A stretch of 64,000 nucleotides of DNA from Micromonospora citrea (GTDB lineage: Bacteria; Actinomycetota; Actinomycetes; Mycobacteriales; Micromonosporaceae): NCBI RefSeq assembly GCF_900090315.1, contig NZ_FMHZ01000002.1, positions 3,876,501-3,940,500 of the forward strand. The letters are read 5' to 3'. Shown here in pieces: positions 1 to 64,000 of this stretch (within the stretch, counting starts at the first letter, position 1; each line of letters opens with the position of its first letter). The translations under genes were made by a program, and so were the position numbers. A model generated the notes under the pieces. The model had not been told where the DNA came from and searched no databases. It saw nothing but the letters and a program-made list of their open reading frames with translations.

Positions 1-1
1 G

Positions 2-226
2 TCGCACCGGGTCATCTTCCACGGCCGGCGGGTCTGCCACGCCCGCAAGCCCGCCTGCGGCGCGTGCACGCTGGCGAAGCTCTGCCCGTCGTACGGCACC
101 GGGCCGACCGAGCCGGCGGCGGCTGCCAAGCTGCTCAAGGGCCCCCGGGCCCGGGACCTGGCGGTGGCGGCCGGCGTCGATCCCGAGCTGGTGCCGGTCC
201 AGGCCATCGTGGCGGAGGCGCCGTGA
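2..226 (+). CDS. nth: Endonuclease III, C-terminal part (cut by window edge)
   Basis: Only the last 74 codons are in the window. The reading frame carries the iron-sulfur loop of endonuclease III: Cys-x6-Cys-x2-Cys-x5-Cys, within [17 protein letters not shown]. This ligates a [4Fe-4S] cluster in the base-excision DNA glycosylase/AP lyase that removes oxidised pyrimidines. The stop codon overlaps the GTG of the next gene by 4 bp (GTGA), so the two are translationally coupled. The order nth, membrane thioredoxin, NUDIX hydrolase, MarP protease is the same as the Rv3674c-Rv3671c block of M. tuberculosis, which supports the call. The helix-hairpin-helix and catalytic Lys/Asp lie upstream and cannot be checked. 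Confidence 0.9.
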
Positions 227-903
227 ACCGGCGCACCGCCCCGGCCCGCGCCGCCGGCCACCGCCCCCGTCGTCGCCGGGCCGGCCTCGCCGTCCTGCTC
301 GTACCCGTGCTGCTCGCCGCCGCCGGGTGCACCGCCGCCGGCACCGAGGAGGAGAGCGGCCCGTCCGGCCGGCAGGAGGCCGCCGCCAACCGGCCGTCGC
401 CCTTTCAGGACTGCGCGGCGCTCGGCACGCCGCCCGCCGCCGCGGCGCCGGTCGACCTGCCGGCCGCACCCGCGGGCGCGGCGGAGCTGCCCGAGCTGAC
501 CCTGGACTGCTTCACCGGCGGCACTCCCGTCGCCCTGCGGGACGTGCGCGGCCCGGCGGTGGTCAACGTCTGGGCCTCCTGGTGCCCGCCCTGCCGGGGG
601 GAGCTGCCCGCCTTCCAGCGGCTCAGCGAGCGGGCCGCCGGCCAACTGCGGGTGGTCGGGGTGAACAGCGGGGACAGCCGCGAGGGCGCCCAGGCGATCG
701 GGGAGGACTTCGGGGTCCGCTTCCCGGTGCTGGTCGACCGGGGTGAGCGGCTGAAGCAGGAGTTGCGGCGCAAGGCCATCCCACTGACGGTCTTCGTCGA
801 CGGGCAGGGCCGCGTCCGGCACATCGACTCCTCCGGCCAGCTCGACGACGCCCGCCTGGCGGCGCTGGTCCGGCAGCACCTCGGCCTGGCGGTGCCGGCG
901 TGA
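223..903 (+). CDS. TlpA-type thiol-disulfide oxidoreductase lipoprotein
   Basis: A 226-residue exported thioredoxin-fold protein. An Arg-rich N terminus and a hydrophobic stretch lead to a lipobox (LLAAAGC, Cys about residue 36), so it should be lipid-anchored on the outer face of the membrane. The redox centre is W-C-P-P-C at about residues 120-124 within the typical [15 protein letters not shown] context, and the cis-Pro loop is in [10 protein letters not shown]. Such proteins reduce or shuffle disulfides in exported proteins or in cytochrome c maturation; the substrate cannot be read from sequence. The GTG start at 223 is chosen because it precedes the signal sequence and overlaps the nth stop; the longer upstream reading frame lies inside nth. 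Its stop overlaps the NUDIX gene start (GTGA). Confidence 0.9.
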
Positions 904-1634
904 GCCATCGGGCGGACGCGGTGGGGCGCGGGGGCGCCGACGTGAGCCGGAGCGCGCCGGGCTGGCTCGACCCGCTGCTGTCCCGGCTCGGCGACGCCCG
1001 CGCCGAGGACTTCACCCGGCTCAGGACGCCTGAGAGCGGCGGGCGGGAGAGCGCCGTGCTGGTGCTGCTCGGCGAGGAGCCCGGCGTCGGGCCGGACGTG
1101 TTGATCCTCCAGCGGGCCGCCGTCCTGCGCAACCACGCCGGTGAGCCGGCCTTCCCCGGCGGCGCGGCCGACCCGGAGGACGCCGACGCCCCGGCCACCG
1201 CGCTGCGCGAGGCCAACGAGGAGGTCGGGCTCGACCCGACCAGCGTCACCGTCCTCGCCGAGCTGCCGAAGCTCTGGATCCCGGTCAGCGACTTCGTGGT
1301 CACCCCCGTGCTCGGCTGGTGGCACACGCCGCACCCGGTGCACCCCCGGGAACCGGCCGAGGTGGCGCACGTGGTCCGGTTGCCGGTCACCGAGCTGGTC
1401 GACCCGGAGAACCGGCTGCGCGTACGCCATCCGAGCGGCTGGATCGGCCCGGCGTTCTCGGCGCGCGGGATGCTGGTCTGGGGCTTCACCGCCGGGGTCC
1501 TGGCCACCCTGCTGGAGCTGGGCGGATGGGCCCGGCCGTGGCCGCGCGACCGGGTCGTCGACCTGCCGCCGCGGGGGGCCAGCCCGGCACCGTCGGCCGG
1601 CACCGACGCGGTCGACGAGACCCCGGTGCGCTGA
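900..1634 (+). CDS. NUDIX hydrolase, CoA diphosphatase type
   Basis: A 244-residue protein with the NUDIX box GGAADPEDADAP...REANEEVG at about residues 90-115. Just before it is the LRNHAGEPAFPGG signature typical of coenzyme A pyrophosphohydrolases (NudL/CoAse type), which split CoA or its oxidised forms into 3',5'-ADP and phosphopantetheine. The protein looks soluble. The GTG at 900 overlaps the preceding stop by 4 bp; an internal GTG at 942 is an alternative start that would drop 14 poorly conserved residues. It is the third gene of the nth-tlpA-NUDIX-marP row conserved in Actinobacteria. The substrate is inferred from the motif, not proven. Confidence 0.88.
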   Translation: MSHRADAVGRGGADVSRSAPGWLDPLLSRLGDARAEDFTRLRTPESGGRESAVLVLLGEEPGVGPDVLILQRAAVLRNHAGEPAFPGGAADPEDADAPATALREANEEVGLDPTSVTVLAELPKLWIPVSDFVVTPVLGWWHTPHPVHPREPAEVAHVVRLPVTELVDPENRLRVRHPSGWIGPAFSARGMLVWGFTAGVLATLLELGGWARPWPRDRVVDLPPRGASPAPSAGTDAVDETPVR

Positions 1635-1685
1635 ACGGGCGGTCACCTTCCGCACGCGATGGTCATCCCGCGGGCCCCGTGCCCG

Positions 1686-1691
1686 TACGCT
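1686..1691 (+). promoter_or_regulatory. -10 hexamer for a leaderless marP transcript
   Basis: TACGCT ends exactly 6 nt before the GTG of marP. Transcription would start at or next to the start codon, giving an mRNA without a ribosome binding site; no purine-rich site precedes the GTG. The same spacing recurs at several other genes in this window. Confidence 0.6.
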
Positions 1692-1697
1692 TGACCC

Positions 1698-2876
1698 GTG
1701 TCCGCCGTGGATCTCGTACTGCTGCTGCTCATGCTCGTGTTCGCGATCAGCGGATACCGCCAGGGCTTCGTCATCGGGGTGCTGTCGTTCTCCGGCTTCT
1801 TCCTGGGCGCGCTGGTGGGTCTCCAGGTCGGGCCGCTGCTGGCGCAGCAGTTCGTCGAGAGCGGCACCCGGGTGCTGATCTCCCTGGTGGCGGTCTTCGG
1901 GCTGGCGGTGGTCGGCCAGGCGCTAGCCGGCTGGCTCGGCTCCCACCTGCGAAAGACGATCACCAGCGACGTGGGCCGGCGGGCCGACGACATCGGCGGG
2001 GCGTTCGTTTCGCTCTTCGCCGTGCTGCTGGTCGCCTGGCTCGTCGCGGTGCCGCTCGGCTCGTCGTCGCTGCCCTGGCTGGCCTCCTCGGTGCGCAACA
2101 GCGCCCTGCTCACGGTGGTCGACCGGGTCCTGCCGGACCAGGCCCAGCGGCTCTCCACGGCGCTGCGGGACACCGTCGACACCAACGGCTTCCCCGACGT
2201 CTTCGGTGACCTGGCGCCCACCCGGGCCCGCCAGGTGTCCCCGCCCGACCCGGCGCTGGCCGGCTCGCAGGTGGTGGTGAACAGCCAGCGCTCGGTGGTC
2301 AAGGTGCTCGGCTCCGCGCCGAGCTGCTCGCGCCGGATCGAGGGCTCCGGCTTCGTCTACGCCGACGACCGGGTGATGACCAACGCGCACGTCGTCGCCG
2401 GCACCCGCTCCACCGTCGTCGAACTCAACGGCGACCGGTACGAGAGCAAGGTGGTCGTGTACGACCCCGACCGGGACCTGGCCGTGCTGCACGTGCCCGG
2501 GCTGCCCGGCCCGTCGATGCGCTTCGCCGCCGGCAACGCGGGCAGCGGCGCGGACGCCATCGTGCTGGGCTTCCCGCTCGACGGGCCGTACAACGCCCAG
2601 TCGGCGCGGATCCGGGACGTCGACCGGATCACCGGCCCCGACATCTACTCCGCCGGCAACGTGACCCGGGAGATCTACACGATCCGGGCGCTCGTGCAGA
2701 GCGGCAACTCCGGCGGCCCGCTGGTGTCGTCCAACGGGTTGGTGCTCGGGGTGATCTTCGCGGCCGCGGCCGACGACCCGAACACCGGGTTCGCGGTGAC
2801 CGCGGCCGAGGCCCGCCCGGTCGCCCTGGCGGGCGCCGAGCGCACCCGCGCCGTCGGCACCGGCGAGTGCACCTGA
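1698..2876 (+). CDS. marP: MarP-like membrane serine protease (acid/oxidative stress)
   Basis: 392 residues. The N-terminal ~150 residues form a four-helix CvpA-like membrane domain (VDLVLLLLMLVFAISGYRQG...). A linker with one Cys follows, then a chymotrypsin/HtrA-like protease domain outside the membrane. The triad is His231 (TNAHVVAG), Asp260 (DRDLAVLHV) and Ser338 (QSGNSGGP), close to the spacing in M. tuberculosis MarP (Rv3671c). MarP keeps cytoplasmic pH under acid stress by processing the peptidoglycan hydrolase RipA; that role is known for the mycobacterial enzyme and only inferred here. The start is the GTG at 1698, placed 6 nt after a TACGCT hexamer. It converges on the PAP2 gene with only 45 bp between stops. 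Confidence 0.88.
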   Translation: MSAVDLVLLLLMLVFAISGYRQGFVIGVLSFSGFFLGALVGLQVGPLLAQQFVESGTRVLISLVAVFGLAVVGQALAGWLGSHLRKTITSDVGRRADDIGGAFVSLFAVLLVAWLVAVPLGSSSLPWLASSVRNSALLTVVDRVLPDQAQRLSTALRDTVDTNGFPDVFGDLAPTRARQVSPPDPALAGSQVVVNSQRSVVKVLGSAPSCSRRIEGSGFVYADDRVMTNAHVVAGTRSTVVELNGDRYESKVVVYDPDRDLAVLHVPGLPGPSMRFAAGNAGSGADAIVLGFPLDGPYNAQSARIRDVDRITGPDIYSAGNVTREIYTIRALVQSGNSGGPLVSSNGLVLGVIFAAAADDPNTGFAVTAAEARPVALAGAERTRAVGTGECT

Positions 2877-2921
2877 GGCGACGACGGGGCGCGGCAGGCA
2901 CCCTGACGGACGACGACCGAA

Positions 2922-3797
2922 TCACTCGGCCGGGTCGTGGGGCGGTGTCCCCGGTCGGCCGGCGTCCGCTGGTCTTGCCCGGTCGACGCCCGCGCCCTGG
3001 CCCCACCCGGCCTCGACGGCGGCCCGCTGCCCGTGGTGCTGCGCCGGCTCCGTCGAGGCCGTCGGTGGCGTGGGCCGGCCGGGCGGGGCGGCCCGCCAGA
3101 CGGTGAGGGCGGCGGCCGTCGCGGCCACCACGGCCACGCCGAGCAGCCAGCCGGCCAGCACGTCACTGGTCCAGTGCACGCCCAGCGCGACCCGGCTGAA
3201 GCCGGTGACCAGGGCGAGCAGCAGCGCCGCCGCGGGCACCACGCGACGCGCGACCGGCCCCGCGTGCGGGAGGAACACCACCAGCAGCACCCCGGCGGCC
3301 AGGGCGGCGTTGAGCGCGTGCCCCGACGGGAAGGCCAGGCCGGGCGCCTGGGCCACCGGGTCGGGCAGGTCGGGGCGCTGCCGGCCGAAGAGCAGCTTGA
3401 GCAGCGGGCTCAGCAGGCCGCCCACCGCCATGGTGACGGCCACCCAGACCGCCAGCTGCCGGGCGCCCCGCCGGACCAGCCAGACGACCAGGAGCAGCGC
3501 GCCGACCCGTAGCGGCATCGGGGCGAACACGTCGGTCCAGAGGCTCATCAGGCGTACCCACGCCGGGTGGTCGGCGGCGTAGCCGACCAGCACCTCGGTC
3601 ACCGCCAGGTCCAGCCGGCGCAGCGGGGGCCAGTCCCGCCCGACCAGGATCGCGAGCAGGGCGAACGGGACCACCAGGAACGCGGCACCCACGGCCAGGG
3701 TCAGCCGCAGGCCCCGGGAGTGGTCCGGGTGCAGGCGGCGGCTGCGCCAGGAGGCTGGTGGCGGCGGGGCGAGGCTACGCGGGCCGGGCGTGCTCAT
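2922..3797 (-). CDS. PAP2-family membrane phosphatase
   Basis: 291 residues with about six membrane segments and the three PAP2 phosphatase motifs: KLLFGRQRP (motif 1), PSGHALN (motif 2, proton donor His) and SRVALGVHWTSDV (motif 3, nucleophile His). Such enzymes remove phosphate from lipid phosphates such as undecaprenyl diphosphate, phosphatidic acid or phosphatidylglycerophosphate at the outer membrane face. The C-terminal ~60 residues are Pro/Ala-rich and low complexity. The ATG at 3797 has no clear ribosome binding site. It lies downstream of mycP on the same strand with a 30-bp gap and may be co-transcribed, but a role in type VII secretion is not implied by the sequence. Confidence 0.88.
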   Translation of the reverse strand: MSTPGPRSLAPPPPASWRSRRLHPDHSRGLRLTLAVGAAFLVVPFALLAILVGRDWPPLRRLDLAVTEVLVGYAADHPAWVRLMSLWTDVFAPMPLRVGALLLVVWLVRRGARQLAVWVAVTMAVGGLLSPLLKLLFGRQRPDLPDPVAQAPGLAFPSGHALNAALAAGVLLVVFLPHAGPVARRVVPAAALLLALVTGFSRVALGVHWTSDVLAGWLLGVAVVAATAAALTVWRAAPPGRPTPPTASTEPAQHHGQRAAVEAGWGQGAGVDRARPADAGRPGTPPHDPAE

Positions 3798-3827
3798 GAC
3801 AGGAGTTCTACCCGGGACAGGGCCCGG

Positions 3828-5345
3828 TCAGACCCCGTTCGGCGTTCGGCGGCCCGGTCGGCGGTCGCCCGCCCCGGCGGCCGGGCGGCGCGCGGCGGCC
3901 AGCGGGGTCCACTGGCGGAACCTGCGCACCATCAGCGCCGCCCCGGTGAGCAGGGCGACGAAGAGCGCGGCCCCGGTCCAGAGCCGTTCCGGCGTGGTCT
4001 CCTCGTGGGCTCCGGCCGGCTGCGCCTCCCACCGGGTCTGCCGGCGCGGCGCGGCAAGGCCGAGCGGGTCGCCCCCGGCCCCCGCGACGTCGGCCTGCGC
4101 CGAGCCGGGCGCCGGGCCGAAGCCGACCACACCTGGCGAGGTCTGGTCGTCGAGCGGGTTGCGGCCCACCGGGCTCACCTCGGCGTCGAGCGCGGCGACC
4201 GGATCGACCATGCCGTACCCGAAGCGGTCGTCCCGGCCGGTCGGGCCGATGTCGCGGGCGGTGGTCAGCAGCCGGTTCACCACGTCGCCGGCGGACATCT
4301 GCGGGTAGCGGGCGCGCACCAGCGCGGCGGTGGCGGCGACCAGGGGCGCGGCGAAGCTGGTGCCCTGCACCCGCCAGTAGCCCCCGGGGCGGGCGCCGAC
4401 CAGCCCGGTGGCGGGGGCGGTGAGCACCGTGGCCCGCCCGGTGATCGACCCCGACCAGAGGTCGTCGCCGTCGCGGTCCAGCCCGGCGACCGCGATCACG
4501 CCCGGCTCCCGGGCCGGGTACCAGACCTTGGAGCTGGTCGAGGCGGCCACGTTGCCGGTGCAGGCGACCACCACGACGTCCCGGGCGAAGGCGTAGTCGA
4601 GCGCGGCGGCCAGGGCGGCGCTGTCGCCGCTCCCGCCGAGGGACAGGTTGATCACGCGGGCGCCGTTGTCCACGGCCCAGCGGACCCCCTTGGCGACGAT
4701 CATGGCGTCGTCGTAGCGGTTCTCGGCGTCGAGGACGCGGACCGGCAGGATCCGGGCGTCCGGGGCGAGGCCCACGGCACCGCGGTCGTCGTCGTTGCGG
4801 CCGGCGATCAGCCCCGCGACGGTCGTGCCGTGGCCGACCGGGTCGGCGGCGTCTGCGGACTCCCCGGGCGCCACCAGGTCGAGGCCGGGCAGCACCCGGC
4901 CGGCCAGGTCGGGATGGGTGGCGTCCACCCCCGAGTCGATCACCGCGACGGTGACCCCGCGGCCGGTCGAGCTGCGCCAGGCAGTCCTCGCCTGCAACAG
5001 GTCGAGCTGCCACTGCTCGTCGCGGACCTGGTCGGGGCGGCTCTTCGCGTCGGGCGCGAGCGGCACCGGCACGGCGGCGACCTGCGCGGCGTCGCCGTGC
5101 GCGGCGGTGCGGGCCTCGGCGGGGAGCGGCCCGGCGGCGTCGGCCGGGGCGACCGGACCGGCGACCTGCGCGGCGGTGCGGGCCTCGGCGGGGAGCGGCC
5201 CGGCGGCGTCGGCCGGGGCGACCGGACCGGCGACCGACGCGACGGTGGCCGCCAGGCCGAGCAACGCGCGCCCGGCGATCCGCCGACCCGCCGACGGGCA
5301 GCAGTGCCGCACCCTGGTCACATCCTCAGGCCGTTCTTCGCACAC
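3828..5345 (-). CDS. mycP: Mycosin, type VII secretion subtilisin-like protease
   Basis: About 505 residues. A signal peptide (LLGLAATVASVAGPVAPADAAG) is followed by a subtilase domain with Asp (VAVIDSGVDATHPDL), His (GHGTTVAGLIAG) and Ser (GTSFAAPLVAATAAL) of the triad. A Pro-rich linker and one C-terminal membrane helix (LFVALLTGAALMV) follow, the standard mycosin plan. Mycosins sit on the outside of ESX machines and stabilise the complex. The start is uncertain: GTG at 5345 gives eight residues before a second GTG at 5321; neither has ideal ribosome binding spacing. The segment right after the signal peptide contains a perfect 66-bp repeat (69-bp period), so AGPVAPADAAGPLPAEARTA occurs twice. 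eccC ends 64 bp upstream. Confidence 0.9.
   Translation of the reverse strand: MCEERPEDVTRVRHCCPSAGRRIAGRALLGLAATVASVAGPVAPADAAGPLPAEARTAAQVAGPVAPADAAGPLPAEARTAAHGDAAQVAAVPVPLAPDAKSRPDQVRDEQWQLDLLQARTAWRSSTGRGVTVAVIDSGVDATHPDLAGRVLPGLDLVAPGESADAADPVGHGTTVAGLIAGRNDDDRGAVGLAPDARILPVRVLDAENRYDDAMIVAKGVRWAVDNGARVINLSLGGSGDSAALAAALDYAFARDVVVVACTGNVAASTSSKVWYPAREPGVIAVAGLDRDGDDLWSGSITGRATVLTAPATGLVGARPGGYWRVQGTSFAAPLVAATAALVRARYPQMSAGDVVNRLLTTARDIGPTGRDDRFGYGMVDPVAALDAEVSPVGRNPLDDQTSPGVVGFGPAPGSAQADVAGAGGDPLGLAAPRRQTRWEAQPAGAHEETTPERLWTGAALFVALLTGAALMVRRFRQWTPLAAARRPAAGAGDRRPGRRTPNGV
5101..5235. repeat. 69-bp tandem duplication inside mycP
   Basis: Positions 5101-5166 and 5170-5235 are identical over 66 bp, with a period of 69 bp (23 codons), so the reading frame is kept. 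The copies encode the Ala/Pro-rich segment just after the signal peptide, in the propeptide-like region before the protease domain. Exact identity in third positions indicates a recent duplication or slippage. Confidence 0.9.
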
Positions 5346-5409
5346 GCAAACATGACGATCGGAGATTACCGGTTCGCGGGCCCCTGGCGGGGCGATCCGG
5401 GGACACCCG

Positions 5410-8400
5410 TCACGGAGGCGGCAGATACGCCAGCTGGACCAGGCGTACGCCCTCGCGTCGGGTGACCAGCCGCCCGCGCCCCGGTGGCAGCGGTCCGGGC
5501 CGGACCGGGCCGACCAGCGCCCCCTCCTCCGGGCTGCCAGCCATCACCAGCCCGGCGGTGGACAGCTCGCGGAGACGCTGCACGATCGGCTCGTACTGGG
5601 CCCGGCCGGCGCCGCCGGAACGCCGGGCGAGCACCAGGTGCAGCCCGACGTCGCGGGCGTGCGGCAGGTGCTCCTCCAGGGCGCGCAACGGGTTGGACGG
5701 CCCGCTGGCGACCAGGTCGTAGTCGTCGACCAGCACGAACAGCTCCGGCCCGGACCACCACGACCGCTGCCGCAGTTGGCCGGGCGTGACGTCCGGCCCC
5801 GGTATCCGCCCCGCCATGTAGCCGGCGGCCGACTCGATCAGGTCGGTGGTGTGCGCCGCCGCGGAGCCGTACCCGATCAGGTGTGGCGACGCCGACTCGG
5901 TCAGGTCCACCAGGCTGCGGCGGTAGTCGACCAGGATGACCCGGGCCTGCTCGGGGGTGAACCGGGTCATGATCGAGGTGGCCAGCGCGCGCAGGAACGA
6001 CGACTTCCCGCACTCGGCGTCGCCGAAGACCACGAAGTGCGGCTCGGTGGCGAAGTCGAGCACCACGGGGCGCAGGTCCGCCTCGGCGATCCCCACCGGG
6101 ATGTGCAGGCCGGTGGCCGCCGTCAGGTCCAGTTCGGCGTACGGGAGCACCGGCGGCAGCAGCCGCACCGGGGGCGCGACCGGGCCGGTCCAGTTGCCGG
6201 CGACCTGCTTGACCAGGTCGGTCGGGTCCCCGCCGGCGAGCTGCGGCAGCGCGGTGAGGAAGTGCAGGCTCTCCGCCGTGACGCCCCGGCCGGGGGTCTT
6301 CTCCGGCACGTTCGTCGCCGCCCGGCGGGCCACCAGCGAGTCGGACGGGTCGCCGAGGCGCAGCTCCAGCCGGGAACCGAAGAGGTCCCGGATCGCCGGC
6401 CGGAAGTCCAGCCAGCGCACCGCCGTCGCCACCACGTGCACCCCGTACGACAGGCCACGGGTGGCGAGGTCGGTGATCAGCGGCTCCAGGTCGTCGTACT
6501 CGCCGCGCAGCGTGGCCCAGCCGTCCACCACCAGGAACACGTCGCCGAACGGGTCCGCGGCTGGCTGGTCCGTGCCGGCCAGCGCGGCCCGGCGCTGCCG
6601 CCAGGCGGCCATCGACTCCACGCCCAGCTCGGCGAAGCGGCGTTCCCGGTCGACCAGCAGCGTGGCGATCTCGCCGATCGTACGCCGGACGGCCGTCGGG
6701 TCGGCGCGGCCGGCGACCCCGCCGACGTGCGGCAGGTCGCGCAGCGCGGCCAGCCCGCCGCCGCCGAAGTCGAGGCAGTAGACCTGCACCTCGGCCGGGG
6801 TGTGGGTGAGCGCCAGGGCACAGATCAGCGTGCGCAGCGCCGTCGACTTGCCGCTCTGCGGGCCGCCGACCACCGCCACGTGCCCGGCGGCGCCGTCCAG
6901 CGCCAGCCAGAGCAGGTCGCGGCGCTGCTCGAAGGGCTTGTCGACCACCGCCACCGGCACCTGCAACGCGCCGTGCAGGTCGGGGTTGCCGAAGGCGAGG
7001 CCGCGCTTCGGGTCGGCGGCGACCGGCCCCAGCAGCTCGTCCAGCGCCGGCGGCCGGCCGAGCGGGGGGAGCCAGACCTGGTGCGCGGGCGGCCCCTGGC
7101 CGGCCAGCCGGTCCACCATCAGCTCCAGCAGGCTCTCCGTGCCGCCCTCGTCGGCCGCGGCGGGCAGGGCGGGCGGCCCGACCGGCTCCGGCTTGGGCAC
7201 GAGGTGCGTGGAGAAGGCGAGCAGGCGCGGGGCCCCGACGCCCCCCGCGCCGGCCGCCGCGCCGCGCCGGCGCAGCGCCCCGGAGACGTACGCGGCCTTG
7301 AACCGCACCAGCGGTTCGGTGCCGAAGCGCAGGTATCCGTGGCCGGGGGAGCGGGGCAGCTCGTGGGCGTCCGGCACCCCGAGCACCGTCCGCGACTCCA
7401 GCGCCGAGAAGGTGCGCAACCCGATCCGGTACGACAGGTGGGTGTCGAGTCCGCGTAGCCGGCCCTCTTCCAACCGCTGGCTCGCCAGCAGCAGGTGCAC
7501 GCCCAGCGACCGGCCCAGCCGGCCGATCTGCACGAAGAGGTCGATGAAGTCGGGCTTGGCCGAGAGCAGCTCGGAGAACTCGTCGCAGATCAGCAGCAGC
7601 GACGGCAGCGGGGCGAGGGGCGTGCCGGCGGCGCGGGCCCGCTCGTAGTCGCGCAGGCTGGCGAAGTTGCCGGCCCGGCGCAGCAGCTCCTGGCGGCGGA
7701 CCAGCTCGCCGTTGATGGCGTCGACCATCCGGTCGACCAGCGGCAGCGCGTCGGCCAGGTTGGTGATCACCGCGGCGGTGTGCGGCAGCCGGTCGAAGGA
7801 GGCGAAGGTCGCGCCGCCCTTGAAGTCGATCAGTACGAAGTTGAGCTGCTCGGAGCTGTGCGTGGCGGCCAGCCCGAGCACCAGCGTGCGCAGCAGCTCC
7901 GACTTGCCGGAGCCGGTGGCCCCGATCAGCAGGCCGTGCGGCCCCATCCCGTCCTGCGCCGACTCCTTCAGGTCCAGCTCGATGGCGCCGCCGTCGGCGC
8001 CCACCCCGATCGGCACCCGCAGCCGGTCCCGCGCGGAGCGCGGCGCCCACCCCTGCTCGGCGGTGAAGCCCTCCGGGTCGCCGAGCCCGAGCAGCTCGGG
8101 CAGGCCAGGCTCGGCGCCGGGCGGGCCGTCCGGACCGCGTACGGCGGTGGCCAGCCGCAGCGGGGCCAGCCGCCGGGCGATCGCCTCGGCGTCGACCGGG
8201 TCGAGCTGGTCCGCCGTGCCGACCTCGGCGTGCCCCTCGGCCGAGTGGGAGTGCAGCCGGCCGTGGCGCAGCTCCAGCAGCAGCGCGAACCGGTCCAGCA
8301 GGCGCGGCGGCGGGGTGTCCAGGTCGATGACCGTCACGGCGTCGATGCCGCCGTCCCCGGTCAGGTCGGTGGCCCCGGTCAGGTCGCCCCCGTCGAGCAC

Positions 8401-9360
8401 CACCACCACGTGGGGGCCGTCGGTCGCCGGCCCGGCCGGGCTGAACCGGGACCGGGTGGCCAGCACCTCGTCGAGGAGTTGTTCCAGCTCGGTCGCGGCG
8501 CTGGTGACCAGCCGGACGGGGCCGAGGGCGTCGGTGCGGGTGGGGTGGTGGGCGTGCGGCAGCCACTTGACCCACTCCCAGGCGGCCCGCCGCTCCGGCC
8601 CGGCGCAGACCGCGACGAGCAGCTCGTCCGGGGCGTGGAAGACCGCGAGCTGGGCGAGCATCGCCCGGGCCAGCGCCTGGCTGGCCGGTCCGTCGCCGAT
8701 GGGGTCGCGCACGAAGACCCGGGCGAAGCTGCGCAGCGAGAGCGCCACCGGCAGGTCCGGCACCACGGAGTACGCGTCCAGGAACCGGCGCAGCGCGCCC
8801 GCCGTCATCGGCTCCAGCTCCTCCAGCGGACGGGTGACCGGGGGAACCAGCGGGGTCGCCAGGGTCTGCGGGCCGACGGCGACCCGGACCACCGCGAAGT
8901 CGGGATCGGTGGGGCGTCGCTCCCAGACCCGGTGGCTGTCGACTGTCGACCAGAGCCGGCCGGGATCCGGGTGCCGGTAGTAGAGCCCGGCGCGCTGCTG
9001 CCCGGCGGTGTGCCGGACGCGGCGCCGCAGCGCCGTCAGGTGCCGCAGATAGTCCCGCCGGGCGGCCATCATCTCGGACTTCTTCGGGGTGCCGGAGGCG
9101 CTGCCCCACGAGGTGACCAGCATGGCCAGCGAGGAGAGCCCGAACATCCCGCCGACCACGTACGAGTAGGCGCCGCCGCCCCGGCCGAACATCATCGCCA
9201 TCGCCACCGTGCCGCCGAGCATGGGCAGCACCATGAGCAGCTGCTGCCAGCGCCCGCCGGTGACGGCGGGGGTCTCCGGGGGCGCGTCCACCGGCAGCTC
9301 CCCGACCGGGATCTCCGGCGCCGGGCGCCGAGGCGGCCGCTTGATGACGACAGTGGACAC
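5410..9360 (-). CDS. eccC: Type VII secretion ATPase EccC (fused, three FtsK/SpoIIIE domains)
   Basis: 1316 residues, full length for a fused EccCa-EccCb. Two membrane helices lie near residues 40-85 (LLMVLPMLGGTVAMAMMFG; VVGGMFGLSSLAMLV). Three P-loop domains follow, with Walker A motifs GATGSGKS (about 480), GGPQSGKS (about 830) and GDAECGKS (about 1113); all keep the Lys. EccC powers export of WXG100 substrates and binds their C-terminal signal with the last ATPase domain. The GTG at 9360 is chosen because AGGAGGG precedes it at proper spacing and the protein then begins VSTVVIKRPPRRPAPEIP, as in the family; the open frame continues upstream without coding character. It is divergent from eccD. 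No eccB, eccE or esx gene is in the window. Confidence 0.95.
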   Translation of the reverse strand: MSTVVIKRPPRRPAPEIPVGELPVDAPPETPAVTGGRWQQLLMVLPMLGGTVAMAMMFGRGGGAYSYVVGGMFGLSSLAMLVTSWGSASGTPKKSEMMAARRDYLRHLTALRRRVRHTAGQQRAGLYYRHPDPGRLWSTVDSHRVWERRPTDPDFAVVRVAVGPQTLATPLVPPVTRPLEELEPMTAGALRRFLDAYSVVPDLPVALSLRSFARVFVRDPIGDGPASQALARAMLAQLAVFHAPDELLVAVCAGPERRAAWEWVKWLPHAHHPTRTDALGPVRLVTSAATELEQLLDEVLATRSRFSPAGPATDGPHVVVVLDGGDLTGATDLTGDGGIDAVTVIDLDTPPPRLLDRFALLLELRHGRLHSHSAEGHAEVGTADQLDPVDAEAIARRLAPLRLATAVRGPDGPPGAEPGLPELLGLGDPEGFTAEQGWAPRSARDRLRVPIGVGADGGAIELDLKESAQDGMGPHGLLIGATGSGKSELLRTLVLGLAATHSSEQLNFVLIDFKGGATFASFDRLPHTAAVITNLADALPLVDRMVDAINGELVRRQELLRRAGNFASLRDYERARAAGTPLAPLPSLLLICDEFSELLSAKPDFIDLFVQIGRLGRSLGVHLLLASQRLEEGRLRGLDTHLSYRIGLRTFSALESRTVLGVPDAHELPRSPGHGYLRFGTEPLVRFKAAYVSGALRRRGAAAGAGGVGAPRLLAFSTHLVPKPEPVGPPALPAAADEGGTESLLELMVDRLAGQGPPAHQVWLPPLGRPPALDELLGPVAADPKRGLAFGNPDLHGALQVPVAVVDKPFEQRRDLLWLALDGAAGHVAVVGGPQSGKSTALRTLICALALTHTPAEVQVYCLDFGGGGLAALRDLPHVGGVAGRADPTAVRRTIGEIATLLVDRERRFAELGVESMAAWRQRRAALAGTDQPAADPFGDVFLVVDGWATLRGEYDDLEPLITDLATRGLSYGVHVVATAVRWLDFRPAIRDLFGSRLELRLGDPSDSLVARRAATNVPEKTPGRGVTAESLHFLTALPQLAGGDPTDLVKQVAGNWTGPVAPPVRLLPPVLPYAELDLTAATGLHIPVGIAEADLRPVVLDFATEPHFVVFGDAECGKSSFLRALATSIMTRFTPEQARVILVDYRRSLVDLTESASPHLIGYGSAAAHTTDLIESAAGYMAGRIPGPDVTPGQLRQRSWWSGPELFVLVDDYDLVASGPSNPLRALEEHLPHARDVGLHLVLARRSGGAGRAQYEPIVQRLRELSTAGLVMAGSPEEGALVGPVRPGPLPPGRGRLVTRREGVRLVQLAYLPPP

Positions 9361-9377
9361 TCGACCCTCCTGACAGC

Positions 9378-9393
9378 GCTCGGTAACCCGAGC
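9378..9393. promoter_or_regulatory. Perfect inverted repeat in the eccC leader
   Basis: GCTCGG-TAAC-CCGAGC is a perfect 6-bp-arm palindrome with a 4-nt spacer, 18 bp upstream of the eccC GTG and just before its ribosome binding site. It lies in the 102-bp divergent eccC/eccD region. It could be an operator or a small leader hairpin; nothing in the sequence says which. Confidence 0.35.
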
Positions 9394-9462
9394 CTGGCTC
9401 ATGGTAGGTAAAGTCCTGTCGTCCGCGCAGCCACCAACCCCGCGCGATATGGAGATCAGTCG

Positions 9463-10863
9463 ATGACGATCGGGCTGGCCCGGGTCACCATCAGCGCCCC
9501 CCAGCGGCGGGTCGACGTCGCGCTGCCCGAGCAGGTGCCGCTGGCCGAGCTGCTGCCGGAGGTGCTGCGGCACGCCGGTGAGGGGCTCGCCGACGACGGC
9601 GAACGGCACGGCGGCTGGGTGCTGCGGCGCACCGACGGCGCGGTCCTGGCCACCGCCCAGGCGCTGCTGCCGCAGGGCGTCCGCGACGGGGAGGTGCTGC
9701 ACCTGGTGCCGGCCCGCGCGCAGTGGCCCGAGCTGGAGTACGACGACGTGGTGGAGGCGATCGCGGACGGGGCGCGGCGGCGCGGCGGCGCGTGGTCGCC
9801 GACCGCCACCCGGGCCGCCGCCCTGGCCGGCGCCGCCGTGCCGCTGGCCGTCGGGCTGCTCGCCGTTACGGCCGGCGGGCCGGGGCAGCGGGCCGGCTGG
9901 CCGGCCGCCGCCGTGGTGGCGCTGCTGCTCACCCTCGCCGGGGTCGTGGCGTCCCGCGCCCACGGGGACGCCACGACCGGCGCGACGCTCGGCGGATACG
10001 CCCTGCCGTACGCGGCGGCGGCGGGCGCCCTGGCGGTCGGCTCCGGCGACCCGGTCGGGCCGGTGCCCGGGCTGCGCTGGGTGGGCGCCCCCGAGCTGCT
10101 GGCCGGCTCGGTGACGCTGCTGCTGGTGTCGGTGCTCGGGCTGGCCGGCGTCGCCACCCGGCTACGGGTCTTCGTGGCCGGCGCCACCGTCGGGGTGGTC
10201 GGCGCGCTCACGGCGCTCCTGGCGCTGCCGTTCGACCCGGCCGGCACGGCGGCGGTGCTGCTCTGCGTGCTGGTCTTCGCCGTGGGGGCGATCCCGCTGC
10301 TGGCGATCCGGCTCGGGAAGGTGCCGTTGCCCCCGATCACGCTGCCGACCGGCGAGCCGGGTGGCGCCGACCGCGCCCGGAACCTGCCCGACCGGGACCG
10401 CGTCTACGCGGCGGTGGCCCGCACCGAGGAGTCGCTCACCGGGATGCTGCTCGGGCACGCCGTGCTGGCGGTCGGCGCCGCGCTGGTGCTCGGCCTCGCC
10501 GGCGGGACCGCCGGCCGGCTGCTGGTGGCGGTCGCCGCGACCGTGCTGCTGCTGCGCTCCCGGCTGTTCGTGGCGCTGCGCCACCGGGTGCCGACGGTGG
10601 CCGCCGGCCTCGCCGGGTACGCCGTCCTCGGCGCGGTCCTCGTGGACGGCTCCGGCCCGGCCGGCCGGCTCACGCTGGTCGTCGGCGGGCTGGTGCTGGC
10701 CCTCGTGGCGGTGGTCGCCGGCACCATGTACGCCCGCCGGCCGGTCTCCCCGTACGTCGGCCGGGTCGCCGACCTGGCCGACACCGCCCTCGTGGTCTCC
10801 GTGGTGCCGGTCGCCTGCGCGGTGCTCGACCTGTACGAACGGGCCCGGGGGCTGCTCGGCTGA
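9463..10863 (+). CDS. eccD: Type VII secretion membrane protein EccD
   Basis: 466 residues. The N-terminal ~85 residues form the ubiquitin-like cytosolic domain (ARVTISAPQRRVDVALPE...), followed by about eleven hydrophobic helices, as in EccD of ESX systems, which lines the membrane pore. The ATG at 9463 has a weak GGAG 9 nt upstream. TAAAGT at 9409-9414 could be the -10 site, giving a 40-50 nt leader. It is divergent from eccC, so a short shared region drives both. The last codons and the stop are built into a 22-bp perfect hairpin that separates it from ppa. Confidence 0.92.
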   Translation: MTIGLARVTISAPQRRVDVALPEQVPLAELLPEVLRHAGEGLADDGERHGGWVLRRTDGAVLATAQALLPQGVRDGEVLHLVPARAQWPELEYDDVVEAIADGARRRGGAWSPTATRAAALAGAAVPLAVGLLAVTAGGPGQRAGWPAAAVVALLLTLAGVVASRAHGDATTGATLGGYALPYAAAAGALAVGSGDPVGPVPGLRWVGAPELLAGSVTLLLVSVLGLAGVATRLRVFVAGATVGVVGALTALLALPFDPAGTAAVLLCVLVFAVGAIPLLAIRLGKVPLPPITLPTGEPGGADRARNLPDRDRVYAAVARTEESLTGMLLGHAVLAVGAALVLGLAGGTAGRLLVAVAATVLLLRSRLFVALRHRVPTVAAGLAGYAVLGAVLVDGSGPAGRLTLVVGGLVLALVAVVAGTMYARRPVSPYVGRVADLADTALVVSVVPVACAVLDLYERARGLLG

Positions 10864-10883
10864 GCAGCCCCCGGGCCCGTTCG
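10836..10883. terminator. Perfect 22-bp hairpin between convergent eccD and ppa
   Basis: The arms 10836-10857 and 10862-10883 are perfectly complementary over 22 bp with a 4-nt loop (10858-10861). The eccD stop codon TGA (10861-10863) sits at the loop. It ends 14 bp before the ppa stop, so it can terminate both convergent transcripts. There is no clear T-tract, which is common for actinomycete terminators. Confidence 0.85.
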
Positions 10884-10897
10884 ACGTCGGTGCCGGT

Positions 10898-11404
10898 TCA
10901 GTGCGTGGACTCGCCGCGCTCCTCGGCCTCCTTGGCGCGCCGGTACGACGCCGCGATCTCCGCCTCGGCCTCCTGCCGGCCGACCCAGGTGGCGCCCTCG
11001 ACCGACTTGCCCGGCTCCAGGTCCTTGTAGACCTCGAAGAAGTGCTGGATCTCCAGCCGGTCGAACTCGCCGAGGTGGTGGATGTCGCGCAGGTGCTCCT
11101 GGCGCGGGTCCTCGTAGGGCACGCAGAGGACCTTGTCGTCGCCGCCCTTCTCGTCCGTCATCCGGAACATGCCGATGGTGCGGCACCGGATCAGGCAGCC
11201 GGGGAAGGTCGGCTCGGGGACCAGCACGAGCGCGTCCAGCGGGTCGCCGTCCTCGCCCAGGGTGCCCTCGATGAAGCCGTAGTCCGCCGGGTACTGCGTG
11301 GAGGTGAAGAGCGTGCGGTCCAGCCGGATCCGGCCGGTCGCGTGGTCGACCTCGTACTTGTTGCGGTGGCCCTTGGGGATCTCAACCGTCACGTCGAAAT
11401 CCAT
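10898..11404 (-). CDS. ppa: Inorganic pyrophosphatase (family I)
   Basis: 168 residues, the normal size of a soluble hexameric family I enzyme that hydrolyses pyrophosphate to drive biosynthetic reactions. The signature is visible: [13 protein letters not shown], the metal-binding [10 protein letters not shown] (three acidic ligands) and the later [11 protein letters not shown]. The ATG at 11404 is chosen over the GTG two codons upstream because GGGAG lies 7 nt before it and family members begin MDFDV. It is divergent from dacB (154 bp between starts), as in M. tuberculosis Rv3628/Rv3627c. Confidence 0.95.
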
Positions 11405-11500
11405 CTGCACGCTCCCTCGTTTGCCCACGCTGGCTAACGGAACCAGCGGCACGCCGCTCCCGCAGGGGTGAATGGCCCCTCGCCGGCTCCGGCCGCCGCA

Positions 11501-11523
11501 TAGTGTTCGGACCGAAGTAGTGT
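11501..11523 (+). promoter_or_regulatory. Two TAGTGT hexamers upstream of dacB
   Basis: TAGTGT occurs at 11501-11506 and again at 11518-11523 in the divergent ppa/dacB region, 36-58 nt before the dacB GTG. Either could be a -10 element. No convincing -35 was seen. Confidence 0.35.
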
Positions 11524-11558
11524 CACCCAAGCAGTTTTCACGGGGGGAGGAGGGGGTC

Positions 11559-13568
11559 GTGGGGAGGGAAGATTCACACTACCGCCCGGAGGCCGGCACT
11601 GGACGAGGTACCGGACGACCTGCTCCGGGCGGTGCCGCCGGGCGCTTCCGGGTGCCTGACGCCCACCCACCCCGCACGCCCGCGGCGGCCGGCGACCCCG
11701 GCCACGGGTACGGCTCGCCCCCCGACCGCTCCGCCGCCCACCGGGACGCCCCGCCGCCCTGGCGCCCGCCGACCGCCGCCGGCCACGCCGCGCCGCCCGG
11801 CAACGGCGGCCACCCCGGCTTCGGGCCCGGCCACGGGTCGGCGCCCGGCCACGGCGGCCACCCCGGCTTCGGGCCCGGCAGCGGCGGCGAACCCGGGTTC
11901 GGGCCCGGCGCCGGCGGCCACCCCGGGTACGGGCCCGGCGCCGGCGGCCACCCCGGGTACGGGCCCGGCCCCGGCGGTCCGGGCGTGCCGGGCCACGGCG
12001 GTCCGGCCCCCGCCGGCCAGGCGCCGCGCCCCGAGGCGACCGACCTCTGGGCCGCTGCCGCGGCGCGCCCCGCCGGCGGGCCGCCCGACCTGGGCGCTCC
12101 GCCCCCGGCCGCACCCCCCGAGCCCGGCCCGCGCCGCCGCCGCGTCCTGCCCATCGCGCTGGCCGCGGCGCTCGTGCTCGTACTGGCCCTCGTCGGGGTC
12201 GCCGTGGTCCGGCCGGGACCGGTCGCCGACTGGCTGGGCGACGAGCCGGCCGACCGGAAGACCGCGCAGGCGGCGGAGCCGGCGCCCGTGGCGGTGCTGG
12301 CGGGCGCGGACCCGAACGCCCCACGGCCCACCCCCGAGGGTGTACGCGCCGCGCTCGAACCGTTGTTGGGGCAGGAGATCCTCGGCAGCCGGGTGAACAT
12401 CTCGGTGGTCGACGTCGACACCGGCGACCCCCTCTACACGCGGGGCGGAGACGACCCCACCGTGCCCGCCTCGGTGACCAAACTGGTGACCGCGGTGACG
12501 GTGCTGGCGGCGCGCGGCCCCACGTACCGCATCCCGACCCGGGCGGTCGCCGGCGCGAGTCCCGGTGAGGTGGTGATCGTCGGCGGCGGCGACCCGACCC
12601 TGGCGGTCGACAAGCAGGGCTTCTACCCGGGGGCCGCGCGCCTGGACGACCTGGCCGCCCAGGTGCGCAAGGCGCTCGGCGGCACGAAGCCGACGAAGGT
12701 GACCGTAGACGGCTCGCTCTACTCGGGGCCGGTCCACGAGCCGGGCTGGGACCCCGACATCCCCACCGGAGGCTACGGCAGCGCGATCACCGCGCTGATG
12801 ACCGACGCCGCCCGCACCGACGTGCCGCGCGCCAAGCGCGACGACGCGAACGGCAACCACGCGGCCCAGCGGGCCCGGGAGCCGGACCTCGCGGCGGGCC
12901 GCTCGTTCGCCCGGCTGCTGGGCGTGCCGACCGACGCGGTGAAGCGCGGCAAGGCTCCCGCCGCGGCCGACGCCACGGGGGGCGCGCCCGGGCCGGGCGC
13001 CGAGCTGGGCAAGGTGGAGTCGCTGCCGCTGAACCGGATGGTCGACGTCATGATCAGCGACAGCGACAACATCGTCGCCGAGGCACTGGCCCGGCAGGTG
13101 GCGCTGGCCCGCAACCAGCCGGCCTCGTTCGAGGGCGGTGCCGCCGCCATGGACGCGGTGGTCGCCGAGCTCGGGCTGCCGGCCGACGAGATCGACCTCG
13201 CCGACGCCAGCGGGCTCTCCCGGGACAACCGGATCAGCCCGTCCCTGCTGACCGACCTGATCGTCCTCGCCGGCAACGGCAGCCGACCGGAACTCGCCGT
13301 CATGTTCGGCGGCCTGCCGGTGGCCGGCTGGTCCGGCACCCTGGCCGACCGGTACGACACCGCGGCGAAGGCCGGCGCCGGTGTGGTGCGCGCGAAGACG
13401 GGCACCCTGACCGGGGTGCACGCCCTCGCCGGCGTGGTCACCACCGCCGACGGCCGGCTGCTCAGCTTCGCCGTGCTCACCGACCGGGTGCCGCCCGTCG
13501 ACAGCGACCTCCCCCGCCGGGCCCTCGACCGGGTCGTCGCCGCGCTGGCCGCCTGCGGCTGCCGCTGA
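11559..13568 (+). CDS. dacB: D-alanyl-D-alanine carboxypeptidase/endopeptidase (PBP4, peptidase S13)
   Basis: 669 residues. The first ~190 are a Pro/Gly/His-rich tail containing repeated [17 protein letters not shown] units. One membrane helix follows ([21 protein letters not shown]), then the external S13 domain with SxxK at Ser305-Lys308 (SVTK), SxN at 502-504 (SDN) and KTG at 613-615. It trims or cleaves peptidoglycan stem peptides outside the cell. The GTG at 11559 has GGAGGAGGGG just before it and is preferred to the further upstream frame. The long repetitive tail faces the cytoplasm, which is odd for a PBP4; it may bind a cytosolic partner. The downstream order metalloprotease, tilS, hpt, ftsH matches other Actinobacteria. 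Confidence 0.92.
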
Positions 13569-13716
13569 CCCGCTCGTCGCCCGGCCGGCCGGGCACCGAC
13601 CGCTGCCGGAAAGGGCGGCTCGGCTGCCCCGCCAGCGGCCCGCCCCGCCGGGCGTCGACGGCTCCGGCCGGGAACGGGCCGCTCCCGCGCGCCCGGCCGG
13701 GGTGTCCCGGCGCGGG

Positions 13717-13722
13717 TACGGT
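13717..13722 (+). promoter_or_regulatory. -10 hexamer for the leaderless metalloprotease gene
   Basis: TACGGT lies 6 nt before the ATG at 13729, with no ribosome binding site between. The 160 bp between dacB and this gene holds no other clear signal. Confidence 0.55.
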
Positions 13723-13728
13723 GGGTGC

Positions 13729-14799
13729 ATGGCGCAGTTCGTGGACTGGGATCTGGCCGCCGCTACCGCGGGGGCGCTGGGCAAGTCTGGCCCCCGGGTG
13801 TCGTACGCCGAGGCCACCGACGTGGTCAGTGACCTGCGGCGCTTGACCGACGAGGCGGCGGGGCACGTCGCGGACTACACGGGCCTGCGCTCGCAGGTGG
13901 CGCACCCGCCGGTGCGGGTGGTGGACCGGCGCGACTGGGCGGCCACCAACATCGCCGGGCTGCGCGAGGTGATCACCCCGCTGGTCGGCCGGCTCACCAG
14001 GGACAAGCAGCCCGGCCCGCTCACCGAGGCGATCGGCTCCCGGGTGACCGGCGTGCAGGCCGGCACCGTCCTGGCCTACCTCTCCGGCCGGGTGCTCGGC
14101 CAGTACGAGGTGTTCTCCGCCGACCCGGGGCAGTTGCTGCTGGTCGCGCCGAACATCGTCGAGGTGGAGCGGAAGCTGGAGGCCGATCCCCGCGACTTCC
14201 GGCTCTGGGTGTGCCTGCACGAGGTGACCCACCGCACCCAGTTCACCGCCGTGCCCTGGATGCGGGCCTACTTCCTCAGCGAGGTGCAGGCCTTCGTGGA
14301 CGCGTCGTCGAGCGGCGGCGAGCACCTGCTGGAGCGGCTGCGGCGCGGCGTGGCCACCCTCTCCGACGCGATCAAGGACCCGGAGAGCCGCACCAGCGTG
14401 CTGGACATCGTGCAGACCCCGGCGCAGCGGGCCGTGCTGGACCGGCTCACCGCGCTGATGACCCTGCTGGAGGGGCACGCCGAGTTCGTGATGGACGGCG
14501 TCGGCCCCGACGTGATTCCCAGCGTCGAGCGGATCCGGGCCTCCTTCAACCGGCGCCGGGAGGCCGGCAACCCGCTGGAGAAGGCCATCCGCCGGCTGCT
14601 CGGCGTCGAGGTCAAGATGCGCCAGTACGCCGAGGGGCGCAAGTTCGTGCACGGGGTGGTGGACCGCGTCGGCATGGACGGCTTCAACAGGATCTTCGGT
14701 TCGCCGCTGACCCTGCCCCGCCTGGAGGAACTCGGCGACCCGGACGCCTGGGTGGCCCGGGTGCACGGGCCGGTCGGCCCGGCGCAGGCCGTCGGCTGA
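13729..14799 (+). CDS. Zinc-dependent metalloprotease family protein (DUF2342, 'F420 biosynthesis-associated')
   Basis: 356 residues, apparently soluble. The motif HEVTH (His164-His168, in LHEVTHRTQF) fits a zincin HExxH site, and a further Glu (EVQAFVDAS or EGHAEFVMDG) could be the third ligand. Members of this actinobacterial family (Rv3626c in M. tuberculosis) are labelled coenzyme F420 biosynthesis-associated from phylogenetic co-occurrence only; the substrate is unknown. It lies between dacB and tilS, the same place as in mycobacteria. The ATG is chosen because MAQFVDWDLA is the family N terminus and a TACGGT hexamer is 6 nt upstream. tilS starts 10 bp after its stop. Confidence 0.88.
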   Translation: MAQFVDWDLAAATAGALGKSGPRVSYAEATDVVSDLRRLTDEAAGHVADYTGLRSQVAHPPVRVVDRRDWAATNIAGLREVITPLVGRLTRDKQPGPLTEAIGSRVTGVQAGTVLAYLSGRVLGQYEVFSADPGQLLLVAPNIVEVERKLEADPRDFRLWVCLHEVTHRTQFTAVPWMRAYFLSEVQAFVDASSSGGEHLLERLRRGVATLSDAIKDPESRTSVLDIVQTPAQRAVLDRLTALMTLLEGHAEFVMDGVGPDVIPSVERIRASFNRRREAGNPLEKAIRRLLGVEVKMRQYAEGRKFVHGVVDRVGMDGFNRIFGSPLTLPRLEELGDPDAWVARVHGPVGPAQAVG

Positions 14800-14809
14800 C
14801 GGCAGGCCC

Positions 14810-15802
14810 GTGCCCGCGCTCGCTCCACCGGTGGCCGCGATCCGGGTGGCGGTCCGCCGCGCCCTGGCCGACCTGTCCCCCGGCGGCCCGGTGCTGGTCG
14901 CCTGCTCGGGCGGCGCGGACTCCCTCGCGCTGGCCGCCGCCACCGCGTTCGTGGCGCCCCGGCTGGGTCGCGCCGCCGGCCTGGTGACGGTCGACCACGG
15001 GCTCCAGGAGGGCTCGGCGCGGCGAGCCGCGGCGGTGGTGGCATGGGCCCGCGAGGCCGGTCTGGCGCCGGTCGAGTCGGTCCGGGTCGACGTGACCGGG
15101 CGGCCGGGCGGGCCCGAGGCGGCCGCCCGCGAGGCGCGCTACCGGGCGCTCGCCGACGTGGCCGGCCGGTGCGGGGCGGCGGCGCTGCTCACCGGGCACA
15201 CCCGCGACGACCAGGCGGAGACCGTGCTGCTCGCCCTCGCCCGGGGCGCCGGCCCGCGTGGCCTGGCCGGCATGCCCGCCCGGCGGGACCTTGACGGGGT
15301 GCCGCTGCTGCGCCCGCTGCTGGAGATCGGCCGGGAGCAGACCCGCACGGCCTGCGCGGTGCTGGGGCTGAGTCCCTGGGACGACCCGCACAACACCGAC
15401 GCCTCGTACGCCCGGGCCCGGGTCCGGTCCGACGTGCTGCCCGCGCTGGTCCGCGCGCTCGGGCCGGGTGTGCTGGACAACCTGGCCCGGACGGCCCGGC
15501 TGGTCGCGGCGGACAACGCCGTCCTCGACGAGCTGGCCGTCGCCGCGCTGGCCGACGTCCGGCATCCCGACGGCGGGCTGGCGGTGCCGGCGCTGGCCGC
15601 CCTGTCGCCCGCGGTGCGCGGCCGGGTGCTGCACGCCTGGGCCCGGGAGCTGGGCGCCCCGCCGGCCGCCCTGTCGCACCGGCACGTGACCGCGCTGGAC
15701 ACCCTGGTCACCGCCTGGCGGGGACAGGGGGCCGCGCACCTGCCCGGCGGGCTGCGGGTGGTCCGCCGCGACGGCCGCCTCGCCACCGTCGTTCCCCACT
15801 GA
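14810..15802 (+). CDS. tilS: tRNA(Ile)-lysidine synthase
   Basis: 330 residues. The PP-loop ATP site is VACSGGADSLALAA near residue 30, and GHTRDDQAETVLLALARGAGPRGL gives the family signature. TilS converts the wobble C34 of the CAU-anticodon tRNA(Ile) to lysidine so that it reads AUA; it is essential. The GTG at 14810 follows the protease stop by 10 bp. The C terminus ends in a 30-bp direct repeat that runs past the stop, so the last residues and the 3' flank share sequence. Confidence 0.92.
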   Translation: MPALAPPVAAIRVAVRRALADLSPGGPVLVACSGGADSLALAAATAFVAPRLGRAAGLVTVDHGLQEGSARRAAAVVAWAREAGLAPVESVRVDVTGRPGGPEAAAREARYRALADVAGRCGAAALLTGHTRDDQAETVLLALARGAGPRGLAGMPARRDLDGVPLLRPLLEIGREQTRTACAVLGLSPWDDPHNTDASYARARVRSDVLPALVRALGPGVLDNLARTARLVAADNAVLDELAVAALADVRHPDGGLAVPALAALSPAVRGRVLHAWARELGAPPAALSHRHVTALDTLVTAWRGQGAAHLPGGLRVVRRDGRLATVVPH

Positions 15803-15852
15803 CCGTCCCCGGGCCCGCCCGGTCCCCACTGACCGTCCCCGGGCCCGCCCGG
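15793..15852. repeat. Two exact 30-bp tandem repeats across the tilS stop
   Basis: The 30-bp unit 15793-15822 is repeated exactly at 15823-15852 and starts a third time. The first copy contains the tilS stop codon. Immediately downstream (about 15863-15930) a second, imperfect ~42-bp duplication of a CGGAGCGCGGGG/GCGGCCGCCTCC motif occurs. The 163-bp tilS-ggt gap is thus mostly duplicated GC-rich sequence. Confidence 0.8.
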
Positions 15853-15965
15853 TCCCCGACGTCGGAGCGCGGGGACGCGGCGGCCGCCTCCCGGCACCGG
15901 AGCGCGGGGCCGCGGCGGCCGCCTCCGGGGGCGCGGGAGCCGCCGGGAGGCGGTAGACATGGCGG

Positions 15966-17609
15966 ATGGCGTACCCCCGACAGCCGCTCTTCGCGCCGCA
16001 CGGCGCGGTGGCGACGAGCCAGCCGCTGGCCGCGGCGGCCGGCCTGGCGGTGCTGCGACGCGGCGGCAACGCCGTCGACGCCGCGCTGGCCACCGCGATC
16101 ACCCTCACCGTGGTGCAGCCCCCGTCCAACGACATCGGCGGCGACCTGTTCGCGATCGTCTGGGACGGCGAGCGGCTGCACGGCCTCAACGCCTCCGGCC
16201 GGTCCCCGGCGGCGCTCACCCGCGAGCGGGTGCTCGCCGCGACCGGCGGGCGCGGCGCGGCCCCGGTCGAGGCGCTCGGCGGGGCGCAGTCGGCGGGGCC
16301 GGCGATGCCCGCGCGGGGTTGGCTGCCGGTGACCGTGCCCGGCGCGCCGGCCGGCTGGCGGGACCTGCACGACCGGTTCGGCTCGTTGCCCTTCGCGGAG
16401 CTCTTCGCCGACGCGGTCGGGTACGCCGAGCACGGCCATCCCGTCTCCACCGGCGTGGCGGCGACCTGGTCCCGCGCGATGGCCGGGCACGCCGGTCTGA
16501 CCGGCGAGGAGTACGCCGAGTTCGGCCGGGTGTTCGCGCCCGGCGGCCGGGCGCCCCGGGCGGGGGAGCGGTGGCGCAACCCGGACGCGGCGCGGACCCT
16601 GCGGCGGATCGCGGAGACCGGCGCGGAGGACTTCTACTCCGGCGGCATCGCCGAGGCCCTCGACGCGCACTCGGCCCGCACCGGCGGCCTCCTCACCGGC
16701 GACGACCTGGCCCGGCACACCTCCACCTGGGTGACCCCGGTGTCCGCGCGCTACCGGGACCACGAGGTGTGGGAGCTGCCGCCCAACGGGCAGGGCCTGG
16801 CGGCGCTGCTGGCCCTGCACATCCTGGACGGGTCTGATCTGGCGGCGCTGCCCCTCGCCGAGCGGCTGCACCGGCAGATCGAGGCGGTGAAGCTCGGCTT
16901 CGCCGACGCGCACGCCCACGTCGCCGACCCGGAGCGGGTGCCGGTGCCGACGGAGGCGCTGCTCTCACCCGGGTACGCCGCGTCCCGGCGGGCGCTGATC
17001 ACCGGCCGGGCCGGGGTGCCGACCGCCGGCGACCCGGAGCGCGGGGGCACCGTCTACCTGTGCACCGCCGACCCCGGCGGCATGATGGTCAGCCTGATCC
17101 AGTCGACCTACCTGGCCTTCGGCTCGCACGTGGTGCTGCCCGGGCACGGCTTCGCCCTGCAGAACCGGGGGCTGGGGTTCCGTCTCGACCCGGCGCACCC
17201 GAACGCCGTCGGGCCGGGGCGGCGGCCGTTCCACACGATCATCCCGGGCTTCCTGACCCGGGACGGCCGGCCCGTCGGGCCGTTCGGCGTGATGGGCGGC
17301 CACATGCAGCCGCAGGGGCACGTGCAGCTCGTCTCCGCGACCCTCGACGGCGGGCTCGACCCGCAGGCCGCGCTGGACGCGCCGCGCTGGTACTGGCACG
17401 CCGGGCGGTCGGTGCTGGTGGAGCCGGAACTGGTCGGCACCGCCGAGGGCCGGTCCGCGGTCGCCGAGCTGCGGGCCCGGGGTCACGAGGTCGCCGTCGC
17501 GGCGGAGCCGGCGGTCTTCGGGTACGGGCAGGCGATCTGGCGGCTGCCGGAGGGTGGATACGTCGGCGGCTCCGAGTCCCGGGTCGACGGCGGCATGGGC
17601 GGCTGGTGA
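15966..17609 (+). CDS. ggt: Gamma-glutamyltransferase family protein (Ntn hydrolase)
   Basis: 547 residues covering the full large and small subunits of a gamma-glutamyltransferase-like Ntn hydrolase. The N terminus has the typical GAVATSQPLAAAAGLAVLRRGGNAVDAALA. The autocatalytic cleavage site is ERGGT, with Thr362 becoming the nucleophile. No signal peptide is seen, so it is likely cytoplasmic, unlike secreted glutathione GGTs; the true substrate could be a gamma-glutamyl compound other than glutathione. The ATG at 15966 gives the family N terminus; an ATG at 15959 is out of frame. It is not part of the conserved dacB-tilS-hpt row of mycobacteria and appears inserted between tilS and hpt. 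Confidence 0.88.
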   Translation: MAYPRQPLFAPHGAVATSQPLAAAAGLAVLRRGGNAVDAALATAITLTVVQPPSNDIGGDLFAIVWDGERLHGLNASGRSPAALTRERVLAATGGRGAAPVEALGGAQSAGPAMPARGWLPVTVPGAPAGWRDLHDRFGSLPFAELFADAVGYAEHGHPVSTGVAATWSRAMAGHAGLTGEEYAEFGRVFAPGGRAPRAGERWRNPDAARTLRRIAETGAEDFYSGGIAEALDAHSARTGGLLTGDDLARHTSTWVTPVSARYRDHEVWELPPNGQGLAALLALHILDGSDLAALPLAERLHRQIEAVKLGFADAHAHVADPERVPVPTEALLSPGYAASRRALITGRAGVPTAGDPERGGTVYLCTADPGGMMVSLIQSTYLAFGSHVVLPGHGFALQNRGLGFRLDPAHPNAVGPGRRPFHTIIPGFLTRDGRPVGPFGVMGGHMQPQGHVQLVSATLDGGLDPQAALDAPRWYWHAGRSVLVEPELVGTAEGRSAVAELRARGHEVAVAAEPAVFGYGQAIWRLPEGGYVGGSESRVDGGMGGW

Positions 17610-17617
17610 CCGGGCAG

Positions 17618-17646
17618 CGGTCCCGGCGGGGCCGTCGCCGGGACCG
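17618..17646 (+). terminator. Hairpin after ggt
   Basis: CGGTCCCGGCG (17618-17628) and CGCCGGGACCG (17636-17646) form a perfect 11-bp stem with a 7-nt loop, 9 bp after the ggt stop. The rest of the convergent gap to 17804 is GC-only low-complexity sequence. Confidence 0.65.
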
Positions 17647-17804
17647 GCGGCGGCTCGTGGCGGCCGGGCGGCGGGCCGGCGGCCGGTATCGGCGGTCCTG
17701 GGCTGGCCGGGGGTGGTTGGTGGCGGGCCGGCGGCGGGTCCTGGATGGGCCGGCGGTGGGCCGGGCGGCGGCGGGGCGGGCCGGTGGTGGGCCGGTGACG
17801 GGCG

Positions 17805-18764
17805 TCAGGCCCCGACACGGTCGCGGAACGTGGTCCGGTAGGTCTGCGGCGTGGCGCCGACCCGGCGGACGAAGTGGTGCCGCAGCGCCGCCGCGTCGCC
17901 GAAGCCGGCCCGGTCGGCGACGGCCTCCACGCTGAGCCGGGTCTCCTCCAGCAGCCGGCGGGCCAGCAGCACCCGCTGGTTGGTCAGCCATTGGTGCGGC
18001 GTGGTGCCCGTCTCGGCCCGGAACCGCCGGGCGAAGGTGCGCGGGGCCATGCCGGCCCGCTCGGCCAGCTCGTCGACGGTCACCGGCCGGTCGAGGTGCC
18101 CCATCAGCCACTCCAGCACCGGCGTAAGGGTGGGCGCCTCGGGGGTCTCCGGGATGGGCGCCTCGACGTACTGGGACTGCCCGCCGTCGCGGTGTGGGGG
18201 GACGACCATCCGCCGGGCCAGCCGGGTGGCCGTCGCCGAGCCGTGCTCCTGGCGGACCAGGTGCAGGCAGGCGTCGATGCCGGCCGCCGTGCCGGCGCTG
18301 GTGAGCAGGCGGTCGTCCTGCACGTAGAGCGAGTTGCACCGGACCTTCGCGGTGGGGTGGCGGCGCTGCAGTTCGTCGGCGTACCGCCAGTGGGTGGTGC
18401 ACTCCCGGCCGTCGAGCAGCCCGGCCTCGCCCAGCAGGAACGCCCCGGAGCAGACGCTCAACACGTACGCCCCCCGGTCGGCGGCCCGGCGCAGCGCATC
18501 GAGCACCCGGGCCGGGGTGGTGCCGCTCAGCCCGTGTGCCGGCACGGCGACCAGGTCCGCGTCCTCGATGTGGCCGAGGTCGCCGTGCGGGATCAGGTGG
18601 AAGCCCGACGTGGTGCGTACCGGACCGCCGTCGGGGCTGCACACGTGGAACTCGTAGCCCGGGAATCCGTCGGCGGTGCGGTCCAGGCCGAACACCTCGG
18701 CGACGACGCCCAGCTCGAACGTCGCGACCCCGTCCATGACGATGACCGCGACGGATCGGAGCAT
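17805..18764 (-). CDS. GlxA-type transcriptional regulator (DJ-1/PfpI domain plus AraC HTH)
   Basis: 319 residues. Residues 1-190 form a DJ-1/PfpI-like class I amidotransferase fold (SVAVIVMDGVATFELGVVAEVFG...), with Cys in the nucleophile-elbow context YVLSVCSGAFLL. The C-terminal ~100 residues are an AraC double helix-turn-helix (TVDELAERAGMAPRTFARRF; VEAVADRAGFGDAAALRHHF). Such regulators usually activate nearby catabolic or transport genes after binding a small ligand. The ATG at 18764 starts the conserved MLRSVAVIVMDG. A pair of direct repeats and an inverted repeat lie 20-60 bp upstream, in front of a divergent small membrane ORF; these are likely its sites. It converges with ggt. Confidence 0.88.
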   Translation of the reverse strand: MLRSVAVIVMDGVATFELGVVAEVFGLDRTADGFPGYEFHVCSPDGGPVRTTSGFHLIPHGDLGHIEDADLVAVPAHGLSGTTPARVLDALRRAADRGAYVLSVCSGAFLLGEAGLLDGRECTTHWRYADELQRRHPTAKVRCNSLYVQDDRLLTSAGTAAGIDACLHLVRQEHGSATATRLARRMVVPPHRDGGQSQYVEAPIPETPEAPTLTPVLEWLMGHLDRPVTVDELAERAGMAPRTFARRFRAETGTTPHQWLTNQRVLLARRLLEETRLSVEAVADRAGFGDAAALRHHFVRRVGATPQTYRTTFRDRVGA

Positions 18765-18783
18765 GTGACGAGGGTAACCGCAC

Positions 18784-18822
18784 TGGTGGCAGAAAATCGA
18801 GGGGTGGTGGCATTTCTGCCAC
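18784..18822. promoter_or_regulatory. Putative operator of the GlxA-type regulator
   Basis: TGGTGGCA occurs at 18784-18791 and 18805-18812, 21 bp apart (two helical turns), as expected for an AraC-type dimer site. In addition GTGGCAGAAA (18786-18795) and its exact complement TTTCTGCCAC (18813-18822) form a perfect inverted repeat. The site lies between the regulator start (18764) and the 45-codon ORF (18915). Confidence 0.5.
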
Positions 18823-18914
18823 TGTCCGGTCAGGGGCACCCGGCGCAGACTGGTGTCAGTCCGGTGCGCACCGGCGGCGAAACCGACAGCAATCACGCGA
18901 AAGCGAGCGCCGCC

Positions 18915-19052
18915 ATGGAGTTCTTGTTCGTCCTGCTTCTCGTCCTCGTCCTCGCCGTCGCCTCGGCCGCCGGGCTCACGGCCGACAGTCGTGACTCCGC
19001 CGACTGGAAGGCGACCGACGACGGCCACCGCTGGCGGTCACCTACCAGCTGA
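18915..19052 (+). CDS. Small membrane protein, 45 residues
   Basis: The ATG at 18915 opens 45 codons encoding one strongly hydrophobic helix near the N terminus ([20 protein letters not shown]), then a polar tail ([19 protein letters not shown]). It is divergent from the GlxA-type regulator with the putative operator between them, so it may be the regulated gene. No strong ribosome binding site is seen. No relative is recognised. It may be a real small membrane peptide or a chance ORF; the clean helix-plus-polar-tail pattern and position favour a real gene. Confidence 0.5.
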
Positions 19053-19152
19053 GGCGATTGGCCGACTTCGCGGAGTTCATCCCGGGCGGGACCGCTCCGA
19101 AAGGGGCGGCCCGGCCGACGGAGGCCATCGGGCGTACGGCAGGCTAGGAGTC

Positions 19153-19728
19153 ATGGCTGACGGCTCCTGGTACGACGCCGACATCGACCACGTGATCATC
19201 TCCGAGGCGCAGATCCGCGAGAAGACCGCGGAACTCGCCAAGCAGGTCTCGGCGGACTACGCCGACGTCGATGACGGGCTCCTGCTGGTCTGCGTGCTCA
19301 AGGGCGCGGTGATGTTCATGGCCGACTTCGCCCGGGCGCTGGGCCGCAACGGGCCGCCCGCCGAACTGGAGTTCATGGCCGTCTCCTCCTACGGCCAGGG
19401 CACGACCTCCTCCGGCGTGGTCCGCATCCTCAAGGACCTGGACCGGGACATCGCCGGCCGGCACGTGGTCGTGGTCGAGGACATCGTCGACTCCGGCCTG
19501 ACCCTCTCCTGGCTGCTGCGCTACCTGGAGTCCCGCTCGGCGGCCAGCGTCGAGGTCGTCGCGCTGTTCCGCAAGCCGGACGCCGTCAAGGTGCCGGTGC
19601 CGGTCAAGTACGTCGGCTTCGACATCCCCACCGAGTTCGTCGTCGGCTACGGCCTCGACTTCGGCGAGCGCTACCGCGAGCTGCCGTACGTCGGCGTGCT
19701 CAAGCCCGAGGTCTACGCCCGGGCCTGA
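19153..19728 (+). CDS. hpt: Hypoxanthine phosphoribosyltransferase
   Basis: 191 residues. The PRPP-binding motif [18 protein letters not shown] is intact, with the acidic pair before a GxT-type loop, and [16 protein letters not shown] gives the first PRPP loop. It salvages hypoxanthine and guanine to IMP and GMP. The ATG at 19153 has TAGGAG directly upstream and the protein length is normal. In mycobacteria tilS directly precedes hpt; here ggt, the regulator and the small ORF lie between. ftsH follows after a 431-bp non-coding stretch. Confidence 0.93.
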
Positions 19729-20159
19729 GCAGCTCTCGCATCGGCGTCCATCGAGCGGACGTTCAGCGGGCTCTCAGTCAGTCGGACTACGGTATAGGCC
19801 GGTGGCGTGGAGGCACTCTCCACGCCCGACCCCTCGAACCGCGGGACCGGGCGGTCGGGTGGCCGGGCGCGGGGCTCCCGTCACGTCGGCTGGACCCGGT
19901 TCGCCCGACGCCGCAGGTGCCGGGCTCGCGAGCTCGCCGGGCGCGCACACGATGTTCCGTTCGTGCGCGGCTGCGGGGCTCGCAAGCTCACTCCTCGCGC
20001 GCACGGTGTACCGTCGAATGACCGCGGCGCGGCAGTTTCCGCGCCTCGGGGTCGAGCCGGCCCGCAAGGCGGCTCCGGCCGCCGCCACAGGCGGCGACAC
20101 CATCAGACGGTCAGGACGTCGATCAGGAGGATGCGGGCGCCTCGGCGCTCGACAACAGC
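19729..20159. other. 431-bp non-coding leader region upstream of ftsH, with internal repeats
   Basis: No convincing gene is seen. TATAGG at about 19793-19798 may be a -10 element, which would give ftsH a leader of about 350 nt. Two imperfect ~45-bp direct repeats occur at about 19919-19963 and 19972-20016, each with GGGCTCGC(G/A)AGCTC followed by GCGCGCAC and a TTCCGTTCG/TACCGTCG end. The second contains ACGGT-GT-ACCGT. AGGAGG at 20124-20130 is too far from the ATG to be its ribosome site. The region could hold a structured leader or small RNA. Confidence 0.5.
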
Positions 20160-22187
20160 ATGGAACGTACGCGTTTCTTCCGCCGACCGGTGGTCTGGAT
20201 CATCCTGGTCATCCTCGGCGCCGTTGTGCTCAGTCAACTGTTCACCGCTGGTCCCAGCTACCACCGGGTGGACACTTCCGTTGCGCTCGACCAGCTCAAC
20301 ACCGCCAAGATCAAGAAGGTCATCTTCCAGGACAAGGAGCAGACGCTCCAGCTCGACCTGGCCGAGAAGACCAAGTTCGGTGACACCACCACCGACCGGA
20401 TCGAGGCGCAGTTCCCCTACGAGGTCGGCGACGAGGTCTGGAACGAGGTCCTCGAGGCCAAGGCGAACAACCGGGTCACCGGCCCGGCCGACGCCAAGGT
20501 GTCGTCCGACAGCATCTGGGTGAGCCTGCTGGTCAACCTGCTTCCGATCGCCCTGCTGGTGCTCCTGCTGCTCTTCTTCATGTCGCAGATGCAGGGCGGC
20601 GGCTCCCGGGTGCTCAACTTCGGCAAGTCCAAGGCGAAGATGATCACCAAGGACACGCCGAAGACCACGTTCGCGGACGTGGCCGGCGCCGAGGAGGCCG
20701 TCGAGGAGCTGCACGAGATCAAGGACTTCCTGCAGAACCCGGCGAAGTACCAGGCGCTGGGCGCCAAGATCCCGAAGGGCGTACTGCTCTTCGGCCCGCC
20801 CGGAACCGGCAAGACGCTGCTGGCCCGCGCGGTCGCCGGCGAGGCCGGGGTGCCGTTCTACTCGATCTCCGGCTCGGACTTCGTCGAGATGTTCGTCGGT
20901 GTCGGCGCCAGCCGGGTCCGTGACCTCTTCGAGCAGGCCAAGGCGAACGCCCCGGCGATCGTCTTCGTCGACGAGATCGACGCCGTCGGCCGGCACCGTG
21001 GCGCCGGCATGGGCGGCGGCCACGACGAGCGCGAGCAGACCCTGAACCAGCTGCTCGTCGAGATGGACGGCTTCGACACCAAGGGCGGGGTCATCCTGAT
21101 CGCCGCCACCAACCGGCCGGACATCCTCGACCCGGCGCTGCTGCGCCCGGGCCGCTTCGACCGGCAGATCCCGGTGGACGCCCCCGACATGGAGGGCCGC
21201 AAGGCGATCCTGCGGGTGCACGCCAAGGGCAAGCCGTTCACCCCCGACGTCGACCTCGACTCGGTGGCCCGGCGCACCCCGGGCTTCAGCGGCGCCGACC
21301 TGGCCAACGTGATCAACGAGGCCGCCCTGCTCACCGCCCGTAAGGACCAGCGGGCGATCACCAACGACTCCCTCGAGGAGTCGATCGACCGGGTGATCGC
21401 CGGCCCGCAGCGCCGCACCCGGGTGATGAGCGACCAGGAGAAGAAGATCACCGCGTACCACGAGGGTGGGCACGCGCTGGTCGCCTGGGCGCTGCCGCAC
21501 GCCGCGCCGGTGCACAAGGTGACGATCCTGTCCCGCGGCCGCTCGCTGGGCCACACCCTGGTGCTCCCCACCGAAGACAAGTACACCCAGACCCGGGCCG
21601 AGATGGTCGACACCCTGGCGTACGCGCTGGGTGGGCGGGCCGCCGAGGAACTCGTCTTCCACGAGCCGACCACCGGGGCCGGCAACGACATCGAGAAGGC
21701 CACCCAGCTGGCCCGCGCGATGATCACCCAGTACGGCATGAGCTCCAAGCTCGGCGCGATCAAGTACGGCACCAGCGGCGACGAGCCGTTCCTCGGCCGC
21801 AACATGGGCCACGAGCGGGACTACTCCGACGCCGTCGCCGCCGAGATCGACGGCGAGATGCGGGCGCTGATCGAGCTGGCGCACGACGAGGCCTGGGAGA
21901 TCCTGGTGGAATACCGGGACGTCCTGGACAACATCGTGCTGGAGCTGATGGAGAAGGAGACCCTCTCCACCGCCGACATGGCCCGGATCTGCGCCCGGGT
22001 GGCCAAGCGGCCGCCGATGGCGCCGTACAACGGCTTCGGCAAGCGTCAGCCCTCCACCGAACCGCCGGTGCTCACGCCGGCGGAGAAGGAGGCGCTGAAG
22101 GTGCAGGCGCAGGCCGACGGCGCCCAGGCGACGGTCGGCGGCACCACGTCGAGCAGCTCCTCGAACAACTCGGACGGTACGCACTGA
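20160..22187 (+). CDS. ftsH: ATP-dependent zinc metalloprotease FtsH
   Basis: 675 residues. Two membrane helices (about residues 10-30 and 120-140) flank a small external domain. The AAA+ domain has Walker A GPPGTGKT at 212-219, Walker [12 protein letters not shown] and the SRH. The protease domain has HEGGH at 434-438. The hexamer degrades membrane and unstable cytosolic proteins. The Ser/Asn-rich C-terminal tail is poorly conserved. The ATG at 20160 gives the standard [13 protein letters not shown] start. The folE gene begins within about 90 bp of its stop and is probably co-transcribed, as in other Actinobacteria. Confidence 0.96.
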
Positions 22188-22276
22188 GCACCGACGACGC
22201 GACGGCCAGCTCCCGGGACGACCGAGGGCTGGCCGTCTCCGCGACCGAGCCCGACGGCGACGACGCCCTCGACTAC

Positions 22277-22894
22277 GTGGCCGCGCGCCTGATCAGCGGC
22301 AAGCTCACCGGTGGGCCCGTCGAGGAGACCGTGGACCTCGGGCGGATCGAGAAGGCGGTCCGCGAGATCCTCGTCGCCGTCGGGGAGGATCCCGACCGCG
22401 ACGGTCTCCAGCAGACCCCGGCCCGGGTGGCCCGCGCCTACGCCGAGCTCTTCGCCGGCCTGCGGGTCGACCCGGCCCAGGTGCTCAGCACCACCTTCGA
22501 GGCCAACCACCAGGAGTTGGTGCTCGTCCGCGACATCGACGTGATGAGCCTGTGCGAGCACCACCTGCTGCCGTTCCGGGGCAGCGCCCACATCGGCTAC
22601 ATCCCCGGGCCGGACGGCCGGATCACCGGCCTGTCCAAGCTGGCCCGGCTGGTCGAGGTCTTCGCCCGCCGACCCCAGGTCCAGGAGCGGCTCACCTCGC
22701 AGATCGCCGACCTGCTGATGGAGCGGCTCGCGCCGCGCGGCGTGGTGGTGGTGCTCGAGTGCGAGCACATGTGCATGGCGATGCGCGGCATCCAGAAGTC
22801 GGGTGCCCAGACGATCACCTCTGCCGTGCGGGGCACCCTCCAGAACGACGCCAAGTCGCGCGCCGAGGCGATGGCGCTGATCATCCCCCGCTGA
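22277..22894 (+). CDS. folE: GTP cyclohydrolase I
   Basis: At least 205 residues. Zinc-site residues are visible in [11 protein letters not shown] (Cys, His) and ECEHMCM (Cys), along with the GTP-binding [33 protein letters not shown] region. FolE makes 7,8-dihydroneopterin triphosphate from GTP, the first folate step. The GTG at 22277 is the first standard start; the open frame extends upstream to a CTG at 22184 overlapping the ftsH stop, and some relatives have a longer N terminus, so the true start could be upstream. The next folate gene, folP, is 12.9 kb away instead of adjacent. Confidence 0.9.
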
Positions 22895-22999
22895 CCGACG
22901 ACCGACCGGCCGGTCGATCCGCACCCGGGTCGGCCGGCCGTCGCGTGTCGGGACACCGGCCCGCCGCCGCGGCCGTGCGAGCCAACGCGGCCGTTCCGG

Positions 23000-23764
23000 T
23001 CAGCCGGCGAGCATCGCGAGCAGCAGGCCCGCGCTGGCCAGCACCGCCGGGACCAGGCACACCAGCGCGCCGAGCCGGGCCGTGCGGTCCACGCGGCCAC
23101 CCTCCGGCGGCGGAAAGAGCCGGCCGACGCCGAGCCAGCCCGCCGCGAACGCCACCGCCGGCATCGGCAGCCCGAGCAGCAGCGCCACCACGGTCGCCGC
23201 CCCGGAGCCGGTCGCCACGAACAGCGCCACCTGGACCAGCGGCACCAGCAGCGCCAGCGGCCCGTACACCAGCAGGTTGCGCGGGCGCGCCGGCCAGGCG
23301 GCCAGGCGGGGCAGGCCGCGCGCGGTCAGCGCGGCGTCGGCGGCGTCCGCGCGACCCCGGGCGGCGCGGAGCGCGGTCAGCACCGCGGCCGGCCCGCCCG
23401 CCATCGACCGGGCCGCCTCCGTCAGCTCCGGCGGCGTCGGGACCAGCGAGATCGGCGGTACGCCCCGCTCGCGCAGCCGGGTCTCCTGCGACGCCAGCCG
23501 GGCGCGGACGGCCGTCAGCTCCTCCCGGGCCGCCTGCACCGACCGGGCCTGCTCGCCGGCGGCGGTCGCCGCGTCCCGACGTACCCCGTCGAGCTGCCGG
23601 GCCGCGGCGAGGTACTCGGTCCACGCGGCGGCCACCGGATCCCCGCCAGCGACGGCGCCCGACGGCGTCGCGGTCCCGGGCCGGGTCGGCGCCGCCTCGG
23701 CGGCCGGACGCTGGCGTCCCGGGCCGGCCTGCACCGCCCTGCTCCGTGCCCCGCCGCGGGTCAT
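23000..23764 (-). CDS. Coiled-coil membrane protein coupled to the FtsK-like ATPase gene
   Basis: 254 residues, no family recognised. The N-terminal ~50 residues are Pro/Ala/Arg-rich; residues about 55-125 look like an alpha-helical coiled coil (QLDGVRRDAATAAGEQARSV..., RARLASQETRLRERG); three or four membrane helices follow (NLLVYGPLALLVPLVQVALF, VVALLLGLPMPAVAFAAG, LGALVCLVPAVLASAGLLLAM). The ATG overlaps the stop of the upstream EccC/FtsK-like gene by 4 bp, so the two are made together and probably act as a membrane anchor and its ATPase. A link to the neighbouring type IV-like operon is possible but only positional. Confidence 0.75.
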   Translation of the reverse strand: MTRGGARSRAVQAGPGRQRPAAEAAPTRPGTATPSGAVAGGDPVAAAWTEYLAAARQLDGVRRDAATAAGEQARSVQAAREELTAVRARLASQETRLRERGVPPISLVPTPPELTEAARSMAGGPAAVLTALRAARGRADAADAALTARGLPRLAAWPARPRNLLVYGPLALLVPLVQVALFVATGSGAATVVALLLGLPMPAVAFAAGWLGVGRLFPPPEGGRVDRTARLGALVCLVPAVLASAGLLLAMLAG

Positions 23765-26310
23765 GCCGGCTCTCCCTCGTCGGCGAAAGGAACCAGCACG
23801 ACACCCCGCTCGCCGGGCGAGTCCCAGAGCACCGCCCGGCCGGGCCGGGGCCGCCACTCGACCGGCCGGCCGAAGACCGACGCGAGCTGCGCGCCGGGCA
23901 GATCCACCACGGCCACCGCCGCGAGCTTGTCCACCTCACCGTCGGGCTCCAGCAGCGCCGCGAACGACGGCGCCGTGCGCCAGCGGCCGAGCAGGTGCCG
24001 GCCGGCGGCCGGGCCCTCGCGCAGCAGCGCGCGCAGCCGTTCCGGGGGCAACTGCTCCGGTGACGGCACGTCCAGGCCGAAGACCACCAGGTAGGCGGGA
24101 CCGGCGTCGTCCACGGCGGCGAGCAGGCCGGCGGCGTCCACCGTCTCGACCGGGTGCCGCCCGGCCAGCTCGGCGGCCAACGCGTCGACCAGCGGCCGGC
24201 AGTCGTCGTCCGGCGCGGCGAGCACGAAGCGGGCGCTCCCCGGCGGGTGGTGGGCGGCCGTGCTGCGCGCCGCAGTGGCCAGGAGCCGGGCCGCCTCCGG
24301 GCCGGGGCCGAGCACGGCCAGGTTGCGCCCCGGGGCCGGCCCCAGCGGCACCGCGACAGTGGTCCGGGGCACGTCCATCGCCCGGCCCAGCAGGGCGGCG
24401 GGACCGGGCGCCCGCCCGGCCAGCGCGGCCCGGTGCCGGGGGTCGTTGCGCAGCAGCGGACGGGCGTAGCCGGCGAAGACCACCGGCGGGACGGCCCCCT
24501 CCGGACGGGCCGACCAGAGCCGGTGCCGCAGCTCCGCCACGGTGTCCGGATGGTCCTGCGGGTCGGGGAAGCGCACCATCCGCTCGTGCCCCCGGATCGC
24601 GCCCCGGGGTCCGCCGAGCCCGCCCGCCGTGTTCACCACGGCACTGCCCACCGGCAGCCCGGCGGCCGAATCGTTCGTCGGCTCCAGCACCGCGCCCCCG
24701 CCGGGCAGCGCCACCCGCACCGGGAACTGCCCCAGCACCGAGTCGCGGTCCGTACGCGAACCCAACCCCAGGTCCCCCTCGCCGGCCAGCACCAGGTGCA
24801 CCCCGTACGCGCGCCCGGTGCGGGCCAGCGCGTCCAGCCGGGCGGCGACGTCCGCGGCGAGCCGGTCGCGCTCGGCGAACAGCAGCGGGAGATTGTCCAG
24901 CACGCAGACGATCCGGGGCATGGCCCGGTGCTGCCGCAGCTCGGCGAAGCGCTGCCCGCCCGCCCGGCTGCCGGCCTCCTCCCGGCGGCGCACCTCCGCC
25001 GTCAGTTCGTCGAGCAGGCTCAGCACGTACTCCCGGTCGGCCGCCAGCGCGGCGGCCCGGACCTGCGGGATCCACGAGCGGTCCCGCTCGGTCTGCAGGA
25101 ACTCCACGAAGGACTCGGCGTCGGCGAGGTCCACCAGGTAGAGGGCCAGCTCGTCGGGGCCGTACCGGGCCACCAGACCGAGCAGCGCCGTGGTGAGGAA
25201 CGTGGACCGGCCCGCACCGGAGCGGCCGCTCACCAGCCAGTGCGGCGTCAGCTCCGTGAACCCCAGCGACACCGGCCGCCCGCCCGCGTCGCCGACGGTG
25301 GTCGCGAGCCCGTCGACGGCGGTCGCCGCCCACAGCTCCTCGCCGGGCGGCGGCAGCAGATCGGTCAGGGCAAGCCGGGAACCCGCCTCCACCTGCGCGG
25401 CCAACCGGCGACAGACCGCGTCGACGAGCTCGGCCGGCGGATCCGCCTCGATGAAGACCGGGGAGTTCAGCCCGCCCGGAGGCTCGGCCCCGGGGCCCGC
25501 GAACGACCCGCCCGGCGGATCACCCAGCAGCGCGTACGCGTTGCGGATCGCCAGCGTCGTCGCCTGCGGCAGCGGCGCCCGGTCGGCGTACGGGCCCGCC
25601 GGGGGCCAGCCGGCCACCACGAGGTGCAGCCCGGCGGAGCGGCCGTGCTCGGCCAGCGCCTCGACCCGGGCCAGGTCGGTGGGGCCCGTCTGCTCCGGCA
25701 GCGCGGCGAACACCAGCAGCAGCGTCCGGTCGTGCCGGCGGCGCCCGCTCGCCCCCGGGGCCACCCACTGCTCCGCCTCGGTGAGCACGGCCCGCAGGCC
25801 CGCGACGTCCACCGCCGGGGGCGGCAGCAGACCCGCGTCCGCCAGCGCCGCGAACGGCGCCAGCGCCTCACCCGTGGCGTCCACCGCGCGCACCAGCAGC
25901 GCCCCGGCCGGGGTCGCCGCCAACACCCGCAGCAGTACGGCCCGGAGCAGCCCCGCCACCCGCGGATCCCGGGCGTCGACATCCACCGCGAGATGCCCGG
26001 TGCCGACAAGCGGCACCAACGCGGGGAAGCGCGCGTCGTCCAGCGGCGCCGCCGTGCCGAGCCGGACGAACGGGGGCGGCCCCTCGCCGGCCGGTGCGGT
26101 CGCGGCGACCGTCTCCAGGTCGGCGCCAGCCCAGCCCGGGGCGAGCACCGCCGCCGCCGACCGGAGCCGGTCGGCCAGCTCGTACTGCCGGTGCTGGTCG
26201 GCGGGGACGGGACGGGTGTCGTCGAGGATGCCGGCGGCCGCGGACGCGGTGGCGGCGGCCCGCCGGTGCAGGGCGGCGGCGCGGTTCGTACGTGCCTTCG
26301 GACCCGTCAC
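23761..26310 (-). CDS. EccC/FtsK-SpoIIIE-like ATPase with altered Walker A
   Basis: About 849 residues, soluble apart from possible short hydrophobic patches. An N-terminal helical region is followed by a Rossmann-like domain (about 70-260), an FtsK/SpoIIIE P-loop domain and a further degenerate P-loop domain. The Walker A at about 360 reads SGRSGAGRST: the invariant Lys is Arg. Walker B-like IVCVLDNLPLLF follows. The last domain (LAVLGPGPEAARLLATAA) has no P-loop Lys either. It resembles the paired ATPase domains of EccC, but without membrane helices. The GTG at 26310 is preferred to one at 26319 because GAGGGGG then lies at usable spacing. It is translationally coupled to the coiled-coil membrane protein. 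It could be a regulatory or coupling ATPase of weak activity. Confidence 0.8.
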   Translation of the reverse strand: MTGPKARTNRAAALHRRAAATASAAAGILDDTRPVPADQHRQYELADRLRSAAAVLAPGWAGADLETVAATAPAGEGPPPFVRLGTAAPLDDARFPALVPLVGTGHLAVDVDARDPRVAGLLRAVLLRVLAATPAGALLVRAVDATGEALAPFAALADAGLLPPPAVDVAGLRAVLTEAEQWVAPGASGRRRHDRTLLLVFAALPEQTGPTDLARVEALAEHGRSAGLHLVVAGWPPAGPYADRAPLPQATTLAIRNAYALLGDPPGGSFAGPGAEPPGGLNSPVFIEADPPAELVDAVCRRLAAQVEAGSRLALTDLLPPPGEELWAATAVDGLATTVGDAGGRPVSLGFTELTPHWLVSGRSGAGRSTFLTTALLGLVARYGPDELALYLVDLADAESFVEFLQTERDRSWIPQVRAAALAADREYVLSLLDELTAEVRRREEAGSRAGGQRFAELRQHRAMPRIVCVLDNLPLLFAERDRLAADVAARLDALARTGRAYGVHLVLAGEGDLGLGSRTDRDSVLGQFPVRVALPGGGAVLEPTNDSAAGLPVGSAVVNTAGGLGGPRGAIRGHERMVRFPDPQDHPDTVAELRHRLWSARPEGAVPPVVFAGYARPLLRNDPRHRAALAGRAPGPAALLGRAMDVPRTTVAVPLGPAPGRNLAVLGPGPEAARLLATAARSTAAHHPPGSARFVLAAPDDDCRPLVDALAAELAGRHPVETVDAAGLLAAVDDAGPAYLVVFGLDVPSPEQLPPERLRALLREGPAAGRHLLGRWRTAPSFAALLEPDGEVDKLAAVAVVDLPGAQLASVFGRPVEWRPRPGRAVLWDSPGERGVVLVPFADEGEPA

Positions 26311-26493
26311 CGCGTCCACCCCCTCTGTCCGAGGCTGGCAACCCCTCCCCGCGCAGAGACGGTAACCCAGTCGGAGCAGCTCGTCCGGGATGTGCGGCGG
26401 CGCTGCGCCGGTGTTGTCGTGGATCTCACCAATGGGGAGTGGTCCGTCACGATCCGCTGCATCTGGGGCATTGGGTCTCCGGGCCCCAGCCGC

Positions 26494-26499
26494 TAGCCT
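26494..26499 (+). promoter_or_regulatory. -10 hexamer for a leaderless membrane-protein gene
   Basis: TAGCCT ends 6 nt before the GTG at 26506. The 195-bp divergent region 26311-26505 separates this gene from the FtsK-like ATPase and holds no other clear signal. Confidence 0.55.
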
Positions 26500-26505
26500 C
26501 AGAGG

Positions 26506-27069
26506 GTGGAATCAGTGCAGCCCCCCGCCGGTTCCCAGGTCTCCCGCGTACCGGCGCAACGGCCCCCCTCCGACCACCTCGCGCCGCCCTCGGCGGTCCC
26601 GGCGCCGGAGCGGCCGAAGCGGCGCACGCGCACTGTCCTGACGGTCGTGGCGAGCGTCCTCGCCGCACTCGTCCTCGGCGGCGTCGCCGCCGGCTACGTC
26701 CTATACAACCGGGCCGCCGCACCCGATCGCAGTTCTCCTGACGTCGCCGTGGTCAGCTACCTGCAGGCCGCGCTCGTTTCGCGCGACCAGAATCGCGCGC
26801 TGCTCTACACATGCGACGGTCACCTTAGCGCGATCGACGAGCTGCGAGTTCAGATCGAACGGCGCGAGCAGGAACTGGGTTCCAGTTTCTCCGTCAACAT
26901 CGAACGTGTCGTCGTTTCCATGAACGGTTCATCGGCAGCCACCGTTACGGCAGTAATCCGCCGTACCGCTTCGATCGATGGGGTACAGCAGAGCCTTACC
27001 GACCCCTGGCGCTTCGAGGTGCAGGACAGGGATGGCTGGCGAGTCTGTTCCGGAGTGCAAGCAACCTGA
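26506..27069 (+). CDS. Single-pass membrane protein with external NTF2-like/DUF4878-like domain
   Basis: 187 residues. A Pro-rich cytosolic N terminus is followed by one membrane helix (VLTVVASVLAALVLGGVAAGYVLY, about 44-67) and an external domain of about 110 residues (VVSYLQAALVSRDQNRALLYTC ... WRFEVQDRDGWRVC) with two Cys that could pair. The pattern resembles small NTF2-like exported domains. Codons from about 26750 on use more A/T in third position than neighbours, a hint of different origin. The start is the GTG at 26506, 6 nt after TAGCCT. It is convergent with the 200-residue hypothetical gene, 9 bp apart. The function is unknown; a part in the adjacent secretion-like locus is possible. 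Confidence 0.75.
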   Translation: MESVQPPAGSQVSRVPAQRPPSDHLAPPSAVPAPERPKRRTRTVLTVVASVLAALVLGGVAAGYVLYNRAAAPDRSSPDVAVVSYLQAALVSRDQNRALLYTCDGHLSAIDELRVQIERREQELGSSFSVNIERVVVSMNGSSAATVTAVIRRTASIDGVQQSLTDPWRFEVQDRDGWRVCSGVQAT

Positions 27070-27078
27070 GCCCTGCGG

Positions 27079-27681
27079 TCACTCGACCCAGAGCAGGTGG
27101 ACCGGAATCTCCAGGGTGGTCGGTGACTGGCCCCGCCAGGCCCAGCGGTACCACTCCACCTCGGGCGTCACCCGCACGCAGATGTCGCCGTCGGCGCCCG
27201 AGTAGGTCTCGGTGACCGCCCGCAGGTCCCGGTGCTCGACCGACTCCGAGACGTGCACCACCCTGCGGCCCGTCACGGCGTCCGCCTCGAAGACGGGGGT
27301 CGGCGCGCGGTGCGCCGGGGCGTCCAGGGAGACGAGGCGGATGCCCGCCTCCCGGTCGACCGGCCCGTCCGGCCGGCGGGCACCCACCGTCTCCACCCAG
27401 ACCCGCTCGACCGGCACCAGCGGGGCGAAGACCTCCACCTGGTCGGACTCCGCCCGGTACCACTCGTGCTCGGGGATGACCGGCACGTAGGTGCGGCTGC
27501 CCTGCACCACCCGCTCGTCGGCCCGCAGGTCGCCGCGCCAGCCCAGCCCGGGCAGGCCGACCAGCACCCGCCTTCCGCGTAGCTCGACCCGGTCGGTGGC
27601 CGGCACGATCGCTATCGGCCGGGGTGGCCGGGGGGCCCAGTCGGGCTGGTCGGCGAACGGATCGGGAACCGGTTCGTTCAT
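27079..27681 (-). CDS. Conserved-looking hypothetical protein, 200 residues
   Basis: A soluble-looking, beta-rich protein without signal peptide or membrane helix. The N terminus is Pro/Asp-rich (MNEPVPDPFADQPDWAPRP). Two parallel segments each end in a Glu-Trp-Tyr-Arg motif (VIPEHEWYRAES; VTPEVEWYRWAW), suggesting an internal duplication of a ~90-residue unit. No family is recognised. It starts 13 bp after the stop of the VirB1-like gene on the same strand, so it is likely the last gene of the type IV-like operon. The ATG at 27681 is the first in-frame start with a weak GGGG upstream. Confidence 0.7.
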   Translation of the reverse strand: MNEPVPDPFADQPDWAPRPPRPIAIVPATDRVELRGRRVLVGLPGLGWRGDLRADERVVQGSRTYVPVIPEHEWYRAESDQVEVFAPLVPVERVWVETVGARRPDGPVDREAGIRLVSLDAPAHRAPTPVFEADAVTGRRVVHVSESVEHRDLRAVTETYSGADGDICVRVTPEVEWYRWAWRGQSPTTLEIPVHLLWVE

Positions 27682-27694
27682 GACCCCGAGCGTC

Positions 27695-28864
27695 TCATTC
27701 GGAGCCCTTGAGCGGGGCGCCCCGCGACCGCATGAACGGCACCGGGTCGATCGCGCCCCGGCTGCTGCGATCCTCGTCCTCGTGCACCTCGAAGTGCAGG
27801 TGCGGGCCGGACGAGTTGCCGCTGCTGCCCACCTCGCCGATGACCTCTCCGGCTTTGACGGTCTGGCCGACGGAGACCCGGGGCTTGCTCACCATGTGGC
27901 AGTAGCGGGTGATGAAACCGCCGGCGTGCAGGACGTCGACGAACCAGCCGCAGCCGCCCTTGTCGGGCCAGCCGTCGGCGTTGCAGCTGAGCCGTCCGCG
28001 ATTGTCGGGGTCGCAGCGGGCGACCAGGACGCGTCCGGTGGCCGCGACCCGGATCAGGGTGCCCTTCGGGGCGGCGATGTCGACCCCGTTGTGCCCAGGC
28101 CGGCTCGTCGTGCGGAAGCCCGACCCCACGCCGCCCGGTACGGGGGCCGTCCAACCCGAGGCGGCGATCTCACCGCCGGCGGCCCGGTCGCACGCCTGCT
28201 TCCCGGCGACCAGCACGGTCCGGGCCGCCCCGCCGGCCAGGGCGTTGACGATCTGCGAGGCGACTTCCTCGTGCTTGGCGTAGGCGTCCGGGAAGGCGCT
28301 GATCTGCACGGCCTGGGCCGCCCGCGTAAGGGGCCTCCGCTCCCAGCCGGGCACCTTGAGCAGCTTTTCGTAGAACTTCCGGGCCGCGTACTCGGGCGTC
28401 ATGCGCTGCGCGACGGTGCCCCAGCTCGCCCGCTGTTGGAAGAGGCCGACGGAGTCGTGATCGGCTCCGACGCCCTCGTTGGGCAGGTCCCCCGACTCGG
28501 CGACGGTCCGGTTTGCAAGGTTGAGGAGACGGGACTCCTGCATCGCGGTCGCCACGGCGATCACCCAGCCGCGCGGCGGCACCTTCATCTCCTGCCCCAC
28601 CTTGATGATCCGGGCGGCGTTGCGGAGTTGGCGCTCACCGTACTGGGACATTCGGGGCATGCTGCCCCGAATGTCGACCCGGAAGTCCTCCGTGCAGTCC
28701 AGGCTCGTCGACGTCACCCGCTCGTCGGCGTCGCCGCCCAACTCCGTCAGGAAGAAGGCGCCGGCGCCGCCGGTGCAGCACAACAGGGCGAACGTCGCGG
28801 TCAGCGCGGCGGCCAGCGCGCCGAGCCGGAGCTGTCGAGGGCGGGGTCGGGTCTCGTCGTTCAC
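27695..28864 (-). CDS. VirB1-like two-domain peptidoglycan hydrolase (transglycosylase-like plus M23)
   Basis: 389 residues. After one N-terminal membrane helix (LAAALTATFALLCCTGGAGAFF) comes a lysozyme-like/transglycosylase-like domain (about 70-205) with a likely catalytic Glu in ATAMQESRL and GLFQQRASWG. The C-terminal domain (about 245-380) is an M23/LytM endopeptidase with HNGVDIAAPKGT and the metal-binding HLHFEV; two extra Cys pairs are present. Such dual hydrolases (as in TcpG/CwlT/Orf14 of Gram-positive conjugation systems) open the wall for a secretion channel. The GTG at 28864 overlaps the previous stop by 4 bp and is preferred to an upstream GTG. The call as a VirB1 analogue rests on domains plus operon context. 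Confidence 0.85.
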   Translation of the reverse strand: MNDETRPRPRQLRLGALAAALTATFALLCCTGGAGAFFLTELGGDADERVTSTSLDCTEDFRVDIRGSMPRMSQYGERQLRNAARIIKVGQEMKVPPRGWVIAVATAMQESRLLNLANRTVAESGDLPNEGVGADHDSVGLFQQRASWGTVAQRMTPEYAARKFYEKLLKVPGWERRPLTRAAQAVQISAFPDAYAKHEEVASQIVNALAGGAARTVLVAGKQACDRAAGGEIAASGWTAPVPGGVGSGFRTTSRPGHNGVDIAAPKGTLIRVAATGRVLVARCDPDNRGRLSCNADGWPDKGGCGWFVDVLHAGGFITRYCHMVSKPRVSVGQTVKAGEVIGEVGSSGNSSGPHLHFEVHEDEDRSSRGAIDPVPFMRSRGAPLKGSE

Positions 28865-29418
28865 TGCTGCTCCCAGTCCACCGCGTCCACCAGCCACCGC
28901 CCGTCGGGCGCCACCAGTTCGAGGCGGAGCCGTCCCGTGTCGAGCGGGACCAGCACCTCGACGAAGTTCTCGGTCCGGGGTTGGAGCGTCGCCTCACCGG
29001 CCACCCGCGAGGCCGGCACTCCCGACGGGTCGGCGCCCGCCAACTTCTCGGTCAGCGCCGGGGTCGACAGCGGACGCAACCCCTCCTGCCACTGGTCCGC
29101 CGTGACACCCGGCCTGCCCAGCCACGCGGCGACGAAGCGCTCGGCGGTCTCCTGTGGGGTGGGTTCGCCCGGACGGGTGACCGGGGACGGGGGAGCGCCC
29201 GTCGAGAAGGCCCCGTCGTCACCGGCGGTCGGGGCGACGGTGGTGATGGGACGGCTCGGACGGTTGCTGAGGCCGTCCGTGGGGTCACCGGGGCCGGAGA
29301 CCAGCCGGGCTGCCCCGATGACCCCGAACACCACGACGGCGAGGCCGAGCGCGATGCCCAGCCGGGACCGGAGCACCCGGGTAACGAGGAATTCGACCGC
29401 CCGACGCACCGCACTCAC
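28861..29418 (-). CDS. VirB8/TcpC-like single-pass membrane protein
   Basis: 185 residues. One membrane helix near the N terminus (LGIALGLAVVVFGVIGAARL, about 19-38) is followed by a Pro/Thr-rich linker and a ~110-residue external domain beginning TPQETAERFVAAWLGRPGVTADQWQEGL and ending LVAPDGRWLVDAVDWEQQ. That layout is typical of NTF2-like VirB8/TcpC scaffold proteins of Gram-positive type IV systems. It shares 4-bp overlaps with both neighbours (GTGA at each end). Assignment is by topology and context; no residue-level signature proves it. Confidence 0.7.
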   Translation of the reverse strand: MSAVRRAVEFLVTRVLRSRLGIALGLAVVVFGVIGAARLVSGPGDPTDGLSNRPSRPITTVAPTAGDDGAFSTGAPPSPVTRPGEPTPQETAERFVAAWLGRPGVTADQWQEGLRPLSTPALTEKLAGADPSGVPASRVAGEATLQPRTENFVEVLVPLDTGRLRLELVAPDGRWLVDAVDWEQQ

Positions 29419-31352
29419 CGTGCCTCGGAGCGGATCCGCGGAGCGGGCCGTTCCGGCTCACGCTCGGCGGAGCCCGGACGGTAGATGACGAACGACGGGT
29501 TCTCGTCGGGCACGTCCGGCTCCGTCCAGGTGGCCGACTGTCGGCGGCGAGGGCGAGGCGCGACGGGACGCGAGGTCTCCCGCTCCGCGGTCTCCGGAGC
29601 GTCAGCGGCCTGCTCGCGGCCGTCGGGTCGCTGCCGTTCCTGGCCGTCGCCGGTGGGGGCGTGCGAGGGATCCTCCCGCCGGGCCTCGGGCCGCAGGGTG
29701 CTCCTCTCCGCCACGACCGCACGGCGCCGGCCCATCGCCGGCTCGGCCGTGCCGCCGGGTTCCGCGACGTCGAGCCGGGCGGCGGTGCGCATGTCCCGGA
29801 AGAAGCGCCGGTGCCACGAGCCGGCCGAGCTGACGGCCTCGCTGCTGTCCTTGCCGCCGAGTTGGGTGATCCGCCGGTAGGGGCGCAGGAGCAGCCAGCC
29901 GACCACGCCGCAGAGCCAGACCAGCACCACCTGGAGCCAGCCGGGAAGCGTCGGCGTGCTCATGATCAGGTCGACCGCGAAGAGGTAGATGGCGGCGCCC
30001 GTGCCGAAGATGGCGATGTTGAACACGGCGGCGACCACCGCGTTCCCCAGCCGGCGCAGCCCCGCGCTGGCCGGCCGCAGCAGGCCCACGGTGCCGAGGA
30101 TCGGCGCGGCGATCACCGCCCAGCGGAAGATCAGGAAGCCCAGCAGCACCAACAGCGAGGCGGTCAGGTCGAACATCGCGAAGAGCACGGCGGCGAGCAC
30201 CGCGATGAACCCGGCTCCGACCCGGTCCATGTCCCGGACACCCTGGAGGTACTCGTACGCCTCCGGATCCTCCTCCTTGATCTGCTCCGCAACCTTCATC
30301 CATTGCTGCTGCTTCGCCTCGATCGTGGTCTGACGCGTCGCCGGATTCGCGCGAATCGACTGTATTTCCCCCCACGTCAGCGATCGTGCGTCGTACAGCG
30401 CCGGACCGTACTTCTTCGCGGTCTCACTGTCGGCTGATCCCAGAATTCCTCGAAGCCAATTCCGGTACAGCATCGACTCAGTGGCGGTATCGCTGGCCCG
30501 GACGGCGGGGGGACGCTTGTCCTCGCAGCGACTGGGGTCGGGATCGATGCACCGACCCGGCGCAGGCTCCTTTGCCTGCGGACCGACGGCGTCGTGCACC
30601 ACGCCGAGTGTCGTGACGAGGGTGCCGTCGGCGATGTTCGCCGACTTGACCGGCCACGCGGCCAGGGCGGTCACCGCCACCATCACCAGCAGCGCCCAGC
30701 CCGCCGTGGTCATCGCGTTGCTCATGTCCGACTGGCGGGATCGCCATAGCAGGTAGAGACCGACCACGCAGAGCGTGACGATGCCGAAGACGCTGAACAC
30801 CTTCTGGTAGACAGCCTTGGTCGCCTGGTCCACCAGCGGGTCCGCCCAGCCCCACATCGACCGTGGATCCCATGCGCGCTCCCGCAGTGCATTCGACGCA
30901 CCGATGACTGCAGTAGCCACCATGAATTCGCCGTTGGCGACAGTGGTGGTGAACTTGTAGTCCGGATGCAGCACTGTTGACGCGCAGCCGATGTCGTAGG
31001 TGGTGTAGCTGTAGCCGGCGTATCCGTAGAGGCTGTATCGGCCGGTGACGCCGCCGGACGCGGACTGCGGTGGTGAGCTGGCGAACCACCCTGCCAGACC
31101 TGCGTCAGGTGCGCCGGGTGTCGGCGGTTCAAGGCATTCCGCCCGTGCTGCCGACACGTCCTTGAGCTTGGCGACGCAGGCGCGGAAGTCGGCCTGCCAC
31201 TCCTGCGTCGTGCAGAGGTCGGCTGCCGCCCGGGTCGTCAGCGGCGCCGCTGAGGCCGGCGCCGCGCCGAGGGCCGGCCAGCCGATCGTGGCCCCGGCGA
31301 GTACGCCGAGCGTGAGCAGGAACGCCGCCAGCCGTGCCCGGGCCCGCGCCAT
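29415..31352 (-). CDS. VirB6/TrbL-like polytopic membrane protein
   Basis: 645 residues. There is a signal peptide (LAAFLLTLGVLAGATIGWPALGAAPASA), then a Cys-containing external domain and about seven or eight membrane helices between residues 195 and 510 (for example VFGIVTLCVVGLYLLW, TTAGWALLVMVAVTALAAW, FIAVLAAVLFAMFDLTASLLVLLGFLIF). A charged C-terminal tail of ~120 residues is rich in Arg/Glu/Pro. Large polytopic proteins of this kind form the VirB6 channel in type IV systems. The ATG at 31352 is 1 bp after the VirB4 stop and has GGAGG upstream. Between about 30350 and 31000 the codons contain clearly more A/T than the neighbours, a sign of foreign origin. Confidence 0.8.
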   Translation of the reverse strand: MARARARLAAFLLTLGVLAGATIGWPALGAAPASAAPLTTRAAADLCTTQEWQADFRACVAKLKDVSAARAECLEPPTPGAPDAGLAGWFASSPPQSASGGVTGRYSLYGYAGYSYTTYDIGCASTVLHPDYKFTTTVANGEFMVATAVIGASNALRERAWDPRSMWGWADPLVDQATKAVYQKVFSVFGIVTLCVVGLYLLWRSRQSDMSNAMTTAGWALLVMVAVTALAAWPVKSANIADGTLVTTLGVVHDAVGPQAKEPAPGRCIDPDPSRCEDKRPPAVRASDTATESMLYRNWLRGILGSADSETAKKYGPALYDARSLTWGEIQSIRANPATRQTTIEAKQQQWMKVAEQIKEEDPEAYEYLQGVRDMDRVGAGFIAVLAAVLFAMFDLTASLLVLLGFLIFRWAVIAAPILGTVGLLRPASAGLRRLGNAVVAAVFNIAIFGTGAAIYLFAVDLIMSTPTLPGWLQVVLVWLCGVVGWLLLRPYRRITQLGGKDSSEAVSSAGSWHRRFFRDMRTAARLDVAEPGGTAEPAMGRRRAVVAERSTLRPEARREDPSHAPTGDGQERQRPDGREQAADAPETAERETSRPVAPRPRRRQSATWTEPDVPDENPSFVIYRPGSAEREPERPAPRIRSEAR

Positions 31353-31353
31353 G

Positions 31354-34300
31354 TCACGCCTCCAGGTCCGGCAGGAGGGCCGGCAGCACCCCGGCGGCCG
31401 CGGCGATCGCGGCGGGGGTGGTGTCGAGGTGCTCCAGAAGCCCGTCGACGTACGAGACGTCGACCCTGACCTTCTGCACCCGACCGTCGACGTCCCGCAT
31501 GACGAACTCGCGGAAGCCGAGCCGGGCGGCCGACGTCGCGTCCGCCGCCGACAGCGAGGCGAGGGTGGCCTCGTAGCCGTCGTTGACCGGGACCCGCAGC
31601 AGCCGCAGGGCCTCGGAGGCGATCTCGGCATCCTCGGCGATCCGGCCGACGAAGACCGTGGAGACCAGGTTCTGCACGTCGAGACCGAGGATGTCGCGCG
31701 GGTTCTGCGAGGCCACCAGCGCGGCGAGGTTCCACTTGCGGGAGTCGCGGGCGAGCCGGACCAGGAAGGATCGCCCGGAGCGCCAGCCCTCCATGAAGTG
31801 CGCCTCGTCCAGGCCGACGAGTTTGCGGGACGACATCGACCCGCCGTAGCAGCGGCGTACGGCCAGCCGGTGCGCGGTGTGCAGCATCGGCAGGGCGAGC
31901 GCCTCCTCGGCCGACCAGTACTCCCGCTCGATCTTCAGGTCGGGCAGCCGCAGCCCGGCCATGGTGATCACGGTGAGGGCCGCGTCCGCACCGAGCAGCC
32001 CTTCGGGCGGCCGGCCGAAGAAGAGCATCGCCAGCGGCATCTCGGCGGTGTCCAGCAGGAGGTTGGCCAGTTCCTTGCCGGCGTCGTCGTCGAGCTGGCT
32101 GAGGCAGGCGACCACGTCGTCCAGGGTGGAGGTCTCCTCCGCCGGCACCTGGCGTACGGCGTGCCGGAACAGGGTGGCGGTGGAGGCCTCGCGGGCCACC
32201 TGCGGCGGCACCAGCATCATGCAGATGTCCTGCACGAGCATTCGCCGCTCGGCGCGGGCGTTGGAGACGGCGATCTCGAACTCCCGGTCGCCCGCCGCCC
32301 CGCTGCCGAACTCGCTGCGCAGCGGCGTCGGGATCAGCGAGTACGGGGCCAGGGTGCCGTGCTCGGAGCCGGTCAGGTTCAGCACCCGCGCGTACGGCCG
32401 CAGCTCGGGCATGGCGCAGAGCCGGGCGAGCGGGCCGGACGGGTCGAGCAGTGTCACCTGGACACCGCGCCGGGCTGCCAGGTAGCCGAGGGCGCCGAGC
32501 AGGGTGGACTTGCCGCCGCCCGGTTCGGCGACGAAGACGGCGAGCCCGGAGCGTTCGCGTACTTCCATGGGGAAGTGCAGGTCGAGGAAGACCGGGCGGC
32601 GGCAGGTGCCCGCGGTGCGCCCGATCAGGTCGCCGCGCCGGTCGCCGACGGTGGAGGCCGCCTGCGGGAGCGCGGCGGCGAGCAGGTTGACCGGCATCCG
32701 CCGGACGTAGCCGGTGTTGGCGATCGGCTCCCCCGGGATGAACTCGCGGGCCAGCCAGTCCTGGTTCTTCGGGTGTTGCAGCGAGATGCGCAGCTCGCGG
32801 GAGTAGAGCTGGATGAGCCGCCGGGCTCGCTCCAGGCACTCCTCGCGGGTCCGGCCGCCGACGGCGATGCGGTGCCAGCCGTGCGCCCGGGCGGAGTCCA
32901 CCGGCAGGCCGGTGGTCATCTCGTCGCCGATCACCAGGGCCCGCTTGGCCAGCCGCTCCAGCTCCGGCGGTGCGTCGATGCCGTGCTCGGCGTAGTCGAG
33001 CTGCTGGGAGCGGATCATCCGCAGCCGGTGCTCCAGGTTCCGGAAGGAGTCGCCGGAGCCGAGGATGTCGACCCGGGTCGAGATCTCCATCGGCCAGGGC
33101 AGCCGCTCGTGGAAGTGCAGCCAGGGCTCGTGCCGTTCGGGGATCTCCAGCGGTTCCATCCGGCCCACCGCCAGCACGGCGACGTGCCGCTCCTCGCCGG
33201 TCATCCGGTTGACCAGCTTGACCGTCGAGCCGTACGGGGTGCGGTAGCGCTCGACCTGCTCGGTGAGTGCGAGCAGGTCGCCGCGTTCCCACCGCCCGTC
33301 GGTGATCGGGGAGAGCCGGCCGGGCGGCGCCATGCAGAGCGCCACCGAGCGGTAGAGCAGCCACTCCAGCTCCTGCGCGGTGACCCGCCGCCCGCGCATG
33401 CCGAACGCCCCGAGCACCTCGTCGAACTGCTCGACGGTGCGCCCGAGCTTGCGGCGCTCGCCCTCGGCCACGCCGCGGCCGAAGGTGCGCAGCAGCCGCT
33501 CGGTCAGCGAGTCGCCGAGGGACCGGCGGGCGAACGTGACACCGAGGTAGGTCTGCCCCTCGGCGTGGTTGACCGAGAGCAGGTGCCGCTGCGCGGCCAC
33601 CAGGTGATCGGCCCAGCCGGCGGTGCCCGGGACGTCGGGCAGCGGGGCGGGGGTGTGCGCGTCGATGGTGCGGGCCCACTCGTCGGCCGGGAAGGGCCGG
33701 GTGGTGCGCCGCAGGTGCAGCCGGAAGCCGGCCAGGCCGGCGTACTGCTCCGAGATCGCCGAGAGCAACGCCTCCCGTTCCGCGTCCGGCCGGAACGCCC
33801 AGCGCACCTCCGGGAGCCAGTACCAGGCGGTGACGGTGTTGGGGGTGAAGGTCAGGTGGCCCGCGATCTCGGTGATGGCCAGCTCGACCGACGGGTCGCG
33901 GTCGCCGAACTTGATCTTCGGTGGCTTGACCCGGACCGGCTTGGCCGGCTGGTTGCGCCGGCCGGCGGAGCGCTGCCGCGGCGGCGCCACCTCCCGGTCG
34001 GCGCGCTCCGGCAGCCGCTCGCCGGCCCGCCGGGACGGCTGTTCCGCCGGCGCCGGGGCGAGCGGCGCGGACGGGGGCGGCGCCGGTGGGGGCGGCGCGG
34101 CGGCCGTCTCCTCCGCCTGTGGGCGGAGCGTCGGCAGCCGGTCGCCGGCCTGCTGCGGCACCCGCGCCGATCGCGCCGGCGGCTCGTAGGCGACGGCGGG
34201 CGGCTCGTGCGCGAGGGTCGGCGGCTCGTACGGTCCGGTCGGCGGCTCGTACGCCTCCGACGGCGGCGGCTCGACGGCGGGCGCCCGGTCGACCGGGCCG

Positions 34301-34686
34301 GCGGGACGGCGGGCGGGCGGCGCGTCGGCGGGGCCCGACGGGGCCGGCTGCTGCGGGATGGCCCGCTGCTCCCGCCCGGCGATCCGCTGCGGCGTGGCCG
34401 GCCGGGTCGCGCCGGGTCGGGTGCCACCGAACAGGTCGAGGAAGGGCGAGTCGATGTCGGCGCTGTCCGTGGGCGGGGCGGGGTCGGCCGGTGGCGTGCG
34501 CCGTTGCGCCGGGCGGGGCGCCTGGAAGACCCCGACCCCACCGTGCCCGGGGGCGGTCACCAGGGCCGGGTCGAGGACGACCTCGTCCCGCTCCGGCTCG
34601 TCCGCGTAGTCGAACGAACGCGCACGGTTACCGTTCGGGGCGGCCGAACGCCCGGCCGGGGAGCCCGGCGTGGAAGAGCGACTCAT
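31354..34686 (-). CDS. VirB4-type secretion ATPase with long disordered N terminus
   Basis: 1110 residues. The first ~260 are disordered and Pro-rich, with four tandem-like repeats of (Y/H)EPP(T/A) between about 145 and 175. A VirB4/TraC-like region follows, with the ATPase core: Walker A FVAEPGGGKSTLLG at about 720 and Walker B LVGLDEAHFMEG at about 955, then the Gln motif LVASQNPRDIL. VirB4 ATPases energise substrate transfer and pilin extraction in type IV systems. The start GTG/ATG at 34686 is the first of the frame. It lies between the PrgI-like and VirB6-like genes, the usual order. No relaxase is present nearby. Confidence 0.9.
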   Translation of the reverse strand: MSRSSTPGSPAGRSAAPNGNRARSFDYADEPERDEVVLDPALVTAPGHGGVGVFQAPRPAQRRTPPADPAPPTDSADIDSPFLDLFGGTRPGATRPATPQRIAGREQRAIPQQPAPSGPADAPPARRPAGPVDRAPAVEPPPSEAYEPPTGPYEPPTLAHEPPAVAYEPPARSARVPQQAGDRLPTLRPQAEETAAAPPPPAPPPSAPLAPAPAEQPSRRAGERLPERADREVAPPRQRSAGRRNQPAKPVRVKPPKIKFGDRDPSVELAITEIAGHLTFTPNTVTAWYWLPEVRWAFRPDAEREALLSAISEQYAGLAGFRLHLRRTTRPFPADEWARTIDAHTPAPLPDVPGTAGWADHLVAAQRHLLSVNHAEGQTYLGVTFARRSLGDSLTERLLRTFGRGVAEGERRKLGRTVEQFDEVLGAFGMRGRRVTAQELEWLLYRSVALCMAPPGRLSPITDGRWERGDLLALTEQVERYRTPYGSTVKLVNRMTGEERHVAVLAVGRMEPLEIPERHEPWLHFHERLPWPMEISTRVDILGSGDSFRNLEHRLRMIRSQQLDYAEHGIDAPPELERLAKRALVIGDEMTTGLPVDSARAHGWHRIAVGGRTREECLERARRLIQLYSRELRISLQHPKNQDWLAREFIPGEPIANTGYVRRMPVNLLAAALPQAASTVGDRRGDLIGRTAGTCRRPVFLDLHFPMEVRERSGLAVFVAEPGGGKSTLLGALGYLAARRGVQVTLLDPSGPLARLCAMPELRPYARVLNLTGSEHGTLAPYSLIPTPLRSEFGSGAAGDREFEIAVSNARAERRMLVQDICMMLVPPQVAREASTATLFRHAVRQVPAEETSTLDDVVACLSQLDDDAGKELANLLLDTAEMPLAMLFFGRPPEGLLGADAALTVITMAGLRLPDLKIEREYWSAEEALALPMLHTAHRLAVRRCYGGSMSSRKLVGLDEAHFMEGWRSGRSFLVRLARDSRKWNLAALVASQNPRDILGLDVQNLVSTVFVGRIAEDAEIASEALRLLRVPVNDGYEATLASLSAADATSAARLGFREFVMRDVDGRVQKVRVDVSYVDGLLEHLDTTPAAIAAAAGVLPALLPDLEA

Positions 34687-34735
34687 GCGACCGCCTCACC
34701 CGCGTCGTTCGACTGCCTGATCGGCGTACGCCCGG

Positions 34736-35098
34736 TCATGCCAGTTCCTCCCGGATCCTGATCCGGCTGCCGACCAGGCGGGGATCCCGCTGCTCGGCGG
34801 CCGGCTCCCGGGTGCGTCGCCAGTCGGTCAGCGCGGTGCGGATCACCATGCGCGCCGGCCGGTCCGGATCGACGTACCGGAAGATGAACGAGGTGGTCAC
34901 GATGGCGAGCGCGATCTCCCAGGCGGGGAAGAGCTCGACCTGGAACGTGAACAGCCAGTGGATGAACATGTAGAGGGGGACGAGCAGCATGAACAGCCCG
35001 TACTGGGCGTAGGGCAGGTGGACCGGAAGGGTGTAGCCGGGCGGCCCGAGGTAGACCAGGCGGGCCCGGTAGATGTCGTCGTCGGTGCGCAGCCGCAT
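34736..35098 (-). CDS. PrgI/VirB3-like small membrane protein
   Basis: 120 residues. Two adjacent membrane helices (YGLFMLLVPLYMFIHWLFTF and ELFPAWEIALAIVTTSFIFR) lie in the middle, flanked by charged ends (MRLRTDDDIYRARLVYLG; RTREPAAEQRDPRLVGSRIRIREEL). Size, topology and position just before VirB4 match PrgI/VirB3 family members of Gram-positive type IV systems. The 49 bp to the VirB4 start and 13 bp from the pilin-like gene indicate one transcript. Confidence 0.7.
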   Translation of the reverse strand: MRLRTDDDIYRARLVYLGPPGYTLPVHLPYAQYGLFMLLVPLYMFIHWLFTFQVELFPAWEIALAIVTTSFIFRYVDPDRPARMVIRTALTDWRRTREPAAEQRDPRLVGSRIRIREELA

Positions 35099-35111
35099 CT
35101 CGTGCCCGCGC

Positions 35112-35426
35112 CTATTCGAAGATCAGGTCGATCAGGTAGTCGCCGATGAAGAAGAGCGTGGCGGCTCCGGCGATGAAGGCGAGCCCGACGATCGCGATGG
35201 CCGAGCTGGTCAGCACCTTGGAGATCTCGCCCCGGCTGGCCCGGCCGATGAAGATGACGCCCAGCACGGCCAGCAGGATCGGGGCGATCTTGCTGGCGAA
35301 GAACGTGACGACGCCCTCGGTGTCGATGCCCTTCGGCGCCGGCTCGGCGAGTGGAGTCGACGCCAGGGTGGAGAGCGTGTGGGCGGCGGCAGACGTCACC
35401 GTCTCCATCAGCTCGATGGCGATCAC
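35112..35426 (-). CDS. VirB2-like pilin/small two-helix membrane protein
   Basis: 104 residues. An N-terminal ~45-residue segment ends in Pro-rich EPAPKGIDTEG, then two hydrophobic helices (FFASKIAPILLAVLGVIFIG and SSAIAIVGLAFIAGAATLFF) are joined by a short polar loop (RASRGEISK). This is the VirB2/TrbC layout. It is the first gene of the minus-strand operon. The GTG at 35426 has GGGGAGG 5 nt upstream, one of the best ribosome sites in the locus. Assignment is by topology and operon position. Confidence 0.65.
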   Translation of the reverse strand: MIAIELMETVTSAAAHTLSTLASTPLAEPAPKGIDTEGVVTFFASKIAPILLAVLGVIFIGRASRGEISKVLTSSAIAIVGLAFIAGAATLFFIGDYLIDLIFE

Positions 35427-35769
35427 TGGAACCTCCCCAAGTCGCGGCCGGCGGTGCCGCGGTGGTGCAGTAGGTGTGCCTTGCGGGAACGATGGTCACC
35501 GGGCGTAGCGTCGGCGACCCTGCGTTCGTTACTCACCACGGAGGGTGGTGAGCTTTGGGCGGATTTTCCCGCTTCGGCCCTCCCTCCGGGCTTCGCCATC
35601 TCGATGCCGGGCAATTCCAAAGCGTACGGGCACCCACTCTTTGCGACAAGCCGCGAAGAGTCTGCCCGATCCGGCCCGGACGCCCGATCGTACACCCGTT
35701 CGAATGCGCATGTCACCGCCCTCGACCCGGCCCGCCCGGGGCGCTCCGGCCGACCGGTACCGTCTAGTC
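35427..35769. other. 343-bp divergent region between the type IV-like operon and folP
   Basis: No gene is seen. A perfect stem, CTCACCAC (35532-35539) and GTGGTGAG (35545-35552) with a 5-nt loop, lies about 110 bp upstream of the pilin-like gene and could be an operator or attenuator. At the folP end TACCGT lies 6 nt before the GTG. The local base composition (stretches such as TTTGGGCGGATTTTCC) is less GC-rich than the flanks. Confidence 0.5.
35758..35763 (+). promoter_or_regulatory. -10 hexamer for leaderless folP
   Basis: TACCGT ends 6 nt before the GTG at 35770 (intervening CTAGTC), so transcription should begin at the start codon. This fixes the start of folP against longer upstream reading. 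Confidence 0.6.
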
Positions 35770-36666
35770 GTGACCGATCTGGTACGGGCCGCGGCCCCGG
35801 TGGTGATGGGCGTCCTCAACGTCACGCCCGACTCCTTCTCCGACGGCGGACGGTACGCCGACCTCGACGCCGCCGTCGGACACGGCGTGCGCCTGCTGGC
35901 CGAGGGCGCGCACCTCGTGGACGTCGGGGGCGAGTCCACCCGGCCGGGTTCCGACCGGGTCGACGCGGAGACCGAGACGGCCCGGGTGCTGCCGGTCGTG
36001 CGGGAGCTGGCCGCCGCCGGGGTGCCGGTCAGCGTCGACACCACCCGCGCGCGGGTCGCCGAGGCGGCCCTCGCCGTCGGCGCGGGCGTGGTCAACGACG
36101 TCTCCGGTGGCCTCGCCGACCCTGACATGGCCCGGGTGGTCCGGGACGCCGGCTGCCCCTGGGTGCTCATGCACTGGCGCGGCCACGCCCGCGAGATGGG
36201 CGAGCTGGCCCGCTACGGCGACGTGGTCGCCGACGTCCGCGCCGAGCTGGGCCGGCGCGTCGACGACGCGCTGCGGGCCGGCGTCGCCGCCGACCGGATC
36301 GTCATCGACCCGGGGCTCGGCTTCGCCAAGACGGCCGCGCACAACTGGGAGCTGAGCGCCCGCCTGCCCGAGCTGCTGGACCTCGGTTTCCCGCTGCTCT
36401 TCGCGTCCAGCCGCAAGGCCTACCTGGGCCGGTTGCTGGCGGGGCCCGACGGCGACCCCCGGCCGACGGACGGCCGGGACGTGGCCACCGTCGCCACCAG
36501 CCTGCTCGCGGTGGCGGCCGGCGCCTGGGGCGTCCGCGTGCACGACGTCCGCGCCACCGTCGACGCCCTCGCCGTCTGGCGGGCCACCGGCGCGCCCCGC
36601 CTGGCGTACGCGAGCACCGGCGCGGCCCCGGCGGACCGCGCCGTCGACGACGGAGGAGACCGATGA
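35770..36666 (+). CDS. folP: Dihydropteroate synthase
   Basis: 298 residues with a TIM-barrel DHPS signature: VMGVLNVTPDSFSDGGRY at the N terminus, HLVDVGGESTRPG, and the C-terminal SSRKAYLG. It joins p-aminobenzoate to 6-hydroxymethyl-dihydropterin diphosphate and is the sulfonamide target. The GTG at 35770 is chosen for its TACCGT hexamer at leaderless spacing; an in-frame ATG at 35704 would add a Pro/Arg-rich segment without homology. The stop overlaps folB (ATGA). Its own promoter explains how the fol genes keep working although separated from folE. Confidence 0.93.
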   Translation: MTDLVRAAAPVVMGVLNVTPDSFSDGGRYADLDAAVGHGVRLLAEGAHLVDVGGESTRPGSDRVDAETETARVLPVVRELAAAGVPVSVDTTRARVAEAALAVGAGVVNDVSGGLADPDMARVVRDAGCPWVLMHWRGHAREMGELARYGDVVADVRAELGRRVDDALRAGVAADRIVIDPGLGFAKTAAHNWELSARLPELLDLGFPLLFASSRKAYLGRLLAGPDGDPRPTDGRDVATVATSLLAVAAGAWGVRVHDVRATVDALAVWRATGAPRLAYASTGAAPADRAVDDGGDR

Positions 36667-37028
36667 CCGACCGCATCGAGCTGACCGGCCTGCGGGCGCA
36701 CGGCCGGCACGGGGTGTACGACTTCGAACGCGCCCAGGGGCAGGACTTCGTCGTCGACGCCGTGCTGGAGATGGACCTCGCCCCGGCGGCGCGCTCCGAC
36801 GAGGTGGGCGACACCGTCCACTACGGCGAACTGGCCGAGCGGCTGGTGGCGGTGGTGACCGGCGAGCCGGTCAACCTGATCGAGACGCTCGCCGACCGGC
36901 TGCTGGCCGTCTGCCTGGCCGACCCCAGGGTGGCGGCCGCCACAGTCACCGTGCACAAGCCGGAGGCGCCCGTCCCGCACGCCTTCACCGACGTGGCCGT
37001 CACCATGACCCGGCGGCGGGACCGGTGA
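36663..37028 (+). CDS. folB: Dihydroneopterin aldolase
   Basis: 121 residues, the usual size of the octameric aldolase that splits 7,8-dihydroneopterin into 6-hydroxymethyl-dihydropterin and glycolaldehyde. Motifs include IELTGLRAHGRHGVYDFERAQGQ with the substrate Glu/Gln region, NLIETLADRLLAVC and the catalytic Lys in TVHKPEAPVP. It is coupled to folP and folK by 4-bp overlaps at both ends. Confidence 0.93.
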   Translation: MTDRIELTGLRAHGRHGVYDFERAQGQDFVVDAVLEMDLAPAARSDEVGDTVHYGELAERLVAVVTGEPVNLIETLADRLLAVCLADPRVAAATVTVHKPEAPVPHAFTDVAVTMTRRRDR

Positions 37029-37549
37029 CCCGCGCCGTCCTCTCCCTCGGCAGCAACCTCGGCGACCGGCTGGCCCACCTGCGCTCGGCCGTGTCGGGGT
37101 TCGGCGACGACGTGCTCCTGGTCTCCGGCGTCTACGAGACTCCACCGTGGGGGGACGCGGACCAGCCCGCGTACCTCAACGCGGTGCTGCTCGCCGAGGA
37201 TCCGGCCGCGACGCCGCGCGACTGGCTGGAGCGGGCCCGGGCGGCGGAGCGGGCCGCCGGGCGGACCCGCGACCCGGGGCGGCGCTTCGGGCCGCGCACC
37301 CTGGACGTCGACGTCATCGCCGTCTGGGCCGACGACGAGCCGGTGCTCAGCGACGACCCGGAGCTGACGCTGCCGCACCCCCGCGCGCACCTGCGGGCCT
37401 TCGTGCTGCGGCCGTGGATCGACATCCAGCCGTACGGCCGGCTGCCCGGGCACGGCTGGCTGACCGACCTGCTCAACACCGGTCCCGCCGCCGCCGACGC
37501 GCTGGATCTGCGCCCCCGGCCGGATCTGACGATAGAGTCGACGGCATGA
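37025..37549 (+). CDS. folK: 6-hydroxymethyl-7,8-dihydropterin pyrophosphokinase
   Basis: 174 residues. SLGSNLGDR at the N terminus, VSGVYETPPWG, and the HPPK signature RDPGRRFGPRTLDVDVI with the two metal-binding Asp residues are all present. It transfers diphosphate from ATP to the pterin, making the DHPS substrate. The GTG overlaps the folB stop by 4 bp. A DUF3180 membrane gene follows after 19 bp. Confidence 0.93.
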   Translation: MTRAVLSLGSNLGDRLAHLRSAVSGFGDDVLLVSGVYETPPWGDADQPAYLNAVLLAEDPAATPRDWLERARAAERAAGRTRDPGRRFGPRTLDVDVIAVWADDEPVLSDDPELTLPHPRAHLRAFVLRPWIDIQPYGRLPGHGWLTDLLNTGPAAADALDLRPRPDLTIESTA

Positions 37550-37568
37550 CCCAGTGGAGCCGGCCGGC

Positions 37569-38111
37569 ATGACGCAGGCGCGATCCCCACGCCCGGGCGG
37601 GACGGGTCCCGACCGGTCCCGGATGGGCCCCACCCGGATCTCCACCCTGGTGGTGGCCGGCCTCGCCGCCGCCGCGGTGGCCTGGCTGCTGATCAGCACC
37701 CTCTACTACGACTACCTGCCCGACCTGCCGTGGCTGCCGGTGGTCACGCTGGCGGCGCTCGCCGTGCTGGAGGCGTACGCCGCGGTCAACACCCGGGGGC
37801 GGATCGAGCGCCGGCCGGGCCGCGACCCGGTCAACCCGCTGCTGGTCGCCCGCTTCGTGGTGCTGGCCAAGGCGTCATCGCTGGCCGGTGCCATCTTCGC
37901 CGGCTTCTACGGCGGGCTGACCGGATGGCTCTTCGTCGAGCAGACGGAGGCCGCGATGGACGACCGGCCGATCGCCGGCGCCGGTCTGCTCGCCGGGCTG
38001 GCCCTGGTGGCGGCGGCGCTCTGGCTGGAGCGCTCCTGCCGGGTGCCCGAGCAGGAGGACGACGAGGACCGCGAGCCCGGCGACCGGGACAACCGCCCCG
38101 GCGCACGCTGA
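37569..38111 (+). CDS. DUF3180 family membrane protein
   Basis: 180 residues with four membrane helices (ISTLVVAGLAAAAVAWLLIS, LPVVTLAALAVLEAYAAV, VLAKASSLAGAIFAGFYGG, AGLLAGLALVAAALWLE) and an acidic C terminus. The segment NPLLVARFVVLAKASSLAG is the conserved core of DUF3180, a family that follows folK throughout Actinobacteria but has no known function. The ATG at 37569 is chosen; GTG 37554 and ATG 37624 are alternatives. Confidence 0.85.
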   Translation: MTQARSPRPGGTGPDRSRMGPTRISTLVVAGLAAAAVAWLLISTLYYDYLPDLPWLPVVTLAALAVLEAYAAVNTRGRIERRPGRDPVNPLLVARFVVLAKASSLAGAIFAGFYGGLTGWLFVEQTEAAMDDRPIAGAGLLAGLALVAAALWLERSCRVPEQEDDEDREPGDRDNRPGAR

Positions 38112-38231
38112 CGCGGGGGGTTACGCCCGGCCCCGCACGCGGGTACGGTGCCTGCGACCGGAGAGCAACGGCCGCCCTCGGCCCGCCCGCGCGTCGGACC
38201 TGGACGAGCGGCCACGTGGGAGGCGGCCGTC

Positions 38232-39446
38232 ATGGGGCACGACGAACCGGGGCGCGACCCGTCCGCCGAGCCCTCGTCCGGCATCCCCGCCTCCGTACTG
38301 GACAACGCCTTCGACGACCCGGCGCACGGGGAGCCCGGCCGGGACCGGTTCGCCGTGCACCTCGTCTGGGAGTCGCTGCTCCTCGTCGCCCTCGCCGCCG
38401 GGACGTTCCTGCTCTGGCGGGAGCACCCGGACGCGCTGCGCGGGGACGGGCTGCGCTCGCTGCTGCTCGACGCGGTCGTGCTCGGGCTGCTGGCGCTGGC
38501 CGCCGGGCTGAGCCTGCGCACCGCCGCGGTCAACCTCGCGGTCGGCCCGGTGGCGGTCGCCGCCGCCCTGCACGTGGCCGAGCAGGGCGACCGGGGCGTC
38601 ACGGCGGCCGCCGGGCCGGCCCTCGCGGTCGCCGCGCTGGGCGGGCTCGCCCTGGCGCTGGTCGTGGTGGTGCTGCACGTTCCCGGCTGGGCCGCCAGCC
38701 TCGCCGGCGCGGCGGGGGTGATCGTGTACGTCGAGCAGCGCTCCGCGCCGGTCCTGCCGCAGGGCGACTACGACCCCGGGCGCGGCGCGCCGCACCTCTT
38801 CGCCGGGTTCGCGGCCGTCGCCGTGCTCGGCGGGATGTTCGCGGCGGTGCGGGCCGTACGCCGGCTGGTCGGCCGGTTCCGCCCGGTCGTCGACCCGGCC
38901 CGCCGCCGTGGTGTGGTCGCGGCGGTGGTCACCTCGGGCGCGCTCGTCGGCTCCACCGTGCTGGCCGCGCTCGCCGGCATGCTCGCCGCCTCCCGCGGCA
39001 CCGGGCCGGTCGTTCCCGAGGCCGGGCTGGACTGGACGGTGCTGGCCGTGGGCGTGGCGCTGCTCGCCGGCACCAGCGCGTACGGCCGGCGGGGCGGGGT
39101 GTTCGGCACCCTGCTGGCGGTCTGCCTGGTCGCGGTCCTCGTCGAGTACGCGCAGGCGCGGGGCTGGACGGTGAGCCGCTGGGCGTTCGGCGCGGCGGCG
39201 TTCGGCGTGGGGCTGCTGGTGACCCGCCTGGTCGAGGCGTACGGCAGGCCGGCGGCCGGGGCGGCGGCGGAGCCGGTCCCGGTCGGGGACGGCCGGATCG
39301 GCACGAGCTGGACGGCGTCCCGGCCCGACCCGGTCGGCGACTGGCCGCCGGCCCTGCCGGCGCAGTCCACCGGGAACCCGGTCGACCCGTGGAGCGTGCC
39401 GCGGTGGGACGCGGAGCCCCGCCGGTGGGACAACGACGACCGGTGA
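38232..39446 (+). CDS. Polytopic membrane protein of unknown function
   Basis: 404 residues. Ten or so hydrophobic helices (LVWESLLLVALAAGTFLLW, LLLDAVVLGLLALAAGLSL, AVNLAVGPVAVAAALHVA and others) are followed by a Pro/Trp-rich cytosolic tail. The segment AAGLSLRTAAVNLAVGPVAVAAA resembles the core of permeases of the sugar/branched-chain amino-acid ABC class, but no ATPase or binding-protein gene adjoins it. The ATG at 38232 has GGGAGG 8 nt upstream. TACGGT at 38144-38149 may be the -10 site. I cannot name a substrate. Confidence 0.75.
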   Translation: MGHDEPGRDPSAEPSSGIPASVLDNAFDDPAHGEPGRDRFAVHLVWESLLLVALAAGTFLLWREHPDALRGDGLRSLLLDAVVLGLLALAAGLSLRTAAVNLAVGPVAVAAALHVAEQGDRGVTAAAGPALAVAALGGLALALVVVVLHVPGWAASLAGAAGVIVYVEQRSAPVLPQGDYDPGRGAPHLFAGFAAVAVLGGMFAAVRAVRRLVGRFRPVVDPARRRGVVAAVVTSGALVGSTVLAALAGMLAASRGTGPVVPEAGLDWTVLAVGVALLAGTSAYGRRGGVFGTLLAVCLVAVLVEYAQARGWTVSRWAFGAAAFGVGLLVTRLVEAYGRPAAGAAAEPVPVGDGRIGTSWTASRPDPVGDWPPALPAQSTGNPVDPWSVPRWDAEPRRWDNDDR

Positions 39447-39660
39447 CCCGGCAGGGTCGGACGACCCGGCACGGCGGGTGATCCGGCGCGGTCGGACGAC
39501 CCGGCGCGGCCGGTGATCCGGCGCGGCCGGTGGCCCGGCCCCTGGCCCCGCACGGCCGGTGATCCGGCGTGGCCCACGACCCCGCACGGCCGGTGACCCG
39601 GCCCGGCCCCCGGGCCCCGCACGGCCGGTGTCGGGTGACGGTGCGGTGCCGCGTCCACCC
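39447..39660. repeat. GC-rich degenerate tandem repeats after the membrane protein gene
   Basis: About ten degenerate copies of an ~18-20 bp unit of the type CACGGCCGGTGATCCGGC, with variants CGACCCGGCGCGG and CCCCGCACGGCCGGTG, fill the gap. It is non-coding. Many copies contain GGCCGG cores that could pair. Confidence 0.65.
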
Positions 39661-39682
39661 GGCCGGGAGTGATCTCGCCGGT

Positions 39683-39688
39683 TAGGCT
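39683..39688 (+). promoter_or_regulatory. -10 hexamer for a leaderless small gene
   Basis: TAGGCT lies 7 nt before the ATG at 39696, and no ribosome binding site lies between. Confidence 0.55.
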
Positions 39689-39695
39689 CGGCGGC

Positions 39696-40010
39696 ATGAC
39701 CGACACACCATCGACCTCCGCGGGCCCCTCGTTCGAGGAACTCGACGCGCTGTCCACTGAGGAGCTGCGGGAGCGCGCCTTCGCGGTCGCCCGGGAGCGC
39801 CGCGACGTGGGCTTCTTCTGGTCGGTGCTGCGGCACCTGCCGAACGCGGACGAGGCCGCGGCCCTCGACGGCGCGCCCAACTCGGTCGGGCCGACCATCG
39901 ACGAGGCCGCCGCGCTGTGGCGGGAGCTGACCGGCCACGGCTACGAGGAGTCCGCGCCGCTGCTGCGGGCAGCCTTCATCGACTACCTGATGAAGCACCC
40001 GCGGAAGTGA
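39696..40010 (+). CDS. Small conserved-looking helical protein, 104 residues
   Basis: 104 residues, soluble, mostly helical (SFEELDALSTEELRERAFAVARERRD...). No catalytic motif is seen and I do not recognise a family. The ATG at 39696 is chosen for the TAGGCT hexamer 7 nt upstream; an in-frame GTG/ATG at 39669 would start within that promoter. It is followed 60 bp later by a small membrane protein gene. Confidence 0.75.
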   Translation: MTDTPSTSAGPSFEELDALSTEELRERAFAVARERRDVGFFWSVLRHLPNADEAAALDGAPNSVGPTIDEAAALWRELTGHGYEESAPLLRAAFIDYLMKHPRK

Positions 40011-40070
40011 CGGCGGCCGGCGGCCCCGGGCAGGTTTGCCCCCCGCGGTCCGCCGGGAACTGATCGGATC

Positions 40071-40568
40071 ATGGCGCTCTCGAACCCGCCGCGTACCGGC
40101 GGCCGCTACGGAACTGCGGCGGGCACGGGAGCGCTCGCCGCGCTCCTGCTGGTCGCCGTCTGCGGCAGCCCGGCGTACGTCGGCTGGGCAGCGGGCACCG
40201 ACCCCAACTCCGCCGGCGGTTGGTTCCTGCAGTTGCTCTCCTGGCCGGCCTGGCGCTTCGACGGCGACGGGGCGGCCGGCGGGCTGGTGGCCGGGAACCT
40301 GCGGGCCGTCCTGCTGGTGATCCTGGCGGTGGTCTTCCTCTACGTACTGCCGGCCTCGCAGGTGGCGCGGGTGCAGGGGTCGGCCAGCCAGTTCTTCTCC
40401 GGCTGGGCCGCTTACGTCCTGGCCAGCGGGTTCGCCTCGCTGATCGCCGCCTTCCTCGGCCCCGACCCCGCGCTGCTCGTGGCGCTCCAGTCGGCCGGCG
40501 CCGGCGCGACGTACGGCTTTCTGTCCGGCTGGATCATCGGCACGGCCAGCCTCGGCGGGCGCGCCTGA
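40071..40568 (+). CDS. Small polytopic membrane protein, 165 residues
   Basis: 165 residues with about four membrane helices (GALAALLLVAVCGSPAYVGW, LRAVLLVILAVVFLYVLPA, WAAYVLASGFASLIAAFLG, ATYGFLSGWIIGTAS). No family recognised. It converges with the ABC ATPase gene, with 15 bp between stops. Confidence 0.75.
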   Translation: MALSNPPRTGGRYGTAAGTGALAALLLVAVCGSPAYVGWAAGTDPNSAGGWFLQLLSWPAWRFDGDGAAGGLVAGNLRAVLLVILAVVFLYVLPASQVARVQGSASQFFSGWAAYVLASGFASLIAAFLGPDPALLVALQSAGAGATYGFLSGWIIGTASLGGRA

Positions 40569-40583
40569 CGATCCGCCCCGGCC

Positions 40584-41585
40584 TCAGAGGCCCGGCCGGC
40601 CGAGTTCGAGCAGCCGCGTCCGGCTGAGCACGCCCACCGGCCGCCCCTCGTCGGTCACCACCACCCGGTCCGCGGCCGAGGTCAGCAGCGCCCCCAGCGC
40701 GTCGTACGCCGAACCGCCCAGCGGCACCGTCGGCAGGTCGACCACGCCGCTCTCGGGCAACGGTTCGACGGCCGCGGCGGTGAGCGGGGTGACCGCCAGC
40801 CGGCGGATGCCCCGGTCGGCGCCGACGAACTCGCGGACGAAGGGCGTGGCCGGCGCGCCGAGCACGGCGGCCGGCGTGTCGTACTGCTCCAGGCGACCGC
40901 CCTCGGAGAGCACGGCGATCCGGTCGCCCAGCCGGACCGCCTCGTCGAGGTCGTGGGTGACCAGCACGATCGTCTTGCGCACCTCGGCCTGGAGCCGGAG
41001 GAACTCCTCCTGCAGCCGCGTCCGGGCGATCGGGTCGACGGCCGAGAACGGCTCGTCCATCAGCAGCACCACCGGGTCGGCGGCCAGCGCCCGGGCCACC
41101 CCGACCCGTTGCCGCTGCCCGCCGGAGAGCTCGTGCGGGTAGCGGCGGCCGAACGTGGCCGGGTCGAGCCCCACCAGCTCCAGCAGCTCGTCGACGCGGC
41201 GGCGGCTGCGCTCACGGGGCCAGCCGAGCAGCCGGGGCACGGTGGCGACGTTGGCGCTGACCGTCTGGTGCGGGAAGAGCCCGACGTTCTGGATCACGTA
41301 GCCGATCCGGCGGCGCAGCCGGACCGGGTCCACGCGGGTGACGTCCTCGCCGTCGAGCAGGATCCGCCCGCCGGTCGGCTCGATGAGCCGGTTGACCATC
41401 CGGAGCACCGTGGACTTGCCGCAGCCCGACGGCCCGATGAGCACCACCAGCTCGCCGGCGGCGATGTCCAGGCTCAGCTCGCGTACGGCCTCGGTGCCGT
41501 CGGGATAGCGCTTGTGGATCCCCTCCAGCGCGATCGACGCCGCGCGGGGCTCGTCGTGACCCGTGGTTGCCGGGGTAACGTCCAC
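40584..41585 (-). CDS. Osmoprotectant-type ABC transporter ATP-binding protein
   Basis: 333 residues. Walker A GPSGCGKST, Q-loop QNVGLFPH, signature LSGGQRQRV and Walker B VVLLMDEPFSAVDP are all intact. The C-terminal ~90 residues carry a CBS-like regulatory segment (DRVVVTDEGRPVGVLSRTRLLEL), as in OpuCA/ProV glycine betaine/choline importers. The GTG at 41585 has GGAAGGA at good spacing on the minus strand. It is divergent from the permease genes, only 2 bp between start codons, which is unusual because the other components are on the opposite strand. Confidence 0.9.
   Translation of the reverse strand: MDVTPATTGHDEPRAASIALEGIHKRYPDGTEAVRELSLDIAAGELVVLIGPSGCGKSTVLRMVNRLIEPTGGRILLDGEDVTRVDPVRLRRRIGYVIQNVGLFPHQTVSANVATVPRLLGWPRERSRRRVDELLELVGLDPATFGRRYPHELSGGQRQRVGVARALAADPVVLLMDEPFSAVDPIARTRLQEEFLRLQAEVRKTIVLVTHDLDEAVRLGDRIAVLSEGGRLEQYDTPAAVLGAPATPFVREFVGADRGIRRLAVTPLTAAAVEPLPESGVVDLPTVPLGGSAYDALGALLTSAADRVVVTDEGRPVGVLSRTRLLELGRPGL
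41576..41581 (+). promoter_or_regulatory. -10 hexamer for the leaderless permease operon, inside the ABC ATPase gene
   Basis: TAACGT ends 6 nt before the permease ATG (41588). It lies within the first codons of the divergent ATPase gene, whose own promoter must lie within the permease coding sequence (for example around the TAGCTC at about 41601-41606 read on the minus strand). Confidence 0.5.
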
Positions 41586-41587
41586 AC

Positions 41588-42274
41588 ATGTCCTTCCGCC
41601 TGAGCTACCGGGCCGACCCGGGTAACCCGTGGTTTTCCTGGCAGTACGTGCGGGACAACTCTGACACGATCCTCGCCGCCGTGCGGGAGCACACCTCGCT
41701 GACCGTGCGCGCGGTGCTGATCGCCGCCCTGATCGCCCTGCCGCTGGCCGTGGCCGCGTACTGGTTCCGCCCGCTGGCGGGGCCGGTGCTGGCCCTCACC
41801 GGGGTGCTCTACACGGTGCCGTCGCTGGCGCTGTTCGCGTTCATCGCGCCCTACCTGGGCATCGGCGCGGTGACGGTGCTCACCGTGGTGGTCCTCTACG
41901 CGCTGCTGGTGATCGTCCGCAACGCCGTCGCCGGGCTCAACCAGGTGCCTCCCGAGGTCCGCGAGGCGGCGGAGGGGATGGGGTACGGCCGCTGGGGCCG
42001 GCTGTTCCGGGTGGAGCTGCCGCTGGCGCTGCCGGGCATCCTCACCGGGCTGCGGCTGGCCACGGTGTCCACCGTGGCCCTGGTGACCGTGGGCGTCGTG
42101 ATCGGGCGGGGCGGCCTCGGGCAGTTGATCTTCGCCGGCTTCCAGAACAACTTCTACAAGGCGCAGATCATGACGGGGACGCTGCTCTGCGTCCTGCTCG
42201 CGCTGGTGCTCGACCTGGTCCTGGCCGGCGTGGGCCGGCTGCTCACCCCCTGGCTGCGGAGAAGGTCGGCATGA
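41588..42274 (+). CDS. Osmoprotectant-type ABC transporter permease 1
   Basis: 228 residues, about six helices. The EAA-loop AAEGMGYGRWGRLFRVELPLALPGILTGL and the N-terminal WFSWQYVRDNSDTILAAVREH are typical of OpuCB/OpuCD permeases for glycine betaine, choline or carnitine. The ATG at 41588 is probably leaderless. The stop overlaps a 20-codon ORF (ATGA) that in turn overlaps permease 2. Confidence 0.9.
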   Translation: MSFRLSYRADPGNPWFSWQYVRDNSDTILAAVREHTSLTVRAVLIAALIALPLAVAAYWFRPLAGPVLALTGVLYTVPSLALFAFIAPYLGIGAVTVLTVVVLYALLVIVRNAVAGLNQVPPEVREAAEGMGYGRWGRLFRVELPLALPGILTGLRLATVSTVALVTVGVVIGRGGLGQLIFAGFQNNFYKAQIMTGTLLCVLLALVLDLVLAGVGRLLTPWLRRRSA

Positions 42275-42333
42275 GCGCGACGGCGGCGGTGCGGCGGAGC
42301 CGCGTGGTGGCGATCGTGGGGCGGGCCCGGTGA
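42271..42333 (+). CDS. 20-codon bridging ORF between the two permease genes
   Basis: The ATG at 42271 overlaps the permease 1 stop (ATGA) and its TGA overlaps the permease 2 GTG (GTGA). It encodes 20 residues, MSATAAVRRSRVVAIVGRAR, basic with a short hydrophobic part. It would couple translation of the two permeases by successive termination-reinitiation. It could also be chance or a remnant of a longer permease 2 N terminus. Confidence 0.4.
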   Translation: MSATAAVRRSRVVAIVGRAR

Positions 42334-43052
42334 ACCCGGTCGAGGCGGCGCTGGTCTGGCTCAACGATCCGCTGAACTGGACCAACCCGGGCGGGATCCT
42401 GGACCGGCTCGGCGAGCATCTGTCGATGTCGGCGCTGGCGGTGGCGCTGGGCTGCCTGGTCGCCTGGCCGGTCGGGCTCTGGCTCGGGCACACGGGTCGC
42501 GGCGGCGGCCTGGTGGTGCTGGTGTCGAACGTCACGCTCGCCGTGCCGACGTTGGCCCTGCTCACCATCCTGCCGCTGACCTTCCTCGGCTTCGGCCGGC
42601 CGTCGGTGGTGGTCGCGCTGGCCGTCTTCGCGGTGCCGCCGCTGCTGGCCAACGCGTACACGGGGGTGCGGCAGGTCGACCCCGAGGCGCGCGACGCGGC
42701 CCGCGGGATGGGTTTCTCCGGGTGGCAGCTGCTGCGCCGGGTCGAGCTGCCGCTGGCGGTGCCGTACCTGGCCGCCGGGCTGCGTACGGCCGCGGTGCAG
42801 GTGGTGGCGACCGCCGCGCTGGCCTCCTTCGTCAACGGCGGCGGCCTCGGCCAGATCATCCGTGCCGGCTTCGGGCTGGACATCGCCGCCGGCGGCGGTC
42901 AGATCCTCGCGGGCGGCGTGCTCGTGGCCGGGCTGGCCGTCCTGGTCGAGCTGGTGCTGGCGCTGGTCGAGCGGCTGGTCACCCCGCGCCCGCTGCGGGC
43001 CGACCGCCGTCGGGCCCGGCGGCGGGCGGCGGACGCCCTGGCCGGCGGCTGA
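42330..43052 (+). CDS. Osmoprotectant-type ABC transporter permease 2
   Basis: 240 residues, about six helices. The EAA-loop AARGMGFSGWQLLRRVELPLAVPYLAAGL and the FVNGGGLGQIIRAGF segment are typical of OpuC permeases. The GTG at 42330 overlaps the stop of the 20-codon ORF. The C terminus is Arg-rich. The substrate-binding protein gene follows after 295 bp on the same strand. Confidence 0.9.
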   Translation: MNPVEAALVWLNDPLNWTNPGGILDRLGEHLSMSALAVALGCLVAWPVGLWLGHTGRGGGLVVLVSNVTLAVPTLALLTILPLTFLGFGRPSVVVALAVFAVPPLLANAYTGVRQVDPEARDAARGMGFSGWQLLRRVELPLAVPYLAAGLRTAAVQVVATAALASFVNGGGLGQIIRAGFGLDIAAGGGQILAGGVLVAGLAVLVELVLALVERLVTPRPLRADRRRARRRAADALAGG

Positions 43053-43232
43053 GCGCGTCGACCACGGCGCCCGGCCCGGTGGCTGACCGCGTCCGACCCC
43101 GGCCCTGCCGGGGCGGAGGACGTCGCGTCGGATGAGCGCCGACGGCGGACGGCTGACCGCGGGTGACGATCCGGTGACAAAGCCCTCCTCGGGTTGTCGG
43201 ACCCGCGTGGAGGATGTTGGGTGGGAGATCAC

Positions 43233-43292
43233 GGGCGACCGGAATCGGCTTCGCCCCTCGGCCACAGCGGGCGACCGGAGAGCGGATCGCCC
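43233..43292. repeat. Two similar 24-bp hairpin motifs upstream of the binding-protein gene
   Basis: 43233-43256 and 43269-43292 share GGGCGACCGGA...CGG.TTCGCCC/ATCGCCC and each can fold as GGGCGA/TCGCCC. They lie 56-115 bp before the ATG at 43348. They may be regulatory or part of a leader; the rest of 43053-43347 shows nothing clear. Confidence 0.45.
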
Positions 43293-43347
43293 GTCGGACA
43301 CGCGGCCGGCCCGTAGGGCCGCGCCGGGACACGGAAGGCGGGCACTG

Positions 43348-44361
43348 ATGCGCGCACGTACACGCCTGGCGGTCGCTGCGGTGGGAGCCCTCGCCGCGGC
43401 GGGGATGCTGACCGGCTGCGGTGACGCCGGCTCCTCCGGCACGGACGCCCCGGAGTCGGCGGCCACGGGGGCCACGGGGGCCGGCTGCGCCCCGGTCGCC
43501 GGTGACCAGCTCGTCGTCCTCGACGACGACAAGAAGCTCCAGAACACCGACAACGTCATCCCGGCGGTCAACGCCAAGGCGGCCAACCCGCAGCTGATCG
43601 CGGCGCTCGACAAGGTGTCGGCGGTGCTCGACACGCCGAAGCTGATCCAGCTCAACAAGGCCGTCGACGTGGACCGCAAGACGGCGCGGAAGGCGGCCGA
43701 GGAGTTCGCCGCGGCCAACGACGTCACCGCCGGCATCGCCAAGGGGCCCGGCGGGCAGATCGTGATCGGCGCGGCCAACTTCACCGAGAACGAGATCCTC
43801 GCCGAGCTCTACCGGATCGCGCTGACCGCCGCCGGCTACGAGGCCAAGGTGCAGCAGATCGGCAACCGCGAGCTCTACGAGCCGGCCCTGGAGAAGGGCG
43901 ACATCCAGGTGGTCCCGGAGTATGCGGCGACCCTGGCCGAGTTCCTCAACACCAAGGCCAACGGCAAGGACGCCGCGCCGGTGTCCTCGCCGGATCTGGA
44001 CAAGACCGTCGCCGCGCTCAAGGCGGCCGGCGACAAGGCGGGCATCGTCTTCGGCGCGCCGGCCGCGGCGCAGGACCAGAACGCCTTCGCGGTGACCAGG
44101 GCGTTCGCCGACAAGTACGGCGTCCGCACGCTTTCCGAACTGGCCGCGAAGTGCTCGGGCCAGGCCACCGTGCTGGCCGGGCCGCCGGAGTGCCCGCAGC
44201 GGCCGAAGTGCCAGGCCGGGCTGATCCAGGTCTACAACTTCAAGGCCGGCTCGTTCAGCTCGCTCGACCAGGGCGGCCCGCAGACCAAGAACGCCCTGAA
44301 GACCGGCGCCGCGAGCGTGGGCCTGGTGTTCTCCTCGGACGGCGCGCTGGCCACCGGCTGA
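43348..44361 (+). CDS. Osmoprotectant-type substrate-binding lipoprotein, apparently circularly permuted
   Basis: 337 residues with a lipobox LTGC (Cys24). In OpuCC/ProX proteins the domain begins with the (V/I)G(S/A)xNFTE segment and ends with LVVLxDD...PxVN...LN..VD. Here the usual C-terminal part comes first (LVVLDDDKKLQNTDNVIPAVN at about 55-75, LIQLNKAVDVDRKTARKAAEEF to 120), followed by the usual N-terminal part (IVIGAANFTENEILAELY from about 138), and the protein ends at the normally internal GLVFSSDGALATG. All parts seem present in exchanged order. It should feed the two permeases upstream; the ligand is probably a betaine-like compound. Confidence 0.85.
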   Translation: MRARTRLAVAAVGALAAAGMLTGCGDAGSSGTDAPESAATGATGAGCAPVAGDQLVVLDDDKKLQNTDNVIPAVNAKAANPQLIAALDKVSAVLDTPKLIQLNKAVDVDRKTARKAAEEFAAANDVTAGIAKGPGGQIVIGAANFTENEILAELYRIALTAAGYEAKVQQIGNRELYEPALEKGDIQVVPEYAATLAEFLNTKANGKDAAPVSSPDLDKTVAALKAAGDKAGIVFGAPAAAQDQNAFAVTRAFADKYGVRTLSELAAKCSGQATVLAGPPECPQRPKCQAGLIQVYNFKAGSFSSLDQGGPQTKNALKTGAASVGLVFSSDGALATG

Positions 44362-44376
44362 CCTCTCGGACGGCGC

Positions 44377-44415
44377 TCCGGGCCCCCGGCTGACCTCGGG
44401 CCGGTCGCCCGGAGC
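44377..44415 (+). terminator. Stem-loop after the binding-protein gene
   Basis: GCTCCGGGC (44377-44385) and GCCCGGAGC (44407-44415) form a 9-bp stem 16 bp after the stop. It is a plausible transcription terminator. Confidence 0.45.
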
Positions 44416-44433
44416 CCGCCCTGTTCCGGCCAG

Positions 44434-44460
44434 CCTGGGAACGCTCCAGCCGTTCCCAGG
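44434..44460. promoter_or_regulatory. Perfect 10-bp inverted repeat just upstream of a -10 site
   Basis: CCTGGGAACG (44434-44443) and CGTTCCCAGG (44451-44460) are perfect complements with a 7-nt spacer. It covers the -35 region of the TAGGCT hexamer at 44476, so it may be an operator for the downstream gene, or a second terminator stem. Confidence 0.45.
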
Positions 44461-44475
44461 CGCGGGAACTCTCGG

Positions 44476-44481
44476 TAGGCT
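44476..44481 (+). promoter_or_regulatory. -10 hexamer for a near-leaderless gene
   Basis: TAGGCT lies 8 nt before the ATG at 44490. Confidence 0.5.
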
Positions 44482-44489
44482 GCGGACCC

Positions 44490-46121
44490 ATGCCAGCCCC
44501 GGTCGCCCCCGCCGACAAGCGCAATCCGTCGCTACTCACCGTGCTCTTCTGGATCGGAGTCGCGCTGGCGCCGGTGGCGGCGCTGATCCTGCTCGTCGCC
44601 GACGGCAACGGTCCGCTGCGCTTCGCCGCGGTGCTCGCCATCCTGGCCGTGGTCCTGATCGGCCTGTCGATCGCGTTGCGCGCCGACGGCGCGCCGCCGG
44701 CCCGGACCGAGGAACTGCTGGAGGAGATCGCGCAGCTCCGCCGCGAGCTGCGCGGGGAGATCGTGGCGGCCGCCCAGCGCGGCAACCAGGCGCTCGACCA
44801 GGCCCAGCGGGCCCAGGAGGCGGTCGCGGCGCTGCGCCGGCGCCTGGACGCCACCAGCGCCGCGCTGGCCGGGGTCGACGACCAGGCCGGTGCCGGCCCG
44901 GCCCGGGCCGCCGCCGAGGACGGGTTCTCCCACCGGGAGCGGGCGCCGGGCCAGGACGAGGTGGCGCCCCACTGGGGGCGGGCCGACCGGGACGACGAGG
45001 AGCCCGCCCGCCGGCCCCAGCCCGTGCCGCGCGCCGATCGGCCGGCGGCCGCCCAGGCCGGCGGGTACGGCGGGGACCGGCCGGCCGCCGGGGCGCCGAG
45101 CGCGGACCGCCCCGCCGGCGGCTCGGCAGGCGTGTACGGGGCGGCCCGCCCGGCGGAGCCCGAGGGCCAGTCCGCCGCCCGCCCGCTGGGCGTGGTGCGG
45201 CACACCGAGACGGTGCACGTCACCACCCGGCACACCATCGTGGACGGTGCCGCGTCCGTGCCCGGCGACCCCGGCACGCGCTACGGGACCGGGTACGCGG
45301 GACGCTGGTCGCCGGCGCCGGAGGAACGGTCGTGGGCCGGCGGTTCGGACGAGCGTCCCGGCACCGGCCAGGCGGACGACCGGTCGTGGGCGGACCACGG
45401 CGACCCGGACGACCGGCCCCGCCGCGACGACGATCCCTCGTGGGCGGCGCCCGGCGCGCCCCGGGACGACCGGGACTGGTCGCGCGACGGGCGCGAGTGG
45501 TCCGGCCAGGGCGACGACCGCGGGTGGTCGGAGCGGCGGAACGGGGGCGGCCAGCGGCCGGGGCACGGGCAGCAGTGGGACGCCAGGAGCCGGGACGGCG
45601 TGGGCGCATCGGCGGCCTGGGCCCGACCGGCCGAGCAGCCCGGGCCGGGCCGTGGGCACCAGCCCGACGAGGCGGGGCCGGAGGGCGGTGAGTACTGGTC
45701 GGAGCTGCGCGCCGGCGACCGGTGGGCGGCCGTGCGGGACGACGACCGGGGCCGGGAACTGCGGGTCGGGGAGCGGCGTGCCGAGATGCACGCGGACGCC
45801 ACCGGCACCGAGTACCGCGTCGCGGACCGGTGGGCGACGGTCCGCCGGGACGAGCCGCGCCGGGGCCGGGCGGACGACGGTTGGCGGGGCGGCTGGGCGG
45901 AGCCCGAGGCGGCGCCGGCCCTGCCGGCCGGCGGGGTGCCGGTGCCCGAGGAGTGGCGTCCGCCGCGCCAGCGGGGCCAGCAGCCCGAGCCGCACCGCGT
46001 CCACCAGCCGGAGCCCGAGCCGCAGCGGTACGGCCGCCGGCAGGAGGAGCGCTACGGCTATCCGCCGCAGGACGACGTGCCCCGCGCGGGCGGCGCCCGC
46101 TCAGCCGACCGCTGGCGCTGA
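44490..46121 (+). CDS. Membrane protein with coiled coil and long disordered Asp/Arg/Trp-rich tail
   Basis: 543 residues. Two membrane helices (SLLTVLFWIGVALAPVAALILLV and FAAVLAILAVVLIGLSIAL) are followed by a coiled coil (about 70-125: EELLEEIAQLRRELRGEIVA...). The remaining ~400 residues are low complexity, with repeated (D/E)(R/D)xW units and a duplicated block near the C terminus (GDRWAAVRDDDRGRELRVGE and ADRWATVRRDEPRRG). The first 130 residues look like a conserved actinobacterial membrane/coiled-coil protein; the tail is probably disordered. No enzymatic motif is present. It converges with nuoD. Confidence 0.75.
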   Translation: MPAPVAPADKRNPSLLTVLFWIGVALAPVAALILLVADGNGPLRFAAVLAILAVVLIGLSIALRADGAPPARTEELLEEIAQLRRELRGEIVAAAQRGNQALDQAQRAQEAVAALRRRLDATSAALAGVDDQAGAGPARAAAEDGFSHRERAPGQDEVAPHWGRADRDDEEPARRPQPVPRADRPAAAQAGGYGGDRPAAGAPSADRPAGGSAGVYGAARPAEPEGQSAARPLGVVRHTETVHVTTRHTIVDGAASVPGDPGTRYGTGYAGRWSPAPEERSWAGGSDERPGTGQADDRSWADHGDPDDRPRRDDDPSWAAPGAPRDDRDWSRDGREWSGQGDDRGWSERRNGGGQRPGHGQQWDARSRDGVGASAAWARPAEQPGPGRGHQPDEAGPEGGEYWSELRAGDRWAAVRDDDRGRELRVGERRAEMHADATGTEYRVADRWATVRRDEPRRGRADDGWRGGWAEPEAAPALPAGGVPVPEEWRPPRQRGQQPEPHRVHQPEPEPQRYGRRQEERYGYPPQDDVPRAGGARSADRWR

Positions 46122-46139
46122 CCGACCCGACCCGGCGAG

Positions 46140-46167
46140 CGGCCGACCCGCGACAGGGGGTCGGCCG
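46140..46167. terminator. Stem-loop between convergent genes
   Basis: CGGCCGACCC (46140-46149) and GGGTCGGCCG (46158-46167) form a perfect 10-bp stem with an 8-nt loop, 19 bp after the stop at 46121. A partial third copy of the GGCCGACCCGCGA motif follows. Confidence 0.55.
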
Positions 46168-46246
46168 TCGGACCAGGGCGGCCGACCCGCGACCAGGGCC
46201 TGCCGCTCAGGCCGCCCGACCGACGACCAGCGCCCCGGGGGCCGGG

Positions 46247-47416
46247 TCACTTGTCGATGTCGCCGACCACGAAGAACATCGAGCCCAGGATGGCGATCAG
46301 ATCCGACACCAGGCAGCCGGGGAGCAGGGTGGCCAGCGCCTGCACGTTCGCGTACGACGCGGTGCGCAGCTTGAGCCGCCAGGGTGTCTTCTCGCCCCGC
46401 GAGACCAGGTAGTAGCCGTTGATGCCGAGCGGGTTCTCGGTCCAGGCGTAGGTGTGTCCCTCGGGCGCCTTGAGCACCTTCGGCAGCCGGGTGTTGACCG
46501 GCCCGGTGAGCCGGTCCACCCGGTCCAGGCACTGCTCGGCGAGGTCGAGCGAGGCGTACACCTGGTCGAGCAGCACCTCGAAGCGGGCGTGGCAGTCCCC
46601 GGTGGAGCGGGTCACCACCGGCACGTCGAGCTGGTCGTAGGCCAGGTAGGGCTCGTCGCGGCGCAGGTCCAGGTCGAGGCCGGAGGCGCGGGCGACCGGA
46701 CCGGACGCGCCGAACGCGGCGGCGTCCGCCGCGGAGAGCACCCCGACGCCGACCGTGCGGGCCAGGAAGATCTCGTTGCGCCGGATCAGGTTGTCCAGGT
46801 CCGGCATCCGCCGGCGTACCTCGGCGATGGCGGCCCGCGCCCGGCCGGTCCAGCCGGACGGCACCTCCTCCTTGAGCCCGCCGACCCGGTTGAACATGTA
46901 GTGGATCCGGCCGCCGGAGACCTCCTCCATGACGGCCTGGATGGTCTCCCGCTCGCGGAAGGCGTAGAACACCGGCGTGATCGCGCCGATCTCCAGCGGA
47001 TAGGAGCCGAGGAACATCAGGTGGTTGAGCACCCGGTTCAGCTCGGCCAGCGCCATCCGCAGCCAGGTGGCGCGCTCCGGCACCTCCATGCCCATCAGCC
47101 GCTCCACGGCGAGCACCACGCCCAGCTCGTTGGAGAACGCCGAGAGCCAGTCGTGCCGGTTCGCCAGCACGATGATCTGCCGGTAGTCGCGGACCTCGAA
47201 CAGCTTCTCCGCGCCCCGGTGCATGTAGCCGACGATCGGCTCGCAGGCCACCACCCGCTCGCCGTCGAGCACGAGCTTCAGCCGGAGCACGCCGTGGGTG
47301 GAGGGGTGCTGCGGCCCGATGTTGAGCACCATGTCGGTGCCGAGCTGCTCCCCGCCGGCCCCGGTGCCGACGGTCAGCTCGCGGAGGTCGCCGGCGTCCG
47401 TGGTCATGACCGTCAT
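46247..47416 (-). CDS. nuoD: Stand-alone NADH-quinone oxidoreductase subunit D (49-kDa type)
   Basis: 389 residues. It carries the quinone-site and N2-proximal signatures of NuoD/NDUFS2: [42 protein letters not shown] and the C-terminal GDIDK. It lacks an adjacent nuoC, nuoE or other complex I genes, so it is likely the second, orphan NuoD known in some actinomycetes. The ATG at 47416 overlaps the stop of the MidA-type methyltransferase (ATGA), so the two are translationally coupled. It could replace the main NuoD or act in a related hydrogenase-like complex; the sequence does not decide. Confidence 0.9.
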
Positions 47417-48699
47417 CGTGCCATGAACCGCTCGGGGTCGACGCCGACCGGTTGCCGCAGCCACCAGTGCCCGCCGAGCCCGGCCGGGTCGGTCAGCTCC
47501 GCCACCGCCGACGCGGCGGCGAGCGCCCGCACGTACCCGGCCGGGTCTCCGGCGGCCAGGCTCAGCGGCGGTCGCCCGCCGTCGGCCCCGAGCGCCCGCA
47601 GCGCCTCCCGCTGCGACCCCAGGTCGTACGCGCACCGGGCGACCCGCTCACCGGCGGAGGCGACCGAGTCGACGGCGACGTGCGCGGTGACGTCGCGGCT
47701 CCCGTCCGGCACCGGCGGCACCTGCCGCCCGCCCCGGTACCCGGTCAGGCTCCCGTCGACCGGCCGGTCGTCCCTCAGGTGCCCGTAGTCCACGGCCAAC
47801 GCCAGCCCCCGGTCGACGTGGCCCACGGCGTCCGCCCACGCCTCGTCTCGGGTCCGGCCGATCTCTGCTCTGGCTGCTGTGGGGGGTTCCGGGCGGCCCG
47901 ACCCGCTCCGGGCGGTCAGGATCGGTCCCTCCGCGGGTCGGGCCGCCCGAACCCCCGACCCGGTCGGGCCGATCCCGTCCGCGCCCGCACCCGGTGCCGG
48001 CCACCAGCGGGCCAGCCAGTCCGCGTCGGCGGGGTCGACCGGGTCACCGACGGTCTCGGCGCCGGTGGCCGGGTCGACCAGCAGGTAGCGCCAGCCTTCG
48101 GCGGTGTGCACCGCCACGTCGAGCGGCACGTTGTCCAGCCACTCGGTGGCCACCAGCAGTCCGGTGATGCCGTCGGGGATCTCGTCGAGCCAGTCGATCC
48201 CGTCGGGCAGGTCGGCGGGCCGGGGCGCCTTCTCGACGGCGGTGAGGCGTACCCGATGGGCGAGCGCGACCGGCGCGGGCGGGACGGGACCGGCGGACGA
48301 CGGGCCGGACGGGGCCGGGGGCCGGGCGGCGGCCGGGGGAGTCGGGGTTGCCGGGGAGCCCGTCCGCGGAGGGATCAAACCTGACCGCCCGGAGCGGGCG
48401 GGCTCCCCGGCGACCCCCACCGCGGCGGAGAGCGCGCGCAGCAACTCACCCCGACCCGCTCCCACGTCCACCACGTCCAGCCGGGCCGGGTGGCCGAGCG
48501 CGGCGTCGACCTGCTCGACGAGCCGCAGCATCGCGGCGGCGAAGGCGGGGGACGCGTGCACGCTGGTGCGGAAGTGACCGGCCGGGCCGGGGCCGGAGAC
48601 GAAGAACCCGCCGGGCCCGTAGAGCGCCCGGTCCATGGCGTCCCGCCAGGGCAGCAGGTCCCCCGGCCGGGCATCGTCGACCACGACCCGCTCCGTCAC
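47413..48699 (-). CDS. SAM-dependent methyltransferase of the MidA/NDUFAF7 family (DUF185)
   Basis: 428 residues. The family signatures are visible: YGPGGFF near the N terminus, the SAM site [34 protein letters not shown], and [21 protein letters not shown] followed by DVTAHV. Mitochondrial NDUFAF7 symmetrically dimethylates an Arg of NDUFS2, the NuoD homologue; here the gene is coupled to a nuoD. Two Pro/Arg/Gly-rich inserts interrupt the domain where palindromic repeats (47882-47956 and 48341-48420) lie in frame. The GTG at 48699 has TACAGT 7 nt upstream, a leaderless arrangement. The target protein is inferred from neighbourhood. Confidence 0.85.
47882..47956. repeat. Palindromic repeat element 1 inside the MidA-type gene
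   Basis: Arms 47882-47905 and 47934-47956 are complementary with a single-base gap. The central core reads GCTCCGGGCGGTCAGG then TCCCTCCGC. The same core, inverted, is in element 2. It is translated in frame as an Arg/Pro/Gly-rich insert. Confidence 0.85.
48341..48420. repeat. Palindromic repeat element 2 inside the MidA-type gene
   Basis: Arms 48341-48362 and 48399-48420 pair with two mismatches. The core is the reverse complement of element 1's core (GCTCCGGGCGGTCAGG ... TCCCTCCGC), so the two elements are in opposite orientation, about 460 bp apart. It is also translated in frame. Confidence 0.85.
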
Positions 48700-48706
48700 A
48701 GGCGGC

Positions 48707-48712
48707 ACTGTA
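48707..48712 (-). promoter_or_regulatory. -10 hexamer for the leaderless MidA-type/nuoD operon
   Basis: On the minus strand TACAGT ends 7 nt before the GTG at 48699. The 154-bp divergent region to 48854 also serves the DUF2520/panC genes. Confidence 0.5.
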
Positions 48713-48853
48713 GCCGCGACCGGCCGCCCGTGCCGCCGGAGCGCCCCGGCGCACCGGCCGGTGAACGTTTTCACAGACCCTTGTTCCGGCTCCGTGACCC
48801 CGGCGCATACTTGCGATCGACCGGTACCCCCTTCCGAGGACTGGATCGTTGCC

Positions 48854-49831
48854 ATGAGCGCACCGCTGCGCCCGCGCGCGGCCGCCCCGCGTGCGGCTGA
48901 CGTACCGTCGAGCGGCGCCGCATCCGGCGCCCCGCTCTCCTTCCCCCGTACCCTGACCGTCGGTGTCGTCGGTGCCGGCCGGGTCGGTGCCGTGCTGGGC
49001 GCCGCGCTCGCCGCCGCCGGCCACCGGGTGGTCGCCACCACGGACGGCTCCGGCGCCTCGCGCGCCCGGACGGCGCTGCTGCTGCCCCGGGTGTCCCGCC
49101 GCTCCGCCGCCGACGTCGCCCGCGCGGCCACCGACCTGCTGCTGGTCGCCGTGCCGGACGACGCGCTCGCCGGGGTGGTCGCCGGCCTGGCCGACGGCGG
49201 CGCGCTGCGCCCCGGCCAGGTGGTCGCCCACGTCTCGGGCGCGCACGGGCTGGCCGTGCTCGCCCCCGCCGTCGCGGCGGGCGCCCGCCCGCTCGCCCTG
49301 CACCCCGCGATGACCTTCACCGGTACGCCGGACGACCTGGCCCGACTGGCCGGCATCTCGTACGGGGTGACGGCTCCGGCGGAGCTGCGCCCCCTGGCCG
49401 CCCGGCTGGTCGCCGACCTCGGCGGCGTGCCGGAGTGGATCGGCGAGGCGGACCGGCCGCTCTACCACGCGGCTCTGGCGCACGGCGCCAACCACCTGGT
49501 GACCCTGGTCAACGAGGCGGCCGACCGGCTGCGCGACGCCGGGGTGGCGCAGCCGGAGAAGGTGCTCGCCCCGCTGCTGCGGGCCGCCCTGGAGAACGCC
49601 CTGCGCCTGGGCGACGACGCGCTGACCGGCCCGGTGTCCCGGGGCGACGCGGGCACGGTGGAGCGCCACCTGGCCCGGCTCGCCGCGACCGCGCCCGAGT
49701 CGGTCGCGCCCTACCTGGCCCTGGCCCGCCGTACGGCCGACCGGGCCATCGCCGCGGGCCGGTTGCGGCCGGTCGACGCGGAGTCGCTGCTCGGCGTGCT
49801 GGCCGGGATCCGACGGGAGGTGGCGGCGTGA
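48854..49831 (+). CDS. Rossmann-fold/DUF2520 oxidoreductase, possible ketopantoate reductase (PanG-like)
   Basis: 325 residues. After a ~35-residue Ala/Pro-rich lead comes an NAD(P) Rossmann motif [18 protein letters not shown], then [14 protein letters not shown] and [20 protein letters not shown], and a helical C-terminal DUF2520 domain ([17 protein letters not shown]). It directly precedes panC by a 4-bp overlap. Members of this group have been proposed to replace PanE in pantothenate synthesis; Rv3603c holds the same place in M. tuberculosis. The ATG at 48854 is the first good start; a later one is possible since the lead is not conserved. Confidence 0.85.
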
Positions 49832-49860
49832 CCGGGCCGACGGTGGACGGAGGGGGACAG

Positions 49861-50709
49861 GTGACGGAACTGGTGCACACCCGCGAGGAGTTGGCCGCGG
49901 CGCGCGACGGGCTCAAGGGCACCGTCGGCGTCGTGATGACCATGGGCGCGCTGCACTCGGGGCACGAGACGCTGCTGCGGGCGGCCCGGGAGCGGGCCGA
50001 CCACGTGCTCGTCACGATCTTCGTCAACCCGCTCCAGTTCGGGCCGAACGAGGACTTCGACCGCTATCCGCGCACCCTCGACGCCGACCTGGAGATCTGC
50101 CGTCGGGCCGGCGCGGACGTGGTCTTCGCCCCGTCGGTGGCCGACATGTACCCGGACGGCCAGCCCCGGGTGCGGGTGAACCCGGGCCCGCTGGGGGAGG
50201 ACCTGGAGGGGCAGAGCCGCCCCGGGTTCTTCCACGGGGTGCTGACGGTGGTGCTGAAGCTGCTCCAGCTCACCCGCCCCGACCTGACGTTCTTCGGCGA
50301 GAAGGACTACCAGCAGCTCACCCTCGTGCGGCGGATGGCCAGGGACCTCGACGTGCCGGTCGAGGTGGTCGGCGTGCCCACCGTGCGGGAGCCGGACGGG
50401 CTGGCCCTGTCCAGCCGCAACCGCTACCTCTCCCCGGTCGAGCGGGAGGCCGCGCTGAGCCTGTCCGCGGCGCTGCGGGCCGGCGCCGAGGCCGCCGACG
50501 CGGGCGCTGACGCGGGGGCCGTGCTCGCCGCCGCGCACGCCGCCTTCGGTGCCGGTACGCCGGGCGCGCGGCTCGACTACCTGGTGCTCACCGACCCCGA
50601 CCTGGAGCCGGGGCCGGTGTCCGGCCCGGCGCGGCTGCTCGTCGCCGCCTGGGTGGGCGGCACCCGGCTGATCGACAACGCGGCGATCCGGCTCGCCCCC
50701 CGCTCCTGA
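49861..50709 (+). CDS. panC: Pantothenate synthetase
   Basis: 282 residues. The HIGH-like motif is [10 protein letters not shown], followed by [43 protein letters not shown] and the KMSKS-like [11 protein letters not shown]. It condenses pantoate and beta-alanine with ATP. The usual Pro before TMGALH is Met here. GTG 49861 is chosen because GGAGGGGG lies just upstream and the length fits; GTG 49828, which overlaps the previous stop, would add 11 residues. panD follows after 37 bp. panB is not in the window. Confidence 0.95.
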
Positions 50710-50746
50710 CCCGCCCCCCACCACGTTCCCGCGAAAGGGCACCCCG

Positions 50747-51172
50747 ATGCTGCGCACCATGCTCAAGTCGAAGATCCACCGGGCCACGGTGACCCAGGCC
50801 GACCTGCACTACGTCGGCTCGGTGACCGTCGACGAGGACCTGCTCGACGCCGCCGACCTGATCCCGGGCGAGCAGGTGGCGATCGTCGACATCACCAACG
50901 GAGCCCGGCTGGAGACGTACGTGATCCCCGGCGAGCGGGGCAGCGGCGTGATCGGCATCAACGGTGCCGCCGCCCACCTCGTGCACCCGGGCGACCTGGT
51001 CATCCTCATCTCGTACGGGCAGATGGACGACGCCGAGGCCCGGGCGTACCGGCCGCGGGTGGTGCACGTCGACGCCGACAACCGGGTCGTCGAGCTGAAC
51101 ACCGACCCCACCACCGCCGCCCCCGGCACCGCCGGCGCCCCCGTCCCCAACCCCCTCGCCGCCGCCCTCTGA
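50747..51172 (+). CDS. panD: Aspartate 1-decarboxylase
   Basis: 141 residues. The self-processing site is YVGSV, cleaved between Gly24 and Ser25 to give the pyruvoyl group. [22 protein letters not shown] and [20 protein letters not shown] are typical. It makes beta-alanine for pantothenate. The C-terminal ~20 residues ([20 protein letters not shown]) are an unconserved tail. The ATG at 50747 has GAAAGGG upstream. A large palindrome follows 22 bp after the stop. Confidence 0.95.
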
Positions 51173-51195
51173 CACACCCTTCCTCCCCGCCCCAT

Positions 51196-51278
51196 CCCTC
51201 CGCGATCTTGCACTTTCGGCCCGCGTCTCGCGCCGACAGTCCCTTCTGTCGAGGCAGGAAGTGCAAGATCGCGGAGGG
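51196..51278. repeat. Palindromic element with GATCTTGCA arms, between panD and the next gene
   Basis: Arms 51196-51217 and 51258-51278 (CTCCGCGATCTTGCACTT type) are complementary but for one inserted T. Inside is a second hairpin, GACAG-TCCCTT-CTGTC, so the whole can form a branched structure. It could terminate panCD transcription, but its form (long matched ends, unrelated middle) suggests a mobile palindromic repeat. Confidence 0.8.
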
Positions 51279-51376
51279 GAGGGCGGCGGTGGGGGTGTGC
51301 GCGGTCTGTCACAGCGCGGGGGCGGTGGGTAGTCTGGTGGCCCGTCGGAGAGACGCGGTGGCTGGGGGAGGCCGCG

Positions 51377-52270
51377 ATGCGCCGTTCGATGACCACCCTT
51401 CTCGCGGCCGTCACCACGGCTGTTCTCCTGGCCGGCTGCGCCGGCTCCGCCGGGCTGGACGGTGACCTCGTCGACGACTGGGCCGCGATGCCCGCGCCCG
51501 GCCCGTTCACCCCGGCCGCCGGCGTCTGCCAGACCGCCGACTTCGCCGACGTGGTGACCCTCGCGGCGTACGCGCCGGTGGACTGCGCGGCGCCGCACCG
51601 GATCGAGACCGTGCACGTCGGCGCCTTCCCGGCCGGGCGGACCACCCCACCGGCGGGCGGCTCGGCGGAGCTGCGGGGCGCGTTCGCCGACTGCGACGCC
51701 CGCGCCACCGGGCACGTCGGCGACGACTGGCGGGCCGGCCGGCTCCGGCTGGCGGTGGCGCTGCCCTCCGGGGCCGGCTGGGCGGCGGGCTCCCGGTGGT
51801 ACCGCTGCGACCTGGCCGAGGTGAGCACCGTCGAGGCCGCCGCCACGGTGGTGACCCGCTCCGGCAGCCTGCGGGACGCCCTGCGGGGGCCGTCGCCGCT
51901 GCGGCTGGGCTGCCAGCGGACGCGGGCCGACGGCGGGGCGGTGCGGGCCCTGCTCCCGGTCGACTGCGCCACCCGGCACGACGCCGAGTTCGTCGGGGTG
52001 TGGCGGGCGCCCGACCGTCCGTACCCCACCCGGGCCGCCGACTGGGCCCCGCTCTACGCCGGCTGCCGTTCGGTGCTCGGCCGCTACGTCGGGGTGCCGG
52101 ACGACGCGGACCTGCGCTTCCGCAGCGGGGTGGTGGTGCGCCCGCCCGGCGCCGGGCGGTGGCGCGTCGGCGACCGCGGGGTCCGCTGCTACCTCTGGCT
52201 CGACGACCGTACGGTGACCGGGTCGCTCCGGGGCGCCGGCCCGGCCGCGCTCCCCGTCCGCACCGAATAG
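51377..52270 (+). CDS. Lipoprotein with two 'septum formation' type domains
   Basis: 297 residues. The lipobox is LLAGC (about Cys21). Two similar external halves follow, each with Cys-containing signatures (VDCAAPHRIETVHVG... and VDCATRHDAEFVGVW...), matching the actinobacterial septum-formation domain, here duplicated. The six or more Cys should form disulfides outside the cell. A role in septation is only by family name. The ATG at 51377 gives the signal peptide; GGGGGAGG lies upstream. Confidence 0.8.
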   Translation: MRRSMTTLLAAVTTAVLLAGCAGSAGLDGDLVDDWAAMPAPGPFTPAAGVCQTADFADVVTLAAYAPVDCAAPHRIETVHVGAFPAGRTTPPAGGSAELRGAFADCDARATGHVGDDWRAGRLRLAVALPSGAGWAAGSRWYRCDLAEVSTVEAAATVVTRSGSLRDALRGPSPLRLGCQRTRADGGAVRALLPVDCATRHDAEFVGVWRAPDRPYPTRAADWAPLYAGCRSVLGRYVGVPDDADLRFRSGVVVRPPGAGRWRVGDRGVRCYLWLDDRTVTGSLRGAGPAALPVRTE

Positions 52271-52353
52271 CCCGCCGGTCGGGACGCGATGGCCCAAACC
52301 ACTCGTCCCGCCCCCGCCGCCCCCCGCGAGGGCCCTTCGGGTTGACTGTGGGC

Positions 52354-54048
52354 ATGGACCTTCCGACCGTCGACCTGCCGGCCCTGCCCCGACTGCTGGC
52401 CGCTCCCGCGCCCGGCTGGGTGGAGACCACGGACGTGATCGTGGTGGGCTCCGGGGTGGCGGGGCTGACCGCCGCGCTGCACCTGCGCGAGACGGGCCTG
52501 CACGTCACGGTGGTCACGAAGGTCGACATCGACGAGGGCTCGACCCGCTGGGCACAGGGCGGCATCGCCGCCGTGCTCGACCCGCACGACACCCCGGCCG
52601 CGCACGCCTCGGACACCGAGATCGCCGGCGTCGGGCTCTGCGACCCGGCGGCGGTACGGGTACTGGTCGAGGAGGGGCCGACCCGGCTGCGCGAGCTGAT
52701 GCGGATCGGTGCGGAGTTCGACCGCAACCCGGACGGCTCGCTGATGCTCACCCGCGAGGGCGGCCACCGGGCGGACCGGATCGTGCACGCCGGCGGCGAC
52801 GCCACCGGGGCCGAGGTGCAGCGGGCCCTGCACGCCGCCGTCCGGCGCGACCCGTGGATCCGGCTGGTCGAGCACGCCCTGGTGCTGGACCTGCTGCGCG
52901 CCCCCGGGGACGGCCCGGACGGCCTCGGCCCGGCCTGCGGCATCACCCTGCACGTGCTCGGCGAGGGCAGCGAGGACGGCGTGGGCGCCATCCTGGCCCG
53001 GGCGGTCGTCCTGGCCACCGGCGGGATGGGCCAGATCTACGCGGCGACGACCAACCCGGCCGTGTCGACAGGCGACGGGGTGGCGCTGGCGATGCGGGCC
53101 GGCGCGGCGGTCACCGACGTGGAGTTCGTCCAGTTCCATCCGACCGCGCTGATCACCCCGGCCGGTGCCGGCGTCCCGGGCGCCGGGCACGCCCAGCAGC
53201 CGCTGGTCTCCGAGGCGCTGCGCGGCGAGGGCGCGCACCTGGTCGACGGCGACGGCAAGCGGTTCATGGTCGGGCAGCACGAGCTGGCCGAGCTGGCGCC
53301 CCGGGACGTGGTGGCCAAGGGCATCCACCGGGTGCTGCTGGCCACCGGCGCGGACCACGTCTTCCTCGACGCCCGGCACCTGGGCGGCGACTTCCTGGCC
53401 CGGCGGTTCCCGACCATCGTCGCGTCCTGCCTGGCCATCGGGGTGGACCCGGCGACCGACCTGATCCCGGTCGCGCCGGCCGCGCACTACGCCTCCGGCG
53501 GCGTCCGCACCGACCTGCGCGGCCGCACCTCCATCCCCGGGCTGTACGCGTGCGGCGAGGTCGCCTGCACCGGCGTGCACGGCGCGAACCGGCTGGCCAG
53601 CAACTCGCTGCTGGAGGGGCTGGTCTTCTCCCGGCGGATCGCCGAGGACGTCGCGGCCGGCCTGCCCGAACAGGCCCAGCCGGCGTCGACCGGTGCCTGG
53701 GTCGGCGGCGAGGGCTGGGTGGTGCCGGCCGAGGCGACGCCGACGCTGCAACGGGCGATGACCCGGGGCGCGGGCGTGCTCCGCTCGGCCGACACCCTCG
53801 CCGCGACCGCCGAGGTGCTCACCGGGCTCGGCGCGGGCCGGGGCCGGCCCCGGACGGCCGACTGGGAGGCCACGAACCTGATCACCGTGGCGTCGGCGCT
53901 GGTCGCCGCCGCGTACGCCCGCCGGGAGACCCGGGGCTGCCACTGGCGGGAGGACTTCCCGACGGCCGACGAGCGGTGGCACGGCCACCTCGTCGGCGCG
54001 GTCGGGGCGCAGGGCCGGTTGACGTCTCAGTGGGAGGAAGTCCGATGA
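52354..54048 (+). CDS. nadB: L-aspartate oxidase
   Basis: 564 residues. The FAD motif is DVIVVGSGVAGLTAAL; STRWAQGGIAAV, EFVQFHPTAL and GVHGANRLASNSLLEGLVF are family signatures. It oxidises L-aspartate to iminoaspartate, the first step of de novo NAD synthesis. nadC follows with a 4-bp overlap. nadA (quinolinate synthase) is not in the window. The ATG at 52354 starts the conserved N terminus and lies 6 nt after TTGACT; no ribosome binding site is evident. Confidence 0.93.
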   Translation: MDLPTVDLPALPRLLAAPAPGWVETTDVIVVGSGVAGLTAALHLRETGLHVTVVTKVDIDEGSTRWAQGGIAAVLDPHDTPAAHASDTEIAGVGLCDPAAVRVLVEEGPTRLRELMRIGAEFDRNPDGSLMLTREGGHRADRIVHAGGDATGAEVQRALHAAVRRDPWIRLVEHALVLDLLRAPGDGPDGLGPACGITLHVLGEGSEDGVGAILARAVVLATGGMGQIYAATTNPAVSTGDGVALAMRAGAAVTDVEFVQFHPTALITPAGAGVPGAGHAQQPLVSEALRGEGAHLVDGDGKRFMVGQHELAELAPRDVVAKGIHRVLLATGADHVFLDARHLGGDFLARRFPTIVASCLAIGVDPATDLIPVAPAAHYASGGVRTDLRGRTSIPGLYACGEVACTGVHGANRLASNSLLEGLVFSRRIAEDVAAGLPEQAQPASTGAWVGGEGWVVPAEATPTLQRAMTRGAGVLRSADTLAATAEVLTGLGAGRGRPRTADWEATNLITVASALVAAAYARRETRGCHWREDFPTADERWHGHLVGAVGAQGRLTSQWEEVR

Positions 54049-54941
54049 CGGAGTCGACGGAACGGGCGTTGCGGGACGCCGGCCTGGATCCGGCGCAGGT
54101 GCGGCGGGTGATCGAGGACGCGCTCGCGGAGGACCTGGGTCCCGACTTCCTGGACGTCACGAGCGTCGCCACCATCCCGGCCGGCCAGACCGACACCGCC
54201 GACCTGGTGGCCCGCGCCGACGGGGTGGTCGCCGGGCTGGCCGTGGCGGCGGCCGTCTTCGAGCTGGTCGGCGAGGCGACCGGCGCGGGCCGTACGGTCG
54301 AGGTGTCGGTGGTGGCCCACGACGGCGCGCGGGTGGCGCGCGGCGACGTGCTGGCCACGGTGACGGGCCCGACCCGGCTGCTGCTGACCGCCGAGCGGAC
54401 CGCGCTCAACCTGCTCTGCCGGATGTCCGGGGTGGCCACCCACACCCGGGCCTGGGCGGACGCCCTGGCCGGCACGAAGGCGATGGTGCTCGACACCCGC
54501 AAGACCACCCCGGGCCTGCGCGCCCTGGAGAAGTACGCGGTCCGCGCCGGCGGTGGCACGAACAAGCGGATGGGCCTGCACGACGTCGCAATGATCAAGG
54601 ACAACCACAAGCTGGCGGCGGGCGGCATCACGGCGGCCTTCCGCCGGGTCCGGGAGACCTTCCCCGACGTGCCGGTGCAGGTCGAGGTCGACACCGTCGC
54701 CGAGGCCGTGGAGGCGGTCGAGGCCGGGGCGGACTTCCTGCTGCTGGACAACATGACCCCGGAGATGCTGACCGAGGTGGTCGCCTCGGTGGGGGACCGG
54801 GCGGAGCTGGAGGCGACCGGCGGGCTGACCCTCGACGTCGCGGCACGGTACGCGGCGACGGGCGTCGACTTCCTGTCGGTGGGCGCGCTGACGCACTCCT
54901 CGCCGATCCTCGACATCGCCATGGACCTGCGCACCGAGTGA
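54045..54941 (+). CDS. nadC: Nicotinate-nucleotide pyrophosphorylase (quinolinate phosphoribosyltransferase)
   Basis: 298 residues. TERTALNLLCRMSGVAT, DTRKTTPGLRALEKYAVRAGGG, NKRMGLHDVAMIKDNH and the C-terminal VGALTHS are all NadC signatures with the PRPP- and quinolinate-binding Arg, Lys and His. It makes nicotinate mononucleotide from quinolinate. The ATG at 54045 overlaps the nadB stop, with GGGAGGAAG upstream. Confidence 0.95.
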   Translation: MTESTERALRDAGLDPAQVRRVIEDALAEDLGPDFLDVTSVATIPAGQTDTADLVARADGVVAGLAVAAAVFELVGEATGAGRTVEVSVVAHDGARVARGDVLATVTGPTRLLLTAERTALNLLCRMSGVATHTRAWADALAGTKAMVLDTRKTTPGLRALEKYAVRAGGGTNKRMGLHDVAMIKDNHKLAAGGITAAFRRVRETFPDVPVQVEVDTVAEAVEAVEAGADFLLLDNMTPEMLTEVVASVGDRAELEATGGLTLDVAARYAATGVDFLSVGALTHSSPILDIAMDLRTE

Positions 54942-54961
54942 ACCGGCGGCGCGTCGTTGTC

Positions 54962-54967
54962 TAGGCT
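54962..54967 (+). promoter_or_regulatory. -10 hexamer for leaderless coaX
   Basis: TAGGCT lies 7 nt before the GTG at 54975, without a ribosome binding site. Confidence 0.55.
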
Positions 54968-54974
54968 GCGGGGC

Positions 54975-55733
54975 GTGCTGCTCTGCATCGACATCGGAAA
55001 CACCAACACCGTGCTGGCGACCTTCGACGGCGACAAGCTGGTGCACTCCTGGCGGATCAAGACCGATGCGCGCTCGACGGCCGACGAGCTGGGCCTGAAG
55101 TTCCGGGGCCTGCTCGCCGGGGACGCGGTCGAGATCACCGGCGTGGCGGCCTGCTCCACGGTGCCGGCCGCCCTGCGTTCCCTGCGCACCATGCTGTCCC
55201 GCTACTACGCGGACCTGCCGAGCGTGATCGTCGAGCCGGGGGTGCGCACCGGCGTGCAGCTCGCCATCGACAACCCCAAGGAGGTGGGCGCCGACCGGGT
55301 GGTCAACACCCTGGCGGCGTACACCCTCTACGGCGGGCCGTCGATCGTGGTGGACTTCGGCACCACCACCAACTTCGACGTGATCAGCGGGCGGGGCGAG
55401 TTCCTCGGCGGCGCCTTCGCCCCCGGCATCGAGATCAGCTTCGACGCGCTCGCCGCCCGGGCCGCCCAGCTGCGCAAGGTGGAGGCGACCAGGCCCCGCT
55501 CGGTGATCGGCAAGAACACCGTCGAGTGCCTCCAGTCCGGCCTCTACTTCGGCTTCGCCGGCCAGGTGGACCGGATCGTCGAGCGGATGATCGAGGAGAT
55601 CGGCGAGGTGCGGGCCGTCATCGCCACCGGCGGCCTCGCCGGCCTGGTGATCAACGAGTGCCGCACGATCACCCACCACGAGCCGATGATCACCCTGATC
55701 GGCCTGCGGATGGTCTACGACCGCAACGTCTGA
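54975..55733 (+). CDS. coaX: Type III pantothenate kinase
   Basis: 252 residues. The phosphate motif LLCIDIGNTNTVLATF, the GADRVVNTLAAY segment and VDFGTTTNFDVI are typical of CoaX. It phosphorylates pantothenate, the product of panC, in CoA synthesis. The GTG at 54975 is chosen for the hexamer 7 nt upstream. The gene lies in the same order (panD, coaX, lysS) as in M. tuberculosis with nadBC inserted. Confidence 0.93.
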   Translation: MLLCIDIGNTNTVLATFDGDKLVHSWRIKTDARSTADELGLKFRGLLAGDAVEITGVAACSTVPAALRSLRTMLSRYYADLPSVIVEPGVRTGVQLAIDNPKEVGADRVVNTLAAYTLYGGPSIVVDFGTTTNFDVISGRGEFLGGAFAPGIEISFDALAARAAQLRKVEATRPRSVIGKNTVECLQSGLYFGFAGQVDRIVERMIEEIGEVRAVIATGGLAGLVINECRTITHHEPMITLIGLRMVYDRNV

Positions 55734-55735
55734 GC

Positions 55736-55810
55736 GTGGGGTTCCGGGCGAGCCTGGCCGGCCCCGGGCGGTCGGGCTCGATCCCTCCACCGGCCGGTGC
55801 CCGGACGCCC
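55736..55810. repeat. Degenerate copy of the palindromic element between coaX and a methyltransferase gene
   Basis: The stretch begins GTGGGGTTCCGGGCG and has a core CCGGGCGGTCGGGCTCGATCC related to elements 1 and 2 inside the MidA-type gene, but the arms pair only partly. It may end the coaX transcript. Confidence 0.55.
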
Positions 55811-55818
55811 TCCGTGGC

Positions 55819-56559
55819 TCAGTGCCGCCGGGCGCGGAAGACGAACGTGCGGTAGGGGAGTTCGACGGACTCCCGACCGGCCAGGTCGGGGTGGCTCGTG
55901 AAGAGCTCGCCGAGTTCCCGGTCGATCCGGTCCTGTTCGTCGACGGACGCGGTCAGCCAGTAGGAGCGGGTGTGCAGCATCGCGACCACCTCGTCGGGGG
56001 TGAGTGTCGTGGTGTGGGCGAATTCCCCCAGCTCCGTCGGCTCGAAGGCGGCGCCGAAGTCGCCGTACTTCTCCACCACGCTGCCGGCGTTGTCGCCGAG
56101 GTGGGCGATCCGGCTCAACTCGGCCACCCAGTCGACGCGCTCGTCCCGGGTGTTCCAGATCGGGGCGAACGTTCCGCCGGGCCGGAGCAGCCGGGCGATC
56201 TCGGCGTGCGCCCGCTCCCGGTCGAACCAGTGGTACGCCTGCCCGGCGAGCACCGCGTCGACCGTGCCGTCGGGCACCGGCACCGCCTCGGCGCTGCCGG
56301 CCTGGGCAGTCGTGCCCGGGGTGGCGACCTCCAGTTGGGCGCGCATCGCGGGGTCCGGCTCCACGGGCACCACCTGGTGGCCGAGGGCCAGCACACCCCG
56401 GGTGAGAATGCCGGTGCCGGCGCCCAGGTCGACGACGCGGGCGGGCGTCTCCAGCCCGGCGAGCGCCCACCGCAGGGCCGCCTCCGGATAGCGGGGTCGA
56501 AACCGGTCGTACTCGCGCGCCGCGGCCCCGAACGACAGGGCGGGAGTGGGGTCGGTCAT
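55819..56559 (-). CDS. Class I SAM-dependent methyltransferase
   Basis: 246 residues. SAM site VVDLGAGTGILTRGVLAL, acidic loop VVPVEPDPAM and the post-motif LAGQAYHWFDRERAHAEIARLLRPGG place it with small-molecule/lipid-type methyltransferases (UbiE/ArsM-like fold, Methyltransf_11). The substrate is not predictable. The ATG at 56559 starts MTDPTPALSFGAAAREYDRFRPRYP, the usual N terminus. It is divergent from lysS. Confidence 0.85.
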   Translation of the reverse strand: MTDPTPALSFGAAAREYDRFRPRYPEAALRWALAGLETPARVVDLGAGTGILTRGVLALGHQVVPVEPDPAMRAQLEVATPGTTAQAGSAEAVPVPDGTVDAVLAGQAYHWFDRERAHAEIARLLRPGGTFAPIWNTRDERVDWVAELSRIAHLGDNAGSVVEKYGDFGAAFEPTELGEFAHTTTLTPDEVVAMLHTRSYWLTASVDEQDRIDRELGELFTSHPDLAGRESVELPYRTFVFRARRH

Positions 56560-56600
56560 GGCCGGCAGGTTATCCCGTAACGGCCTCCTGGCACCTTGAG

Positions 56601-56606
56601 TACGCT
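56601..56606 (+). promoter_or_regulatory. -10 hexamer of lysS
   Basis: TACGCT lies 44 nt before the lysS GTG, giving a leader of about 38 nt with GAGGAAG as the ribosome site. Unlike many genes in the window, lysS therefore has a leadered mRNA. Confidence 0.45.
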
Positions 56607-56650
56607 CGGGGCCTGACCCCGCCCGAAATCTCCTTCTGAGGAAGCGTGCC

Positions 56651-58159
56651 GTGACCGAGCAGACTCCCGTGCCAGTCGACCCCGCCGACGACCTTCCCGA
56701 GCAGATGAAGGTCCGCCGGGAGAAGCGGGACCGGATGCTCGCCGAGGGCGTCGAGGCGTACCCGGTCGGATTCCCGCGGACCAGCACGCTGGCCGAGATC
56801 CGCGAGAAGTACGCCGAGCTGCCCACCGACACCGCCACCGGCGACCGGGTCTCGGTCACCGGCCGGGTGATCTTCGTACGCAACACCGGCAAGCTCTGCT
56901 TCGCCACGCTCCGGGACGGCGACGGCACCGAACTGCAGGCCATGCTCTCCCTGGACCGCGTCGGCGCCGACCGGCTGGACGCCTGGAAGCGCCTGGTCGA
57001 CCTCGGCGACCACGTCGGCGTGACCGGCGAGGTGATCACCAGCCGGCGCGGCGAGCTGTCCGTGCTGGCCGAGGAGTGGGCGGTCACCGCGAAGGCGCTG
57101 CGCCCGCTGCCGGTGGCGCACAAGCCGCTGAGCGAGGAGGCGCGGGTCCGCCAGCGGTACGTCGACCTGATCGTCCGGCCGCAGGCCCGCCAGATGGTGC
57201 GCACCCGGGCGGCGGCCGTCCGCAGCCTGCGCGACTCGCTGCACGAGCGGGACTTCGTCGAGGTGGAGACCCCGATGCTGCAGTTGCTGCACGGCGGCGC
57301 GGCGGCGCGGCCATTCGTGACCCACAGCAACGCGCTGAACACCGATCTGTATCTGCGAATCGCGCCGGAACTGTTTCTCAAGCGGGCCGTCGTCGGGGGC
57401 GTCGACCGGGTCTTCGAGATCAACCGCAACTTCCGTAATGAGGGCATCGACTCCTCGCACTCGCCCGAGTTCGCGATGCTGGAGGCATACCAGGCGTACG
57501 GCGACTACGACACGATGGCGGAGCTGACCCGTAATCTGGTGCAGCGGGCCGCGATCGCGGTCGGCGGGTCGACCGTGGTCACCCACGCCGACGGCCGGGA
57601 GTTCGATCTGGGCGGGGAGTGGCGCTCGGTGACCCTCTTCGGAGTGCTTTCCGAGGCGCTCGGCGAGGAAGTCACGGTACGCACCGAGCGCGCCCGCCTC
57701 GTCGAGTACGCCGACAAGGTCGGATTGGCTGTCGACCCGAAGTGGGGCGCGGGCAAGCTCGCCGAGGAACTGTTCGAGGAACTGGTCGTCCCCGGCCTCC
57801 AGGCGCCCACCTTCGTACGCGACTACCCGGAGGAGACCAGCCCGCTCACCCGGGCCCACCGCAGCGAGCCGGGGCTGGCCGAGAAGTGGGACCTCTACGT
57901 GCTCGGATTCGAGCTGGGGACCGCGTACTCCGAGCTGGTGGACCCGGTGGTGCAGCGGGAGCGGCTGCTGGCCCAGGCGCAGCTCGCGGCCCGGGGCGAC
58001 GACGAGGCCATGCGGCTGGACGAGGACTTTCTCCGGGCGATGGAGTACGGAATGCCGCCGGCCGGGGGTATGGGAATGGGAATCGATCGGCTCTTGATGG
58101 CGCTGACGGGCCTCGGAATTCGGGAAACCATCCTCTTCCCCCTGGTGCGTCCCGAGTAG
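56651..58159 (+). CDS. lysS: Lysyl-tRNA synthetase, class II
   Basis: 502 residues. An OB-fold anticodon-binding domain ([26 protein letters not shown]) is followed by the class II core with motif 2 [15 protein letters not shown] and motif 3 [11 protein letters not shown]. It charges tRNA(Lys). The GTG at 56651 has GAGGAAG upstream. The order lysS-lsr2-clpC is conserved in Actinobacteria. From about 57300 the gene uses more A/T in third codon positions. Confidence 0.96.
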
Positions 58160-58193
58160 TCGGGCACTCGCGCGGGGTCGTTACCGCATCCTA

Positions 58194-58224
58194 TTGACGC
58201 GACAAGCGTCGTACAGGTTATTGT
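58194..58224 (+). promoter_or_regulatory. Promoter of lsr2 with a small inverted repeat
   Basis: TTGACG (58194-58199) and TATTGT (58219-58224) form a sigma-70-like -35/-10 pair with a 19-bp spacer. GACGC-GACAA-GCGTC (58196-58210) overlaps the -35 end and could be an operator. The leader is about 40 nt and carries AGGA before the GTG. Confidence 0.55.
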
Positions 58225-58269
58225 GCTCTCAGTTTGCAGGAGGCACCCTGCTCGAAAGGAATGTGGGAC

Positions 58270-58620
58270 GTGGCCAAGCAGATCATTCATAAGCTGGTCG
58301 ATGACCTGGACGGCGGGGACGCTGACGAGACCGTCAAGTTCGCGCTCGACGGCGTTCAGTACGAGATCGACCTGTCGAGCTCGAACGCCGAGAAATTGCG
58401 TGACGTATTCGCTCCGTACATCGCCCACGGCACCAAGGTGGGTCGGGGCGGCGTTGTCGTGGGCGGGCGGGCCGCGCGCGGCCGGGGCGGCGCGACCGCC
58501 GACCGCGAGCAGAACAAGGCGATCCGGGCCTGGGCCAAGAAGGCCGGCAAGGACATCTCCGACCGCGGGCGGATTCCGCAGGAGATCGTCGACGAGTACC
58601 ACTCCAAGGCCGGTCACTGA
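58270..58620 (+). CDS. lsr2: Lsr2 nucleoid-associated xenogeneic silencer
   Basis: 116 residues. The N-terminal dimerisation domain (IIHKLVDDLDGGDADETVKFALDGV..YEIDLS) is joined by an Arg/Gly-rich linker to the C-terminal DNA-binding domain with the AT-hook-like core RGRIP (DREQNKAIRAWAKKAG...SDRGRIPQEI). Lsr2 binds AT-rich DNA and silences foreign genes; the AT-richer patches in the type IV-like locus in this window are natural targets. GTG 58270 is chosen with GAAAGGA at good spacing; ATG 58261 would leave no room. Confidence 0.95.
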   Translation: MAKQIIHKLVDDLDGGDADETVKFALDGVQYEIDLSSSNAEKLRDVFAPYIAHGTKVGRGGVVVGGRAARGRGGATADREQNKAIRAWAKKAGKDISDRGRIPQEIVDEYHSKAGH

Positions 58621-58644
58621 CCCGACCGCCGACGGGCGACAGAC

Positions 58645-58673
58645 GCCGGGCCGGAGCGCGACTCCGGGCCGGC
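58645..58673 (+). terminator. Stem-loop after lsr2
   Basis: GCCGGGCCGGAG (58645-58656) and CTCCGGGCCGGC (58662-58673) pair at 11 of 12 positions with a 5-nt loop, 25 bp after the stop. Confidence 0.65.
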
Positions 58674-58842
58674 GTCGCCGTATCCGCCGGTGCTCGGCCG
58701 CCGGGGCGGCGGGCCGTGTCCGCGCGGCGGTCGGCTCCTGGGGCCGGCGGGGCCCGTGTCCGTCGGTGCTCGGCTCCGGGTCGGCGGGGCCGTATCGGCC
58801 TGGTGGTGTGCCGGACCGGGAAGAATTCCGTGCCGGTGATGG

Positions 58843-58883
58843 TTGTCCACAGCCGGTGGAGAGTCTGTCCACAGCCTGTGGAT
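58843..58883. promoter_or_regulatory. Cluster of three DnaA-box-like sequences
   Basis: TTGTCCACA (58843-58851) matches the actinomycete DnaA box exactly. CTGTCCACA (58865-58873) differs at one position, and CCTGTGGAT (58875-58883) is an inverted related site. The first two are 22 bp apart on the same strand. Confidence 0.5.
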
Positions 58884-59180
58884 GGCTGCACGGGCGGCCC
58901 GGATCGGGGCTGCTTCGACTCCGGCACCGGCCCGCGGACGCGGTCCGGGCGGTGGCGGAATTTCGCTCTGCGCGTACAGGCGGGGGTCGCGGAACACCCC
59001 CTGAGCGCGGACGGTTGAGTAAAACGACGCGTACGCGGCCTCCGGCGGGGACACACGACCTCAGCGGAGTCGGTCTGCGGCGATAGAGTAATGAGGCACG
59101 GACGCCCGTCCCGGACGTCCGCGCACCGGCCCCGCCGAGATCTGACATCAAGGCGCACGGCACGTGAGGAGCACGAGGGC

Positions 59181-61712
<2,532 letters not shown>

Positions 61713-61728
61713 GGCAGCACAGCACTGA

Positions 61729-61763
61729 ACCGACGGCCCGGTGGCGAACAGCCACCGGGCCGT
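61729..61763 (+). terminator. clpC terminator
   Basis: CGACGGCCCGGTGGC (61729-61743) and GCCACCGGGCCGTCG (61749-61763) form a perfect 15-bp stem with a 5-nt loop (GAACA), followed by ATTT, 17 bp after the stop. It is a textbook factor-independent terminator for this group. Confidence 0.9.
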
Positions 61764-61988
61764 CGATTTGCGCCGGGCATGTGCGGCTTGCGTCGTCCGT
61801 CACGGACCGGCTGTCCTCCGCTTGATCGCCGGGCTGGCTGTCGGCTTTGCGCCGGGCTGCTGCTCCGCCTCGTGCTGGATCGTCGGCTTCCACGTCCATC
61901 TCCTCTCCTCGCACGACCGCGGAGTGCGCACGTGCCCACTGCAGCGGCGTGGGATCGTTGGTTGGTCGCACCCACCTGTCGAGCTGAT

Positions 61989-62092
61989 GTCGTAGACGAT
62001 TCACGCTCGGCAACGACTCGTTCGGGTACCACGTCATCGGATACGTCTTTGTCGCACACAGGGGCGAAACACCGGGTGATGTCGTAAACGAC
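61989..62092. repeat. Two copies of a GTCGTARACGAY palindrome
   Basis: GTCGTAGACGAT (61989-62000) and GTCGTAAACGAC (62081-62092) lie in nearly identical contexts (TGAT before, TCA after), 92 bp apart. The core GTCGT/ACGAC is self-complementary. They look like two sites for one DNA-binding protein. Confidence 0.4.
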
Positions 62093-62241
62093 TCAGCTCG
62101 ACAGGGCGCACAGCACGAACCCGTCCCCGCGGGCCTCGCCAGGCAGTTCAGCCGACGGGCCACCCTCCACGAGACAGCACTGATCCCCGGAGGCCCACCA
62201 CGCAGGTCGACGACGGTGCGCCCTGCACGAGCCGGAGGCGT

Positions 62242-62273
62242 CCCAGGGACACCGCCAGCTGCGGCGGCCGCCG
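62242..62273. repeat. 32-bp direct repeat, left copy
   Basis: CCCAGGGACACCGCC then GCTGCGGCGGCCGCCG; the same sequence with one change lies at 62877-62908. The pair brackets the 21-bp array. Confidence 0.75.
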
Positions 62274-62520
62274 CAGAGGCGCGGTTGCACGCCCATGCCC
62301 CTCACGGCCCTCGTGCCCCTCACGGCTTTCATGAACCGATGTCGGCCGCCGAGACCGGCACCGTCCGTCGAACCGGTGCCCGCACTCACGCCGGCGCCCG
62401 GCCACCCGTGTGTCGGGGCCAAGGGCCACCTGGGCTGTCTGTCCGGTTTCGGCGGCGGTGAGGGCGGCCCGGAGCGGGGCAAGAGGCAGACCGGCGAGGC
62501 AAGGGCGGGACGGGCGGGGC

Positions 62521-62672
62521 GACAGGCCAGCCCGGCGAGGCGACAGGCCAGCCCGGCGGGGCGACAGGCCAGCCCGGCGGGGCGACAGGCCAGCCCGGCC
62601 GGGCGGGGCGACAGGCCAGCCCGGCGGGGCGACAGGCCAGCCCGGCGGGGCGACAGGCCAGCCCGGCGGGGC
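62521..62672. repeat. 21-bp tandem array, seven copies
   Basis: The unit GACAGGCCAGCCCGGCGGGGC (21 bp) starts at 62521, 62542, 62563, 62584, 62610, 62631 and 62652. One 5-bp insertion occurs before the fifth copy. There are no unique spacers, so it is not a CRISPR. The 21-bp period keeps any reading frame open, which creates long artificial ORFs on both strands. Confidence 0.9.
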
Positions 62673-62876
62673 GAGGGCGGTGCCGGCCTTGGCCGGGTGT
62701 CCGGTTCGTGGCGTTCTGTGGTGGTGGGGGTCACCGGCCCGGCGGGCATCGCCCGCCGACGCGGGGCGTTGTAACCACCGCGAGCGCGTGACCCCCCGGC
62801 CCTCGGGCCGAGACGGCGGCCGGGCCGAGGCGGCGGCCGGAATGCCGGCCGGAGCCACGTCGTTACATCCCCCGGA

Positions 62877-62908
62877 CCCAGGGACACCGCCGGCTGCGGC
62901 GGCCGCCG
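62877..62908. repeat. 32-bp direct repeat, right copy
   Basis: Differs from 62242-62273 at one base (G for A at the 16th position). Its presence 635 bp from the first suggests duplication of the segment ends or insertion between them. Confidence 0.75.
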
Positions 62909-63073
62909 GAAACACCCGGCCCGCCCCCACCGGTTACCTCCCCCGGGAGCCCCGCGCCCCACCCCGCACCGCAAGGGGCGCACCCTGCATTTTCTGGCGT
63001 GACCTTTCCCGACCCGCGACACGACCCACCCCCCGGGCGTGTCACGTACCCCCGATCGAAAGGTGACCTCACC

Positions 63074-63724
63074 ATGCGTACCGACATCCTGCGCAAGACC
63101 GCCCTGACCGCTGCCGGCCTCGCCTTCACCGGCGGCGCCATCGCCGGCCCCGTCACCGCCGCCCACGCCACCACCACCGAGAACAAGCCCGCCACCGTCA
63201 GCCAGGACCGCAACAACGGCGAGCGGGAACTCGGCGTCCGCTACGAGGCCCAGCCGAACTTCTACTACTGCGGCCCCGCCGCCGCCCGCAACGCCCTCAG
63301 CGTCCAGGGCAAGGACATCGACGTCGACGGCATGGCCAAACTGATGGGCACCACCGAAGCCGGCACCAACTCCATCAACGACATCACCCCCGTCCTGAAC
63401 AAGGAAACCGGTAAGGACGCCTACCAGTCCGTCGAGATCCGCGAGGCCACCGCCGACGACAAGCAGACCCACAAGCTGCGCACCGACATCGTCACCGCCA
63501 TCGACGAAGGCCACGCCGTCGTCGCCAACATCGCCGGCACCGCCACCGACACCGACGGCACCACCCACTCCTTCGAAGGCGGCCACTACATCAGCGTCGT
63601 CGGCTACCGCGACAACGGCAACACCGTCACCATCGCCGACTCCGCCGACCCCAACCAGGCCTCCTACCGGATGAGCATCGACAACCTCGCCGACTGGATC
63701 GCCACCCGCGGCTACACCGCCTGA
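63074..63724 (+). CDS. Secreted C39-like cysteine peptidase family protein
   Basis: 216 residues. The signal peptide (LRKTALTAAGLAFTGGAIAGPVTAAHA) is probably cleaved after AHA. The mature part fits the papain-like C39-type fold: Cys in NFYYCGPAAARNAL, His in GGHYISVVGY and Asp in ADSADP. Such actinobacterial C39_2 proteins are secreted; whether this one cleaves peptides is unknown. AAAGGTG lies 9 nt before the ATG. Nearly every codon ends in C, a strong bias not seen in the neighbours, suggesting high expression. A long terminator follows, so the gene is a single transcription unit. Confidence 0.82.
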   Translation: MRTDILRKTALTAAGLAFTGGAIAGPVTAAHATTTENKPATVSQDRNNGERELGVRYEAQPNFYYCGPAAARNALSVQGKDIDVDGMAKLMGTTEAGTNSINDITPVLNKETGKDAYQSVEIREATADDKQTHKLRTDIVTAIDEGHAVVANIAGTATDTDGTTHSFEGGHYISVVGYRDNGNTVTIADSADPNQASYRMSIDNLADWIATRGYTA

Positions 63725-63729
63725 CACCA

Positions 63730-63782
63730 ACACGATGCAAAGGGCCGGCCCCCACCCCGGGAGCCGGCCCTTTGCGTCGTGT
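63730..63782 (+). terminator. Terminator after the C39-like gene
   Basis: Arms 63730-63749 and 63763-63782 (ACACGA.GCAAAGGGCCGGC type) pair at 19 of 20 positions with a 13-nt loop, 6 bp after the stop. It can act on both strands and separates this gene from the convergent partial gene. Confidence 0.85.
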
Positions 63783-63857
63783 CCGGCAGGCGCAGCCCGA
63801 CAGGCGGTCAGGCGACCGTGACCGGGAAGCGGTGGCAGGCGCAGCCGGACAGGCGGG

Positions 63858-64000
63858 TCAGACGATCGGGACCGGCGGGCCGTCGCCGACGAGGCGGAAC
63901 GACGACTCGCCCACCGGCTCCACGAGGCCGTCCCGCACCAGCCCGCCGAGCGCTCGGGCGCGCTGCACCTCGTCGGCCCACACCTGGTCGAGACGCTGGT
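63858..64000 (-). CDS. mutY: Probable A/G-specific adenine glycosylase, C-terminal end (cut by window edge)
   Basis: The last ~47 codons of a minus-strand gene are in the window, ending at 63858. They read ...QRLDQVWADEVQRARALGG LVRDGLVEPVGESSFRLVGD..., resembling the end of actinobacterial MutY, where a Trp-x5-QRxRAL-x2-L(V/L)xDGLV pattern follows the NUDIX-like domain. MutY lies close to clpC in M. tuberculosis too (Rv3589 and Rv3596c). The catalytic part is outside the window, so the call is tentative. Confidence 0.6.
   Translation of the reverse strand, partial: QRLDQVWADEVQRARALGGLVRDGLVEPVGESSFRLVGDGPPVPIV

Follow-up and report, generated by a model that had tools for sequence, protein, structure and literature searches.

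A seven-gene operon on the minus strand between folE and folP (35426-27079) in the chromosome of the soil bacterium Micromonospora citrea appears to encode a channel of the kind used in conjugation systems that have no relaxase. Positions are those of the window, the whole 64,000-nucleotide stretch of DNA that was analyzed. The best reading, to which we assign a probability of about 0.6, is that this channel is fixed in the chromosome and serves a native envelope function, probably a developmental one. That it is a domesticated VirB-type channel is very likely. Given such a channel, a developmental envelope role is the probable one by analogy. As no plasmid-type DNA pump is found in the neighborhood, we slightly favor a protein or wall/envelope role over DNA transfer.

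The operon and its products

The features of the window that bear on the operon are:

3828-5345: subtilase gene
5410-9963: EccC, a type VII ATPase
22277-22894, plus strand: folE, the left boundary, named from its translation without a profile run
23000-23857, minus strand: 285-aa protein whose C-terminal part has three hydrophobic helices, adjoining the FtsK-like gene; no family named
23761-26319, minus strand: FtsK/SpoIIIE-domain (EccC-like) protein with a degenerate Walker A, GRSGAGRS (Pfam, NCBIfam)
26506-27069, plus strand: Rv0361-like single-pass membrane protein (NCBIfam NF051431, 1.4e-8, below the cut-off)
27079-27681, minus strand: 200-aa soluble protein without family match, the last gene of the operon
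27695-28897, minus strand: wall hydrolase with an N-terminal hydrophobic helix, a muramidase/transglycosylase-like domain and an M23 peptidase
28861-29418, minus strand: VirB8/TcpC-like single-pass protein, 185 aa (fold)
29415-31352, minus strand: VirB6-like polytopic protein, 645 aa (fold); start refined from 31631 to 31352
31354-34686, minus strand: VirB4 ATPase, 1110 aa (Pfam, NCBIfam, PDB profile match, core conservation)
34736-35098, minus strand: putative VirB3/PrgI-like protein, 120 aa (collinear homologues)
35112-35426, minus strand: putative VirB2-like two-helix protein, 104 aa (ORF, two hydrophobic helices, position)
35770-36666, plus strand: folP, the right boundary (Pterin_bind, 1.3e-82)

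In the ORF listing, the seven operon genes are separated by gaps of 1-49 bases or overlap slightly, as the earlier note had described for a minus-strand operon. The folE-folP distance of 12.9 kb that it gave agrees with the ORF coordinates in this window of one genome (folE ends at 22894 and folP starts at about 35770). The span first described for the locus (26506-35426) does hold the operon genes, but its first 564 bases are the Rv0361-like gene, which lies on the opposite strand and is probably outside the operon, and the FtsK/SpoIIIE-domain gene is found just beyond it. A profile comparison between the Rv0361-like protein and VirB8 showed no relation, and it is rejected as a second VirB8. 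In the hydrolase gene, an alternative GTG start at 28864 would give an overlap with the upstream stop.

VirB4 matches AAA_10 in Pfam (1.4e-23) and TcpF in NCBIfam (8.5e-20). The single sequence has no PDB match at 0.01, and a profile of five VirB4s matches the solved VirB4 4ag5 at 5.5e-7. A Walker A motif (AEPGGGKS, residue 720) and a DEAH (residue 960) are present, so the Walker A and B motifs are intact, as had been claimed. VirB4 had no match in viral contigs. For the VirB6-like polytopic protein and the VirB8/TcpC-like single-pass protein, the earlier assignments are backed by fold (AlphaFold and Foldseek), with PrgL, TraM and R388 TrwI as the top matches. The VirB6-like protein has a weak NCBIfam match (CD3337/EF1877, E 0.03) and no PDB match by sequence. 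The hydrolase matches M23 in Pfam (9.9e-25), its second domain matches the PDB entries Muramidase 8b2e (7.2e-20) and SH3b domain-containing protein 8b2h (8.7e-21), and the motifs HNGVD, HLHFE and ESR are all present, which confirms the proposed pairing of transglycosylase-like and M23 domains. The 200-residue last product, previously left without a family, has no match in Pfam, NCBIfam or PHROGs, no hydrophobic helix and no homologue in any of 80 other loci (described below).

The identity of the VirB2 and VirB3/PrgI candidates is inferred from position, topology and conservation. Both have two hydrophobic helices, at the positions expected from the earlier proposal; in Pfam, NCBIfam, PHROGs and the PDB neither has a match, so that the proposal stands for topology, position and conserved homologues but not for family or structure. 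The VirB3 candidate carries a conserved LGP motif and has homologues (E 4e-12 to 7e-6) on every one of the four plasmids compared. By BLAST, pRHL3 (E 1e-4) and NEAU-S7GS2 (E 0.002) each have a homologue of the VirB2 candidate in the corresponding position, and none was found on the other two of the four plasmids. Because collinear homologues occur in 80 of 80 other loci (VirB3) and on two of four plasmids (VirB2), both candidates are more than chance ORFs.

Chromosomal fixation and related modules

The earlier note took AT-richer patches as a sign of foreign origin. The seven genes of the operon have GC3 values of 0.87-0.96, close to the 0.95-0.97 of the neighboring ftsH and fol genes, so that neither an AT-rich foreign insertion nor a recent foreign origin is supported. 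The sole low value (0.76) belongs to the plus-strand gene at 26506-27069. Among the best 120 of 851 VirB4 matches, which include the window's own protein and are thus biased upward, identity in the core has a minimum of 96.5% and a median of 97.1%, and the variable N-terminal extension of 256 residues has a median of 48.7%. All of these 120 are from Micromonospora or Verrucosispora where named, and in other Micromonosporaceae genera the ATPase part is 69-93% identical. From these comparisons the operon is apparently fixed in the chromosome, and the near-unchanged motor in relatives suggests that the cell has put the channel to a use of its own.

The window genes that were scanned include no relaxase, integrase or tRNA, and no VirD4-type coupling protein beside the module, as first described. 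The features of a conjugative element (ICE, AICE or plasmid), namely a relaxase or a TraB/FtsK pump with an integrase and att/tRNA, were not found in the window scanned. Of the domesticated exporting apparatus proposed earlier, fixation and the lack of a relaxase or VirD4 nearby hold up; the foreign origin does not, and the wide distribution of the module had been overlooked.

Sequence comparison shows that this module occurs widely in actinomycetes, on plasmids as well. We compared ten actinomycete plasmids, of 40 records listed, from Streptomyces, Nonomuraea, Pseudonocardia and Rhodococcus. Eight of them are linear. Eight are without a typed relaxase (non-mobilizable by PLSDB), and the other two, pRHL3 and pR8L1, are typed with a MOBP relaxase. 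As in the operon, the order is VirB2-VirB3-VirB4-VirB6-VirB8-hydrolase (four by BLAST, six by annotation and position), for instance in Streptomyces NEAU-S7GS2, Nonomuraea NBC_00507, Pseudonocardia DSM 110487 p1 and Rhodococcus pRHL3; the exceptions are L002, without a clear VirB2 homologue, and L167, without an assigned VirB8. The operon's VirB4 is 32-37% identical to the plasmid VirB4s (four compared). Unlike the operon, these modules are plasmid borne, adjoin an FtsK/T4CP-type ATPase gene in nine of the ten stretches, and have a hydrolase annotated as NlpC/P60 or C40 in seven and as metalloendopeptidase in three (Rhodococcus), where the operon's is M23.

A scan of the collection gave 80 further loci, 77 from Pseudonocardiales and three unplaced. 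VirB3, VirB4 and VirB6 are found in all 80, the hydrolase in 76 and VirB8 in 69, and the order and strand of the module are conserved throughout. At least one of six common housekeeping flank genes (NIF3/RNaseH or RNB/panB) is present in 70 loci, on both sides in 48. The plasmid-type pump family was detected in two of the 80 loci. Four or more of the loci look like plasmids and several lie on short contigs, which makes non-detection weak evidence for some. Like the operon, the Pseudonocardiales module (L091-L166 type) is collinear, lies among housekeeping genes and is mostly without a detected plasmid-type pump. It differs in its flanks (NIF3/RNaseH and RNB/panB rather than folE and folP), in the hydrolase (NlpC/P60 in L120, the locus examined) and in its last gene. 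This gene, X, directly follows the hydrolase in 70 loci and is not a homologue of the 200-aa protein, as the sequences are unrelated; by tblastn, X has only weak matches elsewhere in the window (E 0.006 and worse).

The operon's VirB4 is 38-40% identical to those of Pseudonocardiales. In the VirB4 tree, Micromonospora groups with the Streptomyces and Nonomuraea plasmids (support 82), a join flagged as long branches, and a tree constraining Micromonospora together with 36 Pseudonocardiales rows (including L097, L109 and L125), as a single origin of the two chromosomal lineages would have it, was not rejected (p-AU 0.458).

Comparison with known systems

Of the features of Gram-positive type IV secretion systems of the MPF FA/FATA type, the operon has VirB4 with Walker motifs, VirB6, VirB8 and a VirB1-like wall hydrolase. 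It has VirB4, VirB6, VirB8 and a membrane-anchored hydrolase in common with pCF10, pIP501, pCW3 and Tn916, but neither a VirD4 coupling protein nor a relaxase or other mobility gene was detected alongside it. The VirB apparatuses of Ptl, Brucella VirB, ComB and Bartonella Trw also work without VirD4, according to the available text of PMC12857230; unlike the operon, they belong to Gram-negative hosts and have outer-membrane parts. In the hybrid T7/T4 systems (pRAW, linear plasmids of M. avium), the VirB4 and VirB8 genes lie inside an ESX cluster (PMC12803027, available text), whereas the operon does not, the EccC and subtilase genes of the window being at least 17 kb away.

A partial relative is cmdABCDEF (SCO4126-4131) of Streptomyces coelicolor, described in the available text of PMC2782261 as a chromosomal operon with a VirB4-like ATPase and membrane proteins, related to the transfer cluster of plasmid SLP2. 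Strains that lose cmdABCDEF are disturbed in chromosome segregation and in sporulation, while their plasmid transfer is unaffected. With SLP2 as a proxy for cmd, the VirB4 ATPase core is related to that of the operon (hhalign probability 94.6, E 7e-8), but the gene order differs and the 420-aa membrane protein of SLP2 does not match VirB6 (probability 0.5).

In the literature searched, we found no description of the operon and nothing linking VirB4 and type IV secretion with Micromonospora and Pseudonocardia together. The available text on VirB4 in Amycolatopsis does not describe it, and that of the M. lupini genome paper mentions a single virB4 gene, grouped with others to which no function is assigned.

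A host function and its alternatives

The products of the operon would make up those components of a Gram-positive type IV secretion-like machine that span the envelope: VirB4 would be the motor, VirB6 and the VirB3/PrgI-like protein would sit in the membrane with VirB8 above it, and the VirB2-like protein would be a small subunit; the two-domain hydrolase would open the cell wall. Assembly of the channel and its VirB4-driven action are what we infer from these parts. The operon probably derives from the transfer module carried by actinomycete plasmids that have no relaxase, or the two have a common ancestor; on those plasmids, DNA pumping would fall to the FtsK-type ATPase. The chromosomal version, without mobility genes and an adjoining plasmid-type pump, would be maintained by selection for a host function. 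By analogy with cmdABCDEF, that function probably concerns the development of hyphae or spores.

The operon could instead be a resident apparatus for passing chromosomal DNA from one hypha or cell to another with a pump acting in trans, for instance the adjacent FtsK/EccC-like protein or an FtsK encoded elsewhere in the genome, which we consider unlikely. The frequent FtsK/T4CP-type gene beside the plasmid modules, most of them typed non-mobilizable, speaks for it. SLP2 is also typed non-mobilizable and requires its own cluster for conjugal transfer (available text of PMC2782261, citing earlier work); the absence of a relaxase therefore does not exclude transfer. The FtsK-domain gene 0.8 kb past the operon end is a possible coupling partner, but its Walker A lysine is replaced by arginine, it had no tblastn match in any of the 80 loci, and it is rejected as a plasmid-type coupling protein (best E 8e-4 against nine plasmid pumps, whose best match in the window is EccC, E 2e-5). 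Deletion of the cmd cluster, moreover, left transfer of an SLP2-derived plasmid unchanged (given as data not shown in the available text of PMC2782261). A protein secretion system like Ptl or Brucella VirB, with one or a few dedicated substrates and the last gene (200-aa or X) as possible adaptor or substrate, is rather improbable: protein-exporting systems without VirD4 are known (PMC12857230, available text) and both chromosomal lineages have their own gene directly after the hydrolase, but no effector-like gene was recognized in or near the operon among the genes scanned, and the product of the operon's last gene contains neither a known domain nor a hydrophobic helix.

We give very little weight to a DNA-uptake machine in which VirB4 works a pseudopilus. 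Helicobacter ComB, composed of VirB2-4/6-10 without VirD4, does take up DNA (PMC12857230, available text), but this is analogy alone, and no competence gene was recognized among the window genes scanned. An undomesticated, recently inserted conjugative element or remnant is strongly disfavored. Homology to plasmid transfer modules would fit it, as would an imperfect 27-base direct repeat (81%) near the operon ends, at 27081 and 35002; these copies lie inside coding genes, further weaker copies exist, and the repeat is taken as chance. The conserved VirB4 core, the presence in other Micromonosporaceae genera, the host-like GC3, the open state of all genes and the lack of integrase, relaxase and tRNA among the scanned genes stand against it.

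Returning to the domesticated channel, we tentatively suggest, at somewhat less than even odds, that two orders of filamentous actinomycetes each keep a relaxase-free, pump-free, near-core type IV channel among housekeeping genes, though not at the same site (folE-folP in Micromonospora, from this window; NIF3/RNaseH-RNB/panB in Pseudonocardiales), and that each has acquired a last gene of its own. Mycelial cell biology would then have recruited a conjugation channel, either once with relocation or twice independently, with cmdABCDEF as a third case from a separate branch. VirB4-based lists of mobile elements may include such resident, non-mobile loci. If the reading is true, a small type IV system of seven genes and a single membrane would lend itself to structural work, and the role of cmd-like operons in mycelial development, a long-open question, could be tested in several genera. 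Large groups of antibiotic producers would then retain, and perhaps rely on, a channel that stems from conjugation but serves a different purpose.

Genes of the operon and their surroundings

Open reading frame calling placed seven genes on the minus strand of the window between folE and folP, separated by 1–49 bases or overlapping briefly. These and other features of the window are as follows.

3828-5345, minus: subtilase gene, after EccC
5410-9963, minus: EccC (EccCa and EccCb domains)
23761-26319, minus: FtsK/EccC-like protein, Walker A GRSGAGRS (lysine replaced by arginine)
26506-27069, plus: Rv0361-like single-pass protein that separates the FtsK-like gene from the operon; its GC3 is low, at 0.76
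35426 to 27079, minus: the seven-gene operon
34686-33919, minus: proline-rich first 256 residues of VirB4
35716-35687, minus: upstream of the first operon gene, the single sigma-70-like promoter match in 26300-35900, where 0.2 were expected

A search for terminator-like sites in 26300-35900 was negative. VirB4 matched AAA_10 in Pfam (1.4e-23) and TcpF in NCBIfam (8.5e-20), with a Walker A motif at residue 720 (AEPGGGKS) and a Walker B motif at 960 (DEAH). The wall hydrolase has an M23 domain (Pfam, 9.9e-25) in which the M23 motifs are present, and its second domain matches PDB entries 8b2e (named Muramidase, 7.2e-20) and 8b2h (SH3b domain-containing protein, 8.7e-21). The VirB2-like, VirB3-like and 200-residue proteins had no family match in Pfam, NCBIfam or PHROGs. 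For the VirB2-like and VirB3-like proteins, homologues from plasmids and from Kutzneria matched no family either, and the VirB2 and VirB3 identities are assigned by place in the operon.

The rest of the window consists of housekeeping genes. The neighbours are a pyrophosphatase, an S13 peptidase, tilS and a phosphoribosyltransferase (by Pfam), together with ftsH and folE (named by reading the translation). Beyond the operon lie folP and folB (Pfam) with folK (named by reading) and, farther on, Pfam identified a glycine-betaine-type ABC transporter, type III pantothenate kinase, a class II tRNA synthetase and a Clp ATPase. EccC and the subtilase belong to a type VII secretion locus at least 17 kb from the type IV-like operon. 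The FtsK/EccC-like gene adjoins a gene for a 285-residue protein with three C-terminal hydrophobic helices, and the two possibly form a unit of their own.

Neither an integrase nor a relaxase was found among the 43 window ORFs scanned with Pfam, a set that includes overlapping alternatives; some further genes were scanned with NCBIfam only and others with neither. A tRNA search of the window found none. Short imperfect direct repeats in the window fall into six families; copies of one (27 bases, 81%) lie at 27081 and 35002, both within coding genes. GC3 is 0.87–0.96 in the operon, compared with 0.95–0.97 in ftsH and the fol genes.

Conservation and the Pseudonocardiales module

Among the best 120 of 851 matches, the window protein included, the VirB4 core (residues 257 onward) is at least 96.5% identical within Micromonospora. 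In the same 120 proteins median identity is only 48.7% over the first 256 residues, versus about 97% for the core. For VirB8, identity falls to 68% in the best 120 of 260 matches. A length-limited search (best 120 of 553) recovered the VirB4 ATPase part in Phytohabitans (93%), Rugosimonospora (88%), Luedemannella (86%), Dactylosporangium (85% and 69–72%), Actinocatenispora (81%) and Krasilnikovia (80%). Because the VirB4 and VirB8 lists hold best matches only, they indicate presence, not absence.

From 471 relatives found across 84,980 species genomes, we kept the best 80 by similarity to a Pseudonocardia plasmid query (77 Pseudonocardiales, 3 unplaced). Window proteins matched VirB3, VirB4 and VirB6 in 80/80 loci, the hydrolase in 76 and VirB8 in 69, and gene order and strand agree in all 80. 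With window proteins as queries, folE, folP and ftsH were matched in none of them. With the genes that flank the Kutzneria locus L120 as the reference set (by Pfam NIF3, CT398, RNaseH/CobC, RNB, F420-type and panB), we found at least one of the six in 70 of the 80 loci, covering 18 named genera, and both sides in 48. The ten loci in which these flanks are absent are plasmid-like Pseudonocardia loci (L087-L090), apparent second copies in Kibdelosporangium (L097, L109), one Lentzea locus (L125) and short contigs (L101, L141, L165). In Kibdelosporangium aridum a single genome carries the module twice (L109, L162): one copy sits at the usual housekeeping site and the other lacks those flanks.

Gene X, which has no recognised family and follows the hydrolase (L120:16396-17022), is present in 70/80 loci, namely 68 of the 70 flanked loci plus L101 and L125. 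It occupies the place of the window's 200-residue gene, to which it is unrelated. A plasmid-type FtsK was detected in two of the 80 loci, L090 and L125; the stretches of the 80 loci range from 6 to 23 kb. At L125 (5241-6314) the module has gene X and a nearby plasmid-type FtsK gene and lacks the usual flanks; this locus may represent a mobile copy or an intermediate.

Plasmid relatives and origin

By tblastn, VirB4 matched 297 plasmid records, every one below 60% identity; the top eight rows (Streptomyces, Nonomuraea and Pseudonocardia) are 34–37% identical to it. We compared ten plasmids out of 40 listed among these records, plus SLP2. By label, eight of the ten plasmids are linear, and L171 and L172 are circular. 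On the four tested by BLAST, window VirB3, VirB4, VirB6 and hydrolase all match counterparts; VirB8 matches on all of these but pRHL3, and VirB2 on two. In the other six, annotation and gene positions show the same order, and no gene of L167 was assigned as VirB8. Nine of the ten stretches contain a gene of the FtsK/SpoIIIE or T4CP type: seven are annotated FtsK/SpoIIIE, that of L168 type IV DNA transfer, and that of L169 hypothetical (75% identical to L168's). The L168 and L169 genes bear only a weak relationship to the other seven. In PLSDB, eight of the ten plasmids are typed as non-mobilizable, and pRHL3 and pR8L1 as MOBP.

In a VirB4 tree of 57 rows, built with a quick method, Micromonospora groups with Streptomyces/Nonomuraea plasmids (support 82), a join flagged as long-branched. 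The Pseudonocardiales copies, including L097, L109 and L125, form a separate group (support 100), and the Pseudonocardia-plasmid and Rhodococcus-plasmid types stand apart. A single clade of Micromonospora and Pseudonocardiales VirB4 was not rejected (p-AU 0.458). The Micromonospora and Pseudonocardiales copies may thus go back to one acquisition with relocation or to two separate acquisitions.

A possible developmental role

The cmdABCDEF operon of Streptomyces coelicolor lies on the chromosome and is related to the transfer genes of SLP2, according to PMC2782261. In the same paper, strains lacking cmdB or all of cmdABCDEF are reported to show aberrant branching and 8% and 6% anucleate spores, vs 0.1%. 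Loss of the whole cluster also led to early actII-orf4 transcription, and it did not significantly change how an SLP2-derived plasmid was transferred (given there as data not shown); when only cmdA was deleted, sporulation was visibly unaffected. The SLP2 ATPase core is related to window VirB4, its membrane protein is unrelated to that of the window operon and its gene order is unlike the operon's. We therefore treat cmd as a functional precedent, not an orthologue. Expression of cmdB goes up at sporulation. VirD4-less type IV secretion systems exist, and Streptomyces has TraB-type DNA pumps, as described in PMC12857230. On this basis we infer that the operon products would assemble into a resident channel of the envelope that probably acts in development.
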